From the NCBI RefSeq assembly GCF_000515255.1, contig NZ_KI911559.1, forward strand, positions 2,491,660 to 2,555,659: a DNA stretch of 64,000 nt, written 5' to 3'. Positions 1 to 64,000 of this stretch are shown here, in pieces. The position numbers and the translations under genes are program-made. This DNA is from Rhodovibrio salinarum DSM 9154 (lineage in GTDB: Bacteria; Pseudomonadota; Alphaproteobacteria; Kiloniellales; Rhodovibrionaceae). The notes beneath the pieces are model-generated. The model worked only from the letters and a program-made list of their open reading frames with translations. It was not told the origin of the DNA and did no database searches. Every line of letters begins with the position of its first letter. Position 1 is the stretch's first letter.

Positions 1-188
1 TAGTCCTGCTGGCCCTGGTTGTATTCATTCGAGACGAAGGTGTAGACGCCGGTGAAGTCCTGCAGCAGGGCAAAGGTGATCGGCTCCTTGTCCTGTGCGC
101 TGGCCTGGGCGGCAAAGCCGGTGAGGGCGCACGCCGCCGCCGCGATCGCGACGGTCGCGGTGCGCAGGGCACCTCGTCTATGGATCAT
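1..188 (-). CDS. Branched-chain amino acid-type ABC transporter substrate-binding protein, N-terminal part (runs off left edge)
   Basis: Only the first 62 codons are inside the window. The product starts with a signal peptide (basic MIHRRGALR, an alanine-rich hydrophobic stretch, then an AQASAQD-like cleavage region). The mature start, EPITFALLQDFTGVYTF, is typical of periplasmic LivK/LivJ-type binding proteins. A strong Shine-Dalgarno (GGAGGT, 195-200) precedes the ATG at 186-188. It is the fifth gene of a minus-strand operon after livG, the CoA ligase, livH and livM, so it should be the periplasmic receptor for that transporter. The ligand cannot be read from this fragment. Confidence 0.85.
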   Translation of the reverse strand, partial: MIHRRGALRTATVAIAAAACALTGFAAQASAQDKEPITFALLQDFTGVYTFVSNEYNQGQQD

Positions 189-269
189 GGGGTTACCTCC
201 CGTTTCGACGTTAAGCTTCTTCTTGCTTTGGCCAGGCCGCGGGGTGTCGTTGGTGTCATGCTCCTGGCG

Positions 270-1343
270 TCAGTTCCGGGTGTGCTGGAAGGGCCACACC
301 AGGAAATAGTTGCGCACGTTGTCGTAGATCTTGGCCAGCCCCAGCGGTTCGAACAGCAGGAATGCGATGATCAGACCGCCGTAGGCCATCAGCGGGATAT
401 GCGACTGCAGATTCTGCGACATCGCGATCACCCCGCTGTCGGCGAGTGCTGCGACCAGGTTGGTGAGCACGATCGGCAGCAGCAGCACGAAAGCGGCGCC
501 CAGGTAGGCGCCGATCACGCTGCCCAGCCCGCCGACCAGCACCATCGCGACGAACTGGATCGAGACGTCGAAGCTGAACTGCTCTGGCGTGACGGCTTCG
601 TAGTAGCAGAAGGCGAGCACCGCCCCCGACACCCCGCCGAGGAAGGAGGAGGTGAAGAAGGCGAGCAGCTTGTACTTGAAGACGTTGACCCCGATCACTG
701 CGGCGGCGAAGTCCTTGTCGCGCACCGCGACCAGGGCGCGGCCGAAAGCGGTGCGCTTAATGTTCATGATGAACACCGTGAGGATCACCGCCCATAGCAG
801 CGCGCCGTAGTACTGCACCGTACCGTTGGTCATCGGCGCGCCCAGGAAGCTGACCTCGGGCGCCTGCAGGGTTGCCTGCGCGCCGCCGGAGATCGCGGGG
901 ACGTTGATGATCGTCCAGTCCACCAAATACTGCATGGCGAGCGTCGCCATCACCAGATAAAGGCCCTTTACCCGCAGCGCCGCCGCGCCGAACAGCGAGC
1001 CGATCACAGCCGCCATCAGACCGGCGCCAAGCAGCGCGAACTCGAACGGGACGCCGGCGCGGGTCAGGTGGATCGCGGTGTAGGCGCCGATCGCCATCAC
1101 CGCCGCGAAGCCGAAGTGCAATTGTCCCGCAACGCCCATCAGCAACGTCAGCGACAGCGCCGCGGCAGTCCAGACCAGCCAGGGTAAGAGGTAGCTGGAC
1201 AGGTACAGGTCGCCCACGAGCAAAGGTGCCAGGACGGCGAGGGCGAGAACGCCCAGCGCCTGCCAGCGATCAGCCGGCACCGGCCAGAGCTTACGCTCGC
1301 CCGCGTAGGTGGTGTGGTAAACGCCGGCCAGGCGATAGAACAT
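270..1343 (-). CDS. livM: Branched-chain amino acid-type ABC transporter permease (LivM family)
   Basis: This 357-residue polytopic membrane protein has the LivM pattern: an N-terminal extension of about 35 residues, then repeated hydrophobic segments with LTLLMGVAGQLHFGFAAVMAIGAY near residue 85 and the cytoplasmic RVKGLYLVMATLAMQYL and FGRALVAVRDKDFAAAVIG loops that contact the ATPases. It would form the inner-membrane channel with LivH, whose gene ends 4 bp upstream. Its length is slightly above the usual LivM. Placement between livH and the binding-protein gene is standard. The substrate is unknown; the ligase in the same operon suggests an organic acid rather than an amino acid. Confidence 0.9.
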   Translation of the reverse strand: MFYRLAGVYHTTYAGERKLWPVPADRWQALGVLALAVLAPLLVGDLYLSSYLLPWLVWTAAALSLTLLMGVAGQLHFGFAAVMAIGAYTAIHLTRAGVPFEFALLGAGLMAAVIGSLFGAAALRVKGLYLVMATLAMQYLVDWTIINVPAISGGAQATLQAPEVSFLGAPMTNGTVQYYGALLWAVILTVFIMNIKRTAFGRALVAVRDKDFAAAVIGVNVFKYKLLAFFTSSFLGGVSGAVLAFCYYEAVTPEQFSFDVSIQFVAMVLVGGLGSVIGAYLGAAFVLLLPIVLTNLVAALADSGVIAMSQNLQSHIPLMAYGGLIIAFLLFEPLGLAKIYDNVRNYFLVWPFQHTRN

Positions 1344-1347
1344 CCAG

Positions 1348-2229
1348 CTAGACCCTTTCGATATCCTCGCGGCCGAACATGCCGTTGGGGCGGACCAGGA
1401 TGGTGCCCAGGATGATCAGCGAGGTGACGACGTCGCGGGTGCCGCCGCCGACCAGCGGGTCTAGGTAGCCCGGCACCACGCTGCCCAAGATGCCGACCAG
1501 AAGCCCACCGACCAGCACGCCCCAGATGCTGTCCAGCCCGCCCAGGATGACCACCGCGATCGCCGGGAACAGCAGGGTAGAGAGCGTCCAGTCGACGCCT
1601 TGGGCGGACCCCCAGAGCGCGCCCGCCGCGACCGCGGAAACGCCGGCCAGGCCCCACGAGATGCCGATCGCACGCTCCACCGAGATGCCCACCGACCAGC
1701 TCGAGACGTGGTCATCGGACACCGCGCGCAACTTGGTGCCCAGGCGCGTCTGGAAGAACAGCAGGGACAGCACGATCATCGCGACCGCCACCGCCGCGCC
1801 GTACAGGTAGGCCCGGTTGATGAACACGCCTTCGACGATGATTGGCGCCAGCCCGATGCCGAGGTTGAGCGACTTTGGCGCGGCGCCCAGGAAACCGGGC
1901 GCGAGGCCGCGCAGCAGAATGTCCAGGCCCAGCGTCAACATCACGATCATGATGATCGGTTGGCCCACCATGCGCCGCAGCAGGACGCGTTCGGCGACCA
2001 GGCCGAAGACGAACATCAGCACCGCGGCGAGCGGAATCGCGAGCCACAGCGATAGCCCGACCATGCTGGCGAAGATGTAGATGAAGTAGGCGCTCAGCAT
2101 GATCATCGCGCCATGGGCCAGGTTGGGCACGCCGGCAGACTTGTAGATCAGCACGATGCCGAGTGCCGCGAGTGCATACATGAGTCCGGTCAGGGCGCCG
2201 TTGATTAGCAGCTCGAAAAAATAGGTCAT
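1348..2229 (-). CDS. livH: Branched-chain amino acid-type ABC transporter permease (LivH family)
   Basis: This is a 293-residue inner-membrane permease. It shows LivH hallmarks: LINGALTGLMYALAALGIVLIYKSAGVPNLAHGAMIML at the N-terminus, a central TRLGTKLRAVSDDHVSSWSVGI cytoplasmic loop and the FPAIAVVILGGLDSIWGVLVGGLLVG segment. The ATG overlaps the stop of the upstream acyl-CoA ligase gene in an ATGA arrangement, so the two are probably translationally coupled. It pairs with LivM to form the transmembrane pore. Family membership is clear; the transported compound is not. Confidence 0.92.
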   Translation of the reverse strand: MTYFFELLINGALTGLMYALAALGIVLIYKSAGVPNLAHGAMIMLSAYFIYIFASMVGLSLWLAIPLAAVLMFVFGLVAERVLLRRMVGQPIIMIVMLTLGLDILLRGLAPGFLGAAPKSLNLGIGLAPIIVEGVFINRAYLYGAAVAVAMIVLSLLFFQTRLGTKLRAVSDDHVSSWSVGISVERAIGISWGLAGVSAVAAGALWGSAQGVDWTLSTLLFPAIAVVILGGLDSIWGVLVGGLLVGILGSVVPGYLDPLVGGGTRDVVTSLIILGTILVRPNGMFGREDIERV

Positions 2230-4244
2230 TGGGCGGCCCGGCGTCCGGTGGCGCCACCTACGGAGGTGATGTCGCGCAATTGTAGCCGGCGGGTCTGCTC
2301 GCCGGTTTCGCCGGTTTCGTAGGTGAAGGTCGCCTTGTATTCGATGCTGGCATCGCCGCCGTAGAGCGCCTCGATGATCGGGCGATAGTGTTCGTCGATC
2401 ACGTTGCGGCGCAGCTTGCGGGTGCGCGTGACCTCGCCGTCGTCCGGATCGAACGGCTTGTGCAGATTGACGAAACGTCGGATCTGCAGGCCCTCCGGCA
2501 GCGTCTCGTTGGTGCGCTGGAGCACGCCCGCGATCAGATCGTAGACCGGATCCTTCTGCGACAGGTCGGCGTAGGAGGTGTAGGGCACCCCCCGTTCCTC
2601 CGCCCAGTGGCCGACCGCGTCGATGTCGATGCAGACGATCGCGGTCAGGACATCGCGGGCTTCGCCCAGGATGCAGATGTCGCGGATGAAGTGAGAGAAC
2701 TTGATCCGGTTCTCGATGAAGGTCGGGATGAAGCGTGCGCCGCCAGCGGTGTAGACCACTTCCTTGACCCGGCCCTGCACGACCAGTTGACCGTCGTCTT
2801 CGATGTAACCCGCATCGCCGGTGTACAGCCAGTCGTCTTGCAGTGTTTCGGCCGTGGCATCCGGGCGCTGGAAGTAGCCATCGAACACGTTGTCGCCCTT
2901 GACCAGGATTTCGCCCGCATCGCTGATCTTGATCTCGACGCCGGGAAAGGGCTTGCCGACGGTGTGCAGCTTGACCGCATCGGGGTCCTGCGCGGCCGTC
3001 AGCGCCGCCGTCTCCGTCTGGCCGTAGAACTGCCGCAGTTCCAGGCCCAGGGCGCGGAAGAACAGGAACACTTCTTCGCCCATCGCCTCGCCGGCCGTGT
3101 AGGGGCGGCCGACCCGGCGCAGGCCCAGCTGATCGCGGATCGGACCATAGACCAGGAGTTCCCCCAGGGCGCGCCAGAGGCGTTTGCCGACGCCGGGCTG
3201 ATGGCCTTCCAGGCGGCGGCGCTCCAGCTCGACGGCGAACGGCATGAAGCGGTTGTACAGCCAGCGCTTGAACGGTGTGCTTTCGTCAATGCCGACCTGG
3301 ATGCGGGTCAGCAGATTGGACCAGGCACGCGGGCCGGAGAAGTACATCGTGGGGGCGATTTCCCGGATGTCCTTCTGCGCCGTCTCCTGCGTCTCCGGAA
3401 TGTTGACCGAGAAGCGCAGCAGGATCGCCGCGCCGACGGAGAAGGTAAAATCGCCCACCCACGCCATCGGCAGGAAAGCCATGTGCACTTCGCCTTCCCG
3501 GAAGTAGCCGGCGGCAGCGGCATTGCGCACGGCAAACAAGACATGGCCGTGCTTGAGCGGAACCCCTTTGGGCGCACCTGTGGTGCCGGAGGAGTGCAGC
3601 AGCACCGCCACGTCGTGCACGCGGGCACGGCCCAACAGGTCCTCGCGCAGCCCGGGCTCCGTCTGCAGGCGCGTACGACCCGCCTCGACCAGCGTCTCGA
3701 CCCCGACCACGCCGTCCGGTTCCTTGCCTTTCAGGCCGCGCGGGTCGTCGTAAACGATCAGTTCAAGCTGCGGGTAGCTTTTCTGGATTTCCAGCAGCTT
3801 ATCGACCTGTTCCTGGTCCTCGCCAAGAGCGACGCGGATGCTCTCGCGCTGCACCTGGTCGCCGATTTCCTGCGGCGTCGCGTCCGGATAGGCGGGCGAG
3901 GGGACGGCGCGCAGCGCGCCCGCGCTCAGCATGGCGAAGTAGAGCGCCGGCCGGTTGTCCCCGATCACCAGCATCTGTTCCCCGGCCTTCAGGCCGTACT
4001 GCTCCAGCCCGGCGGCGAGGGCGAGCACGCGCTCCAGGTAGTCCGACCAAGTGTACTCCTGCCAGATGCCGTGGTCGCGTTCGCGCATGGCGACGCGATC
4101 TGGCACCTCGCGCGCGTTGCGGGCCAAGTGGTTGAGCAACGTGTCATCGGCCTGCCAGTCGGGGTGCTGGGCCGCCGGCGCCGTGCTCTCGGCATGCCCG
4201 GTCGCGGCAGTGGGGGCTTGAGCCTCAACCGGCATGGGCGACAT
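2226..4244 (-). CDS. AMP-dependent synthetase / long-chain-type acyl-CoA ligase
   Basis: This 672-residue adenylate-forming enzyme activates a carboxylic acid to its CoA thioester through an acyl-AMP. The AMP-binding signature LLHSSGTTGAPKGVPL lies near residues 216-231, a GQTE motif follows around residue 430, and YTGDAGYIEDDGQL precedes the C-terminal GRVKEVV hinge. The length and central insertion match the long-chain acyl-CoA ligases (FadD15/FAA type) that recur inside Liv-type operons of Alphaproteobacteria. The gene overlaps livG by 20 bp and livH by 4 bp, so it is an integral operon member. An alternative ATG (MPVEAQ) lies three codons downstream. The likely role is activating the transported acid on entry; the substrate may be fatty or aromatic. 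Confidence 0.9.
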   Translation of the reverse strand: MSPMPVEAQAPTAATGHAESTAPAAQHPDWQADDTLLNHLARNAREVPDRVAMRERDHGIWQEYTWSDYLERVLALAAGLEQYGLKAGEQMLVIGDNRPALYFAMLSAGALRAVPSPAYPDATPQEIGDQVQRESIRVALGEDQEQVDKLLEIQKSYPQLELIVYDDPRGLKGKEPDGVVGVETLVEAGRTRLQTEPGLREDLLGRARVHDVAVLLHSSGTTGAPKGVPLKHGHVLFAVRNAAAAGYFREGEVHMAFLPMAWVGDFTFSVGAAILLRFSVNIPETQETAQKDIREIAPTMYFSGPRAWSNLLTRIQVGIDESTPFKRWLYNRFMPFAVELERRRLEGHQPGVGKRLWRALGELLVYGPIRDQLGLRRVGRPYTAGEAMGEEVFLFFRALGLELRQFYGQTETAALTAAQDPDAVKLHTVGKPFPGVEIKISDAGEILVKGDNVFDGYFQRPDATAETLQDDWLYTGDAGYIEDDGQLVVQGRVKEVVYTAGGARFIPTFIENRIKFSHFIRDICILGEARDVLTAIVCIDIDAVGHWAEERGVPYTSYADLSQKDPVYDLIAGVLQRTNETLPEGLQIRRFVNLHKPFDPDDGEVTRTRKLRRNVIDEHYRPIIEALYGGDASIEYKATFTYETGETGEQTRRLQLRDITSVGGATGRRAAQ

Positions 4245-5058
4245 CCGCTGGCTTCGGGGTGTCGACCTTGCCGATGTAGGCGGCGACCACCTCGGGATCG
4301 CTCATCGCATCCTTGGCGGCGTCTTCGGCGATCTTCTCGCCGTTGTTCAGCACCGCCACGCGCTCGCAGATCGCGGTGACCACGTCGAGGTGGTGTTCGA
4401 TCAGCAGGATGGAGAGGTTGAGCGCCTCGCGCGCGTCCAGGATGAAGCGCACCATGTACTCCTTCTCCTCCTGGTTCATGCCGGCCATCGGCTCGTCCAG
4501 GATCAGAAGGCGCGGTTCGGCCGCCAGGGCGCGCGCCAGCTCGACCCGCTTCTGCATGCCGAGCGGGATCATCTCGACCGGTTCGTGGCGGACGCTTTCG
4601 AGCTGTAGCAGGTCGATGATCTCCTCGACCTGCCGGCGGTTAGCGACTTCGTCCTTTTCCGCCCAGACCCAATAGAACAGCGAAGCCAGCGCGCGCGGTT
4701 TCATGTGCACGTGCCGGCCCATCAGGATGTTGTCGAGCGCGCTCATACCCTTGAACAGGGCAACGTTCTGGAAGGTGCGCGCGATCCCCAGGCCCGCCAC
4801 CTTGTGCGGCTTGACCCCGGCGATCTGCTTGTCCCGGAAATGGATCGACCCGGTATTGGGCGGGTAAAAGCCGGTGATGGCGTTTACCAGCGTGGTCTTG
4901 CCCGATCCGTTCGGGCCGACGAGACCGTAAATCTCCCCCGGCCCGATCTCGATCGACACGTTCTTGAGCGCCTGCAGACCGCCGAACGACCGGCTGACGT
5001 TGTCACACGTCAAGACGGCCTTATAGCCGGCGGACCGAACGGTCTCTGCTTCGGCCAC
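4225..5058 (-). CDS. livG: Branched-chain amino acid-type ABC transporter ATP-binding protein (LivG family)
   Basis: This 277-residue ATPase powers the transporter encoded downstream. Walker A is GLVGPNGSGKTT (about residues 46-57). The ABC signature is degenerate (IPLGMQKRVELARALA rather than LSGG), Walker B is LLILDEPMAGMN, and the H-loop is LIEHHLDVV. The MAGMN/EEKEYM segment after Walker B is the LivG subtype. The start is a GTG at 5058, preceded by a GGGGAGG Shine-Dalgarno about ten bases upstream. It is the first gene of the operon livG-ligase-livH-livM-livK. No LivF partner is visible here, so one is expected past the left edge. Confidence 0.92.
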   Translation of the reverse strand: MAEAETVRSAGYKAVLTCDNVSRSFGGLQALKNVSIEIGPGEIYGLVGPNGSGKTTLVNAITGFYPPNTGSIHFRDKQIAGVKPHKVAGLGIARTFQNVALFKGMSALDNILMGRHVHMKPRALASLFYWVWAEKDEVANRRQVEEIIDLLQLESVRHEPVEMIPLGMQKRVELARALAAEPRLLILDEPMAGMNQEEKEYMVRFILDAREALNLSILLIEHHLDVVTAICERVAVLNNGEKIAEDAAKDAMSDPEVVAAYIGKVDTPKPADVAHAG

Positions 5059-5349
5059 GTTGTTTTCGCCTCCCCAGACGAAACGGGCCGGCCGTGATTT
5101 GTTTTCTTGCGCGGCCGGTCTCCTTTCTCAATAACCGGTTCGGGGCCGGCTTGTGAACCGGAAAGCCAGACATCTTTTAGGTTGCAGCGCAGCATATGAC
5201 TGCGTGCATCGCAGCAAGGCTGCGCATGAAACTGCGGCTGTGGCCTGATCAAAAAAAGCCCCGGCAGCCATAACGCAACGGCCACCGAGGCTAGGATCAC
5301 CGGAGGTTGGGCCATCCGGCGAAGCACGTCGTCTTGTTCAGACGGGTGT
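5059..5349. other. Intergenic region between tupA and livG operons
   Basis: These 291 bases hold the terminator of the tup operon (5251-5292) and must hold the promoter and 5' leader of the livG operon. An inverted repeat, CCGGCCG (5088-5094) with CGGCCGG (5112-5118), lies in the livG leader; it lacks a U-run and could be a leader hairpin or an operator. No convincing -35/-10 pair was identified by eye and no gene is supported. Confidence 0.5.
5251..5292 (-). terminator. Rho-independent terminator of tupBCA
   Basis: Read on the minus strand, a 13-bp stem (AGCCUCGGUGGCC with GGCUGCCGGGGCU, including three G-U pairs) and a 10-base loop are followed directly by seven U residues. It begins 57 bases past the tupA stop codon. 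This is a textbook intrinsic terminator. Confidence 0.88.
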
Positions 5350-6186
5350 CTAGTTCGCGTTCGGGAAGAAGGCCTGCTCGCCTTTCAGCCGGTAGTTGCC
5401 GATCGCCTGCTGGCCGTCGGCGGAAACCAGCCAGTCGACGAACGCCTGCGCCGGGCCTTCCTTGACGTCCGGGTGCTGCTCGGGGTCCAGCACCATGACG
5501 CCGTACTGGTTGAACAGGCGGGGGTCGCCCTCGACCAGGATGTCGTAGCCGTCCTTGTTCCCGAAGTTCAGCCAGGTGGCGCGGTCGGACATCGTGTAGG
5601 CGCCCATCTGCACGGCGGTGTTGAGCGTCTTGCCCATGCCGGAGCCGGTCTCGCGGTACCAGTCGCCGCTATCCTCCTGCGGGTTCACGTCGGTGGCCGA
5701 CCAAAGGCCGAGCTCCTTCTTGTGGGTGCCGCTGTCATCCCCGCGCGAGGCGAACGGTTCCCCGGACTCCGCGATCTGGGTCAGCGCGTCGGTGACGCTG
5801 TCCATCTCGGAAATGCCGGCCGGATCGTCTTCCGGCCCAACGATCACGAAATCGTTGTACATGACGTCGAAGCGGCGCTTGCCGTGGCCGTCGGCGACGA
5901 ACTTGTATTCGCTCGGGGTGTGGTGCACGAACAGAACATCGCCGTCGCCATTGCGGGCGTTGCGGATCGCCTGGCCGGTGCCGACCGCGACCACGCGCAC
6001 ATCGATGCCGGTCATGTTCTCGAACTTCGGCAGCAGGTACTCGAACAGACCAGAAGCCTCGGTCGAGGTGGTCGACTGCACGATGATGAAACGGTCGTCC
6101 TGCGCCTGCGTGCTGTCAATCGGTTGCGCCACGATGGCGAGCGCGACCGCCCCCAGGACGATGCCGAGACGCTTGAACAGGGTCAT
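5350..6186 (-). CDS. tupA: Tungstate-type ABC transporter substrate-binding protein (TupA family)
   Basis: This periplasmic oxyanion-binding protein has a signal peptide (MTLFKRLGIVLGAVALAIVA up to a cleavage region near STQAQDD). The family-defining oxyanion loop FIIVQSTTSTEASGLFEYLL follows at the mature N-terminus, and FASRGDDSGTHKKE is the second anion-binding segment. TupA proteins bind tungstate very tightly and are distinguished from ModA by the TTS motif. The start is taken at MTLFKRL; a six-codon upstream extension (MGGKPQ) is possible. It is the last gene of tupB-tupC-tupA. Molybdate or vanadate specificity cannot be excluded from sequence alone. Confidence 0.9.
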   Translation of the reverse strand: MTLFKRLGIVLGAVALAIVAQPIDSTQAQDDRFIIVQSTTSTEASGLFEYLLPKFENMTGIDVRVVAVGTGQAIRNARNGDGDVLFVHHTPSEYKFVADGHGKRRFDVMYNDFVIVGPEDDPAGISEMDSVTDALTQIAESGEPFASRGDDSGTHKKELGLWSATDVNPQEDSGDWYRETGSGMGKTLNTAVQMGAYTMSDRATWLNFGNKDGYDILVEGDPRLFNQYGVMVLDPEQHPDVKEGPAQAFVDWLVSADGQQAIGNYRLKGEQAFFPNAN

Positions 6187-6231
6187 TTGAGGTTTGCCTC
6201 CCACTCCTTATGCGCCGGAAACCGGCACGGT

Positions 6232-6996
6232 TTACAGAACGAGGTCGCCGGACAGGAATGCCCGGGCCTGCGCACTCTGCGGTTGGTCGAAAAAGGTTTG
6301 AGCCGGGCTGCGCTCGATCAGGTGGCCGCGATGCAGAAACACCACTTCGTCCGCCAGCCGGCGGGCCTGGCCCAGGTCGTGCGTGGTCAGCACGATCTTG
6401 GTGCCCCGGTTCTTGATCTCCGCGACCATGCGCTCGACGGCGTGGGCGCCGGCGGGATCCAGGTTCGCCGTGGGCTCGTCGAGGAACAGCACTTCGGGCC
6501 GCGTTGCCCAGGCGCGGGCCAGGGCCAGACGCTGCTGCTCGCCACCCGACAGCACGCGCGCCGGCCGACGAGCCAGCTGGTACAATCCGGCGTCGGCCAA
6601 GGCTTCGGCGGCCCGCTGCCGGCGTTGGCTACGCGGCAGGCCATGGACCTTGAGCGCATAGACCACGTTCGCGATCACCGAGCGGCGCAGCAGCACGGGC
6701 TTTTGGAACACCATGGCCTGTTGGCGGCGCACCGTCCGGTCTGGTGCCCGGCCGTTCCATCGCACCGTGCCCGCACTTGGCGTCAACAGCCCGTGCAACA
6801 GGCGCAGTAGCAGGCTCTTCCCTGCGCCGTTTGGCCCCATGATCGCCGTCGTGCCGGTGCGGTCGAGTGCGAGGTCGATGCCATCGAGCAGCTTCTGCCC
6901 GCCCGCTTGAAAGGTGAGTCCCTGCACGGTCGCCGGCCGGATGCTATCGGCTGGCTGATTCCGGTGTGCCTGCCGCTGGGCGGTACCGTGCATCAT
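6232..6996 (-). CDS. tupC: Tungstate-type ABC transporter ATP-binding protein (TupC family)
   Basis: This 254-residue ATPase has Walker A (IMGPNGAGKS), the signature VLSGGEQQRLALARAW, Walker B (VLFLDEPTANLD) and an H-loop (VLTTHDLGQA). It would energise the TupB permease. The start is taken at the first of two adjacent ATGs (MMHGTAQ), eight bases after the tupB stop; a GTG at 7008 overlapping that stop is an alternative and would give tighter coupling. The open frame continues far upstream into tupB, but those residues are a shadow. The C-terminus (LIERSPAQTFFDQPQSAQARAFLSGDLVL) matches TupC/ModC-like ATPases. Confidence 0.9.
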   Translation of the reverse strand: MMHGTAQRQAHRNQPADSIRPATVQGLTFQAGGQKLLDGIDLALDRTGTTAIMGPNGAGKSLLLRLLHGLLTPSAGTVRWNGRAPDRTVRRQQAMVFQKPVLLRRSVIANVVYALKVHGLPRSQRRQRAAEALADAGLYQLARRPARVLSGGEQQRLALARAWATRPEVLFLDEPTANLDPAGAHAVERMVAEIKNRGTKIVLTTHDLGQARRLADEVVFLHRGHLIERSPAQTFFDQPQSAQARAFLSGDLVL

Positions 6997-7004
6997 CGCG
7001 GCCC

Positions 7005-7709
7005 TCACCAGTTCGCCTGCGCGCTTAAGCCCCGCAGGCTCATCACGGCGGCGTTCACCAGAACGGCGAGCAAGATCAGGATGATGCCCAGCCCGAGCGC
7101 GAGCTCCAGGTTGCCCTTGGAAGTCTCGAGCGCGATCGTGGTCGTCATCACCCGGGTGACGTGGTTGATGTTGCCGCCGACGATGATCACCGCGCCGACT
7201 TCCGCGATCGCCCGGCCGAACCCTGCAAGCAGGCCAGTGAACAGGCTGTAGCGCCCGTCCCACAGCAGCGTCGCGGTGGCCTGCACGGGCCCGACCGACA
7301 GCGAACGGAACTGCTCGGCGTATTCGGCATGCAGGTCTTCCACCGTTTGCCGGGTCAGGGCGGCGATGATCGGGGTCACCAGAACGGTTTGCGCGATCAC
7401 CATCGCGCTCGGCGTGAACAGCAGCCCCAGATCGCCGAGCGGTCCGGCGCGCGAGAGCAGCAGGTAGATCACCAGGCCCGCAACCACCGGGGGCAGCCCC
7501 ATGAAGGCATTGAGCACAACAACCACGGCCTGCCGGGCAGGAAAGCGCGCCACGCCGAGCGCCGCGCCGATCGGCAGGCCGATCACGGCCGCGCACAGAA
7601 CCGCACTCAGACTGATCTGGAGGGAGAGCGCCACGATCTCCACCAGTTCCGAGTCCAGCCCGACGATCAGCTTGAAAGCGGCCAGAAAGGCCGCGGCAAA
7701 GTTATCCAT
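7005..7709 (-). CDS. tupB: Tungstate-type ABC transporter permease (TupB family)
   Basis: This 234-residue inner-membrane permease has about five or six hydrophobic segments. The ABC permease EAA-like loop reads FRSLSVGPVQATATLLWDGRYSLFTGLLAGFGRAIAEVGAVIIVGG, which carries the GFGRAIAEVGA stretch conserved in TupB. It is the first gene of the operon, giving the order B-C-A instead of the more common A-B-C. The upstream 237-base region is shared with a divergent enoyl-CoA hydratase gene and is locally AT-rich (about 7740-7830), so the operon promoter should be there. Confidence 0.9.
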   Translation of the reverse strand: MDNFAAAFLAAFKLIVGLDSELVEIVALSLQISLSAVLCAAVIGLPIGAALGVARFPARQAVVVVLNAFMGLPPVVAGLVIYLLLSRAGPLGDLGLLFTPSAMVIAQTVLVTPIIAALTRQTVEDLHAEYAEQFRSLSVGPVQATATLLWDGRYSLFTGLLAGFGRAIAEVGAVIIVGGNINHVTRVMTTTIALETSKGNLELALGLGIILILLAVLVNAAVMSLRGLSAQANW

Positions 7710-7946
7710 GACGGGCGCGCAGGCCCCCTCCCAGACCCCATTAAATCGCTTCGAGTGTGTCTGGACCTGTCACTGTTTTCAATGGACTGACTAAAACGGA
7801 ATTAGAACATATTGAAACATCTATACGCAGATCGTGTGTCGCATTCGGACACTTGCGACGGAGTGGGAAATCAGCGATGGATCGAACATCCCGCCGATGC
7901 GCGGTCCGTCGCGCCCATTGCTGGTGGCATAGACCCTGGGGACCCC

Positions 7947-8726
7947 ATGGCCGATGAAATCCTGCTGACCCACGAAGACGCCATCGCGACCGTGACGCTG
8001 AACCGCCCGGAACGGCGCAACGCCTGCAACCTTGCCATGTGGCGGGAACTCCATCGGGTGATGACGGAGGTCAGTGCGGACGACAACCTGCGTTGCATCG
8101 TCGTACGGGGTGCAGGCGCAGAGGCATTCGGCGCCGGTGCCGATATGTCGGAATTCGAGGCCGAGCGCTTTTCGGCCGAACAGGCACGCAGCTACAATGC
8201 CGTGATGGCGCCGGCGATCTACGCCCTGCGCGATTGTCCGCATCCCACCGTCGCACTGGTACAGGGCGCCTGCATGGGCGGCGGCCTGGAAATGGCGCTC
8301 TTCTGCGACCTGCGGATCGCGGGAGATGGCGCCAAATTCGGTATCCCGATCAACCGGATCGGGCATGGCTTGCCCCTACCGGAGCTGTCGGAACTGGTGA
8401 GCCTGGTCGGTCGACCGGCCGCGCTGGAACTGTTGCTGGAGGGCCGAATCTGGGCGGCCGACCAAGCGCGCGAGCGTGGCCTGGTGACACGTGTGGTGCC
8501 GGACACGGAAGTCGAAGACGAGGCCTATGCCACGGCCGCGCGGATCGCCAAAGGCGCGCCGATCGCCGCACGCCTGCACAAGCGCATGGCCCGGCGGGTC
8601 GCCCAACCCGAAGCGCTCACGGCCGACGAGTTGGACGCCCCGTTCCAGACCTGCGACACGGCGGATTACAAAACCGGCGTGCGCGCCTTCCTGAACAAGG
8701 AAAAGCCGAACTTCCGCGGCGCGTAG
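7947..8726 (+). CDS. Enoyl-CoA hydratase/isomerase family protein
   Basis: This 259-residue crotonase-fold protein has ATVTLNRPERRNAC at the N-terminus, GAGAEAFGAGADMSEFE as oxyanion-hole strand one and VQGACMGGGLEMALFCDLRIAG as the second oxyanion-hole block. The position of the usual catalytic Glu is occupied in FGIPINRIGHGLPLPELSEL, which is atypical, so classical hydratase chemistry is uncertain and a racemase, hydrolase or isomerase activity is possible. The ATG at 7947 is chosen because the upstream 45 in-frame residues do not match the family. The gene is convergent with the 77-codon gene whose stop lies three bases away. Confidence 0.85.
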   Translation: MADEILLTHEDAIATVTLNRPERRNACNLAMWRELHRVMTEVSADDNLRCIVVRGAGAEAFGAGADMSEFEAERFSAEQARSYNAVMAPAIYALRDCPHPTVALVQGACMGGGLEMALFCDLRIAGDGAKFGIPINRIGHGLPLPELSELVSLVGRPAALELLLEGRIWAADQARERGLVTRVVPDTEVEDEAYATAARIAKGAPIAARLHKRMARRVAQPEALTADELDAPFQTCDTADYKTGVRAFLNKEKPNFRGA

Positions 8727-8729
8727 TGG

Positions 8730-8963
8730 CTAGATCTCCTCGTCGCCCAATCCCGGCTGGTCGAGGATGTCGCACAGGCGCTTGACCTTCGGACTGCGTG
8801 CCTCATGCAGCCCGGGTGTGTCGTTGCTGTTGACCCATTGATAGGCGGCAACCAGTTCACTGACCGTGGCCTTGGTCGCCACAACCTCGGCCGCGCGCGC
8901 GTCATCAAGCTGGCCGACGATCCGCTGGACGTCGTGCGCGGTGACCGGGCGGTCGCTGCTCAT
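8730..8963 (-). CDS. Small conserved-looking protein of unknown function (77 aa)
   Basis: The product is acidic and soluble, with no signal peptide or membrane segment; it is predicted to be mostly helical (DVQRIVGQLDDARAAEVVATKATVSELVAAYQWV). The ATG at 8963 is preceded by GGAGG with seven bases of spacing, which strongly supports a real gene. The C-terminus PKVKRLCDILDQPGLGDEEI is acidic. I do not recognise a named family. Its partners are not evident: it stands alone between a convergent enoyl-CoA hydratase gene and a thioesterase gene on the same strand 112 bases downstream of that gene's end. Confidence 0.75.
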   Translation of the reverse strand: MSSDRPVTAHDVQRIVGQLDDARAAEVVATKATVSELVAAYQWVNSNDTPGLHEARSPKVKRLCDILDQPGLGDEEI

Positions 8964-9075
8964 CGCTGTGCCTCCTGATGCCTGGGGAGGGAGCCGACCA
9001 AGGTTGCCGGCTCCGTATCTCTATATGCGCACGCCAAAGTAGGTGTACGCCCGCAGCCGTTGAAGAGGGACGGGA

Positions 9076-9528
9076 TCAGGTGCCAGGCAGTTGATCGACC
9101 GCCACCCCGGCGGGATCACCGCTGCCAGGGGTGTATTTGAACACCCCGTCGCCGCGCCCGATCAAGGTGCCGTCGTCGGCGTGGACGGTGCAGTCAGCGA
9201 AGAAGACCGACTTGCCACCCCCGGTCTGGCGTGCCCGGGCGACCAAACGCTGGCCGGCCTGCGCCGGGGCCAGGAACTGCGTATTCAACTGCAGCGTCAT
9301 TGCCCGGCGCGCCCGGCCCGGGCTGTCGCAGAAGCAGCCCGAATAGCCGCAGGCGGTATCGATCAGGGTCGTCAGCACGCCACCATGCAGGATACCGCTG
9401 CGGTTCAGATGGTCGGCTACGACACCCAGCTCGACCGCGGCTTGCTGCCAGGACCAGTCGGCGATGCGGTAGCCGACCAGGGCGGCGAAGCCCTGGGCCG
9501 GGGTGAGGGGATCGTTGGAATCGGTCAT
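9076..9528 (-). CDS. PaaI-family hotdog-fold thioesterase
   Basis: This 150-residue single-hotdog protein has VVADHLNRSGILHGGVLTTLIDTACGYSG, the HGG loop and following helix that carry the catalytic residues in PaaI/YbdB-type acyl-CoA thioesterases, followed by TLQLNTQFLAPAQAGQRLVARARQTGGGKSVFFADCTVHADDGTLIGRG. It probably hydrolyses short or aromatic acyl-CoA. The ATG at 9528 is used; a 31-residue in-frame upstream extension is unlike the family. It lies near an enoyl-CoA hydratase and downstream of the Liv/CoA-ligase region, so a role in acyl-CoA turnover fits but is not proven. It is divergent from gatC. Confidence 0.88.
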   Translation of the reverse strand: MTDSNDPLTPAQGFAALVGYRIADWSWQQAAVELGVVADHLNRSGILHGGVLTTLIDTACGYSGCFCDSPGRARRAMTLQLNTQFLAPAQAGQRLVARARQTGGGKSVFFADCTVHADDGTLIGRGDGVFKYTPGSGDPAGVAVDQLPGT

Positions 9529-9819
9529 GACGCGTGAACGTGCCGAGGCACGTGGGCGCTGTCCAGCGTCGGCCCCATGAAGGCGTTCCGATTCATCGAG
9601 GCGTGAAGCCAGAAGAGCCACCTTCGCACGCGCACAATCGCCGCGCTGCCGGCGCCTTGCGAGCCCCCGGGGCCGGTGCTAGGTTCCGGTCGGTTTCGCG
9701 CGTCGGAAGGTGTGGTTTTCCCGCATCATTCAGCGCGCCGTTCTCACGCCAATCGAGCCGGCAACGCGCGGATGCGACTAAGCGTTTGCGCGCGCGGCAC
9801 AGTCTCAAGGGAAGGTGGC

Positions 9820-10107
9820 ATGGCGGTCGACAAGGATACCGTCGCCCAGATCGCAAAACTCGCCCGCATCAAGGTCGACGATGCGCAGCAGGAAGCGCTC
9901 ACCAAGGAGCTGTCCAACATCCTGGGCTGGGTCGACGAACTGGGCGAGCTGGACACCGAGGGCGTGCAACCGATGACCAGTGTCGTCGAGGTGCAGCACA
10001 GCCTGCGCAAGGACGTCGTCAACGATGGCGACCGCCAGGACGACATCCTGAAGAACGCGCCCGAGTCCAAGCAGGGCTACTTCGTCGTGCCCCGCGTCGT
10101 CGAATAA
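9820..10107 (+). CDS. gatC: Asp-tRNA(Asn)/Glu-tRNA(Gln) amidotransferase subunit C
   Basis: This is the 95-residue GatC chaperone-like subunit that stabilises the GatA-GatB interface in the indirect pathway to Gln-tRNA (and possibly Asn-tRNA). It shows the family pattern: [45 protein letters not shown] and the C-terminal block [34 protein letters not shown]. The start ATG at 9820 follows a GAAGGTGG Shine-Dalgarno; upstream in-frame residues are not family-like. It is the first gene of gatCAB and divergent from the thioesterase gene, so the promoter should lie in 9529-9819. Confidence 0.96.
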
Positions 10108-10126
10108 CACGAGTATCGAAATACCA

Positions 10127-11623
10127 ATGGCCGATACCCCGAGCCGCCCGAACGAAATGACCCTGAGCGCCGCGCGTGACGCGCTGGCCGGGGGCGAGAT
10201 CTCCGCCAAGGAGTTGACGGACGCCCTTGTCCAGGCCGTGGAAAGCGTCCGCCCGCTCAACGCCTATATAACCGAGACCCCGGACCACGCCCGGAAAATG
10301 GCGGAGGCCGCCGATGCCCGCCGCGCCAAGGGCGAAAGTCGCGGCCCGCTCGATGGCGTGCCGATCGGGATCAAGGACCTGTTCTGCACCCAGGACGTCC
10401 TGACCACCGCCGGCAGCCGTATCCTGGACGACTTCAAGCCGCCCTATGAATCGACCGTCACCAGCAAGCTCTGGGACGCCGGCGCCGTCATGCTGGGCAA
10501 GACCAACCTGGACCAGTTCGCCATGGGGTCGTCGAACGAGACCAGCTACTACGGCTCGGCCGAGAACCCCTGGCGGCGCGCGGGCGACAATCGCCCGCTG
10601 GTCCCCGGCGGCTCTTCCGGTGGCTCGGCCAGCGCGGTCGCCGCGCGCGCCGCGCTGGGCGCGACCGGCACGGATACCGGCGGATCGATCCGTCAGCCGG
10701 CGGCGCTCACCGGGATCACCGGCCTGAAGCCGACCTACGGCCGCTGCTCGCGCTACGGCATCGTGGCGTTCGCCAGCTCGCTCGACCAGGCCGGCCCGAT
10801 GGCGCGCACGGTGCGCGACTGCGCGCTCCTGCTAGGCGGTATGGCCGGCTACGACGACAAGGACGGCACGTCCGTCGACACGCCGGTGCCGGACTACGAG
10901 GCGGCGCTAACCGGCGACATCCGCGGCCTCAAGGTCGGCATCCCCAAGGAATACCGCGTCGAGGGCATGCCCAAGGAGATCGAGGACCTGTGGCAGCAGG
11001 GGCTCGACTGGCTGCGCGACGCTGGTGCGGAGCCGGTGGAGATCTCCCTGCCGCGCACGCATTACGCGTTGCCGACCTACTACATCATCGCCCCGGCGGA
11101 GGCGTCGTCGAACCTGGCACGCTACGACGGCGTGCGCTTCGGCCTGCGCGAGCAGCCGGGCAAGTCGCTCGATGAGATGTACGAGGCGACCCGCGCCGCC
11201 GGCTTCGGCGACGAGGTCAAGCGCCGGGTCCTGATCGGCACCTACGTGCTCTCGGCTGGCTATTACGACGCCTACTACAACAAGGCGCGCAAGGTCCGCA
11301 CCCTGATCGCCCAGGACTTCGCCGAAGCCTACAAGCAGTGCGACGTGATCCTGGCGCCGACCAGCCCGAACGCGGCCTTCGGCGTGGGTGAGCTGACCGA
11401 CGACCCGATCAGCATGTACCTGAACGACGTCTTCACCGTGCCGGCCAGCCTCGCCGGACTGCCGGCGCTCTCGGTGCCGGCGGGTCTGGACGGCCAGGGC
11501 CTGCCGCTCGGCTTGCAGCTGATCGGCCGCGCCTTCGACGAGGAAACCGTGCTGCGCGCCGGCGAGGTGATGGAAAAGGCAGCGAACTTCACGGCCGAGC
11601 CGGCCTTCGTGGCGGGGAGATAA
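10127..11623 (+). CDS. gatA: Asp-tRNA(Asn)/Glu-tRNA(Gln) amidotransferase subunit A
   Basis: This 498-residue amidase-signature protein releases ammonia from glutamine for the GatB transamidation. The Ser-cisSer-Lys triad is visible: Lys83 in GIKDLF, Ser163 in [10 protein letters not shown] and Ser187 in [10 protein letters not shown]. The glycine-rich amidase signature and [29 protein letters not shown] are intact. It lies 19 bases after gatC and seven bases before gatB. The C-terminal region ([20 protein letters not shown]) is normal for GatA. This is a housekeeping gene and its function is secure. Confidence 0.97.
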
Positions 11624-11630
11624 GCGAGAT

Positions 11631-13085
11631 ATGGCGGACTATCGTCTCCAGGGCGACACGGGAGAGTGGGAGGTCGTCTGCGGCCTCGAGATCCACGCCC
11701 AGATCATCTCCAAGAGCAAGCTGTTCTCCGCGGCCGCGACCGAGTTCGGGGCGGAGCCGAACAGTCAGGTTTCGCCCGTCGATGCGGGCATGCCCGGCAT
11801 GTTGCCGCGGGTGAACGAGTTCTGCGTCGAACAGGCGGTCAAAACCGGGCTCGGTCTGCGCGCGGAAATCAATCGCTGGAGCGCGTTCGAGCGCAAGAAC
11901 TACTTCTACGCCGACCTGCCGCAGGGCTATCAGATCAGCCAGTACCTGCATCCGCTGGTGGGCGAGGGGACTGTCTACCTCGACATGCCCGACGGCTCGA
12001 CCGTGCCGGTCGGCATCGAGCGCCTGCATATGGAGCAGGACGCCGGCAAGTCGTTGCACGACCAGGAGCCGGGCAAGACCTATATTGACCTCAACCGCTC
12101 CGGCGTCGGGCTGATGGAGATCGTCTCCAAACCCGACATCCGAAGCCCCGAGCAGGCCGGCGCCTACGTCAACAAGCTGCGCTCGATCCTGCGCTACCTC
12201 GACACCTGCGACGGTAACATGGCCGAGGGGTCGATGCGCTGTGACATCAACGTCTCGGTCCGCAAGCCGGGCGGCGAGCTGGGCACGCGCTGCGAGCTCA
12301 AGAACGTCAACTCCGTGCGCTTCATCATGCAGGCGATCGAGGCGGAGGCGACCCGTCAGATCGAGATCCTTGAAGACGGCGGCGAGATCGAACAGCAGAC
12401 CCGCCTGTACGATCCCGACAAGCGCGAAACCCGCGCCCTGCGCGGCAAGGAGCATGCGCACGACTACCGCTACTTCCCCGATCCCGACATCCTGCCGCTG
12501 ATCGTCGAGAACGACTGGGTCGAGCGGATCAAGGCGTCGATGCCCGAGCTCCCGGACGAGAAGAAGCAGCGTTTCATCAACGACTACGGTCTCAGCGCCT
12601 ACGATGCCGGCGTGCTGGTCGCCGAAAAGGACTACGCCGACTTCTTCGAGACGCTGGCCGAGGGCCGCGACGCCAAATTGGCCGCCAACTGGTTCACCGG
12701 CGATTTCTTCGGTGCGCTCAACAAGGCGGGGCTCGACCTCGATGAGTCCCCGGTCGACAGTGCCAAGCTGGGCGAGCTGCTCGACCTGATCGCCGACGAA
12801 ACGATCTCCGGGCGGATCGCCAAAGACGTCTTCGAGGAGATGTGGGAAACCGGCAAGCCGGCCGGCCAGATCGTCGAAGAGAAGGGCCTGAAGCAGATCA
12901 CCGACACCTCCGAGCTCGAGGGTATCGTCGACAAGATCGTCGCCGACAACCCCGAGCAGGTCGCCCAGGTCCGGGAAGGCAACCAGAAGGTTAAGGGCTG
13001 GTTCGTCGGTCAGGTGATGAAGGCCACCGGCGGCAAGGCCAATCCCAAGCTGGTCAACGAAATCTTGGCGAAGAAGCTAGGGTAG
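11631..13085 (+). CDS. gatB: Asp-tRNA(Asn)/Glu-tRNA(Gln) amidotransferase subunit B
   Basis: This 484-residue GatB is the kinase/transamidase subunit that phosphorylates and amidates mischarged tRNA. The N-terminal cradle domain carries [37 protein letters not shown] and [22 protein letters not shown]-like [13 protein letters not shown] marks the end of the domain. The helical and YqeY-like tail ends [22 protein letters not shown], which is typical. It is the last gene of gatCAB, closed by a GC-rich hairpin that begins within its stop codon. Confidence 0.97.
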
Positions 13086-13106
13086 GGGGCGCCGATGGGC
13101 GCCCCC
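13085..13106 (+). terminator. GC-rich hairpin after gatB
   Basis: A perfect 9-bp inverted repeat (GGGGGCGCC, loop GATG, GGCGCCCCC) begins at the last base of the gatB stop codon. No U-run follows, so it may attenuate, protect the 3' end or terminate weakly. Confidence 0.6.
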
Positions 13107-13438
13107 ACGCCTCAGGAGCTCGATCTGCCCCTTCACGCAGGCTTGCGGCTGAGCGGCCTGAGCTGAACATTTTGTTTTTAAAGCATAAAACAAGACCATA
13201 GCTACTGAGCGAACGCCAAAGACGTCGTCTCCAAGCACGCAGCAAGTGCTCAGATCTGACGATCACCGCTTCCAGGCGTTTTTTTCTTTTTCCACCGACG
13301 CGCGCCGACACCCCTTGCGTCCCTGTCGCGCTGGCCGTAGATTCAAACCTGACCTTTACGGTCTGATTTAATTTCCAGAGTTTGGAGTCCGCCAGGACGG
13401 GTTTATCGTCCTGGGATCGCAAGCCGCAGGATCGAGAA
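13107..13438. other. Gene-free spacer between gatB and the small Cys-rich gene
   Basis: These 332 bases are noticeably more AT-rich than the flanks, with several T-runs (for example 13279-13291). A weak hairpin, CGC TTCCAG GCG, is followed by seven T at about 13267-13285. The best promoter candidate for the downstream gene is at 13315-13343. No coding potential was recognised on either strand. Confidence 0.5.
13315..13343 (+). promoter_or_regulatory. Candidate sigma70-type promoter for the small Cys-rich gene
   Basis: A -35-like TTGCGT (13315-13320) and a -10-like TAGATT (13338-13343) are separated by exactly 17 bases, about 95 bases ahead of the start codon at 13439. This is a pattern match only. 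Confidence 0.4.
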
Positions 13439-13705
13439 ATGACGCGCGAGAAAGACAGCACGACGTTGGGTGAAGGGGGCAAGACCGCCCGAGACATCCA
13501 GTGCGAAAAGCTCGACCCGAATTTGCCCTGCAACTGCCGCGAGGCGGTCTGCCGGGCGTATCGGGAAATGGTGGCCCGCGGGGCAAGCCACGTGGACGCG
13601 CACCAAGTGGCGGCGCGCGTCTATCGCCACCACCACCCCAACCAGCCGGCCGCCCAGGTCAACCGACTGGTGACCCGGTTGGTCGAGCCCGCACCGCTTC
13701 ACTAG
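13439..13705 (+). CDS. Small Cys- and His-containing protein of unknown function (88 aa)
   Basis: The product has a polar N-terminus (MTREKDSTTLGEGGKTARDI), then a cysteine cluster CEKLDPNLPCNCREAVC (spacing C-x8-C-x-C-x4-C), a basic helix (RAYREMVARGASHVDAHQVAARVYRHHHP) and a short tail. Four cysteines plus several histidines suggest a metal site or a redox switch, but no named family is recognised. The ATG at 13439 is chosen over an in-frame start at 13382. It has no operon partner: a candidate promoter lies upstream and a terminator-like hairpin lies at 13832-13856. It could be a small regulatory or stress protein; this is speculation. Confidence 0.65.
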   Translation: MTREKDSTTLGEGGKTARDIQCEKLDPNLPCNCREAVCRAYREMVARGASHVDAHQVAARVYRHHHPNQPAAQVNRLVTRLVEPAPLH

Positions 13706-13831
13706 CTCCCGGCTTCACGGCTCACGCGCCAAGGCCGAGGCGACGATCTGTAAAAAAGTCGCGATCGGTCGGAAGAGGGTTCGCTCTCACTTAAATATTA
13801 GAATTTCTCCAATTCAAAAGACTGTTGACCG

Positions 13832-13856
13832 CCCGCGCGCCCTGTCGCGGGTTTTT
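13832..13856 (+). terminator. Rho-independent terminator
   Basis: A CCCGCG / CGCGGG stem (13832-13837 and 13846-13851) with an eight-base loop is followed by TTTTTGATTTT. It stands 127 bases after the small Cys-rich gene and about 125 bases before the first glutathione transferase gene. It probably ends transcription of the former. Confidence 0.65.
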
Positions 13857-13981
13857 GATTTTCCGCCCTCCCGTTCCCACGTGCTATCCAGTCGGCAACG
13901 TCGCCTTCGTTGTCCGAACGGACATCCCACCCCGCGTGCTGCGCCGATTGAAGGCGCGCAAAAACAGGGAGTACCCGCGGC

Positions 13982-14674
13982 ATGATCGAGCTCTATTCCT
14001 GGCCAACGCCGAACGGCCATAAGGTCCACATCATGCTGGAGGAAACGGGCCTGGAGTACGAGGTCCACCCGATCGATATCGGCAATGGCGACCAGTTCGA
14101 TCCAGAGTTCCTGAAGATCTCGCCGAACAACAAGATGCCGGCGATCGTCGACCGCAATGGGCCGGAGGGCCACCCGCTGCCGCTGTTCGAAAGTGGCGCG
14201 ATCCTGATGTACCTGGCCGAGAAGACCGGCTACTTCCTGCCCAGCGAGCCGACCAAGCGTTACCGCACGCTGCAGTGGTTGATGTGGCAGATGGGTGGCC
14301 TCGGCCCGATGGCCGGGCAGGCGCACCACTTCCGGCAGTACGCCCCCGAGCGCATCCAGTACGCCTATGATCGCTACACCAACGAAACCAAACGCCTTTA
14401 CGGCGTGATGGAGCGCCGGCTGGGCGAGGCGCCCTATCTCGCGGGCGAGCACTACACGATCGCCGACATCGCGGCCTTCCCTTGGACTCGTTCCGCGGAG
14501 AAGCAGGGCATTGAGATCGAGGACTTCCCGAACGTGCAGGCCTGGCGGGACAAGATCGCCGACCGGCCGGCCGTGCAGCGTGGGCTGGAGGTCCTGGCCG
14601 ACCGGCGCAAGGAAGGCTTCGACGACAAGGCGCGCGAGCTGTTGTTCGGCGCCAGCCAGTATCAGCAGCGCTAG
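13982..14674 (+). CDS. Glutathione S-transferase family protein (YfcG/YghU-like), copy 1
   Basis: This 230-residue protein has an N-terminal thioredoxin-fold GST domain: MIELYSWPTPNGHKVHIMLEE, with Asn/Thr-type active-site residues, then FLKISPNNKMPAIVD (the cis-Pro loop) and FESGAILMYLAEKTGYFLP (the glutathione gamma-Glu binding ESGAI motif). An all-helical C-terminal domain contains GEHYTIADIAAFPW. The pattern matches nu-class YfcG/YghU enzymes, which act as disulfide-bond oxidoreductases on glutathione disulfide. It lies 19 bases before the PLP enzyme gene and resembles the second GST at 15929 throughout, so the pair looks like an old duplication flanking that gene. Confidence 0.92.
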   Translation: MIELYSWPTPNGHKVHIMLEETGLEYEVHPIDIGNGDQFDPEFLKISPNNKMPAIVDRNGPEGHPLPLFESGAILMYLAEKTGYFLPSEPTKRYRTLQWLMWQMGGLGPMAGQAHHFRQYAPERIQYAYDRYTNETKRLYGVMERRLGEAPYLAGEHYTIADIAAFPWTRSAEKQGIEIEDFPNVQAWRDKIADRPAVQRGLEVLADRRKEGFDDKARELLFGASQYQQR

Positions 14675-14693
14675 CGCAGGGCCCTGTCAGACA

Positions 14694-15872
14694 ATGGCGA
14701 AGAAGGACAAAGCCGCCAAGAAGCGCGCCAAGAAGGCGCCGCACCCCGCCACCCTGGCCGCGCAGACGCTGGAGGGCGTCAGCCCGCGTGACGGTGCGGT
14801 CGTTCCCGACGTGCGGCCCTCGACCACCTATGCCCGCGACGCCGACAACGGCTTGATCGGGGACGCAGTCTACGCCCGCGATGCCTCGCCCAGCGTGCGC
14901 CCGGCCGAACGCCTGCTGGCCGAGCTGGAGGGCGGCGAGGCCGCGCTGCTGTTCGCCTCCGGCATGGCCGGCGCGGCGGCGGTGTTCCAGGCCCTCAGGC
15001 CCGGCGACCATGTGATCGCGCCGAAGGTCATGTACTGGTCGCTGCGCAACTGGCTGGTCCAGTTCTGCGCGGACTGGGGCCTCAAGCTCGACCTCGTCGA
15101 GGCCAGTGATCCCGAGGCGATCGAGGCCGCCGTGCGGCCGGGCGAGACGGCGCTGGTCTGGATCGAGACGCCGTGCAACCCGACCTGGGATGTGATCGAC
15201 ATCGCGAGTGCCGCCGACGTCGCCCACGCGGCGGGCGCATTGCTGGCGGTCGATTCCACCGTGGCCACACCGGTGCACACCCGCCCGCTCGAGTTCGGCG
15301 CCGACTTGGTGTTCCACGCGGCCACCAAATCGCTGAACGGCCACAGCGACGTCGTCGCCGGCGCGCTGGTCACCGACGACCCCGAAGCCGAAATCTGGCA
15401 GCGCATTCGCGCTAACCGCGCCAATGTCGGCGCGATCCTGGGCCCGTTCGAGGCGTGGCTGCTGCTGCGCGGCATGCGCACGCTCTACTTGCGGGTCCCG
15501 CGCGCGAGCCAGAACGCCATGGCGATTGCCCGGCACTTCGATGGCCATCCGAAGGTCGCAAACGTGCTCTACCCCGGTTTGGAAGGCCATCCAGGCCACG
15601 GGATCGCGGCCCTGCAGATGACCGATGGCTTTGGCGCCATGCTGTCGCTGCGCATCCAGGGCGGACGCAAGAGCGCGCTCAAGGTGCTGGGGGCCTGCAA
15701 CCGGTTCCTCCGCGCGACCTCGCTGGGCGGGGTCGAGAGCCTGATCGAGCACCGCGCGACCATCGAGGGGGACCGCAGCCCGGTTCCGGACGACCTGCTG
15801 CGTCTCTCCATCGGCATCGAAGAGGTGCAGGACCTGATCGCCGACTTGGAGCAGGCGCTCGACCACGCCTGA
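14694..15872 (+). CDS. Cys/Met-metabolism PLP-dependent enzyme (cystathionine beta-lyase / gamma-synthase family)
   Basis: This 392-residue fold-type I PLP enzyme has a short lysine-rich N-terminus (MAKKDKAAKKRAKKAPH) before the catalytic core. The cofactor-binding Lys lies in VFHAATKSLNGHSDVVAGALV; other family blocks are YARDASPSVRPAERLLAELEG, LLFASGMAGAAAVFQAL, WIETPCNPTWDVIDI, LAVDSTVATPVHTRPLEFGADLV and RATSLGGVESLIEHRA. The reaction could be cystathionine beta- or gamma-lysis or cystathionine synthesis; sequence alone does not separate these. It sits between two GST genes, which suggests a role in sulfur amino acid or thiol metabolism. The ATG at 14694 is used; the longer upstream frame is an overlap with the GST gene. 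Confidence 0.88.
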   Translation: MAKKDKAAKKRAKKAPHPATLAAQTLEGVSPRDGAVVPDVRPSTTYARDADNGLIGDAVYARDASPSVRPAERLLAELEGGEAALLFASGMAGAAAVFQALRPGDHVIAPKVMYWSLRNWLVQFCADWGLKLDLVEASDPEAIEAAVRPGETALVWIETPCNPTWDVIDIASAADVAHAAGALLAVDSTVATPVHTRPLEFGADLVFHAATKSLNGHSDVVAGALVTDDPEAEIWQRIRANRANVGAILGPFEAWLLLRGMRTLYLRVPRASQNAMAIARHFDGHPKVANVLYPGLEGHPGHGIAALQMTDGFGAMLSLRIQGGRKSALKVLGACNRFLRATSLGGVESLIEHRATIEGDRSPVPDDLLRLSIGIEEVQDLIADLEQALDHA

Positions 15873-15914
15873 ACGCGGCCGCGCCCCGGCCGCAAATCCA
15901 TTCCGCAGACCGTT

Positions 15915-15923
15915 AGAAGGGGG
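15915..15923 (+). promoter_or_regulatory. Shine-Dalgarno that sets a TTG start
   Basis: AGAAGGGGG lies five bases before TTG at 15929. The nearer ATG at 15924 opens only an ATG-GCT-TGA dead end, so the TTG is the start of the second GST. Confidence 0.7.
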
Positions 15924-15928
15924 ATGGC

Positions 15929-16561
15929 TTGACCATCGATCTCTACACCTTCGGCACACCCAACGGACATAAGGTGTCGATCCTGCTGGAAGAGCTCGGT
16001 CTGGATTACACCGTGCACAAGGTGGACATCTCGAAGGACGAGCAGTTCGACCCCGAGTTCCTGAAGATCAGCCCGAACAACAAGATCCCTGCGATCGTCG
16101 ACCAGGAAGGGCCGGAAGGCCGGCCGATGCCGCTGTTCGAGACCGGCGCGATCCTGATGTATCTGGCCGAGAAGACCGGACAGTTCTGGCCGCGCGAGCC
16201 GGAGCCCTATTGGCGCACGGTCGAATGGCTGATGTGGCAGATGGGCGGCTTCGGCCCGATGCTGGGACAGGCCAATCACTTCAACAAGCTGGCCAAGGAA
16301 ACCGTGTCCTACGGCCAGCAACGCTATACCAACGAAGCGCGACGCCTCTACGGCGTGCTCGACAAGCGCCTGGGCGAGGTGCCGTATGTCGCCGGTCAGA
16401 GCTATACGATCGCCGACATCGCTACCTGGCCGTGGGCGCGGTTCCACACCTGGCACGGCGTGGAGCTCTCCGAGTTCCCCAACATCCAACGCTGGTACGA
16501 CGAGATCGCCGCGCGCCCCGCGGTTCAACGCGGGCTGAACGTGCCGAAGCAAGAAGAGTAG
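15929..16561 (+). CDS. Glutathione S-transferase family protein (YfcG/YghU-like), copy 2
   Basis: This 210-residue GST is closely similar to the one at 13982. Shared blocks include TPNGHKV, the DEQFDPEFLKISPNNKIPAIVD loop, FETGAILMYLAEKTGQFWP, WLMWQMGGFGPMLGQANHF and SYTIADIATWPW. It is shorter at the C-terminus than copy 1. Translation probably begins at a TTG. A tripeptide-length ATG-GCT-TGA reading overlaps the ribosome binding region. It follows the PLP enzyme by 56 bases. Likely activity is glutathione-dependent thiol/disulfide exchange; the physiological substrate is unknown. Confidence 0.9.
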   Translation: MTIDLYTFGTPNGHKVSILLEELGLDYTVHKVDISKDEQFDPEFLKISPNNKIPAIVDQEGPEGRPMPLFETGAILMYLAEKTGQFWPREPEPYWRTVEWLMWQMGGFGPMLGQANHFNKLAKETVSYGQQRYTNEARRLYGVLDKRLGEVPYVAGQSYTIADIATWPWARFHTWHGVELSEFPNIQRWYDEIAARPAVQRGLNVPKQEE

Positions 16562-16676
16562 GGCAGGCGGGCGCGTGCGGGGGCCTTCGCGCCGGCCCGC
16601 AACGCGCCCGGCCATGGCCGCCGCGCCCGTCGGATTTGGATATGCCGGAAATCCAGGCGCGCCGATAGCGCGGTGT

Positions 16677-16895
16677 TTAGCCGACAGCGACGCGCTGGCT
16701 ACTTGGCGCCTGCGCCACCTGCTGCGGGCGACCCGCCGCCCGGCCAGCCGCGTCGCAAACCTCCCGCAATTCCTCGCGCGCGCTCTGCAACGCTTTCAAT
16801 TCCCGCCGGTCGTCGCGGTCCCAGACCTCGAGGCAGCTCAGCTTGATCTCCACGAGGTCGATCAACGTCTCGATCGTCGGCTTGGAGAGGGTCAT
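16677..16895 (-). CDS. Small coiled-coil-like protein of unknown function (72 aa)
   Basis: The product begins MTLSKPTIETLIDLVEIKLSCLEVWDRDDRRELKALQSAREELREVCDAAGRAAG, a long amphipathic helix rich in Leu, Glu and Arg, followed by a short disordered Gln/Ala tail. This looks like a small cytoplasmic helical-hairpin protein. An in-frame ATG 15 bases upstream (MGTPA) is an alternative start, but its Shine-Dalgarno spacing is poor. I do not recognise a named family, although the N-terminal segment looks like a conserved alphaproteobacterial small protein. It is alone on its strand, convergent with the second GST gene and upstream of the tRNA gene. Confidence 0.6.
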   Translation of the reverse strand: MTLSKPTIETLIDLVEIKLSCLEVWDRDDRRELKALQSAREELREVCDAAGRAAGRPQQVAQAPSSQRVAVG

Positions 16896-17098
16896 GGCTG
16901 GCGTTCCCATCCCTGTAGTGCGGGCGGCCCATCGCGGCCGCGAGGTCGGTATGAAAACGCGTTAAAGGTTAACGCCAGGTTGCCCGCGTTAACCAGACTC
17001 CACCCAGACTCCAGATCGAGCATGTGCGCGCACACCTCGCGTCGATATGCCCTTGAGCCGACAGATCACGGTTCCGGCGATCATGTGCTTCGGGCGCG

Positions 17099-17127
17099 TT
17101 GACAACCCCGCCGGCCGGTCGCTAGAA
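17099..17127 (+). promoter_or_regulatory. Sigma70-type promoter for tRNA-Ser
   Basis: A consensus -35 TTGACA (17099-17104) and a -10-like CTAGAA (17122-17127) with a 17-base spacer lie 60 bases ahead of the mature tRNA 5' end. This is the strongest promoter match I found in the window. Confidence 0.65.
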
Positions 17128-17187
17128 GGCGTATGCGTCACAGTCGCGGCGGTGTTTCAAGGCCGCACGGTGACCGCGACAATCTGT

Positions 17188-17280
<93 letters not shown>

Positions 17281-17626
17281 ACTACCCCACATGGGCGTAT
17301 CTTACTGAAATCGTCTAATTTTTCAGAGGATGCCCCGTGGATAACCCACAGGTTTGCTTATTTGCTCGTTCGCGGCGAAAAGGAAGACGTACCTAGGTGA
17401 GAGAAGTCCCGATGGTAGATTATCAATGGGGTCGCGGAGTCGCTGAGGCCGCTCAGGCAACGGACAAGGCCTTGGACCAAACGCAAGGATTGGGGCGTTT
17501 CCCCCTTACTCTACGGCAGGGCGTGGGGCTACAGGCAGGGGCGTGGGTGGGTGCCTGGTGCAACAGCCTCCCGCAACACTCAGCTCGAACGCGCGGAACA
17601 CTGCGACGCTCCGCTAGCTGTCGTAT
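17281..17626. other. Gene-poor segment downstream of tRNA-Ser
   Basis: No convincing gene occurs here. An open frame from a GTG at 17397 to 17630 (77 codons) lacks a Shine-Dalgarno and recognisable motifs. The sequence just after the tRNA is AT-rich (17290-17370) and may include its terminator, although no clean hairpin with a U-run is seen. The segment leads into an AT-rich orphan gene, so it may be the left part of a small acquired region. I looked for a second copy of the tRNA 3' end and saw none up to about 18600. Confidence 0.4.
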
Positions 17627-18199
17627 CTAATGCGACCGAAATAAGCTTTCTACGACTTCAATGCCAGTTGTGGCTCCTAGAAAACCCGCGCCCATGGCTG
17701 CAATTTCCGTCAGAACAGCAGTTATCCGTAATGCGTTTAAGAAAAAATTGCGATAATATACACGTCTAAGTATTTTTTCTTTTTTAGAAACTGCCTGCTC
17801 TAGCTCAAAATGGTCGTCAGTAAAACGTTCAACGGGAAATCCGTCCTTGAATTCTTGTATATGCAGGAGTCTTTTCGCGCGCAGATTGTTCTCGCTTGAC
17901 CTGAATGAATAAGATACAGCGAGGAAAAGTAGGCCTGCGAAAAAGTATTTTAGGCTGTGTAAGGCGCCAGCTACATTTTCAGCGTCCGGCCCGATACTGG
18001 CTAGAAAGGAAAGAGCTGCAACTAACCCTCCCGCATTTAGCAAGAAAAACAATTGTATCTGCGCTTTTTCCCAATAATTATATTCATCAACGTAATAGTT
18101 GCGAAGCACATTCAAATCGTATGGTTCTTTTTCAAATGCAGCGTATAGTTTAAGAATCTCCTGTTTTGTCTGTTCAGACTTGGCGTTTTCGTCAGACAT
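17627..18199 (-). CDS. AT-rich orphan membrane protein (190 aa) of unknown function
   Basis: The product has a charged N-terminal helix (MSDENAKSEQTKQEILKLYAAFEKE). Two hydrophobic segments close together follow (IQLFFLLNAGGLVAALSFLASI and LKYFFAGLLFLAVSYSF), then a long charged middle (RAKRLLHIQEFKDG ... KKEKILRRVYY) and a third hydrophobic segment (LNALRITAVLTEIAAMGAGFLGA). The gene is visibly more AT-rich than all its neighbours and sits beside a tRNA gene, both signs of recent acquisition. An in-frame upstream ATG at 18358 would add 53 unrelated-looking residues. The 2TM hairpin plus helices is reminiscent of small defence-associated membrane effectors, but there is no partner gene here and no family is recognised. 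Confidence 0.65.
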   Translation of the reverse strand: MSDENAKSEQTKQEILKLYAAFEKEPYDLNVLRNYYVDEYNYWEKAQIQLFFLLNAGGLVAALSFLASIGPDAENVAGALHSLKYFFAGLLFLAVSYSFRSSENNLRAKRLLHIQEFKDGFPVERFTDDHFELEQAVSKKEKILRRVYYRNFFLNALRITAVLTEIAAMGAGFLGATTGIEVVESLFRSH

Positions 18200-18588
18200 T
18201 ATCGGAAGCGCATTTCTGTGATTTCGTGGAACGCTGCTATGGCTGGAGTAAGATTTTAACAATCCATGTGGTGGTTTAGCCATGCTTTGATGAGCGAACG
18301 TGTGCACCGGCGCTGGGGTCACGGTAACCAAATGTGTTGCTTTGCAGGTAGATAGCATGCCGATCGGCGTTCAGACCACACGCCGATCAACAGATTGGTT
18401 TCGCAAAATGTATCAATTCTTGCGAGCTAACCATGCTTAGGATACACCCAAGACTGGCGGTCACATGGCGAAATATTTTGGCTTCTCCACGAGCGCAACC
18501 AACACCAGATCGCGAGAGGCGACGGCAGGTAGCGGTCCTGTAGAGGCAGGATGAGGCCGTCGCGCGGATCGCGGGGCGCGCGCCGGTG
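18200..18588. other. Transition region around the AT-rich orphan gene
   Basis: These 389 bases hold the 5' side of the orphan membrane gene and the 3' flank of the exported protein at 18589. Composition shifts from AT-rich back to GC-rich at roughly 18430-18500, which may mark the edge of an acquired segment. No gene, tRNA-end repeat or transposon end was recognised. Confidence 0.4.
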
Positions 18589-19317
18589 TTAGATGCAACT
18601 CTCCAACAGCATGCGGGTGACCTGGGCCTTGTCTTTGAAGCCCAGGCTGCGGCTGGTACCCAGGACGATCGAGCGCAGCAGCATACGCTCGCCCTGAAAG
18701 GGTACGAGGTCGAGCGCGAGCGGGGTGCCGTTGAGCCGGGTCCAGAGCGCCCCGTCGGGCTCCACGCGCACCTTGTGCGGCGGGCTCGTCTTCGGAATTT
18801 CGGCCATTTCCAGGCAGGCGGCGAGCGTGGCGTAGTTGATGCCAAGGTCGTCCACGCCGCGGCGGAGCACCACCGGCTTGGCGAACCGCGCCGCGTAATC
18901 CTTGGCATAGGTCGCGTGGACCTGCGTGCTCTCCACCGGGATGCGGGCCAGGCGCATCCGGGTCAGGCGACGCAATGCCTCTTCGACATAGAGCGTCCCG
19001 ACCAGCTGGAGATCGCTGTCCTGCAGCGTCCGGCCGCGATCGATCGCTTCTTCGATCGTTGCAACGGGCGCGTCCCCGCCGCGGCCGAGCAGCGCATCGA
19101 CGTCGGCGAGGTAGCTGCGCACCGATTGCGCGGCATTCTCAAGCGGCAGCGGCGTGCCCGTATCGCCGTGCATCACCGTGACCGGGCCAGTGTCGGTGTG
19201 CGTATAGAGCGGCGTCGGCGCGGGCTCCCCGGCAGCCTCGGCGGCTTCTGGTAGCGCGACAGCGGCGAGCAGCACAGCGGTCGCAAGCGGCCGCACGGAT
19301 CGGGTCAAACGGGTCAT
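18589..19317 (-). CDS. Predicted exported protein of unknown function (242 aa)
   Basis: The start MTRLTRSVRPLATAVLLAAVALPEAAEAAGEPAP is a signal peptide with an AEAAG-type cleavage site. The mature protein begins with a Thr/His-rich patch (TPLYTHTDTGPVTVMHGDTGTPL) and is otherwise soluble, mixed alpha/beta, with charged residues throughout. It ends VTRMLLESCI before a TAA. No enzyme motif was recognised. It is co-oriented with the DUF4168 gene upstream of it, but a strong terminator at 19411-19446 separates the two. The 46 in-frame residues upstream of this ATG come from that terminator region and are rejected. Confidence 0.7.
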   Translation of the reverse strand: MTRLTRSVRPLATAVLLAAVALPEAAEAAGEPAPTPLYTHTDTGPVTVMHGDTGTPLPLENAAQSVRSYLADVDALLGRGGDAPVATIEEAIDRGRTLQDSDLQLVGTLYVEEALRRLTRMRLARIPVESTQVHATYAKDYAARFAKPVVLRRGVDDLGINYATLAACLEMAEIPKTSPPHKVRVEPDGALWTRLNGTPLALDLVPFQGERMLLRSIVLGTSRSLGFKDKAQVTRMLLESCI

Positions 19318-19410
19318 GTCGAAGAGGCTAGCACGCCCACGGGCTTTGGCGAGTAGCCACACAGGTCGCGAGGGGCGCCGCTCAGACCGACATCCTGTTC
19401 GATCCCAACA

Positions 19411-19446
19411 TGAAAAAGCCGTGCGGAGGCGGGCTCCGCACGGCTT
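19411..19446 (-). terminator. Strong rho-independent terminator of the DUF4168 gene
   Basis: A perfect 13-bp stem, AAGCCGTGCGGAG (19416-19428) with CTCCGCACGGCTT (19434-19446), and a five-base loop. Read on the minus strand it runs into five U residues. It lies 27 bases after the DUF4168 stop codon. Confidence 0.92.
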
Positions 19447-19472
19447 CAAAGGCACTTTTCCAGCCGGAACCG

Positions 19473-19946
19473 TTACTGGCTTCCGCCCTGGTCGGTCTCA
19501 CCCTGACCGCCGCGCTTCTTTTGCATCTTGGTCTTCACGATGCTGGACAGCTCGTTGGCGAGCTCTTCGTCCTGCTGCGCGGCCTTGGCGATCTGGCGAT
19601 ATTCCTTCACCGAGATGTTCTCGGTGTTCTGGATGGTCGTGCGCATCTCGCCGGTGGCCTGCTCGGCCAGGCTCTGGGCCTTCTCCTTGTCGCCGCCCTG
19701 CTGGGCCTGGCGGATCTTGGGCGTCCAGGCGCGCCGGACCTCCGAGATCTTCACGGCAGCGTCGGCGAAGGCGTCCAGCTTTTCGTCCGAGAAGTCCGGG
19801 GTGGGGGCCTGCTGTTGGCTCTGCTGCTGGCCCTGGTTGGCGTTCTTGCTGCCGTCGGCCGCGACAGCGGGCGTGGTGCCGACGGTGGCGCCAATCATGG
19901 CGAAGCTGAAGGCCAGAGCGGCGAGGCGCGAAACGCGGATGCTCAT
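19473..19946 (-). CDS. DUF4168 domain-containing exported protein
   Basis: This 157-residue protein has a signal peptide (MSIRVSRLAALAFSFAMIGATVGTTPAVAADG), a Gln/Asn-rich linker (NANQGQQQSQQQ) and a helical DUF4168-like domain: FSDEKLDAFADAAVKISEVRRAW, then ENISVKEYRQIAKAAQQDEELANEL, the conserved end block of the family. The C-terminus is a basic Lys/Arg patch followed by GGQGETDQGGSQ. The start follows GGAGAG with six-base spacing. Family members are small periplasmic or secreted proteins of unknown role. It is transcribed alone, ending at a strong terminator. Confidence 0.8.
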   Translation of the reverse strand: MSIRVSRLAALAFSFAMIGATVGTTPAVAADGSKNANQGQQQSQQQAPTPDFSDEKLDAFADAAVKISEVRRAWTPKIRQAQQGGDKEKAQSLAEQATGEMRTTIQNTENISVKEYRQIAKAAQQDEELANELSSIVKTKMQKKRGGQGETDQGGSQ

Positions 19947-20283
19947 CTGTGGCTCTCCGGATGTTGTGGAGATGGTAAGGTATGATCGGTCGCGAGCTCG
20001 TTCCACGCGACAGCGTCGGATGTTGCGGGTAACAGCCGGGGCGCGCCGCGTAAAGCGAGGCGCCGCGAGCCATGGGTGTCGACGCTGTGTCGGGGATTGG
20101 GCGGTTACGTTGACGTGCCGGACGTGCGAGCGTACGCGTATAGCCGCGACGGGGCGGCATCCGGGCGCGCGAGGGCCACGCGTACGGCGCCATAAGATCG
20201 CCACAGCTTTGCCGTACGCAGACAAACCCCTGGTCTAATAGGCTGCCGAAAGTCTGGCTGAACGACGATTCCCGGGTGTTTCG

Positions 20284-20317
20284 GCCAGCCATGCCTTGAA
20301 GCCAGCTATGCCTTGAA
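20284..20317 (+). repeat. 17-bp tandem direct repeat in the bactofilin leader
   Basis: Two adjacent 17-base copies, GCCAGCCATGCCTTGAA and GCCAGCTATGCCTTGAA, differ at one position. The second copy supplies the first bases of the AAGGAGG Shine-Dalgarno. Confidence 0.85.
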
Positions 20318-20322
20318 GGAGG
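20316..20322 (+). promoter_or_regulatory. Shine-Dalgarno that sets the GTG start of bactofilin
   Basis: A perfect AAGGAGG lies five bases before GTG at 20328. An in-frame TTG at 20313 overlaps this site and is therefore rejected as the start. Confidence 0.8.
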
Positions 20323-20327
20323 TCGCA

Positions 20328-21194
20328 GTGCCCTTGACGTCTTCGATCCCGCACATCGCCCGAGGCCCCGCCGATCGGCCGGGCGGCGATGGCAGCAACG
20401 GGCCGGGCGGACCGCAAGCGCAGCGCCCGCTGGTTCCAGGCATTCCCTCCCGCCGGGTCGATCCGAGCGGGGTGGTTACGCAGCAGAACCGTCACTTGCG
20501 TCCAGGTCAGCAACAGGGGCCGCGCGGCGCGGTCGCCGAAGAGGGCGAACTCGTCGTTGGCCACGGCATCACGGTCAGGGGCGGAATCCATAACTGCCAC
20601 CGGCTCGTGGTCCACGGAACGGTGCAGGCGACCGTACCTTGTGACTCGCTAGAAATCGGTCCTGACGGGGTGTTCGAGGGCCGCTCGGAGGTCAAGGACG
20701 CCACGATCGCCGGCCGGTTCGACGGGGATCTGCTGGTCGATGGGGCACTGACCGTCGCGCCGGGCGGCTTGGTCAAGGGGCGGGTCCGCTACCGGTCGCT
20801 GCGCGTCGAGTCCGGTGGCCATCTCTCCGCCGACATCGATCACATCGACACGGCTCCGCAGCTTGAGGCCGAGCCCCAAATCACGGCGGACTCCGAAACG
20901 CCAGTGGACCAGCCGGAATCGCAAGCAAATGGGGCGTCGGAGTCCGAACCGGCGACAGATACCTCCGAAATCGAGCGGCACGAGACCCTGGGGGTGCCAC
21001 CGGCATTCAGCGATCTGACCGGGCTCAACGGAACGCCTGAGGGCCCGGAAGACACGGCGAGTGACGGCAACGCGCCCTCCGCGAAAGAAGCGGGCGCCGC
21101 ACCTGCAGACGAGACGGCATCCGAGGATACAGACGAGGACGCCGAGCGCTTCTACCGCTCGCTGACCCGCTCGAACAGCAGCGCCCGCGTCTAA
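20328..21194 (+). CDS. Bactofilin (polymer-forming cytoskeletal protein)
   Basis: This 288-residue protein has a disordered Pro/Gly/Arg-rich N-terminus of about 80 residues. The bactofilin beta-helix core follows: ITVRGGIHNCHRLVVHGTVQATVPCDSLEIGPDGVFEGRSEVKDATIAGRFDGDLLVDGALTVAPGGLVKGRVRYRSLRVESGGHLSADI, in which short repeats of hydrophobic-x-hydrophobic and Gly stack into a beta-helix. The C-terminal third is a long acidic Glu/Asp/Ser/Thr-rich disordered tail ending FYRSLTRSNSSARV. Bactofilins polymerise without nucleotide and scaffold cell-envelope functions. Translation starts at GTG 20328. It is followed 19 bases later by an alpha/beta hydrolase gene. Confidence 0.85.
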   Translation: MPLTSSIPHIARGPADRPGGDGSNGPGGPQAQRPLVPGIPSRRVDPSGVVTQQNRHLRPGQQQGPRGAVAEEGELVVGHGITVRGGIHNCHRLVVHGTVQATVPCDSLEIGPDGVFEGRSEVKDATIAGRFDGDLLVDGALTVAPGGLVKGRVRYRSLRVESGGHLSADIDHIDTAPQLEAEPQITADSETPVDQPESQANGASESEPATDTSEIERHETLGVPPAFSDLTGLNGTPEGPEDTASDGNAPSAKEAGAAPADETASEDTDEDAERFYRSLTRSNSSARV

Positions 21195-21213
21195 TAAGAC
21201 CGCGGGCGTCGGC

Positions 21214-22023
21214 GTGCCCCTGTTGCTGAAGCTGCTACTCGCAGGCTTGGTTGGCTACAGCCTGCTGGTCGCGGTGCTCTACACCCAACAACGCCAGATT
21301 CTCTTCAAGCCGAACCGCACAGCACCCGACCGGCCGACGGATGCGCCGTCCGGCTTCTTGGAAATCACCACCGAAACGGCCGATGGTCTGACCCTGCGGC
21401 ATTGGTATGTGCCGCCGCCATTAGACGCGCGCGGCGTGGTTGTCGTACTTCACGGCAACGCCGGCAACCGCGCCGGGGCTTACGAGAAGTTTCGTCCGAT
21501 CCACGACTGGGGCTACGGACTGTTGCTGGCCGACTATCGCGGCTACGGCGGCAACCCGGGCACCCCCAGTGAGACAGGGTTGATCGCGGACGGCCGTGCC
21601 GTGCTGGCGTGGCTGGCCGGGCAGGGCGTGCCGGGAGCGCAGATCGTCCTCTACGGCGAATCGCTGGGCAGCGGCGTTGCGACCGCCTTGTCTGCGGAAC
21701 AAGCTGTCGGCGGCGTGGTGCTGGAAGCGCCCTTCACCAGCATCGCCGAACTGGCACAGCAGCAGTACTGGTATGTGCCGGCCCGCCAACTGGTGCGCGA
21801 CCGGTTCGACAACCGCGCGCGCATCGGTGACGTCGGGGCACCGATCCTGATTCTGCACGGAGAGCAGGACTCAACGATCCCGATCGACCACGGCGCCGCC
21901 CTGACAACCCGCGCCGGCGATAATGCTCAGTTGATCCGCTTTGACGACGGGACCCATCTGAACATTTGGCAGATCGGCGCGGACACTCAGGTTCGCGCGT
22001 TCCTGAAGCAGGTGTTGGGGTAG
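21214..22023 (+). CDS. Membrane-anchored alpha/beta hydrolase (BEM46/ABHD13-like)
   Basis: This 269-residue protein begins with one hydrophobic segment (MPLLLKLLLAGLVGYSLLVAVLY), then QQRQILFKPNRT, an arrangement shared with BEM46/ABHD13-type hydrolases. The oxyanion loop is VVVLHGNAGNRAGA, the YRGYGGNPGTPSE motif is intact, the nucleophile Ser is in LYGESLGSG, the acid is in LILHGEQDSTIPI and the His is in DDGTHLNIW. The start is GTG 21214. The N-terminal helix should hold it on the membrane with the catalytic domain on one face. It is convergent with the molybdopterin-binding fusion, whose stop is only five bases away. The substrate is unknown. Confidence 0.85.
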   Translation: MPLLLKLLLAGLVGYSLLVAVLYTQQRQILFKPNRTAPDRPTDAPSGFLEITTETADGLTLRHWYVPPPLDARGVVVVLHGNAGNRAGAYEKFRPIHDWGYGLLLADYRGYGGNPGTPSETGLIADGRAVLAWLAGQGVPGAQIVLYGESLGSGVATALSAEQAVGGVVLEAPFTSIAELAQQQYWYVPARQLVRDRFDNRARIGDVGAPILILHGEQDSTIPIDHGAALTTRAGDNAQLIRFDDGTHLNIWQIGADTQVRAFLKQVLG

Positions 22024-22028
22024 GGGAT

Positions 22029-23663
22029 TCAATCCGGACTGCCAGATCTGTACGCCTCCAAGGCGTCTGGCGTGTCCAGATCGGTGAAGGCATGGGGGCT
22101 TTCCACCAGCACGACCTGATCCGGGTAGGCCTGCAGGATCGGTTTGGCCCCGACGTCGCCCTCGATCTCGCGAATTTCAGGAAAAAAACGACGCGCCAAC
22201 AGGACCGGGTTGCCGCGCCGGCCATGCACACTGGCGGCCACGATGGCCGCGCCGCCGTCGGGATCGAACGCCTCGATCAGGCGGTCGATCGTGGCGGCAT
22301 CGACCCCTGGCATATCGCCCAACAGCACGACCACGCCATCGATATCGCGTGGCAAGGCGGACAGGCCAGCGCGCAGCGAGCTCGCCATACCGGTTTGGTA
22401 GGCCGGATTGTACACCGTCTGAACCGCCCGACCTTGCAGCAGCCTGGCGACTTCCGCCTGTGCATGACCGGTGACAACCATCACGGGTGCGGCGTGCGCC
22501 CCCTCGGCCGCATCGACCGCATGTAGCAGCAGCGGCTGGCCGTCGACCTCCGCCAACAGCTTGTTACGCCCGCCCATCCGGCTGGACTGACCGGCGGCAA
22601 GCACCAGGGCAGCGATCCGCGGAGGGACGTCGCCCTGCGGTGCCCGTTCCGGCGCAGCCGCCGCGCGGGGCAGGGGCCGGGTCGGAATCTCCTTCAACAG
22701 ACCGCCGGCGCCCATACGCATGATATCGGTCCCCGTGACTTCCAGCCCGGCCATCAGCCGCCAGAGGACCCAGTCGTTGCCGCCAACCCTGGGCGAACGG
22801 GCGGAGCCTGGCAGCGCCAGCACGGGGATGCCGCCCAACTCCGCCAGGACCAGCAACTGCCCTGGATCGACCGGCATGCCGTAATGGCGAACCCGACCGC
22901 CTGCGGCCTCGATCCCCGCCGGGATCACGTCGCGTCGGTCCGTGGTCGCGCTGGCGCCCAGGATCAGGACCAGTTCAACGCCCTGGGCGCGCAGCTCGTT
23001 CAGTGCACGCGCGACGCTGTCAGTGTCGTGGTGCGCGCGCTGCTCCGCAACCAAACGGCCATGCAGTCCTTCGACCCGCGCCGTAATGGCCTCTGTCGTC
23101 TTTTCCAGCACCTTGTCGCGGGTGCCGGGGAGGGTGGTCTGCACCAGGCCACAGCTGCGCGGGCGGAAGGGCGCAACCCGGATCAACGGCACCCCGCCGG
23201 CATGCGCGGCCGTGGCGGCGGCATCCGCGGTCTTCTCCGGTACGCCGAGCGGGATCACCTTGACGGTCGCGATCAACTGGCCGCGCTCGACCCGGTCGTA
23301 GGGATGGACGGCCGCGAGCGTGATTGCCTCGGCGACCAGGTTGACCGCGTCCAATCGCGCGCGGTCGAACACGGCGACGCCATCGGCTTCGGCGAACAGA
23401 TTGACGCGCCCGGTCGCCGCCGTTCCCAAAGTCACGTGGTCGCCCGCGCAGGCTTCGGCGACGCGCAAAGCCCCGGTATCCTCGTCCAGATCGTCAGGTT
23501 CGAGCCGCGCGGCAACGACCGTGGCAATCGCGGCGTCCTGCAACGCGCGAACATGCTCGGCCGTCAGCCGGGTCCCCTTCTTGAAAGTGCGATCGCCTAC
23601 CTGCTGGCTATGCGCCAGGATCGCGCCCTCGGCATCGCGGACGGGGATATTGGCGAAGATCAT
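22029..23663 (-). CDS. Molybdopterin-binding domain / MobA-like cytidylyltransferase fusion
   Basis: This 544-residue two-domain protein has an N-terminal region of about 165 residues, then a MoeA/MoaB-type molybdopterin-binding domain (about 171-320; TTLPGTRDKVLEKTT, ILGASATTDRRDVIPAGIE, LALPGSARSP). The second domain is a MobA/MocA-like nucleotidyltransferase (about 350-544; LVLAAGQSSRMGGRNKLLAEV, VVVLLGDMPGVDAATID). MocA enzymes make molybdopterin cytosine dinucleotide, the cofactor form used by Cox/xanthine-dehydrogenase-type hydroxylases. The ATG overlaps the upstream XdhC stop (ATGA). It is the last gene of the cox accessory set and probably supplies MCD to CoxL. Confidence 0.9.
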   Translation of the reverse strand: MIFANIPVRDAEGAILAHSQQVGDRTFKKGTRLTAEHVRALQDAAIATVVAARLEPDDLDEDTGALRVAEACAGDHVTLGTAATGRVNLFAEADGVAVFDRARLDAVNLVAEAITLAAVHPYDRVERGQLIATVKVIPLGVPEKTADAAATAAHAGGVPLIRVAPFRPRSCGLVQTTLPGTRDKVLEKTTEAITARVEGLHGRLVAEQRAHHDTDSVARALNELRAQGVELVLILGASATTDRRDVIPAGIEAAGGRVRHYGMPVDPGQLLVLAELGGIPVLALPGSARSPRVGGNDWVLWRLMAGLEVTGTDIMRMGAGGLLKEIPTRPLPRAAAAPERAPQGDVPPRIAALVLAAGQSSRMGGRNKLLAEVDGQPLLLHAVDAAEGAHAAPVMVVTGHAQAEVARLLQGRAVQTVYNPAYQTGMASSLRAGLSALPRDIDGVVVLLGDMPGVDAATIDRLIEAFDPDGGAAIVAASVHGRRGNPVLLARRFFPEIREIEGDVGAKPILQAYPDQVVLVESPHAFTDLDTPDALEAYRSGSPD

Positions 23664-24394
23664 CCGGCGGTGGCGGGCTGCTGGTCTTTCACCAGTGGGG
23701 TCGCGCCATGCAGGACCTGGGTCATCTGCGCCATCGCGGCGAGCGCGATTTCCGCCGGCGCGCGGCCGCCCAACGGCAGGCCGAGCGGACCATGGATGCG
23801 TCCCAGCTGCGCCTTGGAAAAGCCTTCCTGGGTCAACCGTTCCAGCCGCTTCGCGTGCGTGCGCGTGGAGCCGAGTGCGCCGATATAAAAGCAGGGACTG
23901 TTCAACGCCTCGACGAGCGCGGGATCGTCCAATTTGGGATCGTGGGTCAGGGTAATCACCGCCGTCCGCCGGTCCGGGTCGAGCGCCTTCAAGGCGTCGT
24001 CCGGCCAGTCGTGGCGCAAGGCAACCGATGGAAAGCGGCTGTCGGTTGCGAACGCACGGCGCGGATCGACCACCGTCACCTCGTAGTCGGCCAGCCGGGC
24101 CATCGGCGCCAGCTTCTGGGCGATGTGCACCGCGCCCACGATGATCAGGCGCAGCGGTGGATTGAAGACCTCGACAAACAGATGAGCGTTCGGCTCCGGC
24201 AGCCGGCCGGGGCGGTCGTAGCGGATCGCGTTGTCGATCGCGTGCAGGACCGGCGTGGACAGCAGCAACTCGCCGGCGACGAGGTCGCCATCGTCGATCA
24301 GCGCTTCCTCGCCGCCTTCCAAGTCGGTGACCAGCGCAACCGGGCGCTTGGCGGCGCGGGCTTCCTGCAACCGGCGCAGAACCGCGCGCTTCAT
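23660..24394 (-). CDS. XdhC/CoxI-type cofactor insertion protein (Rossmann domain)
   Basis: This 244-residue protein has an N-terminal XdhC_CoxI segment and a C-terminal XdhC Rossmann domain: LRLIIVGAVHIAQKLAPMARLADYEVTVVDPRRAFA, then FYIGALGSTRTHAKRLERL and GLPLGGRAPAEIALAAMAQM. XdhC proteins bind molybdenum cofactor, help its sulfuration and insert it into apo-hydroxylase. The gene overlaps its neighbours by 4 bp on both sides, so it is tightly coupled to the partner gene at 24391 and to the MobA-like fusion. Together the two XdhC-type genes correspond to the CoxF/CoxI set. Confidence 0.9.
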   Translation of the reverse strand: MKRAVLRRLQEARAAKRPVALVTDLEGGEEALIDDGDLVAGELLLSTPVLHAIDNAIRYDRPGRLPEPNAHLFVEVFNPPLRLIIVGAVHIAQKLAPMARLADYEVTVVDPRRAFATDSRFPSVALRHDWPDDALKALDPDRRTAVITLTHDPKLDDPALVEALNSPCFYIGALGSTRTHAKRLERLTQEGFSKAQLGRIHGPLGLPLGGRAPAEIALAAMAQMTQVLHGATPLVKDQQPATAG

Positions 24395-24735
24395 TCCATC
24401 TTCTCCACATAGACGTGGACCGTGCCGCCGCAGGCGAGTCCAACTTCCCAGGCCTGCTCGTCGGACACACCGAACTCCAGCGTCTGCGGCTTACCGCTCT
24501 GCATCGTCTGCTTGGCGGCGTCGACCACCGCGCCTTCGATGCAGCCCCCGGAGACGGAGCCCATCATGTTGCCGTTGGAATCCACGATCATCTGACTGCC
24601 GGTCGGCCGGGGAGATGAGCCCCAGGTGGACACCACGGTCGCGCGCGCGACCGTGCGGCCCGCGTCCAGCCAGCTCAGCGCGGTCTGCAGTTCGTCATCT
24701 TGCGGCAGGCCGACTTGGTCAGCCGAACCGCTCAT
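24391..24735 (-). CDS. XdhC/CoxI N-terminal-domain protein (114 aa)
   Basis: This short protein covers only the XdhC_CoxI N-terminal domain: TVARATVVSTWGSSPRPTGSQMIVDSNGNMMGSVSGGCIEGAVVDAA, where the SPRPxGxxM and GSVSGGCIEG blocks are diagnostic, including the conserved Cys. In many bacteria this domain is the first part of a full-length XdhC; here it is a separate gene, with the Rossmann part encoded next door. Its ATG overlaps the coxE stop and its stop overlaps the next ATG (ATGA both times). The role is maturation of the Mo-hydroxylase encoded upstream. Confidence 0.9.
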   Translation of the reverse strand: MSGSADQVGLPQDDELQTALSWLDAGRTVARATVVSTWGSSPRPTGSQMIVDSNGNMMGSVSGGCIEGAVVDAAKQTMQSGKPQTLEFGVSDEQAWEVGLACGGTVHVYVEKME

Positions 24736-25973
24736 GCCTCGACCATCTCCTGCCATCGGTTCAATCCCTCCTGCTGCACACCGGCCGGTTTGGCGAGCGC
24801 CTGGGCCAGATCTTCCAGGCTCTCCAGATTGTGCACGGCCCGGAAGGCGTCGACGTACGGCATGATCGCCTTCGCTCCCATAGATTTTGGCTGATAGCCG
24901 CCGTACCGCAAGAGCGGGTTGAGCCAGATCAGCTGCCGGCACGACTTGTGCAGCCGCTCGACCGCGCGCGCGAGGCCCTCGGCGTTGTCGCGGTCCAAGC
25001 CATCGGTGATCAGCAGCACCGTGGCGCCTTGCCCGAGGACACGGCGCGACCAGACGCGGTTGAAGCTCTCCAGGCAAGCGCCGATACGGGTCCCGCCTTC
25101 CCAGTCGGTGACCTCTTCGCCGACCTTCTCCAGCGCCTTGTCGACGTCCTTGTGGCGCAGGTAATGGGTGATGTTGGTCAGGCGCGTACCGAACACGAAG
25201 GACTGCACCCGGTCGCGATCGCTGGTCACGGCGTGCATGAAGTGCAGCACCATGCGCGAATACTGCGCCATCGATCCCGAGATGTCGCAAATCAGCACCA
25301 GCGGCGGCGGGCGCTTGGTCTGTTGCTTCCACTGGATCGGGATGTCGCCGGACCCCGAGCGCAGGGCCGCGCGCATCGTCCGGCGCATGTCCGCGCGTCC
25401 GGGCGTACGGGCCGCGCGATAGCGGCGCGTGCGCAGCAGATCGAGGGGCAGTTCCAGATCGCGAATGGCCCGCTTGGCCTGCTCCATTTCCGCGTTCGAC
25501 ATCTGCTCGAAGTCCTTGGTGCGCAACACATCCTGCTGCGACCAGGTGAGCGTGGCATCCAGCTCCAGCTCTTCCTTCTCGGTCTCCTGCTGTTCGCCGG
25601 GGGCTTGCTGCATCGCTTCCTGCAGCCGCCGCTTGACCCGTTCGCGCTTCTCTTCCTCGTCGGCGGCCACCTGGAACTCGGGCAGGAGCATCTGCATCAC
25701 CCGGTCCAGGATCTTCGGATTGCGCCAGAACAGGTGAAAGGCCTGATCGAACAGGGCAATCTGGTCACGCCGCGTGACGAACACGGCGTGCAGCGTCCAA
25801 TAAAGATCGTCGCGCCGCTCGATCCCGACCGTCTGCACCGCACGCAGGGCCTCCAGCACCTTGCCGGGACCGACGGGCAAGCCAGCAGCGCGCAACGTGC
25901 GAGCGAACAGCGTCAGGTTCTCGACCAGCCGACCATCGCCTGCGTGACTTTCGGGCGCTATCGCGTCTGTCAT
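24732..25973 (-). CDS. coxE: VWA domain-containing CoxE-family protein
   Basis: This 413-residue protein has a basic and acidic helical N-terminal half and a C-terminal von Willebrand A domain: PPLVLICDISGSMAQYSRMVLHFMHAV (MIDAS DxSxS), FGTRLTNITHYLRHKDVDKALEKVG and WEGGTRIGACLESF, VLLITDGLDRD. CoxE works with the AAA+ ATPase CoxD to mature the [CuSMoO2] or related Mo centre of Cox-type hydroxylases. It is separated from coxD by 191 bases containing a hairpin terminator, and it is the first gene of the ATGA-coupled chain coxE-XdhC(N)-XdhC(C)-MobA fusion. Confidence 0.92.
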   Translation of the reverse strand: MTDAIAPESHAGDGRLVENLTLFARTLRAAGLPVGPGKVLEALRAVQTVGIERRDDLYWTLHAVFVTRRDQIALFDQAFHLFWRNPKILDRVMQMLLPEFQVAADEEEKRERVKRRLQEAMQQAPGEQQETEKEELELDATLTWSQQDVLRTKDFEQMSNAEMEQAKRAIRDLELPLDLLRTRRYRAARTPGRADMRRTMRAALRSGSGDIPIQWKQQTKRPPPLVLICDISGSMAQYSRMVLHFMHAVTSDRDRVQSFVFGTRLTNITHYLRHKDVDKALEKVGEEVTDWEGGTRIGACLESFNRVWSRRVLGQGATVLLITDGLDRDNAEGLARAVERLHKSCRQLIWLNPLLRYGGYQPKSMGAKAIMPYVDAFRAVHNLESLEDLAQALAKPAGVQQEGLNRWQEMVEA

Positions 25974-26164
25974 CCGCGTTTCCTGGTCTAGTGCGGGCTC
26001 TTGCCGAACACATGCGCTGGTTGGCTATTGCGCATGCCCCGAAATGGCCCTTCGGGCCCGATCAGGATGAAGTCGACGATAATTCAAAAACAGTAACTTC
26101 AGCCGAAAAGCGGCCGCCAAGCGACCGCTCGAATCGCGATTGCCAGGCGCCTGAGGCGCGCGCT
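25974..26164. other. Spacer between coxD and coxE
   Basis: The spacer contains the coxD terminator (26106-26128), an AT-rich patch (26080-26105) and a small GGCCC-TTC-GGGCC hairpin (26046-26058). A separate promoter for coxE is therefore expected between these elements and the coxE start, though no clear -35/-10 pair was seen. Confidence 0.45.
26106..26128 (-). terminator. Rho-independent terminator after coxD
   Basis: On the minus strand an 8-bp stem (GCGGUCGC / GCGGCCGC, one U-G pair) with a three-base loop is followed by four U residues. It lies 36 bases after the coxD stop. Confidence 0.65.
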
Positions 26165-27094
<930 letters not shown>

Positions 27095-27222
27095 GCGGTT
27101 CGCGGCTCCCGTGATCGTCATGCGCAAAGGCGGATCAGTAATCTGCGGACACCATGCGTCGGCGCGACGCAACTCTCGCTCTTAGGCGTGCTAGCAGACG
27201 ACCCACCCCCCGACAAGCGCGT

Positions 27223-27576
27223 CTACTTCCGGACGTAACTGCCGTCCGACTTCTTGAAGTAGGTCCCGACCGGCGCCTTCTCCAGGATCTTAGGCGCGTA
27301 GACCTTACCAACGGACTCAGGCGTGACGCCCTGCTGTTGGGCACGCTTCTCATAGACCTGACGGCGTTCCGCGTTGATCCGCTCAACGACCTGCTGGGCT
27401 TCAGCCGGGGGGGTGCCGACACGGACTTCGACGTAGCCGTCCCACCGCTCGGCGATCACGCCATCGGCGCGCAATTCATCCAGGGACGCAGCCTCGGCCG
27501 GTGTACTCGCGCCGAAGCTCACTAGGGCGAGGAACAGGCAGGCGAGGGCAGTCAGAAGGGTGCGGCGTGCGAACAT
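27223..27576 (-). CDS. ydbL: YdbL-family DUF1318 periplasmic protein
   Basis: This 117-residue exported protein has a signal peptide (MFARRTLLTALACLFLALVSFGASTPAEAA) and a DUF1318 domain: LRADGVIAERWDGYVEVR, INAERRQVYEKRAQQQGVTPESVGKVYAPKILEKAPVGTYF. In E. coli, YdbL is a periplasmic chaperone for the YdbH-YnbE intermembrane bridge. The MFARR start is preceded by a GGAGAG sequence; an in-frame ATG eight codons earlier is less likely. It is the last gene of ydbH-ynbE-ydbL, the same order as in enterobacteria. Confidence 0.88.
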   Translation of the reverse strand: MFARRTLLTALACLFLALVSFGASTPAEAASLDELRADGVIAERWDGYVEVRVGTPPAEAQQVVERINAERRQVYEKRAQQQGVTPESVGKVYAPKILEKAPVGTYFKKSDGSYVRK

Positions 27577-27625
27577 GAACGGCGGCTCTCCAAAGCGCAT
27601 ATCGGGACCTAAGATGTTGGCGTAT

Positions 27626-27853
27626 CTAGAAGATATCCGGATTCTCCTGGATGTCTTCCTCCGCCTTCTCCTCCAGCTTCACCCGGACCTCGGCGTCGAG
27701 CTTGACGTTGAGGTTGATGGTGATCGGCTTGTCCGGCGCTTCCACCTTCACTGTGGGTTGGCAGGCCGTGACAAGAAGGACCAGTGCGAGCAGCGGCGCG
27801 GCAGACATCTGGATCCCGGAAATGCGCACGAGTCTATACCTCCAAATTCGCAT
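27626..27853 (-). CDS. ynbE: YnbE-family outer-membrane lipoprotein
   Basis: This 75-residue lipoprotein has a lipobox LVTAC at about residues 27-31. The family core after the Cys is PTVKVEAPDKPITINLNVKLDAEVRVKLEEKAEEDI, ending in a short acidic ENPDIF. YnbE is anchored in the outer membrane and multimerises by stacking beta-strands onto the C-terminus of YdbH to complete an intermembrane phospholipid bridge. The first 15 residues before a second Met (MSAAPLL) may not be translated. The gene lies 83 bases after ydbH and 49 bases before ydbL. Confidence 0.85.
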   Translation of the reverse strand: MRIWRYRLVRISGIQMSAAPLLALVLLVTACQPTVKVEAPDKPITINLNVKLDAEVRVKLEEKAEEDIQENPDIF

Positions 27854-27936
27854 GCAATTATGCTCTCAAATAAAAGCGACGTCGGCAAGAGCCTACGCGC
27901 GGCGTCCCGAACGACCAAGCAGGAACCGCCAGCATG

Positions 27937-30840
27937 CTATTGGATCTCGATCGTTTCGGCGCCGCGGTTTTCAAGAGCCCGTTGGAGGAGATCGGTGGTC
28001 AGGGTTTGACCTTTCTGAAGAGCTTGCAAGATCGGGTTCAAGTCACCTGTTAGATTGATGTTGAACTTGAAGGGATAGCCGTCGAGCACATCGGGGTTAC
28101 GGCCCTGCATCGTGATTCCTAGGACCGGATTCCCCCCAGCCGGCTGGGTCACGGTAAGTGAGAGCAGGTCGTAGCGGAAATCCTTGAGCGCGCGGACCAT
28201 CAGCTGCACCGACTCGCCCTGGCTGGCGAGCGCATCCTGTGCGGCGCCGAACGTCACCCGGATGCGGCCCGTATCCACCGCGGCGAGCTTGCCCTGTTCG
28301 ATCTGGAAGCCATCGGGCCCCCAATGCAGCGGAATGTCCCCGGCAAGCGTGCCCTCGGCGCTCAACCCATCGACCTCCAGCAGACCGACCAGTTGGCTCA
28401 TCGACAGGTCGCGGACCTGGACGTTCAGGCGGTTGTCATCCCCCCATGGCCGCAAGGTCGCATCACGCACGAACACCTCGCCCTCAGCCAGGGTCCCATC
28501 TGCGCGGGCGAGGTGGATCACAGGGTCACCCTCCTCGCTGTCGACGTCGAAGAGGATCTCGACCCCTTCGAGCGGCACGCCGGCGGTCACGCTGTCCGCG
28601 GTCAGACGTTGGTTTGCGGACGTATCGGTCGGGGTCAGGCTGTCGAAGAACACGGTGCCCGAGAGCCCGGCAACCGTGGCGACAGCCGTTGTGAAGCTGA
28701 GGTCGGTCAGGGCCACCGTGGCGGTGTCGGTTAGACCGGCCGGTGTCCAGGACAGGGCGCCGCGCACGCCGAACTCGCCCTCGACATTGCGCACCTGCGC
28801 GCCGAGCCAGGGGGAAATGCGACCCGGCTGCACCCCACCGGGGACAAAGCTGGCATTGAAAGGCCCAATGGTGGCCTCGCCATTACGAGCATCTGCGTCG
28901 GTGCGGGCACTGAAGGGCAGGGTGATGTCCGTGCCCTTCACGATCTGTTGGCCCACCACGCGCCAGCCTTGGTCGTCGGTGGCGTGCAACTGCATCCACA
29001 GCAAGCTGGGCTTGAGCACTGCGGGGGTCGCATCGTGGGTCAGGTGGCCCAGAGTGATCAGTGCGACCGGATTGCCATAACTCTGCTTGAACTCCGCCGA
29101 GACCTCGCGCGCTTGGATCTGGAGGTCCGGAACGGTCAAGCGCCCGCCGTCGAAAGCGATACGCGCCTTGAGCGGCTGCAGGCTTTCCAGGGCCAGATCG
29201 AGCGGACCGGGCGTCAGACTGGTCCGCAGATTGTCAGCCTCCTGGCGCAACAGGGTGGCATTTAGCGTTCCCGGATCGGCTTTCACCTGCGCCTGCAACC
29301 GGCCGCTGGCGGCGGTTGCTTGGAGATCGGTGAACGTCAATGTGACCGGCGTGTCGACCTTGACCGGGCTGGTGTCGGGCAGTTCCGGAATCGTCAACGT
29401 GGCGGGGGCGGACAGGCCCACGCGGGTCCCCGCCAACGTGGCACGCACGGCAAGCGGCGCGGTCAGCCGCATGTCATTGATCCGCCTGCCAGACTGAGCG
29501 ACCGACAGACCGTCGGCATCCAACGTGCCGTCCAGCGTGAGCCCGCCAGGCTTGATCGTGGCCTGCCCATTGAAGGCGAACGCATCCAAGCGGTGCGGGC
29601 CATAGGCAAGGTCGCGGCCTTGCGCGTCCAGCAAATCGACGCGCGCCACCTGCAAGCCAAACCCGCGATCGAGCGTTCCGTTGGCGGCAGCCCGCACGCG
29701 CAGCTCGGGCGTGTTGCCATCCTCCGCCCCGCTGCCAGCCTGTACGCTCGCCCGGCCGTTCCAACGCCAAACGGCCGTATCGTCTGCGGCCATCTCCTGT
29801 ATGGCGTGCAACTCGACGAGTTCGTGTCCCCCGGACCAGGGAGAGAGGGTGAGCTGTCTGAATTCCCCGACCTGCGCCGCTGCGTCCGCCGGCAAACCAA
29901 GTGCCGCCAGCCGGTCGCCTTCCAGTGTGTCGGCCTGGACCTTGAGCGGATCGAGCAGCCGAACCACCAGGGAGCCATCGGAAGCCGCGAGATGCAGGGT
30001 CGTGCCCGCCTGAACGCCAGTTGCCAGATCCGGCAGATCCAGATCGGCCACGGATAGCTCCAGGTTCAGGCGGGAACTTGGTCGAATCAGGTTTTGCAGG
30101 GTCAGCGCACTGCCTGGTGTCGGAAACTGCAACTCGCCGGTCAGGGCAAAGTCGGCGTGGCCCGCCGTGGGTCGGTGCGGCACGTCGTCAGGCCATGGCA
30201 GCCGGGCGAGGGCGCTTTTTCCAGTCACTTTTAGGAAAACGTGCGGATCCAACTGCAGTTGCCGGGCATCCAGACTAAGATCGGCGGTGGTGTGCGGCGT
30301 ACGGGCCCGGCCACGCAGGGTGCCACGCATCTCCCCATCGCGACGGCCGATGCGCCCGGCCAGGGAAAGCTGCACGACCGACCGGGCACCCCGCACGTCG
30401 ACCGCCGCGTTGCGCAGAAGCACGGTCGGTAAACCATCGGGCACACGCGGTGTCGTAGATGGGCCGGTCTCCGCCGATTTACCGTTGGAGACTAAGCCAA
30501 GCACGCCGCCCATCGGTTGCTCGGCCGTCAGATCGACCGTCACGCGTGGCCCGTCAATCTCGATCCGGCCGATGCGTCCGTCGATCAAGGAGGCGGGGGT
30601 AAAGGCGACGGCGATCCGCGCGGCCTTAGGCGCGCCAGGGCCAAGGTCAATGTCGGTCAACTCCAACCGCTCGGTGGTCAGAGTTGCAACGGTAAGTTCG
30701 GCGTTGGGAAAGCCGCGTTGCGCCAGCAGTTGACGCGCCACCGCTTCGGCAACCTCCGCCCGGGCGAGCAGAAGCCCAGCCGCAAGCACGACGAGGAGCG
30801 TAACAACCGACAGAGGCAGCCAGAGCAGCCAGCGGCGCAT
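27937..30840 (-). CDS. ydbH: YdbH-family AsmA-like intermembrane lipid-transport protein
   Basis: This 967-residue protein has one N-terminal inner-membrane helix (MRRWLLWLPLSVVTLLVVLAAGLLLA) and a long periplasmic body rich in beta-strands, of the AsmA/TamB-like bridge type. The C-terminal portion, from FVRDATLRPWGDDNRLNVQVRDLSMSQLVGLLEVDGLSAEGTLAGDIPLHW to YPFKFNINLTGDLNPILQALQKGQ, is the DUF748-like YdbH core that contacts YnbE. YdbH, TamB and YhdP are partly redundant phospholipid carriers between membranes in E. coli. Length is close to the enterobacterial protein. It is preceded by a terminator hairpin closing the coxGSLM unit, so it probably has its own promoter. Confidence 0.88.
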   Translation of the reverse strand: MRRWLLWLPLSVVTLLVVLAAGLLLARAEVAEAVARQLLAQRGFPNAELTVATLTTERLELTDIDLGPGAPKAARIAVAFTPASLIDGRIGRIEIDGPRVTVDLTAEQPMGGVLGLVSNGKSAETGPSTTPRVPDGLPTVLLRNAAVDVRGARSVVQLSLAGRIGRRDGEMRGTLRGRARTPHTTADLSLDARQLQLDPHVFLKVTGKSALARLPWPDDVPHRPTAGHADFALTGELQFPTPGSALTLQNLIRPSSRLNLELSVADLDLPDLATGVQAGTTLHLAASDGSLVVRLLDPLKVQADTLEGDRLAALGLPADAAAQVGEFRQLTLSPWSGGHELVELHAIQEMAADDTAVWRWNGRASVQAGSGAEDGNTPELRVRAAANGTLDRGFGLQVARVDLLDAQGRDLAYGPHRLDAFAFNGQATIKPGGLTLDGTLDADGLSVAQSGRRINDMRLTAPLAVRATLAGTRVGLSAPATLTIPELPDTSPVKVDTPVTLTFTDLQATAASGRLQAQVKADPGTLNATLLRQEADNLRTSLTPGPLDLALESLQPLKARIAFDGGRLTVPDLQIQAREVSAEFKQSYGNPVALITLGHLTHDATPAVLKPSLLWMQLHATDDQGWRVVGQQIVKGTDITLPFSARTDADARNGEATIGPFNASFVPGGVQPGRISPWLGAQVRNVEGEFGVRGALSWTPAGLTDTATVALTDLSFTTAVATVAGLSGTVFFDSLTPTDTSANQRLTADSVTAGVPLEGVEILFDVDSEEGDPVIHLARADGTLAEGEVFVRDATLRPWGDDNRLNVQVRDLSMSQLVGLLEVDGLSAEGTLAGDIPLHWGPDGFQIEQGKLAAVDTGRIRVTFGAAQDALASQGESVQLMVRALKDFRYDLLSLTVTQPAGGNPVLGITMQGRNPDVLDGYPFKFNINLTGDLNPILQALQKGQTLTTDLLQRALENRGAETIEIQ

Positions 30841-30910
30841 GAGAGACGGCTTTGTCGTGACGATGGAATGCGACTAACGCGGGAGCATGGCGCGCCTATG
30901 GCGGGAAAGC

Positions 30911-30947
30911 AAACGGCCGGCCCCGCAGATGATGCGCGGGACCGGCC
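30911..30947 (-). terminator. Terminator-like hairpin after coxM
   Basis: On the minus strand a 12-bp stem (GGCCGGUCCCGC / GCGGGGCCGGCC, one U-G pair) with a nine-base loop is followed by a broken U-run (GUUUGCUUU). It lies 29 bases after the coxM stop and ahead of ydbH. Confidence 0.7.
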
Positions 30948-30975
30948 ATCAAGTTCATCGTTCAGGTCGGGATAA

Positions 30976-31770
30976 TCAGCCTGCAGCCTGAACGGCGCGC
31001 TTCGCCATCACGGTGACCAGATGCGCCCGGTAGTCCGCACTGGCGTGCAGGTCGCTGTTAAGCTCGTCTGCGGAGACCTTGATGTCCTTGATCGCGTCCG
31101 GCGACCAGTTGGCGCTGAGCGCCTGTTCCATCTCCGGCATGCGGAAGGCGCAGGGGCCGGCGCCCGTGATGGCCACCCGCACGCCGCCATCGGTCTGGGC
31201 CACGAAAGCGCCGACGATGGCATAGCGCGACGCCGGATTGTGGAACTTGGCGTAGGCGCTTTTCTGCGGAACCGGGAAAGCAACCTCCTTGATCAACTCG
31301 CCCTCTTCGAGCGCCGTCTCGAACAGGCCCTGGAAGAAGTCATCTCCCGGAATCTCCCGCTTGTTGGTCCGCACGGTCGCCCCCAGGCCAAGCACGGCGC
31401 CCGGATAGTCCGAGGCGGGGTCATTGTTGGCCAGCGAGCCGCCGATCGTCCCACGGTTGCGCACCTGCGGGTCGCCGATCGCCCCAGCCAAGTTGGCGAG
31501 GCCGGGGATCTTCGCCTGCACCGTCTTGTCGTTGGCGACCATGTCATGCGGCGTCATGGCACCAACGACGATCTGGCCGCCTTCCTCCCGGATGCCTTTG
31601 AGGTCGGCGATGCCGGACAGGTCAACAAGCTGCGAGGGCGCAGCCAGACGCTGCTTCATCGTGGGCAGCAGGGTCTGGCCGCCGGCGAGCAGCGACGCCT
31701 CATCGTCTTGAGCGAGAATTTGCGCCGCCTCGTCCAGACTGCTCGGCCGGTGATAGTCGAACTGATACAT
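30976..31770 (-). CDS. coxM: Cox-type molybdenum hydroxylase, FAD-binding medium subunit
   Basis: This 264-residue subunit transfers electrons from the [2Fe-2S] clusters to FAD and on to an acceptor. FAD-binding motifs are SLLAGGQTLLPTMKQRLAAPSQLVDL (pyrophosphate loop, AGGQT) and GTIGGSLANNDPASDYPGAVLGLGA (the TIGG motif). The C-terminal CO_deh_flav_C domain has FHNPASRYAIVGAFVAQTDGGVRVAITGAG. It starts with MYQFDYHRPSSLDEA, a normal N-terminus. It is transcribed directly after coxL with a 16-base gap and is the last gene before a terminator. Confidence 0.94.
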   Translation of the reverse strand: MYQFDYHRPSSLDEAAQILAQDDEASLLAGGQTLLPTMKQRLAAPSQLVDLSGIADLKGIREEGGQIVVGAMTPHDMVANDKTVQAKIPGLANLAGAIGDPQVRNRGTIGGSLANNDPASDYPGAVLGLGATVRTNKREIPGDDFFQGLFETALEEGELIKEVAFPVPQKSAYAKFHNPASRYAIVGAFVAQTDGGVRVAITGAGPCAFRMPEMEQALSANWSPDAIKDIKVSADELNSDLHASADYRAHLVTVMAKRAVQAAG

Positions 31771-31786
31771 GGCGTCTTTCGCCTCC

Positions 31787-34150
31787 CTATTCGGCCGCCG
31801 GGGCCAGGCGCTGCTGCGCCAGGCGCCAGACCTTCTCGCGGGTTGCCGGCATCTGAATCTCCTCGGTGCCGAGCGCGTCGGTGATGGCGTTCATCAACGC
31901 CGCCGGCGCGGCGATCGCGCCGGCCTCGCCGCAGCCCTTGGCACCGACCGGATTGTGCGGGCAGGGGGTTTCAGTCATGCCGACCCGGAAAGAGGGCAGG
32001 TCGTCCGCGCGCGGCATGGTGTAGTCCTGGTAGGAACCGGTCACGAGCTGCCCACTGTCGGGGTCATAGACCGCATTCTCCAACAGCGCCTGACCGACCC
32101 CCTGGGCGATGCCGCCGTGCACCTGTCCTTCCACGATCATCGGATTGATCACCCGGCCGAAATCGTCGACGGCAACCCAGTCCGCGATCTCGGTCTCGCC
32201 AGTATCCGGATCGATTTCGATCTCGGCGATGTGCACGCCAGATGGGTAGGTAAAGTTTGCGGGATCGTAGAAGGCTGTCTCGTCCAGCCCCGGCTCCACG
32301 TCTTGCGGGAAGTCGTGCGGGACGTAGGCGGCGAAGGCGATCTCACCGATCGACTTGGTCTTATCCGTGCCAGCGACGCGGAAAGTGCCACTGTCGAACT
32401 CGATGTCGTCGACCGACGCCTCCAGCATGTGCGCGGCGATCTTCTTGCCCTTTTCAACCACCTTGTCGCAGGCCCGCAGGATCGCCGAACCGCCGACCGC
32501 CAACGAGCGCGAGCCGTAGGTGCCCATGCCCATCGGGATGCGGCCGGTGTCGCCGTGGACGATATCGACGTTGTTGTAATCGGTACCGAACTTGTCCGCG
32601 ACCATCTGGGCAAAGGTCGTCTCGTGCCCCTGGCCGTGGCTGTGGCTGCCGGTGAAGACCGAGATCGAGCCGGTGGCGTTGAAGCGCACCTGCGCACTCT
32701 CCCATAGGCCAACCCCAGCGCCGAGCGCGCCGACCACCTGCGAGGGCGCGATGCCGCACGCCTCGATGTAGGCGGAGAAGCCGATCCCGCGCAGCTTGCC
32801 CTTACGCTCGCTCTCCTGCCGGCGTTGGGCAAAGTTCGGGTAGTCGATCATCTTCAAGGCTTCGTCCAGCGCCAGCTCGTACTGGCCGCTGTCGTAGGTC
32901 AGGGCGACCGGCGTCTGATAGGGGAACTCGTCCGGCTGGACGAAGTTGCGCCGCCGGATTTCCGCCGGGTCCATGTTCATGTCCCGGGCACAGCGCTCGA
33001 CCAGCCGCTCGACGACATAGGTCGCTTCCGGACGACCGGCACCGCGGTAGGCGTCGACCGGGGCGGTATTGGTGAACACCGCCTTCACATTGCCGTGGAT
33101 CGCGGGGGTCTTGTACTGCCCGGCCAGCAAGGTGCCGTAGAGGTAGGTCGGCACGGCGGTGGCGAAGTTGGACAGGTAGGCGCCCAGGTTGGCCAGCGTG
33201 TCGACCCGCATGCCCAGGAATTTGCCGTCCTTGTCCATCGCCATTTCGGCGGTGGTGATGTGGTCGCGGCCGTGCGCATCGGCCTGGAAGGCTTCGGTAC
33301 GGGTAGCCAGCCACTTGATCGGCCGGCCGTTGAGCTTTTTCGACGCCCAGACGCAGACCGTTTCCTCGGCATAGCAGTAGATCTTGGAGCCGAACCCGCC
33401 GCCGACGTCCGGCGCGACCACGCGCACCTTGTGCTCTGGCAGGTTGAGCACGAAGGCGCACAGGATCAGCCGCAGCAGATGCGGGTTCTGACTGGTCGAG
33501 TAGAGCGTGTACTCGTCGGTCCCCGGATCGTATTCGCCGATCGCCGCGCGCGGCTCGATCGCGTTGGGGATCAGGCGGTTGTTGACCAACTCGATCTTTG
33601 AGACGCGGTCGGCCTTGGCGAAGGCGTCGTCGGTCGCCTGCTTGTCGCCGATCTCCCAATCGAAGCAGAGGTTGTCCGGCGCCTCGTCATGGACCTGTGG
33701 GCCGTTCAGCGCCTTGCCGGTCTCGACCACCGCATCCAGCGGCTCGTAGTCGACCTCGACCAGCTCGGCGGCGTCGCGCGCCTGGGCATCAGTCTCCGCA
33801 ACCACGAAGGCGACGTGGTCGCCGACGTAGCGCACCCTGTCGCGCGCCAGCGGCCAGTGAGGCGGTGCCTTGTGCGGATTGCCGTGCTTATCGGTGACGG
33901 TCCAGCCGCAAGGCAGCGAGCCGACGCCGTCGGCCTCCATATCCTTGCCGGTAAAGACCGCGACCACGCCCGGCGCCTGTTCGGCCTGGCTGGTGTCGAT
34001 GCTCTTGATCCGCGCATGCGCCATCTCGGAGCGCACAAACACCCCAAAAGCCTGACCCTGACGGTTGAAATCGTCGGTGTAGTGGCCGCGACCGGTCAGG
34101 AAGCGGTTGTCCTCCTTGCGCAGAACGCGCTGGGCACCTGTGTCCGGCAT
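31787..34150 (-). CDS. coxL: Form II CoxL-type molybdenum hydroxylase, large catalytic subunit
   Basis: This 787-residue xanthine-oxidase-family subunit holds the Mo-molybdopterin cytosine dinucleotide. The loop at residues 367-373 is AYRGAGR, the marker of form II (BMS-type) CoxL; true CO dehydrogenase (form I) has AYRCSFR and the copper-binding Cys, which is absent here. The general-base Glu is at about 742 in [14 protein letters not shown], and the Mo-cofactor segments [15 protein letters not shown] and [15 protein letters not shown] are present. The true substrate is therefore probably not CO; form II enzymes oxidise undetermined aldehydes or N-heterocycles. It follows coxS by 4 bases in coxG-S-L-M. 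Confidence 0.95.
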
Positions 34151-34154
34151 GACC

Positions 34155-34622
34155 TCACCCCCTCATGTCCTTAGCGGCATGCTGAATCGCCTTGACGATG
34201 TTGTGATAGCCCGTGCAGCGGCAGATGTTGCCCTCGAGCCACTCCCGAACCTCGTGTTCGTTCGGATCGGGGTTGCGCTGCACCAGATCGACCGCGCTCA
34301 TCACCATGCCGGGGGTGCAAAAGCCGCACTGCAGTCCGTGATGTTCCTTGAACGCGGCTTGCATGGGGTGAAGCTCGCCGTTCTTGGCCAGGCCTTCGAT
34401 CGTCGTGATCTCACAGCCATCGGCCTGCATCGCGAGCATGGTGCAGGCCTTCTGCGACGTGCCGTCGACGTGCACGACGCAAGCGCCGCACTGACTGGTA
34501 TCGCAGCCGACGTGCGTGCCGGTCAGATGCAATTCATTGCGCAGGAAATCCACGAGCAGTGTGCGCGGGTCGACCTCTCGGCTGACCTGCTGCCCGTTCA
34601 CCGTCATCGTCACGGTGGGCAT
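34155..34622 (-). CDS. coxS: Cox-type molybdenum hydroxylase, [2Fe-2S] small subunit
   Basis: This 155-residue iron-sulfur subunit has a plant-ferredoxin-like N-terminal cluster with Cys40, 45, 48 and 60 ([16 protein letters not shown]) and a C-terminal four-helix cluster domain with Cys99, 102, 134 and 136 ([23 protein letters not shown]). It shuttles electrons from CoxL to CoxM. The start at MPTVTMTV is fixed by GGAGG with five bases of spacing; the 23 upstream in-frame residues are rejected. Gene order S-L-M differs from the classical form I order M-S-L. Confidence 0.95.
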
Positions 34623-34627
34623 ACCTA

Positions 34628-34632
34628 CCTCC
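34628..34632 (-). promoter_or_regulatory. Shine-Dalgarno that sets the coxS start
   Basis: GAGGGAGGTAGGT on the minus strand places a GGAGG core (34628-34632) five bases before the ATG at 34622, deciding between this start and longer in-frame frames. Confidence 0.8.
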
Positions 34633-34799
34633 CTCATGTGGCCCATCCGGCCCACCTGGACTTTGGTGGCAGGCCGGCCTGTCGCGTTCATTCTTGCCCG
34701 GCTTACTGTCCGGGATTGTAGCTTAGCCTGTATTGGAGTGTGCGAGCGCCCCCATAGCAGGTCAAGCGCGCGTGCGGCGGTTGCAGACCTGGGGCGTGC

Positions 34800-35570
34800 T
34801 CACAACGCAAAGATGGCGAGCAGCGCGATGACCACCGCAATCAACCCCGCGACCCAGACAGGGTAGGGGACGATCATCTTGTCGTCGCGGGTACCCACGT
34901 CCTTGCCCTTCTCTTGCTGGGATGCCTGGGCAGCCTGCTTGGCCTGCGCATCGTCCCGGGCGGTCTGAGCGTTTTCGCCGGCGGTCTCCGGGTAGGTGCC
35001 GGCAGCCTGCGCAGCGGCGTGCGCCGCATCGGACTCGGCCTTCTGCGCCGAACCGGTCTCCGGCGTGCTCTGTTCCCCCTGAGCTGCCGCGGCGTCAGCT
35101 TGCGCCCCGGCCGTCTCGCCGGCTGCGCCGCCGCCAACGATGTCCTCAAACTTGTCGAAGAACTGTTTGGCGTACTTGTTCGCCGTCGACTGGATCAGTC
35201 GCTGGCCAAGCTGGGCCAACTTGCCGCCGACCTGGGCGTCCACCTTGTAGGACAGCTTGGTCTGCTCCGCATCGAGCTCTTCCAGCTTGACGTCGGCACC
35301 GCCCTTGGCGAAGCCCGCTGCACCGCCGCTGCCCTCGCCGGAGATCGTGTAGCTTTCCGGCGGGTTCAGGTTGGACAGGGTCACCTTGCCGGAGAAGCGC
35401 GAGTTCACCGGCCCGACCTTGGCTTTGACCTTCGCGGAGAACTCGTTGTCGTCGGACTGCTCGATCTCCTCGCAGCCCGGGATGCACTGCTTCAGGATCT
35501 CGGGATCGTTCAGGGCCTCCCAGACCTTCTGACGGTCGGCCTGGATGGTGTGCTCGCCGGTCAATTCCAT
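34800..35570 (-). CDS. coxG: CoxG-type SRPBCC protein with C-terminal membrane anchor
   Basis: This 256-residue protein has an N-terminal SRPBCC (CoxG/PF06240) lipid-binding fold: [76 protein letters not shown], and [38 protein letters not shown] low-complexity Ala/Gln/Glu linker of about 75 residues leads to a single C-terminal transmembrane segment ([23 protein letters not shown]). CoxG proteins recruit the hydroxylase to the membrane, where electrons enter the quinone pool. It is the first cox gene after livF (gap 195 bases). Confidence 0.92.
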
Positions 35571-35765
35571 CGCGCGGGTCTCCTCGAAAGCGGTTCGGGT
35601 GCCGGCGGACCGCGCTGGGTCTTGGAGAGCGCGGCCCAGAGCGCCGGAGGTGAAAGAGCGTTGAAGTCAACCTACCCTACGCTGTACGCGCGCGGTGGGG
35701 TGCGGCGCAAGCGCGCGGGTGTGATGGCTGTGGGTCCGTTCTGCGCCTTCACCGCAAGGGCAAGA

Positions 35766-36617
35766 TCAGCCGCCCAGGAACAGTTTTGCGACTTCGTCAT
35801 CGTTCAGCAGATCGGTACCCGGACCCGCCATAGCAAGCTGGCCGGCAACCAGGACGTAGCCGACGTCGGCGAACTCCAGACCCTTCTTGGCGTTCTGCTC
35901 GACCAGCAGAATGGTCTTTGCGTCGGTTTCCTTCAGGTCGGCCAGAATCTGGAAGACCATTTCGATGAACCGAGGTTCCAGGCCGATCGACGGCTCGTCG
36001 ACCAGCAACACCGACGGGTCCATAACCAGCGCCCGGCTGATCTCCAGCAGCCGACGCTCACCACCCGACAACACCCCAGCGCGCTGGTTCTTGCGCTCGG
36101 CCAGGCGCGGGTATTTCTCGAACACCCGATCGGCCGCCTGTTTGGCTTCCTTCTTCGTCTCCAGAAGATAGCCACCCATCAGCAGGTTTTCCTCGACGCT
36201 CAGGTCGGGGAACACGGAATTGTCCTGCAGGATGTAAGCGATGCCCGCACGGGCCAGCTTATCCTTGGGCGAAAGACGCGTCACATCGCGTCCCTGCACC
36301 TTGACCGCACCATCGAAGATGTTGGTGAAGCCGAACACCGAATGCAGCACGGTCGATTTGCCCGCACCGTTCGGCCCGATCAGGCAGAGCGACTGGCCCG
36401 AGCCGACCATTAGATCGAGGTCGTGCAGAATCTCCATCTTGCCGTACCCGGCGGTCAGGCCTGCGATCTCCAGATGCGGCTCCCCCCGGCACAACTCCTT
36501 CAGGCGCGTCCTGTCCGGGGCATTCTCGGACAACTGCCGAGCCTGTCGGGCGACCTCGTCAACCGACAGCGCGCTGGTCAGGCCGGTGCGTTCGGTGCTG
36601 CTATGCTGCGCCATCAC
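35766..36617 (-). CDS. livF: Branched-chain amino acid-type ABC transporter ATP-binding protein (LivF family)
   Basis: This 283-residue ATPase has Walker A LIGPNGAGKST, signature VLSGGERRLLEISRALV, Walker B VLLVDEPSIGLEP and H-loop LLVEQNAKKGLEFAD, which is the LivF subtype. About 48 N-terminal residues (from MMAQHSSTERTGLTS to RGEPH) precede the usual LEIAGLTAGYG start and have no counterpart in typical LivF. The ATG overlaps the livG2 stop (ATGA). It is the last gene of livK-H-M-G-F, located directly ahead of coxGSLM on the same strand. Confidence 0.92.
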   Translation of the reverse strand: MMAQHSSTERTGLTSALSVDEVARQARQLSENAPDRTRLKELCRGEPHLEIAGLTAGYGKMEILHDLDLMVGSGQSLCLIGPNGAGKSTVLHSVFGFTNIFDGAVKVQGRDVTRLSPKDKLARAGIAYILQDNSVFPDLSVEENLLMGGYLLETKKEAKQAADRVFEKYPRLAERKNQRAGVLSGGERRLLEISRALVMDPSVLLVDEPSIGLEPRFIEMVFQILADLKETDAKTILLVEQNAKKGLEFADVGYVLVAGQLAMAGPGTDLLNDDEVAKLFLGG

Positions 36618-37357
36618 TGGCCTCCCAAATAGGCGTCGATCACGCGTGGATCGGCGCGCACCGCCTCCGGGTCGCCGTCGGCCAGCATCTGGCCGTGCGC
36701 CAGGCAGTAGATCCGCTGGGCGAGCGACATGATCACGCGCATGTTGTGCTCGATCACCAACAGCGTGATGCCGAGTTCCCGGTTGGCGTAGACCAGTCGC
36801 TCCAGCAGGCCGTTGATCAGCGTCGGGTTGATGCCGGCTGTGGGCTCGTCGAGCAGCAGCATTCTCGGCTTGTTCATCAACGCCATAGCGAACTCGAGCA
36901 GCTTCTGCTGACCGAACGACAGCTCGCCTGCCTGCAGGTTGCGCTTGGCGTACAAGCCGACCAGTTCGAGCAGGTCGTAGGCTTCCTGGTAGTCCGCATC
37001 ATCGAAGTCGGCGAGCATCGTGCCCAACGTCTCGTTCGTGTGCGGGCGCGAGATCAGCATGTTCTCGACACAGGTCATCTTTTTGTAGATGCGCGTCTGC
37101 TGGAAGGTGCGCAGCAACCCGCGCCGGGCGATGTGCGGCACGCGCAAACGGGAGAGCTCTTCGCCACGGAATGTGATCGAGCCTGTGTCGATCGGGTGGT
37201 AGCCGACGATCGAATTGAACAGCGTGGTCTTGCCCGAACCGTTCGGCCCGATGATTCCGACGATCTCGCCGTCGGCCACCTGCAGGGAGATGTCCTGGTT
37301 CGCCCGTATGCCGCCGAACGACTTGGAGACATGACTAACCTGAAGCAGCGGGGTCAT
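36614..37357 (-). CDS. livG: Branched-chain amino acid-type ABC transporter ATP-binding protein (LivG family)
   Basis: This 247-residue ATPase begins MTPLLQVSHVSKSFGGIRANQDISLQVADG and has Walker A IIGPNGSGKTT, signature LSFGQQKLLEFAMALM, Walker B MLLLDEPTAGINP and H-loop LLVIEHNMRV, plus the long LivG insertion with RTFQQTRIYKKMTCVENML. The ATG overlaps the livM2 stop and its own stop overlaps the livF ATG (both ATGA), so the three genes are translationally coupled. The longer in-frame reading into livM is a shadow. Confidence 0.93.
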   Translation of the reverse strand: MTPLLQVSHVSKSFGGIRANQDISLQVADGEIVGIIGPNGSGKTTLFNSIVGYHPIDTGSITFRGEELSRLRVPHIARRGLLRTFQQTRIYKKMTCVENMLISRPHTNETLGTMLADFDDADYQEAYDLLELVGLYAKRNLQAGELSFGQQKLLEFAMALMNKPRMLLLDEPTAGINPTLINGLLERLVYANRELGITLLVIEHNMRVIMSLAQRIYCLAHGQMLADGDPEAVRADPRVIDAYLGGQ

Positions 37358-38445
37358 CGGCTGCCTCCCTGTTGGGCGGGATCCGTGCTGACGGCGGCGC
37401 TCTCGTCGACCGTGTAGCCGAATTTCTCCGGCCACTTGTCGCGGAGGTAGCCGACAATGCCTTTGGGGAAGAACACCACGATCAGAACGATCAGCAGGCC
37501 GAGCGCCACCCGCTGCCAGCCGAGCAGGTAGGTCCAGAACAGTTCCTGGGTGACGTGGAAGACGGCCGCGCCCACCACCGGGCCCCAAAGCGTGCCCTTG
37601 CCGCCGAGCACGGTCATCAGGACCATCCACACGCCGTAGGTGACGCCGGCGAAGGCGACCGTACGGGGATCGATGAAGCCGACGATGTTGCCCACGATGC
37701 CGCCGGCGAAGGCGGTGAAGAAGGCGCTGACGCACCAGGCCACCGTCTTGTAGCGGGTGGTGTGCAGGCCCATCGCCTCCGCCTTGTCCTCGTCGTCGCG
37801 GATCGCGTTGAGGGCGAGACCGAACCGGCCGCGGCGCAGGCGCTTGAGCGTGAAGAAGGTCGCCACCGTAAGCACGAAGGCGATGTAGTAGAACACCTGG
37901 GTGCGGTCGAAGCTGCCCGGGAACTGCGGCGGCACCATGCCGGAACCCGCCCCGATCCAATCCCAACCGGCCGCAAGTTCCGCCGCCGCGATGCCAAGGC
38001 CCAAGGTGCCGATGGCGAAATAGTGCCCCCGGAGCCCCAGCATGCCGAGACCCAGGACGCCCGCGAGCACGACCGAGAGGAGCGCGCCTGCGACCATGCC
38101 GGCGGCCAGACCGATGAAGTACTGGCTCGCCGTCAGCTGCAGCTCCAATCCTCCCTTGGCGGCGGTATAGGCGGCGACGTCGGCGTAGAGACCGACCTGC
38201 ACGACCGAGGTCGCATACATGCCGACGCCGAAGAAGACGATGTTACCGAACGAGTTATAACCCATCTCGCCGCCCATCACGTTCCAACACAGCGCGATGA
38301 CGACGAGCACCCAAAGGAAGGCGAACTGGGTCGTGAACGCCGGAAACACCAGCGGCGCAGCGATCGAAATGGCGAGCAGGGCGCCGTAGCCGCCGGTCAG
38401 GCGCACTGTCGTGCCCCTGGCAAAGCCGCGCGACGGCGCGGTCAT
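37354..38445 (-). CDS. livM: Branched-chain amino acid-type ABC transporter permease (LivM family)
   Basis: This 363-residue polytopic permease carries LivM landmarks: WNVMGGEMGYNSFGNIVFFGVGMYA near the N-terminus, LGLRGHYFAIGTLGLGIAAAELA, the cytoplasmic RRGRFGLALNAIRDDEDKAEAMGL loop and VLGGKGTLWGPVVGAAVF. A hydrophilic tail (KFGYTVDESAAVSTDPAQQGGSR) follows the last membrane segment. The ATG overlaps the livH2 stop (ATGA). It would form the membrane pore with LivH2 for the substrate bound by the protein encoded at 39495. Confidence 0.93.
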   Translation of the reverse strand: MTAPSRGFARGTTVRLTGGYGALLAISIAAPLVFPAFTTQFAFLWVLVVIALCWNVMGGEMGYNSFGNIVFFGVGMYATSVVQVGLYADVAAYTAAKGGLELQLTASQYFIGLAAGMVAGALLSVVLAGVLGLGMLGLRGHYFAIGTLGLGIAAAELAAGWDWIGAGSGMVPPQFPGSFDRTQVFYYIAFVLTVATFFTLKRLRRGRFGLALNAIRDDEDKAEAMGLHTTRYKTVAWCVSAFFTAFAGGIVGNIVGFIDPRTVAFAGVTYGVWMVLMTVLGGKGTLWGPVVGAAVFHVTQELFWTYLLGWQRVALGLLIVLIVVFFPKGIVGYLRDKWPEKFGYTVDESAAVSTDPAQQGGSR

Positions 38446-39341
38446 CTCAGCACCTCCCGCTTGCGCTGCAGACGCAGGTTGCGCACCACCAAAATCACCA
38501 CCAGCAGCAAGAACACGAACGCGTTCTGGTATTCCGCGCCCAACATGAAACCGGCGAACTGCTCGGCCACGCCGAGGCCGAAGGAGGACGCGATCACCCC
38601 CGGCAGATTCCCTAGACCGGCGACCACCACGATGGTGAAGGAGCGCACCGTATAGATCAGACCCTGGTAGGGGTGGATGGTGAAGGCCATCACCACGATC
38701 GCGCCGGCCGCGCCGCATACGGCCGCGTTCAGGCCGTAGGTAAAGGCATACACCCGATCGGTGTCGATCCCTAGGATGCGTGCGGCCCGTGGGTTCTGGG
38801 CGGTGGCGCGGATCGCCTGGCCCATGCGCGAGGAACGCATGAAGACCGTCAGCACCACCGCGATCACACCCGCCAGCACGAAGCCCAGCACCTTGGTCTG
38901 GCTGATCGAGACCATCGAATTGAAGAAGTACCAGCTCCCCAGGCCGCTCTCGAGCGTACGCACGTCAGAGCCGAAGATCTGGTTCATCAGCTGCTGAAAC
39001 AGGATCGACAGTCCGAAGGTGGCCAGGATCGAGGTGAACAGGTCACGATCGACAACCCGGAAGATAATCGTCTGATAGGCTAGCCAGCCGATCGCGAACA
39101 GCACGGCGGCGGCGACAGGGATGCCGAGCAGGGTGGGCAGGCCCCACTGACTAAGCGCGAAGGCGACGAAGCCGCCCAGCATGACCCATTCGCCCTGTAC
39201 AATGTTGATGATGTTCATGACGCCCCAGACGAGCGCCATCCCGTAAGCGGCGAGTGCGAACACGCCGCCCAGCAGAATGCCTTCGATTACCAGTTGAAGA
39301 GCGAGCGGCGGTGCCTGCAGCAGAAGGGACAGGTTATCCAT
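38442..39341 (-). CDS. livH: Branched-chain amino acid-type ABC transporter permease (LivH family)
   Basis: This 299-residue permease has the classical LivH start: LQLVIEGILLGGVFALAAYGMALVWGVMNIINIVQGEWVMLGG. It also has RSSRMGQAIRATAQNPRAARILGID, the conserved cytoplasmic loop that couples to the ATPases, and RSFTIVVVAGLGNLPGVIASSFGLG. It lies 153 bases after the binding-protein gene. That gap contains an imperfect hairpin (CCGTATGCC / GGCAACGTACGG around 39381-39405) that may let the binding protein be made in excess over the permease, as is common in such operons. Confidence 0.93.
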   Translation of the reverse strand: MDNLSLLLQAPPLALQLVIEGILLGGVFALAAYGMALVWGVMNIINIVQGEWVMLGGFVAFALSQWGLPTLLGIPVAAAVLFAIGWLAYQTIIFRVVDRDLFTSILATFGLSILFQQLMNQIFGSDVRTLESGLGSWYFFNSMVSISQTKVLGFVLAGVIAVVLTVFMRSSRMGQAIRATAQNPRAARILGIDTDRVYAFTYGLNAAVCGAAGAIVVMAFTIHPYQGLIYTVRSFTIVVVAGLGNLPGVIASSFGLGVAEQFAGFMLGAEYQNAFVFLLLVVILVVRNLRLQRKREVLR

Positions 39342-39494
39342 TTCTCAGGTCACGGCGTCCTTGTGCGCGCAACGCAGCCCTCCGTATGCCTCAGGCAACG
39401 TACGGGGGACCGCATCGCATTACGGCGGGTAAAAGGGGGCCGGCGGGGTGGTCCACACCGAGCACCGGTCACCCGGCGGAGCAGTTTAAAGCGC

Positions 39495-40739
39495 TTAACG
39501 CTCGGACCACTTCGGCATCGGGTAACGCACCTCGGCGCTGGCATACTCGGTCGGAGCAACGACCTTATATTCGCCGTCCTGAACCTGGTAGAGCACCATC
39601 GGCTTGGCGGTGTTCTTGCCGGTGTCGTCGAAGTTCACCGGGCCGTAGAAGGTCATCAGATCGGTCGCCTGCAGGGCGTCACGCACCGCCTTCTTGTCCA
39701 GGCTGCCCGCCCGCTCGAAGGCGTCCTTGTAGACCAGCACGGCCGCTGCGGATTCCGCCGACTGATACGGCGGCGCATAGTCATAACGCGCCTCGAAGTC
39801 CGCTGCGAAATCGCTGGCCGAACCGAAATAATCGTCGCTGTAGGTCAGCGACGGCGCCCACTGGCTGGCGCACAGCGTGTATTCAGCCTTGTCGCCGAAC
39901 TTCTGGATGATCTGCGCGCTGTCGCAGTGGGTCATCGCCAGCATCGGTACGTCGACGCGCATTTCGGACATCTGCCGGATCGCCAGGGCCGCGCCCTTGG
40001 AGTGGCCGGAGACGACCATCATGTCCGGGCTCTTCGCCTTCACTTTGATCAGCGTCGAGGACATGTCGTTGATCTCCGGCGGCAGCTTGTCGTCGACCAC
40101 CAGTTCCATGCCGTGCTCTTCGGCGTCGGCAATCACGCCGGCGCGGATATCCTGGCTGAAGGGGTCGTTTTCGAAAACACCGGCGATGGTCATCTCGGAC
40201 GGGTCCATGCCGTCCTTCTCCGCCAGTTCCGCGCGCAGCTGAACCGCGCTCGCGAGATACTGCTCGCTGGTCGACAGCACGGCGAACAGGTACTCGTACC
40301 CCTGTGTGAACAGCGAACGGGAAGCGCCGTTCGCTTCCACCATCGGCACGCCGTACTGCTCGGTGACCGGGGCGATCGCCTTGGTCATACCGGACGAGTA
40401 GGGGCCCAGGACGAACTTCACGCCGTCCTGCTGGATCAGCCGCTCGGCGAGCTGTGCGCCACGTGCCGGCGTGGACTCGTCGTCGTAGTAAGTGACCTCA
40501 AGCTTATAGGTCTTGTCGCCGACTTCGACGCCGCCCATCGAATTGATGCGGTCGACGGCCATGTCGTAGCCGTTCTTGGTGTGCCCACCGTTCGTGGAGT
40601 ACTTGCCGGTGAGGGAAATCGCGGCACCCAGCGTGATGGTGCCGTCGAACTGCGCATCGTCGGCTGCCGAGACCGGTGCTGTGATTGCACACGCGGCCAA
40701 ACCGGCAAGCCCGACGGTCAGCTTGCGGAAAGCAGTCAT
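39495..40739 (-). CDS. livK: Branched-chain amino acid-type ABC transporter substrate-binding protein
   Basis: This 414-residue periplasmic receptor has a signal peptide (MTAFRKLTVGLAGLAACAITAPVSAADD). Family blocks are ITLGAAISLTGKYSTNGGHTKNGYDMAVDRIN (ligand carboxylate loop), LGPYSSGMTKAIAPVTEQYGVPMVEANGAS and the C-terminal lobe AVLVYKDAFERAGSLDKKAVRDAL. The first gene of the operon, it has a strong ribosome binding site (GGGGAGG eight bases before the ATG). The protein resembles receptors for amides, urea derivatives or amino-acid-like molecules, but the ligand cannot be assigned by eye. Being upstream of coxGSLM, it may bind the substrate of that hydroxylase. Confidence 0.92.
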   Translation of the reverse strand: MTAFRKLTVGLAGLAACAITAPVSAADDAQFDGTITLGAAISLTGKYSTNGGHTKNGYDMAVDRINSMGGVEVGDKTYKLEVTYYDDESTPARGAQLAERLIQQDGVKFVLGPYSSGMTKAIAPVTEQYGVPMVEANGASRSLFTQGYEYLFAVLSTSEQYLASAVQLRAELAEKDGMDPSEMTIAGVFENDPFSQDIRAGVIADAEEHGMELVVDDKLPPEINDMSSTLIKVKAKSPDMMVVSGHSKGAALAIRQMSEMRVDVPMLAMTHCDSAQIIQKFGDKAEYTLCASQWAPSLTYSDDYFGSASDFAADFEARYDYAPPYQSAESAAAVLVYKDAFERAGSLDKKAVRDALQATDLMTFYGPVNFDDTGKNTAKPMVLYQVQDGEYKVVAPTEYASAEVRYPMPKWSER

Positions 40740-41009
40740 AGCGTGAACCTCCCCAGGTTTTTAATTTTTTTGATCGACGGGCGCCCACGGCTCGCATTGT
40801 TCGACTGCGGCTTCAATGATGGGCGCACGCCGGCATTCTCCATTCGGCAAGCAAGTTTGCCACACAAAGGCACGCCAAACAGACCAGTTTATAAAGCGGA
40901 AGGTAAAGACAACCTGCGTGGGACGCAACTAAGGCCGGTTCACGGCTTAGCGATCACGCCGAGACGATCTTAGTGACAATCCGGGGCAGAAGAGCAGCCC
41001 CTCATGTGC
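40740..41009. other. Intergenic region upstream of the liv2/cox operon
   Basis: These 270 bases carry the 5' leader of livK2 (including AT-rich 40759-40772 and the Shine-Dalgarno) and the 3' flank of the LuxR-type gene. The liv2/cox promoter is expected here. No clear -35/-10 pair or regulator site was identified, and no gene is supported. Confidence 0.45.
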
Positions 41010-41684
41010 TCATGCCGGGTCGTTCATGCGACTGGCGCACAGCGCGACATCCACGCGGTTTCGCATGCCCAGCTGGCGGATCACCCGGTGGACGTAAATT
41101 CGGATCGTGCCCTCGCGCAGACCAAGGGTTTCGGCGATATCCCGGTTGGCGTAGCCCTTGCCAAGAAGCTCCATGACCTGCCGTTCGCGCCGGGTCAGGC
41201 GCCGGGCGCGACGCTCCAGTTCGGGATCATCGAGTTGCGGGGCCGGTGGCGCGGGTGGCCGCTCGGTCGGCAGATAGGCACGTTCGCCCGCCCGCACACG
41301 CCGGATCACCTCCATCGTGTCGTCGCGCCCGGCATCGAAGTGCATATAGCCAAGCAGGCCGAGCGCGCGGACATACTGAGCCACATCCAGGTCCGGTTCC
41401 GGGCTCGCAGCGATCAGGTGGGCGTGTGGGTGTTCGCCGCGCAGACGTTCGAGCCCTTGGAAATGCCGTGGACTGGCTGCGCCGCAAACATAGATCACGG
41501 CGGAACTCGGATCCGCTTGAAGCCGTTCTGCAACGATATGGTCGCTCTCTGCGGGAATGATCTCCACAGGAAGCTGCATATGTTCGAGGACATGCACGCC
41601 CGCGGCGATGCACCAGGTGAGGCCAGCTGTAATCACCACCGGGGGGTCGCGGTGGTCGGTAGACGACACCGTTTTAATCTCCAT
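41010..41684 (-). CDS. LuxR/NarL-type transcriptional regulator with a degenerate receiver-like domain
   Basis: This 224-residue protein ends in a LuxR-type helix-turn-helix: RRARRLTRRERQVMELLGKGYANRDIAETLGLREGTIRIYVHRVIRQLGMRNRVDVALCAS. Its N-terminal 120 residues look like a receiver fold (VVITAGLTWCIAAGV, SSAVIYVCGAASPRHFQGLERLR, GYMHFDAGRDDTMEVIRRVRAG). The strand that should end in the phospho-accepting Asp reads AVIYVCG, so phosphorylation is unlikely. The start is taken at MEIKTVSS; an ATG at 41732 is possible, and neither has a good Shine-Dalgarno. It is divergent from mnhA and upstream of the liv2/cox genes on the same strand, so it could control either. Confidence 0.8.
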   Translation of the reverse strand: MEIKTVSSTDHRDPPVVITAGLTWCIAAGVHVLEHMQLPVEIIPAESDHIVAERLQADPSSAVIYVCGAASPRHFQGLERLRGEHPHAHLIAASPEPDLDVAQYVRALGLLGYMHFDAGRDDTMEVIRRVRAGERAYLPTERPPAPPAPQLDDPELERRARRLTRRERQVMELLGKGYANRDIAETLGLREGTIRIYVHRVIRQLGMRNRVDVALCASRMNDPA

Positions 41685-41990
41685 TGCAGATAGCGCCGGC
41701 GGGTCGCACGAGAGGGGACTCGGAATGCGCACGTATGCAAAGGACCGTAGGGCAGTCCGCTTGTTAACGCATTACGCGTTTAGAACGACGTTGAAGCGAT
41801 ATTTGCGACCAGAACGCGACATTCAGCATTCGGGCGGGCGCAAACGCCTTGCATGGGATGGACAAAATCAAGCCCAACCGGAATCGCTTGCGTGCGGGTT
41901 GCGCTGATCAGTAGGTTGCGGGCTTCAAGGGGGCAGGTCCGACGACCTCATGACAACAACCGAACCGAAAGGCGAGGCCGTCAGCCGACC
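41685..41990. other. Divergent intergenic region between the LuxR-type gene and mnhA
   Basis: These 306 bases should hold promoters for both genes. An AT-leaning stretch at 41760-41805 contains GTTAACGCATTACG, and a GC-rich leader precedes mnhA. No gene, riboswitch or clear operator was recognised. Confidence 0.4.
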
Positions 41991-44372
41991 ATGATGTCAT
42001 CTGCCGTCATATCCGGGTTCGTGTTGGGCGCGCTGGCGCCATGGCTGACCCGGAGGTTGGGTGCGTACGTGCACTGGCTGCTGGCACTGTTGCCAGCCGC
42101 ATTGTTCGCCTATTTCGCGCAGTTCCTGCCGACGATCGCAGCGGGCAACACCGTTCGCGTCGCCAGCGAATGGGTGCCGGGGCTGGACGTTACGCTGTCG
42201 TTCTACCTGGACGGGCTCAGCCTGATCTTCGCCTTGCTGATCACCGGGATCGGCACCTTCATCGTGCTGTACACCGGCGGTTACCTGCACGGGCACCATC
42301 ACCTCGGCCGGTTCTTCCTCTACCTGCTCTCGTTCATGGGCTCGATGCTGGGGCTCGTGCTGGCGGACAACGTGATCACGCTGTTCGTCTTCTGGGAGCT
42401 GACCTCGATCACCTCGTTCCTGCTGATCGGTTTCAACCACACCGAGGCGAAGTCGCGCCGCGCGGCGATGCAGGCCCTGGTGGTCACCGGCGGTGGCGGA
42501 CTGGCGCTGCTGGCGGGTCTGCTGATCATGGCCGCGGTCACGGGGACGACCGAGCTGTCCGAGATTCTGGGTAGTCCCGAGGTCCTGACGTCTTCGGCGC
42601 TCTACGTGCCGATGACGATTCTGGTACTGCTGGGCGCCTTCTCGAAATCGGCGCAGTTCCCGCTGCACTTCTGGTTGCCCAATGCGATGGAAGCGCCGAC
42701 CCCGGTCAGCGCTTACCTGCATAGCTCGACGATGGTAAAGGCCGGCGTCTATCTGCTGGCTCGGCTCAGCCCCGGGCTTGGGGGCACGGAGCTGTGGTTC
42801 TATGCGTTGGTGGTTTTCGGCGCGGTCACCATGCTGGTCGGCGGCATCCTGGCGATGCGCCAGAGCGACCTCAAGCTGGTACTCGCCTATACCACCGTGG
42901 CCGGTCTTGGCATCTTGACCATGCTGATCGGGCTCGGCGGCGACTACGCCTTCAAGGCGATGGCGCTGTTCCTGATCACGCACGCCTTCTACAAGGGCGG
43001 TCTGTTCATGGTCGCCGGCGCGATCGACCACGGCACCGGCACCCGTGACGCCACGCGCCTGGGCGGCCTGGCGCGGCCGATGCCGGCGACTTTCGCCGCA
43101 GCCGTCCTGCTCGGCCTGTCGATGGCGGGGATCATCCCGTTCGTCGGCTTCATCGCCAAGGAGGTGATGTACGAGGCCACGCTCCATGTCGGCGCGACGG
43201 GCGTTGTTCTGGTGACAGTCGCGGCGGTATTCGGCAACGCCTTCAACGTGGTCGCCGCCGGGATCGTCGGGCTGCGCCCGTTCCTGAGTTCGCACAAATC
43301 GACCCCGCACCATCCTCACGAAGCGCCGGTGTCGATGCTCGTGGGGCCGGTCTTGCTGGCCGCACTCGGGTTGTTCTGCGGTGTCGCCTTTCCGCTCACC
43401 GCCGAGTTCGTCGCCGCGCCCGTGATGGCGAGCTTGAACGGACTGCCGGTCGGCGACCAGGCGGCGGAACTGTACCTCTGGCACGGCATCAAACCGCCCC
43501 TGATTCTGTCACTTGCAACCCTGGCCCTGGGCGCGCTCGGTTTTGTCTTCTGGCCGCAGATGCGCGCCGGGATCGCCGCCATCTTGCGTGCGATCGGCTG
43601 GGGACCGGACCACGGCTACGACCAGACCATAACGGGCCTCGAACGACTGGCTTACGCCGTCACGCGGGTGCAGCAAACCGGCTACCTACGCCACTATCTG
43701 ATGGCGACCTTCCTCGTCGCCGCCGCATTCATCCTCGGGACCCTGATCTGGGTTGGGGGGCTGCCAACCGACTTCCGTTCGCCCACGCTGCTCCTGCCAG
43801 AGGTGATCGCGCTCGCGCTCCTGATCGGTGGTGCAATCGTGGCAACGATCGTGTTTAGCCGCGTTGCGGCGGTCGCGGCCGTTAGTGTCGTCGGCTACGC
43901 GGTCGCCCTGTTGTTCCTAATCTTCTCCGCGCCGGATCTCGCGTTCACGCAGTTCATGGTGGAGACCCTGACGGTGGTCATCCTGGTGCTGGTGTTGATG
44001 CGCGTGCCGCTGGAAGTTAGTGCCTTGCGGACCCGGGCCGGTCGGCTTCGCGACGGCCTGATCGCCATTGCGGTCGGCACCGCGGTCAGCCTGGTACTGC
44101 TGACGACAACGCAAGGACCGCTCGACCTGCGGCTCAGCGAGTTCTTCATCGAGAACTCCGTGCCGGTTGCCCATGGCCACAACATCGTCAACGTGATCCT
44201 GGTCGACTTCCGTGCACTGGATACGCTGGGCGAGATCTTCGTGGTCACGGTGGCCGGTCTGTCCTGTTTCGGACTGCTGCGCTTAACGCTATCGCGGCGC
44301 AAGGCAGCCCGGGCATCGATCCAGCCAGCGCAGCGGACGGACTCGGGCGACATGCCGGGAGGTGAGGCGTGA
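41991..44372 (+). CDS. mnhA: Mrp-type Na+(K+)/H+ antiporter subunit A
   Basis: This 793-residue membrane subunit is related to respiratory complex I NuoL. It has many hydrophobic segments with [74 protein letters not shown] (proton-pumping antiporter motif with conserved Lys/His) and [22 protein letters not shown]. The C-terminal segment ([22 protein letters not shown]) is the MrpA-specific domain. Length matches MrpA without a fused MrpB. Two adjacent ATGs (41991, 41994) are possible starts. It is the first gene of a seven-gene operon. Confidence 0.94.
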
Positions 44373-44788
44373 ACTCGATTATCCTGCATACCGCGACCCG
44401 GATCCTGACCAGCCTGATCCTGATGTTCTCGATCTACATCCTCTACCGCGGCCACAACGAGCCGGGCGGCGGGTTCATCGGCGGATTGATCGCGGCCAGC
44501 GGTATCATCCTCTATTCGGTCTCCTTCGGCAGCAGCTGGGCACGTCACGGTCTGCGCACTTCGGGCCTGTCGATCGCTGGGGCCGGGCTGTTCTTCGCCG
44601 CGCTGTCGGGCCTGCTGTCCGCGATCCACGGGCTGCCGTTCCTGACCGGGCTTTGGTACATCCCCAAGCTGGGCATCGAGGCCAAGGTGGCGCTGTCGAC
44701 ACCGCTGCTGTTCGACATCGGTGTCTACCTCGTCGTCGTGGGCGCGCTCAGCACGATCGCCCTGGAGCTGGAGGAGGCGCGCGACTGA
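44369..44788 (+). CDS. mnhB: Mrp-type antiporter subunit B
   Basis: This 139-residue four-helix membrane protein has the MnhB core: [39 protein letters not shown] and [36 protein letters not shown]. The GTG start overlaps the mnhA stop and follows GGGAGGTGAG. MnhB is separate here, unlike the A-B fusion seen in some rhizobial Pha systems. It is required for assembly of the antiporter complex in the inner membrane. Confidence 0.93.
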
Positions 44789-44789
44789 C

Positions 44790-45221
44790 ATGGAAAGCAT
44801 CCTCGCCATCGCGGTCGGCATCCTGTTCGCCTGCGCGGTCTTCCTGATCCTGGCGCGCGACCTGATCCGGGTCATGTTGGGTCTCGCGATCCTGTCCAAC
44901 GCGGCCAACCTGCTGATCTTCACGAGCGGTCGGGTGACCCGAAACGCTCCGCCGATCGTGCCCGAAGGGGTCAAGGTGCCGGAGGGCGTCATCGCCAACC
45001 CCTTGCCGCAGGCGCTCATCCTGACCGCGATCGTGATCGGTTTCTCGCTGCTCGCCTTCGCACTGGTGCTGAGTTACCGCGCCTACGCCACGATGCGCAC
45101 GGTCGACATCGACGCGATGCGCCTGGCAGAGCCGCCATACCCGGACCAGAATGTGCCGAGCGGCGCCGCCGGCCGGCAGCCGGACGCCCATCCCGCCCGC
45201 TTGCGTGAGACTGCGGAATGA
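44790..45221 (+). CDS. mnhC: Mrp-type antiporter subunit C
   Basis: This 143-residue NuoK-like subunit has three membrane segments: MESILAIAVGILFACAVFLILARDLIRVMLGLAILSNAANLLIFTSG, with the conserved helix-2 motif, and NPLPQALILTAIVIGFSLLAFALVLSYRAY. The last 30 residues (NVPSGAAGRQPDAHPARLRETAE) form a hydrophilic tail longer than in many MnhC. The ATG at 44790 follows a GGAGGAGG site; the longer in-frame reading is an overlap with mnhB. Its stop overlaps the mnhD ATG. Confidence 0.94.
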   Translation: MESILAIAVGILFACAVFLILARDLIRVMLGLAILSNAANLLIFTSGRVTRNAPPIVPEGVKVPEGVIANPLPQALILTAIVIGFSLLAFALVLSYRAYATMRTVDIDAMRLAEPPYPDQNVPSGAAGRQPDAHPARLRETAE

Positions 45222-46747
45222 CCCACTGGCTGCTGTTCTGGCCGATTCTGGTCCCGATCCTGACGGCCTCGCTGTGCCTGCTTTTCTGGAGCCGGCCGGA
45301 TCTGCAGCGGATCGTCTCGCTGCTCGGGACCGGCGTGCTCGCGGCGGGCGTCCTGGCGCTGTTCCGGGAGGTCTGGACAACCGGCATCGTCTCCGTCCAG
45401 GCCGGCGACTGGCCAGCGCCGTTCGGCATCACCTTCGTCGCGGACACGCTGTCTGTAACGATGGCAAGCCTGGCGGCCCTGATCGGCCTCGGGGTTGCCA
45501 TCTATAGCCTGGGGGACATCGGGGCCGAGCGGGAGAACGCTGGCTTTCATCCGCTGTTCCAGGCGCTGCTGACCGGGGTCGGCGGGGCATTCATGACCGG
45601 CGACATTTTCAATATGTACGTCTGGTTCGAGGTCATGGTGATCGCCTCGTTCGGGCTGCTGACCCTGGGCGGCGAGCGCGAGCAGGTCGACGGCGGCGTG
45701 AAGTACGTGATCCTCAATCTGCTGGCGACCACGCTGATGCTGATCGCGATCGGTCTGCTGTATGGCGTCGTCGGGACGCTGAACCTGGCGGATCTGGCGC
45801 GCGTGGTGCCCAACCATCCCGACCAGGGCCTGCTGACCGCGATCGCAGCCCTGTTCCTGCTCGCTTTCGGGATGAAGGCAGCGGTATTCCCGCTCTATTT
45901 TTGGCTTCCGGCCAGCTACCACACGCCGGCCGCCGCGATCTCCGCGGTGTTCGCCGCGCTTCTGACCAAGGTCGGAGTCTACGCGCTGATCAGGGTGTTT
46001 TCGCTCGTCTTCACGGCAAGCCAGGAGTTCGCCTACACCGTTCTGCTGGTGGTAGGGATCGCGACCATGCTGGTCGGCATCCTGGGCGCGATCACGCAGG
46101 ACGATGTGCGCCGGGTGCTGTCCTTCAACCTGGTGAGCGGTATCGGCTTTATTTTGGCCGGTGTCGGCCTGGGGACCGCGCTCGGTCTGGCCGGCGCGCT
46201 CTACTACACGGTGCACCACATTATCGTGATGTCGGCCCTGTTCATGGTTGCCGGCGTGGCCCAGCGCATTGCCGGCGCACCGGGTCTGACGAACCTGGGC
46301 GGTCTGTACCAGAAGCATCCCTGGATCGCGGTGCTGTTCTTCTTCGTGGCGATGTCGCTTGCCGGCGTGCCGCCACTCTCCGGCTTCTGGCCTAAGGTGA
46401 TCCTGGTAAAGGCGTCGCTCGCGACCGACGCCTATGTCGTCGCGGCGGCAGCCCTGGTGACCGGCCTGTTGACCCTTTATTCGATGGCGAAGGTCTGGGC
46501 GCTTGCGTTCTGGAAAACGCAGCCAGAGCATACGGTCGCAGCTGCGGGGCCTGGAATCCTCGAAACGGGCGAAATGAGCCGCAGTGAGCAGCGCCTGACC
46601 CTGCTGCCAGTCGCCGCGCTCGCGCTGGCCACGCTGCTGATTGGCCTGTTCGCGCAGCCGCTTCTAACCCTATCCGAACGCGCCGCCGACGAATTGATCA
46701 ATCATCAGCCCTACGTCACCACCGTGCTGGGAGGGGAGGGCGCATGA
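45218..46747 (+). CDS. mnhD: Mrp-type antiporter subunit D
   Basis: This 509-residue NuoM/NuoN-like subunit carries FMTGDIFNMYVWFEVMVIASFGLLTLGGEREQVDGGVKYVILNLLATTLMLIAIGLLYG, the antiporter block FGMKAAVFPLYFWLPASYHTPAAAISAVFAALLTKVGVYALIRVFSL and YTVHHIIVMSALFMVAGVAQR. The conserved charged residues of the proton channel are present. Together with MnhA it is the main ion/proton translocating unit. It overlaps mnhC and mnhE by 4 bp each. Confidence 0.94.
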   Translation: MTHWLLFWPILVPILTASLCLLFWSRPDLQRIVSLLGTGVLAAGVLALFREVWTTGIVSVQAGDWPAPFGITFVADTLSVTMASLAALIGLGVAIYSLGDIGAERENAGFHPLFQALLTGVGGAFMTGDIFNMYVWFEVMVIASFGLLTLGGEREQVDGGVKYVILNLLATTLMLIAIGLLYGVVGTLNLADLARVVPNHPDQGLLTAIAALFLLAFGMKAAVFPLYFWLPASYHTPAAAISAVFAALLTKVGVYALIRVFSLVFTASQEFAYTVLLVVGIATMLVGILGAITQDDVRRVLSFNLVSGIGFILAGVGLGTALGLAGALYYTVHHIIVMSALFMVAGVAQRIAGAPGLTNLGGLYQKHPWIAVLFFFVAMSLAGVPPLSGFWPKVILVKASLATDAYVVAAAALVTGLLTLYSMAKVWALAFWKTQPEHTVAAAGPGILETGEMSRSEQRLTLLPVAALALATLLIGLFAQPLLTLSERAADELINHQPYVTTVLGGEGA

Positions 46748-47304
46748 CGGACCGAGATCCCGAACGCGGCTTTAACGGGAACGCCTCGGCGAGCGACGCC
46801 GAAACGGTGGAGGTGCCGCCCACCGCACGGCTCAACGTGTTCGTCCTCAACGTCGTGCTCGCTCTTGGCTGGTCGCTCGCCACTGGCGCCTTCTCGCTGC
46901 TCAATCTCGCGGTTGGTTACGTATTGGCATTCCTGGCGCTGTGGCTGCCCTGCCGGATGTGGGGTGAAGATACCTACTTCCGCCGGCCGTGGCGGATTCT
47001 ACGCCTGGCCGGGATCTTCCTCTGGGAACTGATCGCTTCGGCCGCCACGGTGGCGATCCTGGTGCTGCGCCCCGGGCTCAAGTTCCGCTCGGCGATCGTG
47101 GCGGTGCCTCTGGACACCAAGCACGACCTCGGCATCACCCTGTTCGCTAACCTGATCTCGTTGACGCCTGGCACGCTGTCGCTCGACGTGTCCGAAGACC
47201 GTAGCACGCTCTACGTCCACACCATGGACACTCAGGATGCCGAGGCGGAAAAACGCGATATGAAGCGAACCTTCGAGGACCCGATCCAAAAGGCGCTGCA
47301 ATGA
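46744..47304 (+). CDS. mnhE: Mrp-type antiporter subunit E
   Basis: This 186-residue subunit has a hydrophilic N-terminal extension of about 30 residues (MTDRDPERGFNGNASASDAET) before the MnhE core of two or three membrane helices (LNVFVLNVVLALGWSLATGAFSLLNLAVGYVLAFLALWL). The conserved cytoplasmic domain follows: LKFRSAIVAVPLDTKHDLGITLFANLISLTPGTLSLDVSEDRSTLYVHTMD. The extension is not usual for MnhE. It overlaps mnhD and mnhF by 4 bp and is required for complex stability in known Mrp systems. Confidence 0.93.
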   Translation: MTDRDPERGFNGNASASDAETVEVPPTARLNVFVLNVVLALGWSLATGAFSLLNLAVGYVLAFLALWLPCRMWGEDTYFRRPWRILRLAGIFLWELIASAATVAILVLRPGLKFRSAIVAVPLDTKHDLGITLFANLISLTPGTLSLDVSEDRSTLYVHTMDTQDAEAEKRDMKRTFEDPIQKALQ

Positions 47305-47636
47305 ACCCATTCAGCGAAGTTACCGGGTTTTTGGAAGCCGCGGTCGCGATCGCCGTGGTCTTGATCGGCGTCTCGCTGCTCCTGACCTTCGTTCGACTGA
47401 TCAAGGGACCGAGTCTGGCCGACCGGGTGGTCGCCCTCGATCTGCTGACTGTCCTCGCGATGGGCATCGTCGGCCTGCGCGTGATCGCCACGGGCGATGT
47501 CTTGTACCTGGAGATCGCGCTCGCCCTCGGCTTGGTCGCCTTTCTGGCGACCGTGTTCTTTGCCCGGCTGATCGAAACGCGCGGAAGCGAGCTGGATCAC
47601 GGCTACGACGCCGCCGACCGGGCGAAGGAGCGCTAG
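47301..47636 (+). CDS. mnhF: Mrp-type antiporter subunit F
   Basis: This 111-residue subunit has three membrane helices with the MnhF signature LLTFVRLIKGPSLADRVVALDLLTVLAMGIVGLRVIATGDVLYLEIALALGLVAFLATVFFARLIE. MnhF is essential for Na+ and bile-salt resistance in Bacillus Mrp. The gene begins within the mnhE stop (ATGA) and is followed 32 bases later by mnhG. Confidence 0.93.
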   Translation: MNPFSEVTGFLEAAVAIAVVLIGVSLLLTFVRLIKGPSLADRVVALDLLTVLAMGIVGLRVIATGDVLYLEIALALGLVAFLATVFFARLIETRGSELDHGYDAADRAKER

Positions 47637-47668
47637 CGAATGCGCGCTGCCAAGTGGAGGATTGGGTG

Positions 47669-48070
47669 ATGACGCCTGTCAGCGAGATCATCGCCGGGGT
47701 GATGATTCTGATCGGCTCGCTCTTCGTGTTTGTAGCCGCAATCGGGTTGGTCCGCATGCCCGACGTTTATATCCGCATGCACGCGGCGACCAAGGCCGGC
47801 ACACTCGGCTCCGGCTTGTTGCTGCTGGCGGTCGCCGTGCAGGCCGACACCCTGGACGTGGTGCTGCGCGCAGTCGCAGCCGTTTTGTTCCTGATCGCCA
47901 CCACACCGGTTGCCGCACACCTGCTGGGCCGGGCTGCCTACCTGTCGGGCGTGCCGCTGTGGAAAGGGACCGAGCTGGACGAACTTGAGGGCAAGTACGA
48001 CCGCGGCACCCGCACGCTCGCCGGCCATCTTCCCGACGACGCCCCGCACGAACCGACACGCCGAAGCTGA
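47669..48070 (+). CDS. mnhG: Mrp-type antiporter subunit G
   Basis: This 133-residue three-helix subunit has the MnhG core GVMILIGSLFVFVAAIGLVRMPDVYIRMHAATKAGTLGSGLLLLAVAV, then VLFLIATTPVAAHLLGRAAYLSGVPLWKGTELDELEG and a charged tail. The ATG at 47669 follows GGAGG with seven-base spacing; an in-frame GTG five codons earlier is the alternative. It is the last gene of mnhABCDEFG and convergent with the thiamine-precursor permease gene 31 bases away. Confidence 0.93.
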   Translation: MTPVSEIIAGVMILIGSLFVFVAAIGLVRMPDVYIRMHAATKAGTLGSGLLLLAVAVQADTLDVVLRAVAAVLFLIATTPVAAHLLGRAAYLSGVPLWKGTELDELEGKYDRGTRTLAGHLPDDAPHEPTRRS

Positions 48071-48101
48071 CGCTCGGCTTTCCGCGTTCCGCGCAGCAGC
48101 G

Positions 48102-48860
48102 TTATCGTTCCTCTGCTTGCCAGGGAACCGCACGACGAACCAGTTGGTCGACCGCGAAGTAGAGCGTCACCGCAAAGACGGCGAGCACGAACAGCGCGGC
48201 AAACATGATATCGACCTGCATGCGCGCGTTCGCCTGCAGCATCAGATAGCCCAGCCCGGCGCTTGATCCGACCCATTCCCCGACCACCGCGCCGATCGGC
48301 GCCACGGCGGTCGCCACGCGCAGCCCTGAACCGAGGGCGGGTAGGGCGGCCGGAACCCGCATGTGCCAGAGGACGCGCGCGCGTCCGCCCCCCATCGTAC
48401 GGGCGAGGTCGAGCCATCCCGGCTCGGTCCGGCGCAGACCGTCGAAAAAGGCGCTGGTCACCGGGAAGTAGATAATCAGTGTGGCCATCACCACCTTGCT
48501 CGCCATGCCGTAGCCCAGCCAGACGACCAGAATCGGTGCCAACGCAAAGACCGGAATGGCTTGGCTGACGACGAGCACCGGCAACAGCCAGCGGCGCATC
48601 GTTCGGAAGCTGGCGATCACCAGCGCACTCATTGTACCGAGCGTCAGGCCGAGGGTGAGCCCCATCAGGATTTCGGCGAACGTGACCCAGGCGTGGTTCG
48701 CCAACTGCGACCACCGCGTAAACAACACCTCGCCGACCGCGACAGGGCCGGGCAGAATGTAGGCGGGCGCCTGACTCACCCACTGCACGCCCTGCCAGAA
48801 CACGAGCAGCCCTGCGAAAATCGCCATTGGACGCACGAAACGGAGCGTGGCTTCAGACAT
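48102..48860 (-). CDS. Thiamine-precursor (HMP)-type ABC transporter permease (ThiX-like)
   Basis: This 252-residue permease is of the SsuC/TauC-like family, with about six helices. The EAA loop GWLDLARTMGGGRARVLWHMRVPAALPALGSGLRVATAVAPIGAVVGEWV is the typical BPD_transp form. TPP control of the operon makes a thiamine-pyrimidine or thiamine substrate likely. It overlaps the ATPase gene by eight bases. The usual periplasmic binding partner (ThiY) is not adjacent. Confidence 0.87.
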   Translation of the reverse strand: MSEATLRFVRPMAIFAGLLVFWQGVQWVSQAPAYILPGPVAVGEVLFTRWSQLANHAWVTFAEILMGLTLGLTLGTMSALVIASFRTMRRWLLPVLVVSQAIPVFALAPILVVWLGYGMASKVVMATLIIYFPVTSAFFDGLRRTEPGWLDLARTMGGGRARVLWHMRVPAALPALGSGLRVATAVAPIGAVVGEWVGSSAGLGYLMLQANARMQVDIMFAALFVLAVFAVTLYFAVDQLVRRAVPWQAEER

Positions 48861-49704
48861 CGGCCACCTCCTGCTGCGCGCGTTTGGCAGCGGCCAGCCG
48901 GTCCAGCAGCTGGCCCTGTCGGTCTGCAACCTGCTCTGCGGGGCGCGGCGGCACGCCAGGTGGTCCGGCCACGCTGTCGTCGAGCCGCGCCGGCCGGCCC
49001 GCCATGACACGAAGCCTGTGGCCCAGGCGCAGCGCTTCCAGCGGGTCGTGGGTCACCAGCAGTACCGTGCGATCGGCCAGCAGCTCGGCGGCCAGCGCCT
49101 GTAACTCGTAGCGGGTGATCGCATCCAGACCGGCGAACGGCTCGTCCATCAGGACGACCGGGCGGTCCTCCATCAATGTACGGGCGAGGGCGACCCGCTG
49201 GCGCATGCCCCCGGACAGCTCACTCGGGCGGGCGCCGGCAGCGTTCCCCAAGCCGACGCGGTCGAGCAACGCATCGGCCTGAGCCCGCAACGCACACGTG
49301 ACCGTCTCACCGCGCAGCCGAGGACCCAACAGAACGTTGGCACGCGCCGACAGCCAGGGCAGCAGCAGGTCCTGCTGCGCCATATAGGCGATGCGCCCCT
49401 GCAGCGGGGTGCCATGCCCGTCGCTCACGTCGCCGCCGGCAGCGTCTGCCAGCCCGGCGATCAGGCGCAACAGGCTGGTCTTGCCGACCCCGCTCGGGCC
49501 CAACAGGCAGGTGATCTCCCCAGCCGGCAGGTCCAGGTCGAGGCGGTCGAACAGCTGCACACCGGCGAAGGCGAGGTGGGCGCCGCGTACCCGCACGCCC
49601 GGCGCGGCCGGTTGTCGGGGAGCCTGAGCTTGCGTGTGAAGGTTGGAAAAGGGGCGGGCGCAGACGCCGCCCAGGGCGTCTGCGGGCCAGTCTGACTGGG
49701 TCAA
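48853..49704 (-). CDS. Thiamine-precursor (HMP)-type ABC transporter ATP-binding protein (ThiZ-like)
   Basis: This 283-residue ATPase has Walker A LLGPSGVGKTS, signature ELSGGMRQRVALARTL, Walker B VVLMDEPFAGLD and H-loop VTHDPLEALRLG, of the nitrate/taurine/HMP subfamily. Translation appears to start at TTG 49704, preceded by GGGAGAG with six-base spacing inside the 3' edge of a TPP riboswitch. About 33 residues precede the usual domain start (VRVRGAHLAF). The riboswitch ties it to thiamine metabolism. Confidence 0.88.
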   Translation of the reverse strand: MTQSDWPADALGGVCARPFSNLHTQAQAPRQPAAPGVRVRGAHLAFAGVQLFDRLDLDLPAGEITCLLGPSGVGKTSLLRLIAGLADAAGGDVSDGHGTPLQGRIAYMAQQDLLLPWLSARANVLLGPRLRGETVTCALRAQADALLDRVGLGNAAGARPSELSGGMRQRVALARTLMEDRPVVLMDEPFAGLDAITRYELQALAAELLADRTVLLVTHDPLEALRLGHRLRVMAGRPARLDDSVAGPPGVPPRPAEQVADRQGQLLDRLAAAKRAQQEVADV

Positions 49705-49708
49705 TGCA

Positions 49709-49806
49709 CACTCTCCCTACGCCGGTACGAACCGGATCAGGTTAAGGGGTCGTCCCGCCCTACGGGACCTCTCAGCCGCTCCATGGCTCGCGGCTCCCCC
49801 GGTGAA
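49709..49806 (-). promoter_or_regulatory. TPP riboswitch (THI element)
   Basis: Read on the minus strand the aptamer landmarks appear in order: CACCGGGGGAGCC, then GGCTGAGAGG, then a short P3a-like hairpin (TCCCG..CGGGA), then ACCCCTTAACCTGATCCGG and TACCGGCGTAGGGA. These are the conserved bases that bind the pyrimidine and pyrophosphate of thiamine diphosphate. The GGGAGAG Shine-Dalgarno of the downstream TTG start overlaps the 3' end of the aptamer, which implies TPP-dependent repression of translation. Confidence 0.95.
49711..49717 (-). promoter_or_regulatory. Shine-Dalgarno of the ThiZ-like gene, inside the riboswitch 3' edge
   Basis: GGGAGAG is the end of the conserved GTAGGGA block and lies six bases before the TTG start. 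This is the site the riboswitch would mask. Confidence 0.75.
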
Positions 49807-49860
49807 ATTCACGCGTCTCGTGGCGCTCGGCTTGCCGTACTGCGCATAGGCCTTACCATC

Positions 49861-51078
49861 ATGTGCGCCATGCACGATGCGCCACTTCCCCAGCCTGCCG
49901 CCCAAATGTCGAGCGGACAAGAGGCGTGCACGCCGCAATTCATCGGCAGCGAGATCTATCGCCATTCCAGCTATGGCACCAAGCATCCGCTGTCGATCCC
50001 GCGGGTATCCACCTGTATCGATCTATGCCGGGCAATGGGCTGGCTGCCGGAGAACGTCTACCACGACAGTCCGCTGGCCACGCACCAGCAGTTGGCGCGC
50101 TTCCACGACCCGGCCTACATCGCCGCGGTCCAGGCAGCCGAACGCACCCAGCACACCAGCGCAGAGGTGCGCGCCCGTCACGACCTGGGGGCGCGCGGTA
50201 ATCCGATTTTCCCAGAAATGTTCCGCCGCCCGGCAACGGCGGCGGGCGGCTCGATCCTGGCCGCGCGGATGTTACTGGACCGGCCGGGCAAGGTGCACAG
50301 CCCCGCTGGCGGAACACACCACGGCCAACGCGACCGGGCGAGTGGCTTCTGCTACTTCAATGATCCGGTGTTGGCGCTTTTGACCCTGCTCGATAGTGGG
50401 CTGAGTCGGGTGCTCTACCTCGATACCGATGCGCACCACGCCGATGGGGTTCAGGACGCCCTGCACGGAGATCCACGCGTGCTGATGATCTCGGTGCATG
50501 AGGACGGTCGCTGGCCAATGGCGACGGCCGCCGACGGGACGGTCAAAGGTTCCGCCCGCGACATTGCTGGCGGCGCGGCGCGCAACATCCCAGTGCCGCC
50601 CGACTTCAACGACGATGAGATGGCCTACGTCCTGGAAGCCGCGGTATTGCCACTAATCGACGCTTTCGAGCCGGAGGCCATCGTGATCCAAGGCGGCAGC
50701 GATGCCTGCGCCGACGATCCCTTGAGCCGGCTTGGTCTGTCCAATACCGCGCTGTGGCGGGTCGTCCGTTCAGTCATGGACCTGGCGCCACGCACCTTGA
50801 TGCTAGGCGGTGGCGGCTACAATCCCTGGTCGGTCGGGCGGACATGGGCGGGCTTCTGGGCAGTCCTGAACGGCTTTGAGATTCCAGCGCGCGTGACCCC
50901 GGAAGCCGAACGGGTGTTGCGCGGCCTTTCCTGGCGGCATAGTCGGGGACGCAACCCGCCGGAGTCGTGGTTCACCGCGCTCGCCGATCCGCCACGGCGC
51001 GGCCCGCTGCGGCCAGCCGTGCGGGAGGCCGTCGCCGCGGCCCTCGCGGCATCACCGGTCCACGATACCGCTTGTTGA
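49861..51078 (+). CDS. Histone deacetylase-family protein (AcuC-like deacetylase)
   Basis: This 405-residue arginase/deacetylase-fold enzyme has GTHHGQRDRASGFCYFND (the His-His and Phe/Cys-Tyr region), LYLDTDAHHADGVQDAL (zinc Asp and His), VIQGGSDACADDPLSRLGLS (second zinc Asp) and LMLGGGGYNPWSVGRTW (catalytic Tyr region). AcuC-type enzymes deacetylate proteins such as acetyl-CoA synthetase. The start is uncertain: ATGs at 49861, 49870 and 49906 all lack a clear Shine-Dalgarno. Its 5' region is divergent from and very close to the TPP riboswitch. A DUF192 gene follows 13 bases later. Confidence 0.88.
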   Translation: MCAMHDAPLPQPAAQMSSGQEACTPQFIGSEIYRHSSYGTKHPLSIPRVSTCIDLCRAMGWLPENVYHDSPLATHQQLARFHDPAYIAAVQAAERTQHTSAEVRARHDLGARGNPIFPEMFRRPATAAGGSILAARMLLDRPGKVHSPAGGTHHGQRDRASGFCYFNDPVLALLTLLDSGLSRVLYLDTDAHHADGVQDALHGDPRVLMISVHEDGRWPMATAADGTVKGSARDIAGGAARNIPVPPDFNDDEMAYVLEAAVLPLIDAFEPEAIVIQGGSDACADDPLSRLGLSNTALWRVVRSVMDLAPRTLMLGGGGYNPWSVGRTWAGFWAVLNGFEIPARVTPEAERVLRGLSWRHSRGRNPPESWFTALADPPRRGPLRPAVREAVAAALAASPVHDTAC

Positions 51079-51091
51079 TGAGGAGACTGCC

Positions 51092-51553
51092 GTGCTGCGC
51101 CCGCTGGTCCTGGCCATCGCCCTTCTGACCGCTTTCGTTGCCCCCGCCTCAGCGGTGGAGTTCAAGACGGATACACTCGCAATCCGCACGCCCTCGGGCG
51201 ATGTGCACGAGTTCACGGTGGAGCTTGCGCTGACCGACCAGCAGCGCACCCGCGGCCTGATGTACCGCCGCGAGATGGCCGGCGACCACGGCATGCTGTT
51301 CCTGTACGACCGGGTCGGGCTGCATGCGATGTGGATGGCCAACACCTACATCCCGCTCGACATGCTGTTCATCAAACCGAACGGGGAAGTCGTCCGCATC
51401 GCCGAACGCACGGTGCCGCAATCCAGACGCCCGATCTCCTCCGGCCAACGCGTCAAGGCGGTGTTGGAGTTACGCGGCGGCACCACCGAGCGCTTAGAGA
51501 TTCCGGTCGGCTCCACCGTGTTGCACAAAGCGTTCGGGACCGGACGGGACTAG
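51092..51553 (+). CDS. DUF192 family exported protein
   Basis: This 153-residue protein has a signal peptide (MLRPLVLAIALLTAFVAPASAVEF), then the DUF192 core: ELALTDQQRTRGLMYRREMAGDHGMLFLYDRVGLHAMWMANTYIPLDMLFIKPNGEVVRIAE and ISSGQRVKAVLELRGGT. The function is unknown; the domain is widespread as a periplasmic single-domain protein. It starts at GTG 51092 after GAGGAGA. It is convergent with the uracil-DNA glycosylase gene, 11 bases apart. Confidence 0.88.
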   Translation: MLRPLVLAIALLTAFVAPASAVEFKTDTLAIRTPSGDVHEFTVELALTDQQRTRGLMYRREMAGDHGMLFLYDRVGLHAMWMANTYIPLDMLFIKPNGEVVRIAERTVPQSRRPISSGQRVKAVLELRGGTTERLEIPVGSTVLHKAFGTGRD

Positions 51554-51564
51554 CCCGATCCGGA

Positions 51565-52212
51565 TCAGGCCAGTTCCCGCGCCAGCCGGCCAAGTACCTC
51601 TCGAAACATCTCGGGCGTCAGGCGGCCCGTGTTGGTGTTGTAGCGCGAGCAGTGGTAGCTGTCGGCCAGGATCAGGCCATCGGGCAACACGTGCCAGGCG
51701 CCGTGCGCGAAGCGGTAGTGGCTTTGGCGCAGACCGCGCGCAACCAGCAGCGTATCGTGGGCGATCTTGCCCAGCGCCAAAACAGCGCGCAATCGGCCCA
51801 TCGCGGCGATTTCGCCCTCCAGAAAGGTCGATCGGCAGGTCTTGATCTCCTGCGTCGTGGGCTTGTTTTCCGGCGGCACGCACTTCACCGCGTTGGTGAT
51901 CCGGCAATCGACCAGTTCCAGCCCATCGTTCGGGTTGGCGCCGAAGGTTCCACGGGCGAAGCCGACCTCGACCAACGTGGGGTAAAGCAGATCGCCCGCC
52001 CAATCACCAGTGAACGGTCGGCCGGTGCGGTTCGCGCCCTTCAGACCCGGGGCGAGGCCGACCACCAGGACTTGCGCATCGAGGTCGCCGAACGACGCCA
52101 CGGGCGCGTTGAGGAAGTCGGGATGACGTTGGCGGTTATACGCGCGGAACTCTGCCAAGCGCGGACAAAGCTGGCAGTCGGCCGGTGGCTCCGGCGGCTG
52201 GATATCGAACAT
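51565..52212 (-). CDS. Family 5 uracil-DNA glycosylase (UdgB-type, 4Fe-4S)
   Basis: This 215-residue enzyme has a Cys-rich start CQLCPRLAEFR (iron-sulfur ligands). The family 5 active-site motif GLAPGLKGANRTGRPFTGD follows, with VDCRITNAVKCVPPENKPTTQEI (further Cys ligands) and motif B SYHCSRYNTNTGRLT. UdgB-type enzymes remove uracil, hypoxanthine and related damaged bases from DNA. The length is standard. It is transcribed downstream of the NYN gene on the same strand, 20 bases apart, so the two may form an operon. Confidence 0.92.
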   Translation of the reverse strand: MFDIQPPEPPADCQLCPRLAEFRAYNRQRHPDFLNAPVASFGDLDAQVLVVGLAPGLKGANRTGRPFTGDWAGDLLYPTLVEVGFARGTFGANPNDGLELVDCRITNAVKCVPPENKPTTQEIKTCRSTFLEGEIAAMGRLRAVLALGKIAHDTLLVARGLRQSHYRFAHGAWHVLPDGLILADSYHCSRYNTNTGRLTPEMFREVLGRLARELA

Positions 52213-52232
52213 ATCGGCGGCAGACCTGAGGA

Positions 52233-52847
52233 TTAGCGGTTGTAGTCTTCGTCGTCGTCCGGCAGGTCGTCCATATCGCGCGGCGGCCGGTTCCGCCGCC
52301 GCTCGTCCGGCGGGGAGGTGTGAATCCGCTCGATATCCTGGCGCAGCGTCTCCAGGTCGATGAAGGTGTCAGCCGCCCGGCGCAGTTCGTCGGCGATCAT
52401 CGGCGGCGAGGTGCGTATCGTCGAGATGATCGTGGTGCGCACCGCCTTGCGCTGCACCGCCTCGATCAAGCGGCGGAAGTCGCCATCGCCAGAGAACAGC
52501 ACGACGTGATCGAGGTAGTTGGAGATCTCGAGCATGTCGATTGCAAGCTCGATATCCATATTCCCCTTGGTCTTGCGCCGCCCCGAGGAGTCCGTGAACT
52601 CCTTGGTCGGCTTGGTAACCATGGTATAGCCGTTGTAATCCAGCCAATCGACCAAGGGACGGATCGGAGAGTACTCCTGATCCTCGACCAGAGCGGTATA
52701 GTAGAATGCACGCACCAGCCGGCTTTCGTTGGCGAACAGCTCCAAAAGACGACGGTAATCGATGTCGAAGCCGAGCGCCCGGGCCGTCTGATAGAGGTTG
52801 GCGCCGTCGATAAAGAGCGCGGTCTTCTCCGAATGATAAAAGTGCAT
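52233..52847 (-). CDS. NYN domain-containing protein (LabA/DUF88-like RNase-fold)
   Basis: This 204-residue PIN-like protein has ALFIDGANLYQTARALGFDIDY (the first catalytic Asp), KGNMDIELAIDML (second acidic cluster) and HVVLFSGDGDFRRLIEAVQR (third). A disordered acidic and basic C-terminal tail (PDERRRNRPPRDMDDLPDDDEDYNR) follows. NYN proteins are predicted endoribonucleases; LabA-type members are linked to RNA processing and signal output. It lies divergent from folK. The substrate is unknown. Confidence 0.9.
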   Translation of the reverse strand: MHFYHSEKTALFIDGANLYQTARALGFDIDYRRLLELFANESRLVRAFYYTALVEDQEYSPIRPLVDWLDYNGYTMVTKPTKEFTDSSGRRKTKGNMDIELAIDMLEISNYLDHVVLFSGDGDFRRLIEAVQRKAVRTTIISTIRTSPPMIADELRRAADTFIDLETLRQDIERIHTSPPDERRRNRPPRDMDDLPDDDEDYNR

Positions 52848-53008
52848 CTAGGAATCCTTAAACAGCAAAGGGTTTTCTGAGGCGATGTCGACGCGCTAAG
52901 GCACAGACATCTACTTGGGACGCGTTAATCCACCTCCCTGTATGAGGGCGTAGCTGGATTGGCCATGCCACGCAAGACAGTTAAGGCAGACGGCTGGGTG
53001 TCATTGTC

Positions 53009-53524
53009 ATGATTTCTTATATCGCCCTCGGGGCCAACCTTGCCTCGGAGCGCTTCGGCCCGCCGAAGGCCACGCTGACGGCCGCATTGGCGCTGATGGC
53101 GGAGCGCGGGCTGCCGGTCGCCGCACGCTCCAGCTGGTACGAGAGTGCCCCGGTTCCGATGAGCGATCAGCCCTGGTTCATCAACGCCGTCGTGCGTCTG
53201 GACGCAACGCCTGACCCAGGTCCGCTCCTTGAGACCCTGCACGCTTTGGAAGCCGAGCTGGGCCGGGTGCGGTCGATCGCTAACGCTCCGCGTGCTGTCG
53301 ATCTGGACCTGATCGATGCCGGCGGTCGGGTAAGTGCGTCAGACGACTGGCCGGTTCTGCCGCATCCACGCCTACACGCGCGCGCCTTCGTCTTGATGCC
53401 GCTGAAGGAAATCGCACCCGATTGGCGTCATCCAGCAACCGGCACACACATCGACACACTTCTGGCCGCCCTGCCAGCCGATCAGAGCTGCCGCAAGATA
53501 CCGGACACCCAGGCGGAGTCTTGA
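53009..53524 (+). CDS. folK: 2-amino-4-hydroxy-6-hydroxymethyldihydropteridine diphosphokinase
   Basis: This 171-residue HPPK catalyses pyrophosphate transfer from ATP to the pterin in folate synthesis. It begins MISYIALGANLASERFGPPKATL and carries RSSWYESAPVPMSDQPWFINAVVRLD, LEAELGRVRSIANAPRAVDLDLIDAGG (the HPPK signature) and LPHPRLHARAFVLMPLKEIAPDWRHP. The length is normal. It is the first gene of the plus-strand chain followed by rpoZ; the divergent NYN gene shares its promoter region (52848-53008). Confidence 0.94.
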   Translation: MISYIALGANLASERFGPPKATLTAALALMAERGLPVAARSSWYESAPVPMSDQPWFINAVVRLDATPDPGPLLETLHALEAELGRVRSIANAPRAVDLDLIDAGGRVSASDDWPVLPHPRLHARAFVLMPLKEIAPDWRHPATGTHIDTLLAALPADQSCRKIPDTQAES

Positions 53525-53597
53525 AACCACGGGGCGCGCACCATATAACGCACGATAGACATTTCCCGAACATCCGGCTTCAGGAGACAGCGACGCC

Positions 53598-54059
53598 ATG
53601 GCGCGCGTAACGGTCGAAGACTGCATCATCCGCATCCCCAACCGCTTCCAACTGGTGATGATGGCCGCCCAGCGGGCGCGCAACGTCTCCGCTGGGGCCC
53701 AGCTCACCGTGGACCGTGACCGCGACAAGAACCCGGTCGTTGCGCTGCGCGAGATCGCCGACAGCACGATCGCGCTGGACGAGCTCGAAGACAGCCTGAT
53801 CCAGAGCCAGCAGAAGTACGCGGCCCGCGAAGACCAGGACGAAGACGTGCCCGAGTTCGACGCCCTGGAAGGCGAACTCGAGGCCAGCGCACAGATGGCC
53901 GAAGAACTGCGCCCAGCGGGTGTCGACGCCGGTGCGGAAGGCACGGACGCCTCGGCCAGCGACGAGTCCGAAGGTGAGGGGGTCTCGCTCGAGGAAATGC
54001 GTGAACAGGAAGCCGAGACCGATACAGGCGCGCAAAATCAGGACGGCGATCAATCCTGA
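53598..54059 (+). CDS. rpoZ: RNA polymerase omega subunit
   Basis: This 153-residue protein starts [33 protein letters not shown], the canonical omega N-terminus, with [11 protein letters not shown] completing the RNAP-binding core. The C-terminal half is a long acidic disordered extension (about 60 residues rich in Glu, Asp, Ser), typical of alphaproteobacterial omega subunits. Omega helps assemble RNA polymerase and is part of the ppGpp binding site, which fits its place just before relA/spoT. A strong terminator follows. Confidence 0.95.
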
Positions 54060-54368
54060 GCCGTGTAAGCGTTGGCCGGCCGGACACGTATTACGCGCAC
54101 ATGACAGTGCAGCGCACATGGGAGGCTTCGCGGCTTGGCGTCCGCGAAGCCTCTTTTCTTTCAATTCCTGCTGTGAGCGGCCGTTCGTCACGGCGTCGAC
54201 GGCTTGGAGCACGCCGGCATCGACCGTACATTAGACCTGGGGCGGAGGCTGGGTGAGACCCCCACCCGCCGACATGGCCTCGCACCGCCAACCAGCACCA
54301 GCAACGCGACCCAGCCGGGACACGCGGCAGCCCGGCCCTGACACGAGCCGCAGCGCGGACGTTCTTCG
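54060..54368. other. Spacer between rpoZ and relA/spoT
   Basis: These 309 bases contain the rpoZ terminator (54122-54157) and the leader of the relA/spoT gene. No gene was found. A promoter for relA/spoT is expected between 54158 and 54368, but the match is not clear enough to mark. Confidence 0.5.
54122..54157 (+). terminator. Strong rho-independent terminator of rpoZ
   Basis: A perfect 12-bp stem, GAGGCTTCGCGG (54122-54133) with CCGCGAAGCCTC (54142-54153), and an eight-base loop, then TTTTCTTTC. It lies 62 bases after the rpoZ stop. Confidence 0.93.
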
Positions 54369-56540
54369 ATGATGCGCCAATTCGAACTGGTGGAGACGGT
54401 TAAGTCCTACGACGGCAACGTCGACGAGGACGCGCTGAACCGCGCCTACGTCTTCTCCATGAAGGCGCATGGGGCGCAAACGCGCGCGTCCGGCGACCCC
54501 TACTTCTCGCATCCGCTGGAGGTCGCCGGCATCCTGACCGGCCTGAAGCTGGACGGCGCGTCGATCATGACCGCGCTGCTGCATGACACGGTCGAGGATA
54601 CGGACACCTCGATCGAGGACATCGAGCAGTTGTTCGGCAAGGACGTCGCGCGACTGGTCGACGGCGTGACCAAGCTGTCACGCCTGGAACTGCAGAACGA
54701 GCAGAGCAAGCACGCGGAGAATTTCCGCAAGCTCGTGCTGGCGATGTCCGAAGACATCCGGGTGCTGCTGGTCAAGCTGGCCGACCGGCTGCACAACATG
54801 CAGACGCTGCATTACATGCGCGATCCGGAAAAGCGCAAGCGGATCGCGCGAGAGACGATGGAGATTTATGCGCCGCTGGCCGAGCGGATCGGCATGCAGT
54901 CCTTCAAGGACGAGCTGGAAGACCTGGCGTTCCGCGAACTGAACCCGGAAGCGCGCGAGTCGATCGTCAAACGCTTGGAATTCCTGCGCGAGCGTGGCGG
55001 CGACTTGGAGAACCGGGTATCCCAGGAACTCCAATACGCGCTGGACGGCGAGGGGGTGCACGCCGCTGTCCGCGGTCGCACCAAGACGCCCTATTCGATC
55101 TGGCGCAAGATGCAGGTCAAGAACGTCGGGTTCGAGCAGCTATCCGACATCATGGCGTATCGGGTGATCGTCGACACGGTGTCCGAGTGCTACCACGCCC
55201 TGGGCGTGCTGCACGCCCGCTACCCCGTCGTGCCGGGCCGCTTCAAAGATTACATCTCGACGCCGAAGCCGAACGGCTACCGGTCTCTGCACACCGGCCT
55301 GATCGGGCCGCAGCGCCAGCGGATCGAGGTGCAAATCCGCACCCTCGATATGCACGAGGTCGCGGAATACGGCGTGGCCGCGCACTGGCTCTACAAGCAG
55401 CCGAGTGCCGAGGCGGAGACGAACGGGCAGGGCCGCTCGGTAGACGGCCGACAGTACCGCTGGGTGCGCGAACTGCTCGACATCCTGGAACACGCCTCCA
55501 ACCCGGAGGAGTTCCTGGAGCATACCAAAATGGAAATGTTCCAGGACCAGGTGTTCTGCTTCACGCCCAAGGGCGACCTGATCGCCCTGCCGCGCAACTC
55601 GACGCCGGTCGACTTTGCCTATGCCGTCCACTCCGAGGTTGGCGACACCTGTGTCGGCGCCAAGGTCGACGGCCGCATGGTCCCGTTGAAAACGACGCTC
55701 AAAAACGGCGACCAGGTCGAGATCGTCACCTCCAAGGCGCAGACGCCCTCGCCGGACTGGGAAAAGTTCGTCGTCACCGGCAAGGCGCGCGCACGCATCC
55801 GCCGCTTCGTGCGCCAGAAGGAGCGTGAACAGTACCTCGAGCTCGGCCGACAGATGTTGCAGAAAGCCTTCCGTCAGGCGGGCTACGACTTTACCGAGAA
55901 GGCCGTAGCCGGCGTGCTGAAGCGCTTTAAGGCGGAGAACGTCGGCGACATCTACGTTTATGTCGGCCGAGGCGACATCACCGCGCGCGAAGTGGCCTAC
56001 GCCGTCTTCCCCGGCAGCAAGGAGAGCGACAAGGACCGCAAGGTCGTCCCGATCCAGCAGCGCGCCAAGAACAAAAGCGGCAAACGCGAACACGCGATTC
56101 CGATCCGCGGCCTGATCCCGGGCATGGCGGTGCACTACGCGCACTGCTGTCACCCGTTGCCCGGCGAGCGGATCGTGGGCATCGTTACGACCGGAAAGGG
56201 GGTCACGGTGCACACGATCGACTGCGAGACGCTGGAGAACTTCCAGGATGCTCCGGAACGCTGGGTCGACCTCGCCTGGGAAGCGGACGAGACCGACGAA
56301 CCCTACACCGGCCGCCTCCACGTCGTGGTGGCCAACGAACCCGGCAGCCTGGGCGATTTGTCGACCGTGATCGGCAAGAACCGGGCGAACATTTCCAACC
56401 TCAAGATCACCAATCGGTCGGTCGACTTTTTCGAGATGCTGGTCGACGTCGAGGTGACCGACGTCAAGCACCTCACCAATGTGATGGCGGCGCTGCGTGC
56501 GTCACCAGTCATCACATCGGTCGACCGGGCGCGCAGCTAG
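54369..56540 (+). CDS. Bifunctional (p)ppGpp synthetase/hydrolase (Rel/SpoT family)
   Basis: This 723-residue long RSH protein has an N-terminal HD hydrolase (His72-Asp73 in LLHDTVEDTD). The synthetase domain has YRVIVDTVSECYHALGVLHARYPVVPGRFKDYISTPKPNGYRSLHTGLI (the RFKD type associated with bifunctional enzymes), and a TGS domain follows (VFCFTPKGDLIALPRNSTPVDFAYAVHSEVG). A zinc-finger-like segment (GMAVHYAHCCHPLPGERIVGI) and a C-terminal ACT domain (LHVVVANEPGSLGDLSTVIGKNRANISNLKI) complete it. It makes and degrades the alarmone. Two adjacent ATGs begin the gene. It is the first gene of the chain to era after the rpoZ terminator. Confidence 0.96.
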   Translation: MMRQFELVETVKSYDGNVDEDALNRAYVFSMKAHGAQTRASGDPYFSHPLEVAGILTGLKLDGASIMTALLHDTVEDTDTSIEDIEQLFGKDVARLVDGVTKLSRLELQNEQSKHAENFRKLVLAMSEDIRVLLVKLADRLHNMQTLHYMRDPEKRKRIARETMEIYAPLAERIGMQSFKDELEDLAFRELNPEARESIVKRLEFLRERGGDLENRVSQELQYALDGEGVHAAVRGRTKTPYSIWRKMQVKNVGFEQLSDIMAYRVIVDTVSECYHALGVLHARYPVVPGRFKDYISTPKPNGYRSLHTGLIGPQRQRIEVQIRTLDMHEVAEYGVAAHWLYKQPSAEAETNGQGRSVDGRQYRWVRELLDILEHASNPEEFLEHTKMEMFQDQVFCFTPKGDLIALPRNSTPVDFAYAVHSEVGDTCVGAKVDGRMVPLKTTLKNGDQVEIVTSKAQTPSPDWEKFVVTGKARARIRRFVRQKEREQYLELGRQMLQKAFRQAGYDFTEKAVAGVLKRFKAENVGDIYVYVGRGDITAREVAYAVFPGSKESDKDRKVVPIQQRAKNKSGKREHAIPIRGLIPGMAVHYAHCCHPLPGERIVGIVTTGKGVTVHTIDCETLENFQDAPERWVDLAWEADETDEPYTGRLHVVVANEPGSLGDLSTVIGKNRANISNLKITNRSVDFFEMLVDVEVTDVKHLTNVMAALRASPVITSVDRARS

Positions 56541-56577
56541 CGGCGGCTAGCGTGCGCCAAACCAATCGGATGTCGAC

Positions 56578-57183
56578 ATGATTTTCGGGCGCCGCAAGCG
56601 GCCGCACTTCTGGAGACGCGTGCGTGATACGGTCTGGCCCAAGGCCGGCTTGCGCCGCGCGCTGATCTACATCTCCCACCGCGTTCGGCGTCTTCCGGGA
56701 TCGCCCTATTCGATCGCGGCGGGCTTTGCCTGCGGTGCGGCGATCTCCTTCACGCCGTTGATTGGCTTTCATTTCCTCTTGGGCGCGCTGATCGCCTTTC
56801 TCATCGGCGGCAACGTGATCGCCTCGGCGATCGGAACAGCCGTGGGCAACCCCTGGACCTTTCCTTTCATCTGGACGGCGATCTTCTGGCTCGGCCGGCT
56901 CATTCTGGGGCACCCGAACGGCACTGCGCTGCCCGACGAACTGACCCTGAACTACATCTTCGACCACACCTGGGATGTCTTCTACCCCATGCTGATCGGC
57001 GGGCTGCCGACCGCCTTGGTGGCGTGGTTGATTTTCTTCTGGCCGTGCTATAAGGCCGTGGCCCGATATCAAGCGCACCGCGAGGCGCGCCGCGCCCGCG
57101 CTCGCGAACGTCGGGAGGCCAAGCGCGCCGCCAAAGCCGCCGCCAAGACCGCCCGTGCCGAGGCCAAGGGAGAGCAGTCATGA
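56578..57183 (+). CDS. DUF2062 domain-containing membrane protein
   Basis: This 201-residue protein has a basic N-terminus ([17 protein letters not shown]) and the DUF2062 core with three hydrophobic segments: [58 protein letters not shown], then [24 protein letters not shown]. The C-terminal 40 residues are strongly basic with repeated Arg/Ala/Lys ([23 protein letters not shown]). The role is unknown, but this gene regularly sits between relA/spoT and pdxJ in Alphaproteobacteria. Its stop overlaps the pdxJ start (ATGA). Confidence 0.9.
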
Positions 57184-57959
57184 CGCAGCCGATCCGGCTC
57201 GGCGTCAACATCGATCACATTGCCACCCTGCGAAATGCCCGTGGCGGTCGCCACCCAGATCCGCTCCGCGCCGCCAAGCTGGCCGAGCAGGCGGGGGCCG
57301 ATGGGATCACCGCGCACCTGCGCGAAGACCGCCGGCACATCGTCGACCGCGACATCGAACGGCTGAGTGCTGAACTCACCGTACCACTCAATCTGGAGAT
57401 GGCGGCGACTCAGGAAATGCTGGAGATCGCCCGGCAGCATCGCCCACACGCCTGCTGTCTGGTCCCCGAACGCCGCGCGGAGGTGACGACCGAAGGCGGC
57501 CTCGACGTCGCCGGCCAACAGGATACGCTCAAGCGTTTCGTAGACGAGCTGGGCGCCGCAGGGGCACGCGTATCGTTGTTCATCGATCCCGAACGCCAGC
57601 AGTTGGAAGCAGCGGCGGCGATCGGTGCTCCGGTCGTGGAGTTGCATACCGGCGCCTACTGCGATGCTTTCCTGGAAGCCGCGGCGCAAGGGCAGGCGCC
57701 AGACGACGCAACCCATCGCGAACTCGACCGGATCGTCGAGGGCGCCCGGTTGGCCGCAGCGCTTGGTCTGGAGTGTCATGCCGGTCATGGTCTGACCTTC
57801 GACACGGTGAAGCCGGTTGCAGCGCTTCCCCAGGTGGTCGAACTCAACATCGGGCATTTTCTGATTGGCGAGGCAACCTTCACCGGTTTGGACGCCGCAA
57901 TCCGGCGGATGCGCGAGCTGATGGACCAAGCACGCGAGGCGGCTGCAGCGGCGTTATGA
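57180..57959 (+). CDS. pdxJ: Pyridoxine 5'-phosphate synthase
   Basis: This 259-residue TIM-barrel enzyme condenses 3-amino-2-oxopropyl phosphate with deoxyxylulose 5-phosphate to form PNP in the de novo vitamin B6 pathway. Diagnostic blocks are [86 protein letters not shown] and [20 protein letters not shown], including the active-site His and Glu residues. It overlaps both neighbours by 4 bp. Confidence 0.97.
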
Positions 57960-58366
57960 TCATCGGGATCGGCAACGACATCTGCGATATCCGTCGGATC
58001 GAGCAGACCCTGGAACGCTTCGGTGACCGCTTCACCGACCGGGTATTCACGACGACCGAGAAAACGCGCGCCGAGCGCCGTGCGAACCGGGCAGCCACCT
58101 ATGCCAAGCGGTTCGCGGCCAAGGAAGCCTGCGCCAAGGCGCTTGGCACCGGCGTCCCGCGCCGGGGCGTGTACTGGGTCGACATGGGTGTGGTCAATCG
58201 CCCGAGTGGCCAGCCGACAATGAGCCTGACCGGAGGGGCCGCAGACCGGCTGTCGGAGCTGACCCCGGCCGGGATGACGGCGCAAATTGATGTCACGATT
58301 ACCGACGAATATCCGCTGGCGCACGTTTTCGTGCTGATCTCCGCTGTGCCGGCAACGCAGACCTGA
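57956..58366 (+). CDS. acpS: Holo-[acyl-carrier-protein] synthase
   Basis: This 136-residue phosphopantetheinyl transferase has [29 protein letters not shown] (Mg2+ ligand Asp8) and [19 protein letters not shown] (Glu58 in the FAAKEA motif). It activates ACP by transferring the 4'-phosphopantetheine arm from CoA. The usual GIGTD motif has Asn in place of Thr here. The ATG overlaps the pdxJ stop. The C-terminal [19 protein letters not shown] is normal. Confidence 0.95.
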
Positions 58367-58433
58367 CGCCCATACTTCCGTTCCGTCCCCGGATCCCCGG
58401 GCGGCGTCCAAGACAACGAGTGCAGTCGATAAA

Positions 58434-59162
58434 ATGGCGACAAAGCAAAACAAGGGCGGCTTCGGTGAGACCCTGCGCACGGTGATCTACGCCGTGCTGA
58501 TCGCACTGGTGATCCGCACCTTCGCCTTCGAACCCTTCTCGATCCCCTCCGGCTCGATGATCCCCACCTTGCTGGTCGGGGACTACCTGTTCGTCTCCAA
58601 GTATGCTTACGGCTACTCGCGCTTTTCGTTACCGCTGGGCTTGCCGCTGTTCAACGGCCGGATCATGGCCGACCAACCGGAACGCGGAGACGTGGCTGTG
58701 TTCAAGCTGCCCGCCGACAACTCGACCGACTACATCAAGCGGGTGATCGGCTTGCCGGGCGACCGGATCCAAGTCGTCGACGGTATCCTGCAGATCAACG
58801 GCGAGGCGGTGAAGCGCGAGAAGGTCCGTGAGACACGGGTTGGGCAGGCGGCGGTCACGATCTACCGCGAAACCCTGCCCAACGGGCGCACCCATCTGAT
58901 CCGCGAGCGCGGCGACGAAAACTACTTCGACAACACACCGGTGTACGAAGTCCCGAAGGGCCACTATTTCATGATGGGCGACAATCGGGACTCCTCACAG
59001 GATAGCCGGGCGCTGCAGCGCGTCGGCTACGTCCCGTTCGAAAATCTGGTCGGCCGTGCGGAGGTCGTGTTCTTCAGCCACGACGGCTCCGCGTCGATCT
59101 GGGAAGTCTGGAACTGGCCGACCGCGATCCGCTACGGACGGCTGCTCCATGGCATCGACTAA
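58434..59162 (+). CDS. lepB: Signal peptidase I
   Basis: This 242-residue inner-membrane peptidase has one N-terminal membrane helix (LRTVIYAVLIALVIRTFAFE). The catalytic Ser41 is in FSIPSGSMIPTLLVGDYLFV and the catalytic Lys102 in STDYIKRVIGLPGDRIQ; the box E region is KGHYFMMGDNRDSSQDSR. It removes signal peptides on the periplasmic face. The gene overlaps rnc by 14 bases. Confidence 0.96.
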   Translation: MATKQNKGGFGETLRTVIYAVLIALVIRTFAFEPFSIPSGSMIPTLLVGDYLFVSKYAYGYSRFSLPLGLPLFNGRIMADQPERGDVAVFKLPADNSTDYIKRVIGLPGDRIQVVDGILQINGEAVKREKVRETRVGQAAVTIYRETLPNGRTHLIRERGDENYFDNTPVYEVPKGHYFMMGDNRDSSQDSRALQRVGYVPFENLVGRAEVVFFSHDGSASIWEVWNWPTAIRYGRLLHGID

Positions 59163-59868
59163 CGCCGACGCCAACCTGGACCGGCTGAGCGAACGGCTCG
59201 GCCACCGCTTTGCCGATCCGCAACTGCTCCGACAGGCGCTGACGCACTCCAGCGCCGCCGGCAGCCGCAAGGCTGAACTGGTCAGCTACGAGCGTCTGGA
59301 ATTCCTGGGCGATCGGGTGGTCGGTCTGATCGTGGCGGACATGCTGCTGGAGCGTTTTCCCGACGAGCCGGAAGGAGCGCTTGCCCGCCGGCACGCCTTC
59401 CTGGTCAGCCGAGAGGCGCTGGCCGAGGTTGCGCGCGACCTCGGCCTGGGCGAGTTCCTGCATATCTCCAAAGGCGAGGATGAGGGCGGCGGCCGGCAAA
59501 ACCCCACGATGCTGGCCGACGTCTGCGAAGCCATCATCGGCGCCCTATATCGGGATTCTGGGCTGGACGCGGCACGCACATTCGTCGTGCCGAAGTGGGA
59601 CCCGCTGGTCCGGCAGGACCGCAAGCCCCCACAAGACAGCAAGACCGCGCTGCAGGAATGGGCGCAAGGTCGCGGCCTGCCGCTGCCGACCTACCGCGTG
59701 GTCCAGCGGAGCGGACCGCCACACGATCCGCAATTCACCGTGGAAGCGATGGTCGACGGATTTGATGGAGAACGCGGGCAGGGGCGTTCCAAGCGCCTGG
59801 CTGAACAGGACGCCGCCACGCGTCTTCTACAGCGCCTGCAGACGGCTGAAGGAACAAACCAAAGATGA
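59149..59868 (+). CDS. rnc: Ribonuclease III
   Basis: This 239-residue dsRNA endonuclease has the RIII signature ERLEFLGDRVVGLIVAD, the second acidic cluster NPTMLADVCEAIIGALYRD and a C-terminal dsRNA-binding domain (DSKTALQEWAQGRGLPLPTYRVVQRSGPPHDPQFTVEAMV). It processes rRNA and regulatory RNA duplexes. The ATG at 59149 lies within the end of lepB, and the rnc stop overlaps the era start (ATGA). Confidence 0.96.
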   Translation: MASTNADANLDRLSERLGHRFADPQLLRQALTHSSAAGSRKAELVSYERLEFLGDRVVGLIVADMLLERFPDEPEGALARRHAFLVSREALAEVARDLGLGEFLHISKGEDEGGGRQNPTMLADVCEAIIGALYRDSGLDAARTFVVPKWDPLVRQDRKPPQDSKTALQEWAQGRGLPLPTYRVVQRSGPPHDPQFTVEAMVDGFDGERGQGRSKRLAEQDAATRLLQRLQTAEGTNQR

Positions 59869-60815
59869 CGGATCAGCCAATCCCGCCCGGCGACGGCGAG
59901 TCCGCGCCAACGCCACGTCAGGGCCGCTGTGGCGTGGTGGCGCTGGTGGGCGCGCCGAACGCCGGCAAGTCGACCCTGATGAACCGGATGGTCGGCGCCA
60001 AGCTGTCGATCGTCACCCACAAGGTCCAGACGACCCGGACCCGCGTACGCGGCGTGGCGGTCGAAGGCGACAGCCAGGTCGTGTTCGTCGACACCCCCGG
60101 CGTCTTCACCAGCCCAAAACGCCGGCTGGAGCGGGCGATGGTCGCTTCCGCCTGGCAGGGCGCCGACGACGCCGATGTGGTGGTGCTGCTCTACGACGTC
60201 GCGCGCAAGGGAATCGACGAGGATACGCTGCGCATCGTCCGCCGGCTCAACGACTTGTCGACGCCGATGGTGCTCGCACTCAACAAGATCGACCGGATCA
60301 AGCGCGAGAAGCTGCTGGAGATCGCCGCCCGCTTCAATCAGGAAGGCACGTTCCAGCAGACCTTCATGATCTCGGCCGAGACCGGCGACGGCGTCGACGA
60401 TTTGCGGAGCTATCTGGCCGGTCAGGTACCGGAGGGGCCCTGGCTGTTCCCGGAGGATCAGCTGTCCGACCTGCCGATGCGCCTGATCGCCGCGGAGATC
60501 ACACGCGAGAAGCTGTTCCTGCGTTTGCATGAGGAACTGCCATACGCCCTGACCGTCGAGACCGAAGACTGGCAATCCTTCGACGACGGCAGCGTACGCA
60601 TCGAGCAGGCGATCTACGTCGAACGCGAAGCGCAGAAGAAGATCGCGCTCGGCCGGCAGGGCAGCAACATCCGCAAGGTGCGTGAGGCCGCCCAGGCCGA
60701 TCTAGCCGAACAGCTGGGCCAGCCCGTCCACCTGTTCCTGTTCGTCAAGGTCCGCGAAGGCTGGACCGACGATCCCGAGCGGTATGCGCCGTGGGGTTTG
60801 GACTTCAACGCCTAA
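59865..60815 (+). CDS. era: Ribosome-assembly GTPase Era
   Basis: This 316-residue GTPase has G1 GAPNAGKST (about residues 29-37), G3 VFVDTPG, G4 LALNKIDRIK and a C-terminal KH domain (EREAQKKIALGRQGSNIRKVREAAQADLAEQLGQPVHLFLFVKVREGW). It binds 16S rRNA 3' end and helps mature the small subunit. A 20-residue extension (MTDQPIPPGDGESAPTPRQG) precedes the G domain. It is the last gene of the chain and is followed by a hairpin shared with the convergent dehydrogenase. Confidence 0.96.
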   Translation: MTDQPIPPGDGESAPTPRQGRCGVVALVGAPNAGKSTLMNRMVGAKLSIVTHKVQTTRTRVRGVAVEGDSQVVFVDTPGVFTSPKRRLERAMVASAWQGADDADVVVLLYDVARKGIDEDTLRIVRRLNDLSTPMVLALNKIDRIKREKLLEIAARFNQEGTFQQTFMISAETGDGVDDLRSYLAGQVPEGPWLFPEDQLSDLPMRLIAAEITREKLFLRLHEELPYALTVETEDWQSFDDGSVRIEQAIYVEREAQKKIALGRQGSNIRKVREAAQADLAEQLGQPVHLFLFVKVREGWTDDPERYAPWGLDFNA

Positions 60816-60837
60816 GGATAGGACTTTGTAAATAACA

Positions 60838-60861
60838 CCCCTCCTCCATGAGGAGGAGGGG
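60838..60861. terminator. Bidirectional hairpin between era and the dehydrogenase gene
   Basis: A 10-bp perfect stem, CCCCTCCTCC (60838-60847) with GGAGGAGGGG (60852-60861), and an ATGA loop between two convergent genes. U-runs are absent on both sides, so termination is plausible but unproven. Confidence 0.55.
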
Positions 60862-60877
60862 GGTCGCATCTCGTGCG

Positions 60878-61660
60878 CTATTCCTTATGGAATTTAAACG
60901 GGTTGAAGGCCTGCATCGTGGGCATGACTTCAAGCCGGTTGATGTTGACGTGCCGGGGCATCGTTGCGGCGAAGTAGATCGTCTCGGCAACATCTTCCTT
61001 ACGCAACGGCTGCAGGCCTTCGTACGGCTTCTTGGCCTTCTCGGTGTCGCCCTTGAACCGCACTTCGGAAAACTCGGTGTGCGCCAGCCCCGGTTCGATG
61101 TCGGTGACGCGCACGTTGTAGCCGAGCAGGTCCGAACGGATGTTGAGCGAGAACTGCGCGACGAACGCCTTGGTCGCGCCGTAGACGTTGCCGCCAGGGT
61201 AGGGGTAGGAGCCCGCGACCGAGCCCAGGTTGATGATGTGCCCGCGATCGCGCTTGCACATGCCGGGCAGGAGCGCGCGCGTGCAGTACATCAAGCCCTT
61301 GCAGTTGGTATCGACCATGGTGTCCCAGTCGTCGATCACCGCATCCTGAGCGCCTTCCAGCCCCAGGGCGAGGCCCGCATTGTTGACCAGCACGTCAACC
61401 TCGGCGAACAGGGACGGCAGGTTGTCGACCATCTTGAACACGGCCTCGCGGTCGCGGACGTCGAGCTTGACCGTGTGGATCCGTTCGTGACCGAACTCCT
61501 GGGCCAGCTCGTCGAGACGCTCCTGTCGACGGCCGGTGGCGATCACCTTGGCGCCCTGCTCGTGGAAGCGCTTGACGGTGGCATAGCCGAAACCGGCGGT
61601 GGCGCCGGTGACCAGCACGGTCAACTCGGCAGGATCCACCTTTTCGCTGTCGATCGACAT
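60878..61660 (-). CDS. SDR-family NADP-dependent dehydrogenase (YdfG-like)
   Basis: This 260-residue classical short-chain dehydrogenase has cofactor motif VLVTGATAGFGYATVKRF, VIATGRRQERL (an Arg after beta-2 favouring NADP), VLVNNAGLALGLEGA, the catalytic Ser in INLGSVAGSYPYPGG and Tyr/Lys in VYGATKAFVAQ. The sequence MPRHVNINRLEVMPTMQAF near the C-terminus matches YdfG, which oxidises 3-hydroxy acids and serine-type substrates. The start follows GGGAGGA with appropriate spacing. It is convergent with era. Confidence 0.9.
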   Translation of the reverse strand: MSIDSEKVDPAELTVLVTGATAGFGYATVKRFHEQGAKVIATGRRQERLDELAQEFGHERIHTVKLDVRDREAVFKMVDNLPSLFAEVDVLVNNAGLALGLEGAQDAVIDDWDTMVDTNCKGLMYCTRALLPGMCKRDRGHIINLGSVAGSYPYPGGNVYGATKAFVAQFSLNIRSDLLGYNVRVTDIEPGLAHTEFSEVRFKGDTEKAKKPYEGLQPLRKEDVAETIYFAATMPRHVNINRLEVMPTMQAFNPFKFHKE

Positions 61661-61729
61661 TAGCTTCCTCCCATAATCGACTGTTATTCAGTCTATTTCA
61701 GAATCTGTACGGCAATCTGTTGCACGCCA

Positions 61730-62599
61730 TCAGTCTGCCGCAGCGCTCCGCTTGCCGGCTTGCCAGTGAGCTTCAAGTTCATCGAGGGAGCAGTCCTGCG
61801 GCCGTCGACCTTCCGCGGCCACGCGCCGCTCGACCTCCCGGAAGCGGCGTTCGAACTTGGCGTTGGCATCCCGCAGCGCGGTCTCCGGATCGACGTCCAG
61901 CTTGCGCGCCAGATTGGCGACGGTGAACAACAGGTCGCCCATTTCCTCGTGCACCGCCTCTGGCGCATCGCCCCGGGCGATCTCCTGGCGGAGTTCACCG
62001 ATCTCCTCATCGATCTTGGCGAACACCTGCTCCGCCTCTGGCCAGTCGAACCCCGTGCGCGCCGCGCGCTTGGACAACTTCGATGCTCGCATCAGGGCTG
62101 GCAGGCCAAGCGACAGATCGTCCAGCGCACTCGGGTCGCGCCCTTCGGCGCGTGCCTTGCGAGCACGTTCGTCGGCCTTCTGGCGTTCCCAATTGACCGT
62201 CTGGGCATCCGCGCCGGTCACCCGTTCATCGGCGAACACGTGCGGATGCCGGCGGATCATCTTGTCCGCGCACCCGGCCGCCACGTCGTCGAAATCGAAC
62301 TGGCCGTCTTCGCTGGCCATCTGCGCGTGATAGACGACCTGCAACAGCAAGTCGCCCAGTTCATCGCACAACTCACCCATGTCGGCGTTGCGGATGGCCT
62401 CGGCGACCTCGTAAGCCTCCTCGATCGTATAGGGGGCGATCGTCGCGAAGGTCTGCTCGATGTCCCACGGGCAACCGCGGTGTGGGTCGCGCAGACAGGC
62501 CATGACGGCACGCAGCCGGTCGATCCCGCTCGAATGACGGGGGATCGGCTGGGTAGGTTGGGGCGCCGCTTTCTGGGGGGTGTCGTTCTGTTCGCTCAT
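61730..62599 (-). CDS. mazG: Nucleoside triphosphate pyrophosphohydrolase MazG
   Basis: This 289-residue MazG has two tandem domains. The N-terminal half has LRDPHRGCPWDIEQTFATIAPYTIEEAYEVAEAI and CDELGDLLLQVVYHAQMA; the second half has GFDWPEAEQVFAKIDEEIGELRQEI and VHEEMGDLLFTVANLARKL. Each carries the EExxE/ExxD acidic motif. It hydrolyses damaged or excess NTPs and may modulate ppGpp. The ATG at 62599 (MSEQNDTP) is preferred over an in-frame ATG 13 codons upstream. Confidence 0.94.
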   Translation of the reverse strand: MSEQNDTPQKAAPQPTQPIPRHSSGIDRLRAVMACLRDPHRGCPWDIEQTFATIAPYTIEEAYEVAEAIRNADMGELCDELGDLLLQVVYHAQMASEDGQFDFDDVAAGCADKMIRRHPHVFADERVTGADAQTVNWERQKADERARKARAEGRDPSALDDLSLGLPALMRASKLSKRAARTGFDWPEAEQVFAKIDEEIGELRQEIARGDAPEAVHEEMGDLLFTVANLARKLDVDPETALRDANAKFERRFREVERRVAAEGRRPQDCSLDELEAHWQAGKRSAAAD

Positions 62600-62712
62600 C
62601 TCGACGGTAAAACTACAATCCGGGCTCTGCTGAGCCAAGCAATGTCTGGGACCAGGAAAGCCAAGAGATCCGCAAACCTTCGTATAGCAATTAATATGAC
62701 TTTAAAGAATTC

Positions 62713-62726
62713 GCGGGAATTTCCGC
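62713..62726. promoter_or_regulatory. Candidate palindromic operator upstream of the chemoreceptor gene
   Basis: GCGGGAATTTCCGC reads as GCGG-n-AATT-n-CCGC, a near-perfect inverted repeat in an AT-rich leader 36 bases before the start codon. It is a pattern observation only. Confidence 0.35.
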
Positions 62727-62747
62727 ATGGGTTGGTATAAATCGTGC

Positions 62748-62754
62748 GGAGGAG
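62748..62754 (+). promoter_or_regulatory. Shine-Dalgarno that sets a TTG start for the chemoreceptor
   Basis: GGAGGAG lies seven bases before TTG at 62762. The in-frame ATG at 62771 would be 16 bases away, so TTG is favoured. Confidence 0.65.
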
Positions 62755-62761
62755 AACGGGC

Positions 62762-64000
62762 TTGATCAAGATGACGCTTTCAAGACGGATTGCGTTTTCA
62801 GCTGCTTTGGTAACCCTGGCAGGTTTCGCTGGCACTTTTGCGTATGTATCGATCGAACAAGGAAATTTTGCGCATCAGTCGGGTCGGGAAATACTTGCTC
62901 AGCAGGCAGAACGTATTGCCGAAGCAACACATGGTGAAATCGGGCGTGCTGAAACACTCGCCAGCACAATGGCGTCCTCGCTGGAAGGATTGCTTCGCAG
63001 TGGCGGGTCCGACCGCTCGGCTTATGCGCGCGTCGTGCAGCAGACCATTGCCGACAATCCCGGCGTTGTTGGTGGCGGTCTAGGGTCCGCGCCAAACGTC
63101 CTGGGCCAGGACTCGAATCATCGTGATATAGGCTTTAACGACGCCCAAGGGCGTCTTGTTCCCTATTTTTACCACGATGGGGGATCTGTTGCTTGGGAGC
63201 CCCTGGTCATGGGCGGCGATTCCGGGTCGGAGACTTGGTACGACGCCCCCATGGCGAAGAGAGCCCCGGTCTTGACCGAACCTTACCTGTATCCGGTCGG
63301 CGGCAAGGATGTCTTGATGACCACCGCCTCCGCACCGGTCATGCACAACGGCAAAGCCGTGGGTGTGACGACGATCGACTTGGGACTGACCGACCTTCAA
63401 GAACAGATCGCCAGTATCGAGATTTTCGAGACCGGGTTTGGCGCACTGCTGAGCGAAGACGGCCTATGGGTGTCGCACCCAGATGGCTCGCGCCTGAGTA
63501 AGATGGTCAGTGCCCCGGAATTCCGCGACGCGCTGGAGCGCGCCAAAGCCGGGCAAACGAGCTTGCAGACAGTTGATCTAAGCGGGACCGAATCGCTTTT
63601 CGCGGCGGTCCCGGTGCAGTTTGCCGGTGGGGACACGACCTGGACCGCCATTGTCAGCGCCCCGACGAGCGAAATCATGGCGAATGCCGACAGCTTGCAA
63701 CGCGGCATTCTGATCGTGGGCGTCCTGATCGTGCTCGCCGTCGTCGCTGTCTTGGTCTGGGTCGGTTCGTCGATCGCGAAGCCGCTGGTCGCGCTCACCG
63801 GTGTGACCGAACAGATCGCGCACAATGACAGCACGCCGGAGGTCGTCGGGCGCGAGCGAAGCGATGAGATCGGCTCGATGGCAAAGGCGGTGCAGATCCT
63901 GAAAGAGAGTGTGCAGCGTCGCAAGGAACTGGAACGCGAGAACGAAGAGCAGGCAGCTCAAGCCACAGAGGAACGCAAGCGCGTGCTTTCGGAAGTTGCC
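62762..64000 (+). CDS. Methyl-accepting chemotaxis protein with dCache sensor and HAMP (runs off right edge)
   Basis: 413 codons are inside the window without a stop. The N-terminal membrane helix (LSRRIAFSAALVTLAGFAGTFAYV) leads to a periplasmic dCache_1 domain of about 280 residues with the ligand-site pattern ETWYDAPMAKRAPVLTEPYLYPVGGKDVLMTTASAPVMHNGKAVGVTTIDLGL. A second helix (GILIVGVLIVLAVVAVLVWVGSS) and a HAMP segment with RSDEIGSMAKAVQILKESV follow; the methyl-accepting signalling domain should lie past the right edge. dCache receptors often sense amino acids, amines or organic acids. Translation probably starts at TTG 62762. Confidence 0.9.
   Translation, partial: MIKMTLSRRIAFSAALVTLAGFAGTFAYVSIEQGNFAHQSGREILAQQAERIAEATHGEIGRAETLASTMASSLEGLLRSGGSDRSAYARVVQQTIADNPGVVGGGLGSAPNVLGQDSNHRDIGFNDAQGRLVPYFYHDGGSVAWEPLVMGGDSGSETWYDAPMAKRAPVLTEPYLYPVGGKDVLMTTASAPVMHNGKAVGVTTIDLGLTDLQEQIASIEIFETGFGALLSEDGLWVSHPDGSRLSKMVSAPEFRDALERAKAGQTSLQTVDLSGTESLFAAVPVQFAGGDTTWTAIVSAPTSEIMANADSLQRGILIVGVLIVLAVVAVLVWVGSSIAKPLVALTGVTEQIAHNDSTPEVVGRERSDEIGSMAKAVQILKESVQRRKELERENEEQAAQATEERKRVLSEVA

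Follow-up and report, generated by a model that had tools for sequence, protein, structure and literature searches.

Aldehyde oxidoreductase modules at the coxL position in relatives suggest aldehyde oxidation by the form II Cox enzyme of Rhodovibrio salinarum

The window analyzed here, a stretch of 64,000 nucleotides from Rhodovibrio salinarum DSM 9154, harbors nine co-oriented genes on the minus strand in the order livKHMGF-coxGSLM, each of which yields a strong Pfam match and all of which stand as a preliminary description of this DNA had placed them. The enzyme cluster is longer than first noted and continues through ydbH, ynbE, ydbL, coxD, coxE, xdhC and a mobA-like gene down to position 22029 (Table 1). 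The name ynbE is presumed from the position of this gene beside ydbH and ydbL, xdhC is split over two overlapping reading frames, and the mobA-like gene product is probably a fusion. Since the intergenic gaps amount to 195 bp between livF and coxG, 108 bp between coxG and coxS and 4 bp between coxS and coxL, the liv and cox genes do not necessarily form one transcript; a promoter scan found 0 promoters with 1.5 expected. CoxG scores 136.7 bits against PF06240 (threshold 22.2), matches the solved CoxG 8uds_D (2e-12) and possesses a hydrophobic C-terminal tail, as read off its translation, which makes it a probable membrane tether. CoxS contains the cysteines C63, C68, C71, C83, C122, C125, C157 and C159, which we take to be the ligands of its [2Fe-2S] clusters.

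Table 1. Genes of the liv-cox region, numbered from the first nucleotide of the window
Feature	Position	Strand	Evidence
livK, periplasmic binding protein, Liv/HAAT-type ABC transporter	39495..40739	-	Pfam Peripla_BP_6 5e-55
livH permease	38442..39341	-	Pfam BPD_transp_2 8e-33
livM permease	37354..38445	-	Pfam BPD_transp_2 1e-30
livG ATPase	36614..37420	-	Pfam ABC_tran, BCA_ABC_TP_C
livF ATPase	35766..36617	-	Pfam ABC_tran
coxG, SRPBCC protein	34800..35570	-	Pfam COXG 5.6e-40
coxS, [2Fe-2S] subunit	34155..34691	-	Pfam Fer2, Fer2_2
coxL, form II Mo hydroxylase large subunit	31787..34150	-	Pfam MoCoBD_1, MoCoBD_2; AYRGAGR 367-373
coxM, FAD subunit	30976..31770	-	Pfam FAD_binding_5 7.6e-50
ydbH-like, within cox run	27937..30840	-	Pfam YdbH-like 4e-57; position kept in many relatives
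ynbE-like lipoprotein	27626..27853	-	equally placed homologues, up to 89%
ydbL-like (DUF1318)	27223..27600	-	Pfam DUF1318 6e-23
coxD-like AAA ATPase	26165..27172	-	Pfam AAA_5; NCBIfam MadB_ATPase 269 bits (cut-off 475)
coxE-like VWA protein	24732..25973	-	Pfam VWA_CoxE 2.5e-66
xdhC/coxI N-terminal part	24391..24735	-	Pfam XdhC_CoxI 3e-27
xdhC Rossmann part	23660..24394	-	Pfam XdhC_C 4e-41
mobA-like Moco nucleotidyltransferase	22029..23660	-	Pfam NTP_transf_3 5e-42, residues 351-514 of 543

When aligned with 1n5w, CoxL has a glycine, within its AYRGAGR motif, at the place where the form I motif (A/S)YRCS(F/L)R contains the active-site cysteine, and it reaches 679.5 bits against the NCBIfam model of aerobic CO dehydrogenase (TIGR02416, cut-off 991). 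The identity as a CO dehydrogenase was dropped on these two grounds, and the form II assignment of the preliminary description, with a Mo-Cu CO dehydrogenase excluded, is borne out. The gene order coxS-coxL-coxM is the one of form II, and maturation genes are similar in form I Mo-Cu CO dehydrogenase systems. The locus further resembles other form II 'CO dehydrogenase-like' Mo hydroxylases, for which papers cite King and Weber 2007, in its AYRGAGR motif and the adjoining coxDE and xdhC, but differs from them by the Liv operon upstream, as 115 of the 142 CoxL genomes of a class sample lack a LivK orthologue. With the form I enzymes of M. smegmatis (8uem) and O. carboxidovorans (1n5w) it shares three subunits and CoxG, whereas the cysteine is missing here and the order is S-L-M instead of M-S-L, as given in a passage of PMC13240472 that also describes the activity of form II as unsettled. 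The nearest solved chain to CoxL by sequence is 8uem_A (1e-193), and other solved relatives include quinoline 2-oxidoreductase (1t3q) and 6-hydroxypseudooxynicotine dehydrogenase (7dqx). For CoxL, CoxS and CoxM alike the top NCBIfam family is a glyceraldehyde dehydrogenase subunit, with scores below the cut-offs throughout (NF041018/NF041019/NF041020 for alpha/beta/gamma: 689.5/228.8/239.7 bits, cut-offs 790/350/290).

With one binding protein, two permeases and two ATPases, the transporter has the five-gene layout of Liv/HAAT ABC transporters and the type I periplasmic-binding fold, whereas the amino-acid contacts of LivJ-type proteins are apparently replaced in LivK (A139, H246 and H271, judged from the alignment). 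LivK scores 85 bits against the NCBIfam LivK model (cut-off 477) and 69 bits against UrtA (cut-off 492.75), well short of both families of known specificity. The AF2 model of LivK has a pLDDT of 90.9, and the nearest solved binding protein, also in fold, is SAR11_0655 (8wch, L-pyroglutamate), whose identity of 24% is too low to fix the ligand. Neighboring genes outside the order do not include a common partner of LivK. Two f116 genomes have TauD-like and Xsc genes next to LivK, and a kinase/aminotransferase-like gene lies 3' of LivK or Liv at four loci in three genomes, one of them annotated.

The preliminary description suggested that the Liv transporter feeds the Cox enzyme, a link that finds support only in part; the arrangement indeed recurs within the order. 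Among the 31 LivK genomes of the order, the Liv genes share a contig with cox in 20, lie beside the aldehyde oxidoreductase gene described below in one and are unlinked in four, while the contig ends first in six (in G029 within the Liv operon itself); due to this tally we consider the Liv-cox run to be beyond chance. On a quick LivK tree the linkage state changes at least 10 times, also when contig-cut loci are left open. However, this LivK is absent from 28 of the 53 CoxL genomes within the order, including both same-family relatives, which possess coxGSLM with mrp directly adjoining coxG. Cox genes adjoin LivK at only 5 of 36 class-sample loci, four of these having a coxG-like gene alone, and at 4 of 80 named loci, 26 of which run out no more than 6 kb downstream of LivK. 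The preliminary description had named unlinked gene sets in relatives as a ground against its reading, and this ground holds beyond the order and, to some extent, within it. The class-wide co-occurrence seemed strong (CoxL in 27/36 LivK genomes and 115/349 others), but was discounted because genome size is a confounder: it vanishes among genomes of at least 3.5 Mb (17/21 with LivK, 88/117 others, p=0.78).

Liv and cox might be unrelated neighbors in a conserved chromosomal block, with Liv carrying a common nutrient, which we regard as a serious alternative that nevertheless falls short of even odds. The Liv operon is widespread and mostly stands alone, occurs also in genomes of 1.2-1.3 Mb and, per record titles, in other phyla, and mrp-like, histone-deacetylase-like and TauABC-like genes with no evident link stay in the same block as well; what argues against mere neighborhood is that Liv lies on the same coxG side in several families, that it adjoins the aldehyde oxidoreductase where this replaces Cox, and that linkage changed repeatedly on the LivK tree. 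The full model of the preliminary description, one functional unit with livKHMGF as a dedicated importer of the CoxSLM substrate, appears unlikely to us. The shared contigs, the repeated changes on the tree and the raw class-sample counts speak for such a unit, as does G138 of the class sample, in which coxGSLM is divergent from a LivK operon, while the many CoxL genomes of the order devoid of LivK, the scarcity of cox genes at LivK loci elsewhere and the co-occurrence lost in large genomes oppose it.

Related Alphaproteobacteria lack coxL, and their cox locus contains the module of a predicted tungsten aldehyde oxidoreductase (AOR), a close relative of AorABC from Aromatoleum, in the layout livKHMGF-coxG-aorABC...coxS-coxM in family f7 and coxS-aorABC...coxM in family f88. 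Three f7 genomes (G031, G032 and G033, the contig of the latter beginning in livH) have the Liv operon and coxG followed by aorA-AOR-aorC, with coxS joined to coxM without coxL, and in G035 livKHMGF leads into aorA-AOR. In the f88 genomes G423, G254, G447 and G449 the module is flanked by coxS and coxM, and coxS is immediately upstream of aorA-AOR in 9 of the 12 f88 genomes with an AOR of the clade AOR-A, the AOR of the other three being partial or at a contig edge. Even within one genus, coxS-coxL-coxM (G140) stands against coxS-aorA-AOR-aorC-aorX-coxM (G423), with CoxS 88% and CoxM 84% identical; the CoxM of G423 groups with those of G140 and G450, its AOR with that of genus g249. Transporter-like genes, presumably for tungstate, adjoin the module in G254, G447, G448, G449, G445 and G087, an indirect sign of tungsten in its active site.

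The replacement genes encode AFOR_N and AFOR_C domains, an Fe-S small subunit and an FAD subunit in one operon, and AOR-A matches AorB of Aromatoleum (8c0z_A) with 1034 bits over 615 residues. AOR-A, AorA and AorC of f7 and f88 have the three-subunit layout of AorABC from Aromatoleum aromaticum EbN1 (8c0z), and MoaD-like genes are common to both kinds of operon, whereas around the AOR of the relatives coxS, coxM or coxG are kept and coxL is gone. The purified Aromatoleum complex oxidizes many aldehydes, according to an excerpt of PMC6365974 in which cox genes are unmentioned. A literature search gave no title on a replacement of CoxL by AOR or on a link between Liv and form II among the matches listed, with subscription journals thinly covered, and the main text of PMC13328260 (2026, on gene neighborhoods of tungsten oxidoreductases) has, as excerpted, no word starting with 'cox'. 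A plasmid search found no close LivK or AOR, as all LivK (6/6) and AOR (16/16) records were below 60% identity.

The two catalytic subunits are almost completely separated in the sample. Across 458 genomes, the AOR-A clade (27) and a recognized CoxL orthologue (193) were not found in the same genome; a possible exception is G455, in which AOR-A is accompanied by a CoxL-like fragment (58%) that lies at the edge of a contig and does not permit class assignment. CoxL is found in 0/6 AOR-A genomes of the order and 53/55 others (p=5e-7), in 0/12 and 142/373 of the class sample (p=0.005) and in 0/12 and 4/9 of f88 (p=0.02), the latter becoming 1/12 (p=0.12) if the G455 fragment is counted as an orthologue. 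With one genome sampled per family the separation is non-significant (median p=0.32), and by size bins it is significant alone only at 3.5 Mb and above. Members of the sister clade AOR-B do occur alongside CoxL (G034, G016, G017, G040 and G138). In G444, aorC, moaD, aorX and tupBCA adjoin an intact coxSLM and a 63% AOR lies on another contig. A distant member of the AOR family (28% identity, E 3e-45) follows a second LivK copy after 218 bp in G138.

Since AorABC relatives replace coxL in situ, we infer that the two enzymes carry out one and the same reaction, and we favor, at a probability of about 0.58, that form II coxGSLM together with coxDE, xdhC and mobA encodes a CoxG-tethered, cytoplasmic molybdenum aldehyde oxidoreductase for which Liv is an optional feeder. 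The separation of the catalytic subunits, the kinship of AOR-A with AorB, the top-scoring glyceraldehyde dehydrogenase families and the AOR-family gene near the second LivK of G138 also speak for this reading; the loss of significance with one genome per family, G455, G444, the CoxL-like gene of G318, the AOR-A genomes devoid of CoxS and CoxM, tungsten oxidoreductases that are not aldehyde enzymes and the CoxL genomes of the order lacking Liv speak against it. The replacement lends independent support to the aldehyde precursor that the preliminary description had named among its candidate substrates. CoxL would convert R-CHO and H2O to R-COOH, the electrons would pass over the [2Fe-2S] clusters of CoxS to the FAD of CoxM, CoxG would hold the complex at the membrane with its quinones, and coxDE, xdhC and mobA would serve maturation. 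LivKHMGF may import a small polar compound, the aldehyde or its precursor, and would be kept or lost lineage-wise. The replacement of coxL could also reflect a changed metabolism in which the reaction is not preserved. In one such case CoxSLM would hydroxylate an N-heterocycle or similar ring, as some Mo hydroxylases do, and AOR would have come in through a change of pathway alone. The solved relatives 1t3q and 7dqx speak for this, but it is improbable in our view, as separate lineages acquired AOR at the cox locus, the two catalytic subunits are not clearly found together, and tungsten oxidoreductases of defined role are primarily, though not exclusively, aldehyde enzymes (excerpt of PMC13328260). 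That CoxSLM is a CO dehydrogenase after all, as its overall similarity to form I CoxL (8uem, 1n5w) might suggest, has hardly any probability given a motif that is not AYRCSFR, the lack of the cysteine and the low model score.

This form II CoxL is present in 142 of the 385 class-sample genomes, and as form II 'CO dehydrogenases' are common and have no settled substrate, surveys of CO oxidation are blurred by them. The aldehyde reading gains its handle from the swap of coxL for AOR, a natural genetic experiment that names the substrate class within one operon and one genus with two metals; the Liv operon offers a second one, a binding protein with a measurable ligand.

CoxS and CoxM kept beside AOR suggest a possible hybrid tungsten enzyme. 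Only tentatively do we propose that in f88 and f7 the AorA-AOR pair works on the CoxS/CoxM relay, plus CoxG if present, of a molybdenum hydroxylase stripped of its catalytic subunit. All eight cluster cysteines of CoxS are kept in the AOR-type sequences, 52 of 59 invariant CoxM positions are kept in every one of them, and CoxM of AOR genomes is under purifying selection (dN/dS, calculated for the AOR type alone); 11 of the 27 AOR-A genomes lack both CoxS and CoxM at the thresholds used. If true, subunits of two unrelated metalloenzyme families would have recombined in one complex, and this natural swap would also fix the form II Cox reaction as aldehyde oxidation. In G318, a 47% CoxL-like gene lies just upstream of AOR and might use the orphan coxS-coxM.

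Reading of the sequence with Pfam confirmed the order, strand and coordinates of the nine genes livKHMGF-coxGSLM as first described, and the form II motif AYRGAGR stands at residues 367–373 of CoxL. The cox cluster runs on downstream to position 22029 through ydbH-ynbE-ydbL, coxD, coxE, xdhC (as a pair of overlapping frames) and a mobA-like gene. A LuxR-type regulator lies upstream of livK, as does an operon that, judged from its sequence, encodes an mrp-like antiporter. Against the NCBIfam models CoxL reached 679.5 bits for aerobic CODH and 689.5 bits for glyceraldehyde dehydrogenase alpha, below the cut-offs of 991 and 790, respectively, and glyceraldehyde dehydrogenase was also the top-scoring model, again under cut-off, for CoxS and CoxM. 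Alignment with 1n5w shows glycine in place of the cysteine of the form I motif and a retained GCGEAG region, that of the catalytic glutamate.

In relatives, coxL is exchanged for a gene of the tungsten aldehyde oxidoreductase (AOR) family. In G031 and G032, two genomes of family f7, the genes after livKHMGF-coxG encode, in order, a 4Fe-4S protein, a protein of 615 residues and an FAD protein, the second of which, in G031, matches AFOR_N (1e-78) and AFOR_C (1e-136) of Pfam. In both genomes coxM starts 10 bp past coxS, with coxL missing between them, and no CoxL orthologue was found elsewhere in these genomes, which contain paralogues at 41–50% only. G033 has the same gene order and ends in a 90-residue coxD fragment. 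In G035 an Fe-S protein and AOR come directly after livKHMGF, and no cox genes were found within the stretch read around them.

The AOR module sits inside the cox operon in f88, a different family of the class. G423 has the order coxS-aorA-AOR-aorC-aorX-coxM, and G254 and G447 have coxS-aorA-AOR-aorC-moaD-aorX-tupBCA-coxM; G449 follows the latter order with moaD uncalled, and the tup genes are named by similarity. Twelve f88 genomes carry an AOR of the clade that we call AOR-A. In nine of them CoxS is encoded on the strand of AOR and ends about 0.6–0.7 kb before it, and in the remaining three AOR either lies about 230 bp from the contig start (G445, G448) or is partial (G455). All but one of the 12 retain CoxM, and CoxM and AOR fall on different contigs in the six AOR-A genomes of genus g249. 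G140 and G450, of the same genus as G423, have coxS-coxL-coxM, and G423 shares 88% (CoxS) and 84% (CoxM) identity with G140. The CoxM tree places G423 with G140 and G450 (100/99) and the AOR tree places it with g249 (97/89), which argues that the catalytic module has moved into a resident cox operon. G318 harbors coxG-coxS-coxM-ydbH-ynbE-ydbL-coxD-coxE-xdhC without coxL, its coxS and coxM 3 bp apart and its AOR elsewhere. In G087 coxL is missing between coxS and coxM, which lie, like coxG and a second, distant cox-like set, divergent to the AOR module. The CoxM tree requires a minimum of six state changes, or four without the two long rows. G444 may represent an intermediate of the swap: its coxSLM is intact, with aorC-moaD-aorX-tupBCA immediately upstream (locus L242), and an AOR of 63% identity, outside clade assignment, lies on another contig.

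AOR-A matches Aromatoleum AorB (8c0z_A) over all 615 residues with 1034 bits, and AorA of the relatives matches 8c0z_C at 7e-80; judged from these matches, an aldehyde oxidoreductase is very probably the product of the gene replacing coxL. Most simply read, coxSLM would have carried out the same reaction as the AOR replacing it, namely aldehyde oxidation. Gene replacement in relatives thereby offers a concrete answer, an aldehyde, to the question of the form II Cox substrate.

We also compared the distribution of both enzymes. AOR-A was defined at first as at least 65% identity to the f7 query; the tree, made afterwards, splits clades A and B at full support (100/100), with 23 of the 27 AOR-A genomes entered in clade A and nine rows in clade B. 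Five of the nine clade B rows come from genomes with CoxL, and no CoxL orthologue turned up in the genome of any clade A row. The CoxL thresholds were E 1e-170 for the order (Kiloniellales), 1e-265 for the class (Alphaproteobacteria) and 1e-200 for f88, and contig-end cuts can hide genes from these counts, for example in G015. The order has CoxL in 53 genomes, AOR-A in six (one partial), both in none and neither in two (G019 and G029 (72% complete); p=5e-7). In a class sample of 385 evenly drawn genomes, CoxL occurs in 142, AOR-A in 12 and both in none (p=0.005). Within this sample, CoxL occurs in AOR-A genomes versus others in 0/3 versus 9/124 below 2 Mb (p=1), 0/5 versus 28/98 at 2–3.5 Mb (p=0.32) and 0/4 versus 105/134 at 3.5 Mb or more (p=0.003), giving a size-stratified Z of -3.2; with one genome per family the separation is not significant (median p=0.32). 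Among 21 f88 genomes, four have CoxL, 12 AOR-A, five neither and none both (p=0.02). However, the AOR-A genome G455 has a CoxL-like stretch at a contig edge (58%, residues 204–780) that falls between f88 orthologues (61–65% identity to CoxL) and paralogues (43–51%), and counting it as an orthologue changes the f88 result to 1/12 (p=0.12). When the sets are pooled with each genome counted once (458 genomes; 193 with CoxL, 27 with AOR-A), the naive chance is 4e-6 for at most one overlap, with G455 counted, versus 2e-7 for none. All of these p values err on the optimistic side because the genomes are related; the in-place swaps carry more weight as an argument.

CoxM is kept in 16 of the 27 AOR-A genomes, and CoxM and CoxS were both missing at the threshold used in 11 (G030, G035, G041, G093, G118, G156, G264, G353, G410, G430 and G445); hence an AOR-CoxS/CoxM hybrid is unnecessary for AOR-A as such. 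The retained CoxS has all eight cluster cysteines and keeps 50 of 52 Cox-type-invariant positions, excluding G032, whose partly masked CoxS is readable only outside the masked stretch; CoxM keeps 52 of 59 in all 15 AOR-type rows. The dN/dS values, which cover AOR-type pairs only, are 0.10–0.32 for CoxM (eight pairs), 0.08–0.14 for CoxS (four pairs; a further pair, which includes the masked row, gives 0.36) and 0.03–0.08 for AOR (five pairs), and show that all three are under purifying selection, CoxM more loosely than AOR. Two readings remain for the retained proteins: CoxS and CoxM may relay the electrons of AOR, or they may work with a different CoxL-like protein, for which G318 offers a candidate of 47% directly upstream of AOR.

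PMC13240472, citing Kropp et al. 2025, describes form I CoxG as a quinone-binding membrane protein, and PMC11962113 presents CoxG as a membrane anchor, dispensable for electron transfer, in archaeal glycerol-3-phosphate dehydrogenase. Such a tether would fit both the Cox and the AOR enzymes, because genus g21 of f7 retains coxG, with livF on one side of it and the AOR genes on the other.

Within the order, CoxL orthologues (64–100% identity) were found in 52 of 61 genomes, or 53 with the contig-edge fragment in G015, and LivK orthologues (at least 58%, one further match at 37% being left out) in 31; both occur in 25 genomes, and 28 of the 53 CoxL genomes are without LivK. Liv-operon genes share a contig with cox genes in 20 of the 31 LivK genomes, mostly with 5–9 kb between LivK and CoxL and with other genes in between in G034 (14 kb) and G058 (13 kb). 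A contig break lies within the Liv operon in G018, G026 and G033, where the later Liv genes lead into coxG; the contig of G022 stops past coxG, AOR genes come after coxG in G031–G033, and linkage in G020, G023, G051–G054 and G057 was assigned from coordinates only. AOR genes stand directly behind Liv in one genome (G035), Liv is unlinked from cox in four (G010, G013, G024, G041), and the contig edge is reached first in six (G011, G015, G027, G029, G040, G055). Both examined relatives from the family of R. salinarum carry coxGSLM and lack LivK, and in them mrp adjoins coxG. A quick tree with 72 LivK rows contains at least ten changes of linkage state, which persist with cut loci left open (63 rows, 18 linked), and scatters the linked rows (the window with G002; G018; G138; a main clade) with modest support. 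From these changes, the scatter and the co-occurrence counts, the link is therefore real in the order, recurrent and optional. The preliminary description is right in what it observed, and its interpretation, in which Liv would import a small-molecule substrate of the form II enzyme, is half right: the arrangement recurs, the putative transport link is optional, and it is gene replacement that suggests the substrate class.

Outside the order, the LivK-type operon occurs in 36 of the 385 class-sample genomes, mostly without cox neighbours. Among 36 LivK neighbourhoods read from 35 genomes, one has a divergent coxGSLM (G138), four, all of one genus, have only a coxG-like gene, and in one, around a second LivK of G138, a distant member of the AOR family (28% identity, E 3e-45) follows 218 bp downstream of LivK; this LivK lies downstream of genes that we take to resemble 2-oxoacid:ferredoxin oxidoreductase. 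Neither cox nor AOR was found in 30, five of which end within 6 kb downstream of LivK. Cox genes occur at four of the best 80 of 579 confirmed LivK loci; three of the four match genomes of the order, and the fourth is titled Pelagibius, as is one of those three. Of the 80 loci, 26 are cut off less than 6 kb past LivK on its downstream side, and record titles among them all include Gammaproteobacteria, NC10, Desulfobacterales and SAR11-type genomes. CoxL is present in 27/36 LivK genomes of the class sample versus 115/349 others (p=1.8e-6), by size 3/4 versus 6/123 (below 2 Mb), 7/11 versus 21/92 (2–3.5 Mb) and 17/21 versus 88/117 (3.5 Mb or more, p=0.78). The size-stratified Z is 3.4 and the median p with one genome per family, size uncontrolled, is 3e-4; much of the class-wide co-occurrence is genome size.

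The LivK model, built with 47 sequences (pLDDT 90.9), resembles type I binding proteins in structure comparison, the nearest fold being 8wch (SAR11_0655 in complex with L-pyroglutamate) at Z 41.2, 24% identity and an rmsd of 4.5 over 375 residues, level with 3h5l (Z 41.1). G138, A139, H246, H271, C272, C290 and W294 of LivK are invariant across the 47 sequences. In the alignment with 4n0q, A139, H246 and H271 stand at the three positions of Thr102, Tyr202 and Glu226 of LivJ, and since these residues are replaced, an ordinary alpha-amino acid seems doubtful as the ligand.

Coordinates of the gene block and of further features in the window and in one locus of G138
Sequence	Positions	Strand	Feature
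Window	30976–40739	-	livKHMGF-coxGSLM
Window	41853–48070 and 48102–51078	+ (41853–48070)	mrp-like antiporter operon, TauABC-like ABC genes, histone-deacetylase-like gene
Window	27223–30840	-	ydbH-ynbE-ydbL between coxM and coxD
Window	1–5058	-	Second Liv-type transporter, with AMP-binding ligase gene in the same run (permease, ATPase, ligase by Pfam)
Window	5350–6204 and 7005–7709	-	Genes 57% and 68% identical to TupA- and TupB-like genes of G254
L097 (G138)	7459–10661		Second LivK orthologue (62%), without other Liv genes adjoining

The mrp-like, TauABC-like and histone-deacetylase-like genes remain close to the liv/cox block in several families, and ydbH-ynbE-ydbL holds the same position in many relatives and is present even in the G318 cluster that lacks coxL. 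In G254 the TupA- and TupB-like genes lie beside AOR; those of the window possibly serve tungstate or molybdate uptake, and no AOR was found in the Rhodovibrio salinarum genome at E 1e-40. Genes that by their sequence resemble those of a TRAP transporter precede livK in f7 and follow AOR in G318 (loci L050, L051, L223). Two streamlined genomes of 1.2 Mb (G431, G157; loci L106, L108, L230, L231) keep both the Liv operon and coxGSLM-xdhC-mobA, 27–54 kb apart. In family f116 (loci L117, L118), a TauD-like dioxygenase and a sulfoacetaldehyde acetyltransferase, the latter over cut-off in L118 and judged by similar gene sizes and starts in L117, flank LivK, which hints that Liv neighbours sulfonate or aldehyde chemistry; in these genomes the cox cluster is elsewhere, apart from LivK. 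Finally, moaC and moeA lie directly upstream of coxG in L067 (G008), a further sign of a Moco enzyme, and similar-looking genes are found there in L066 (G006).
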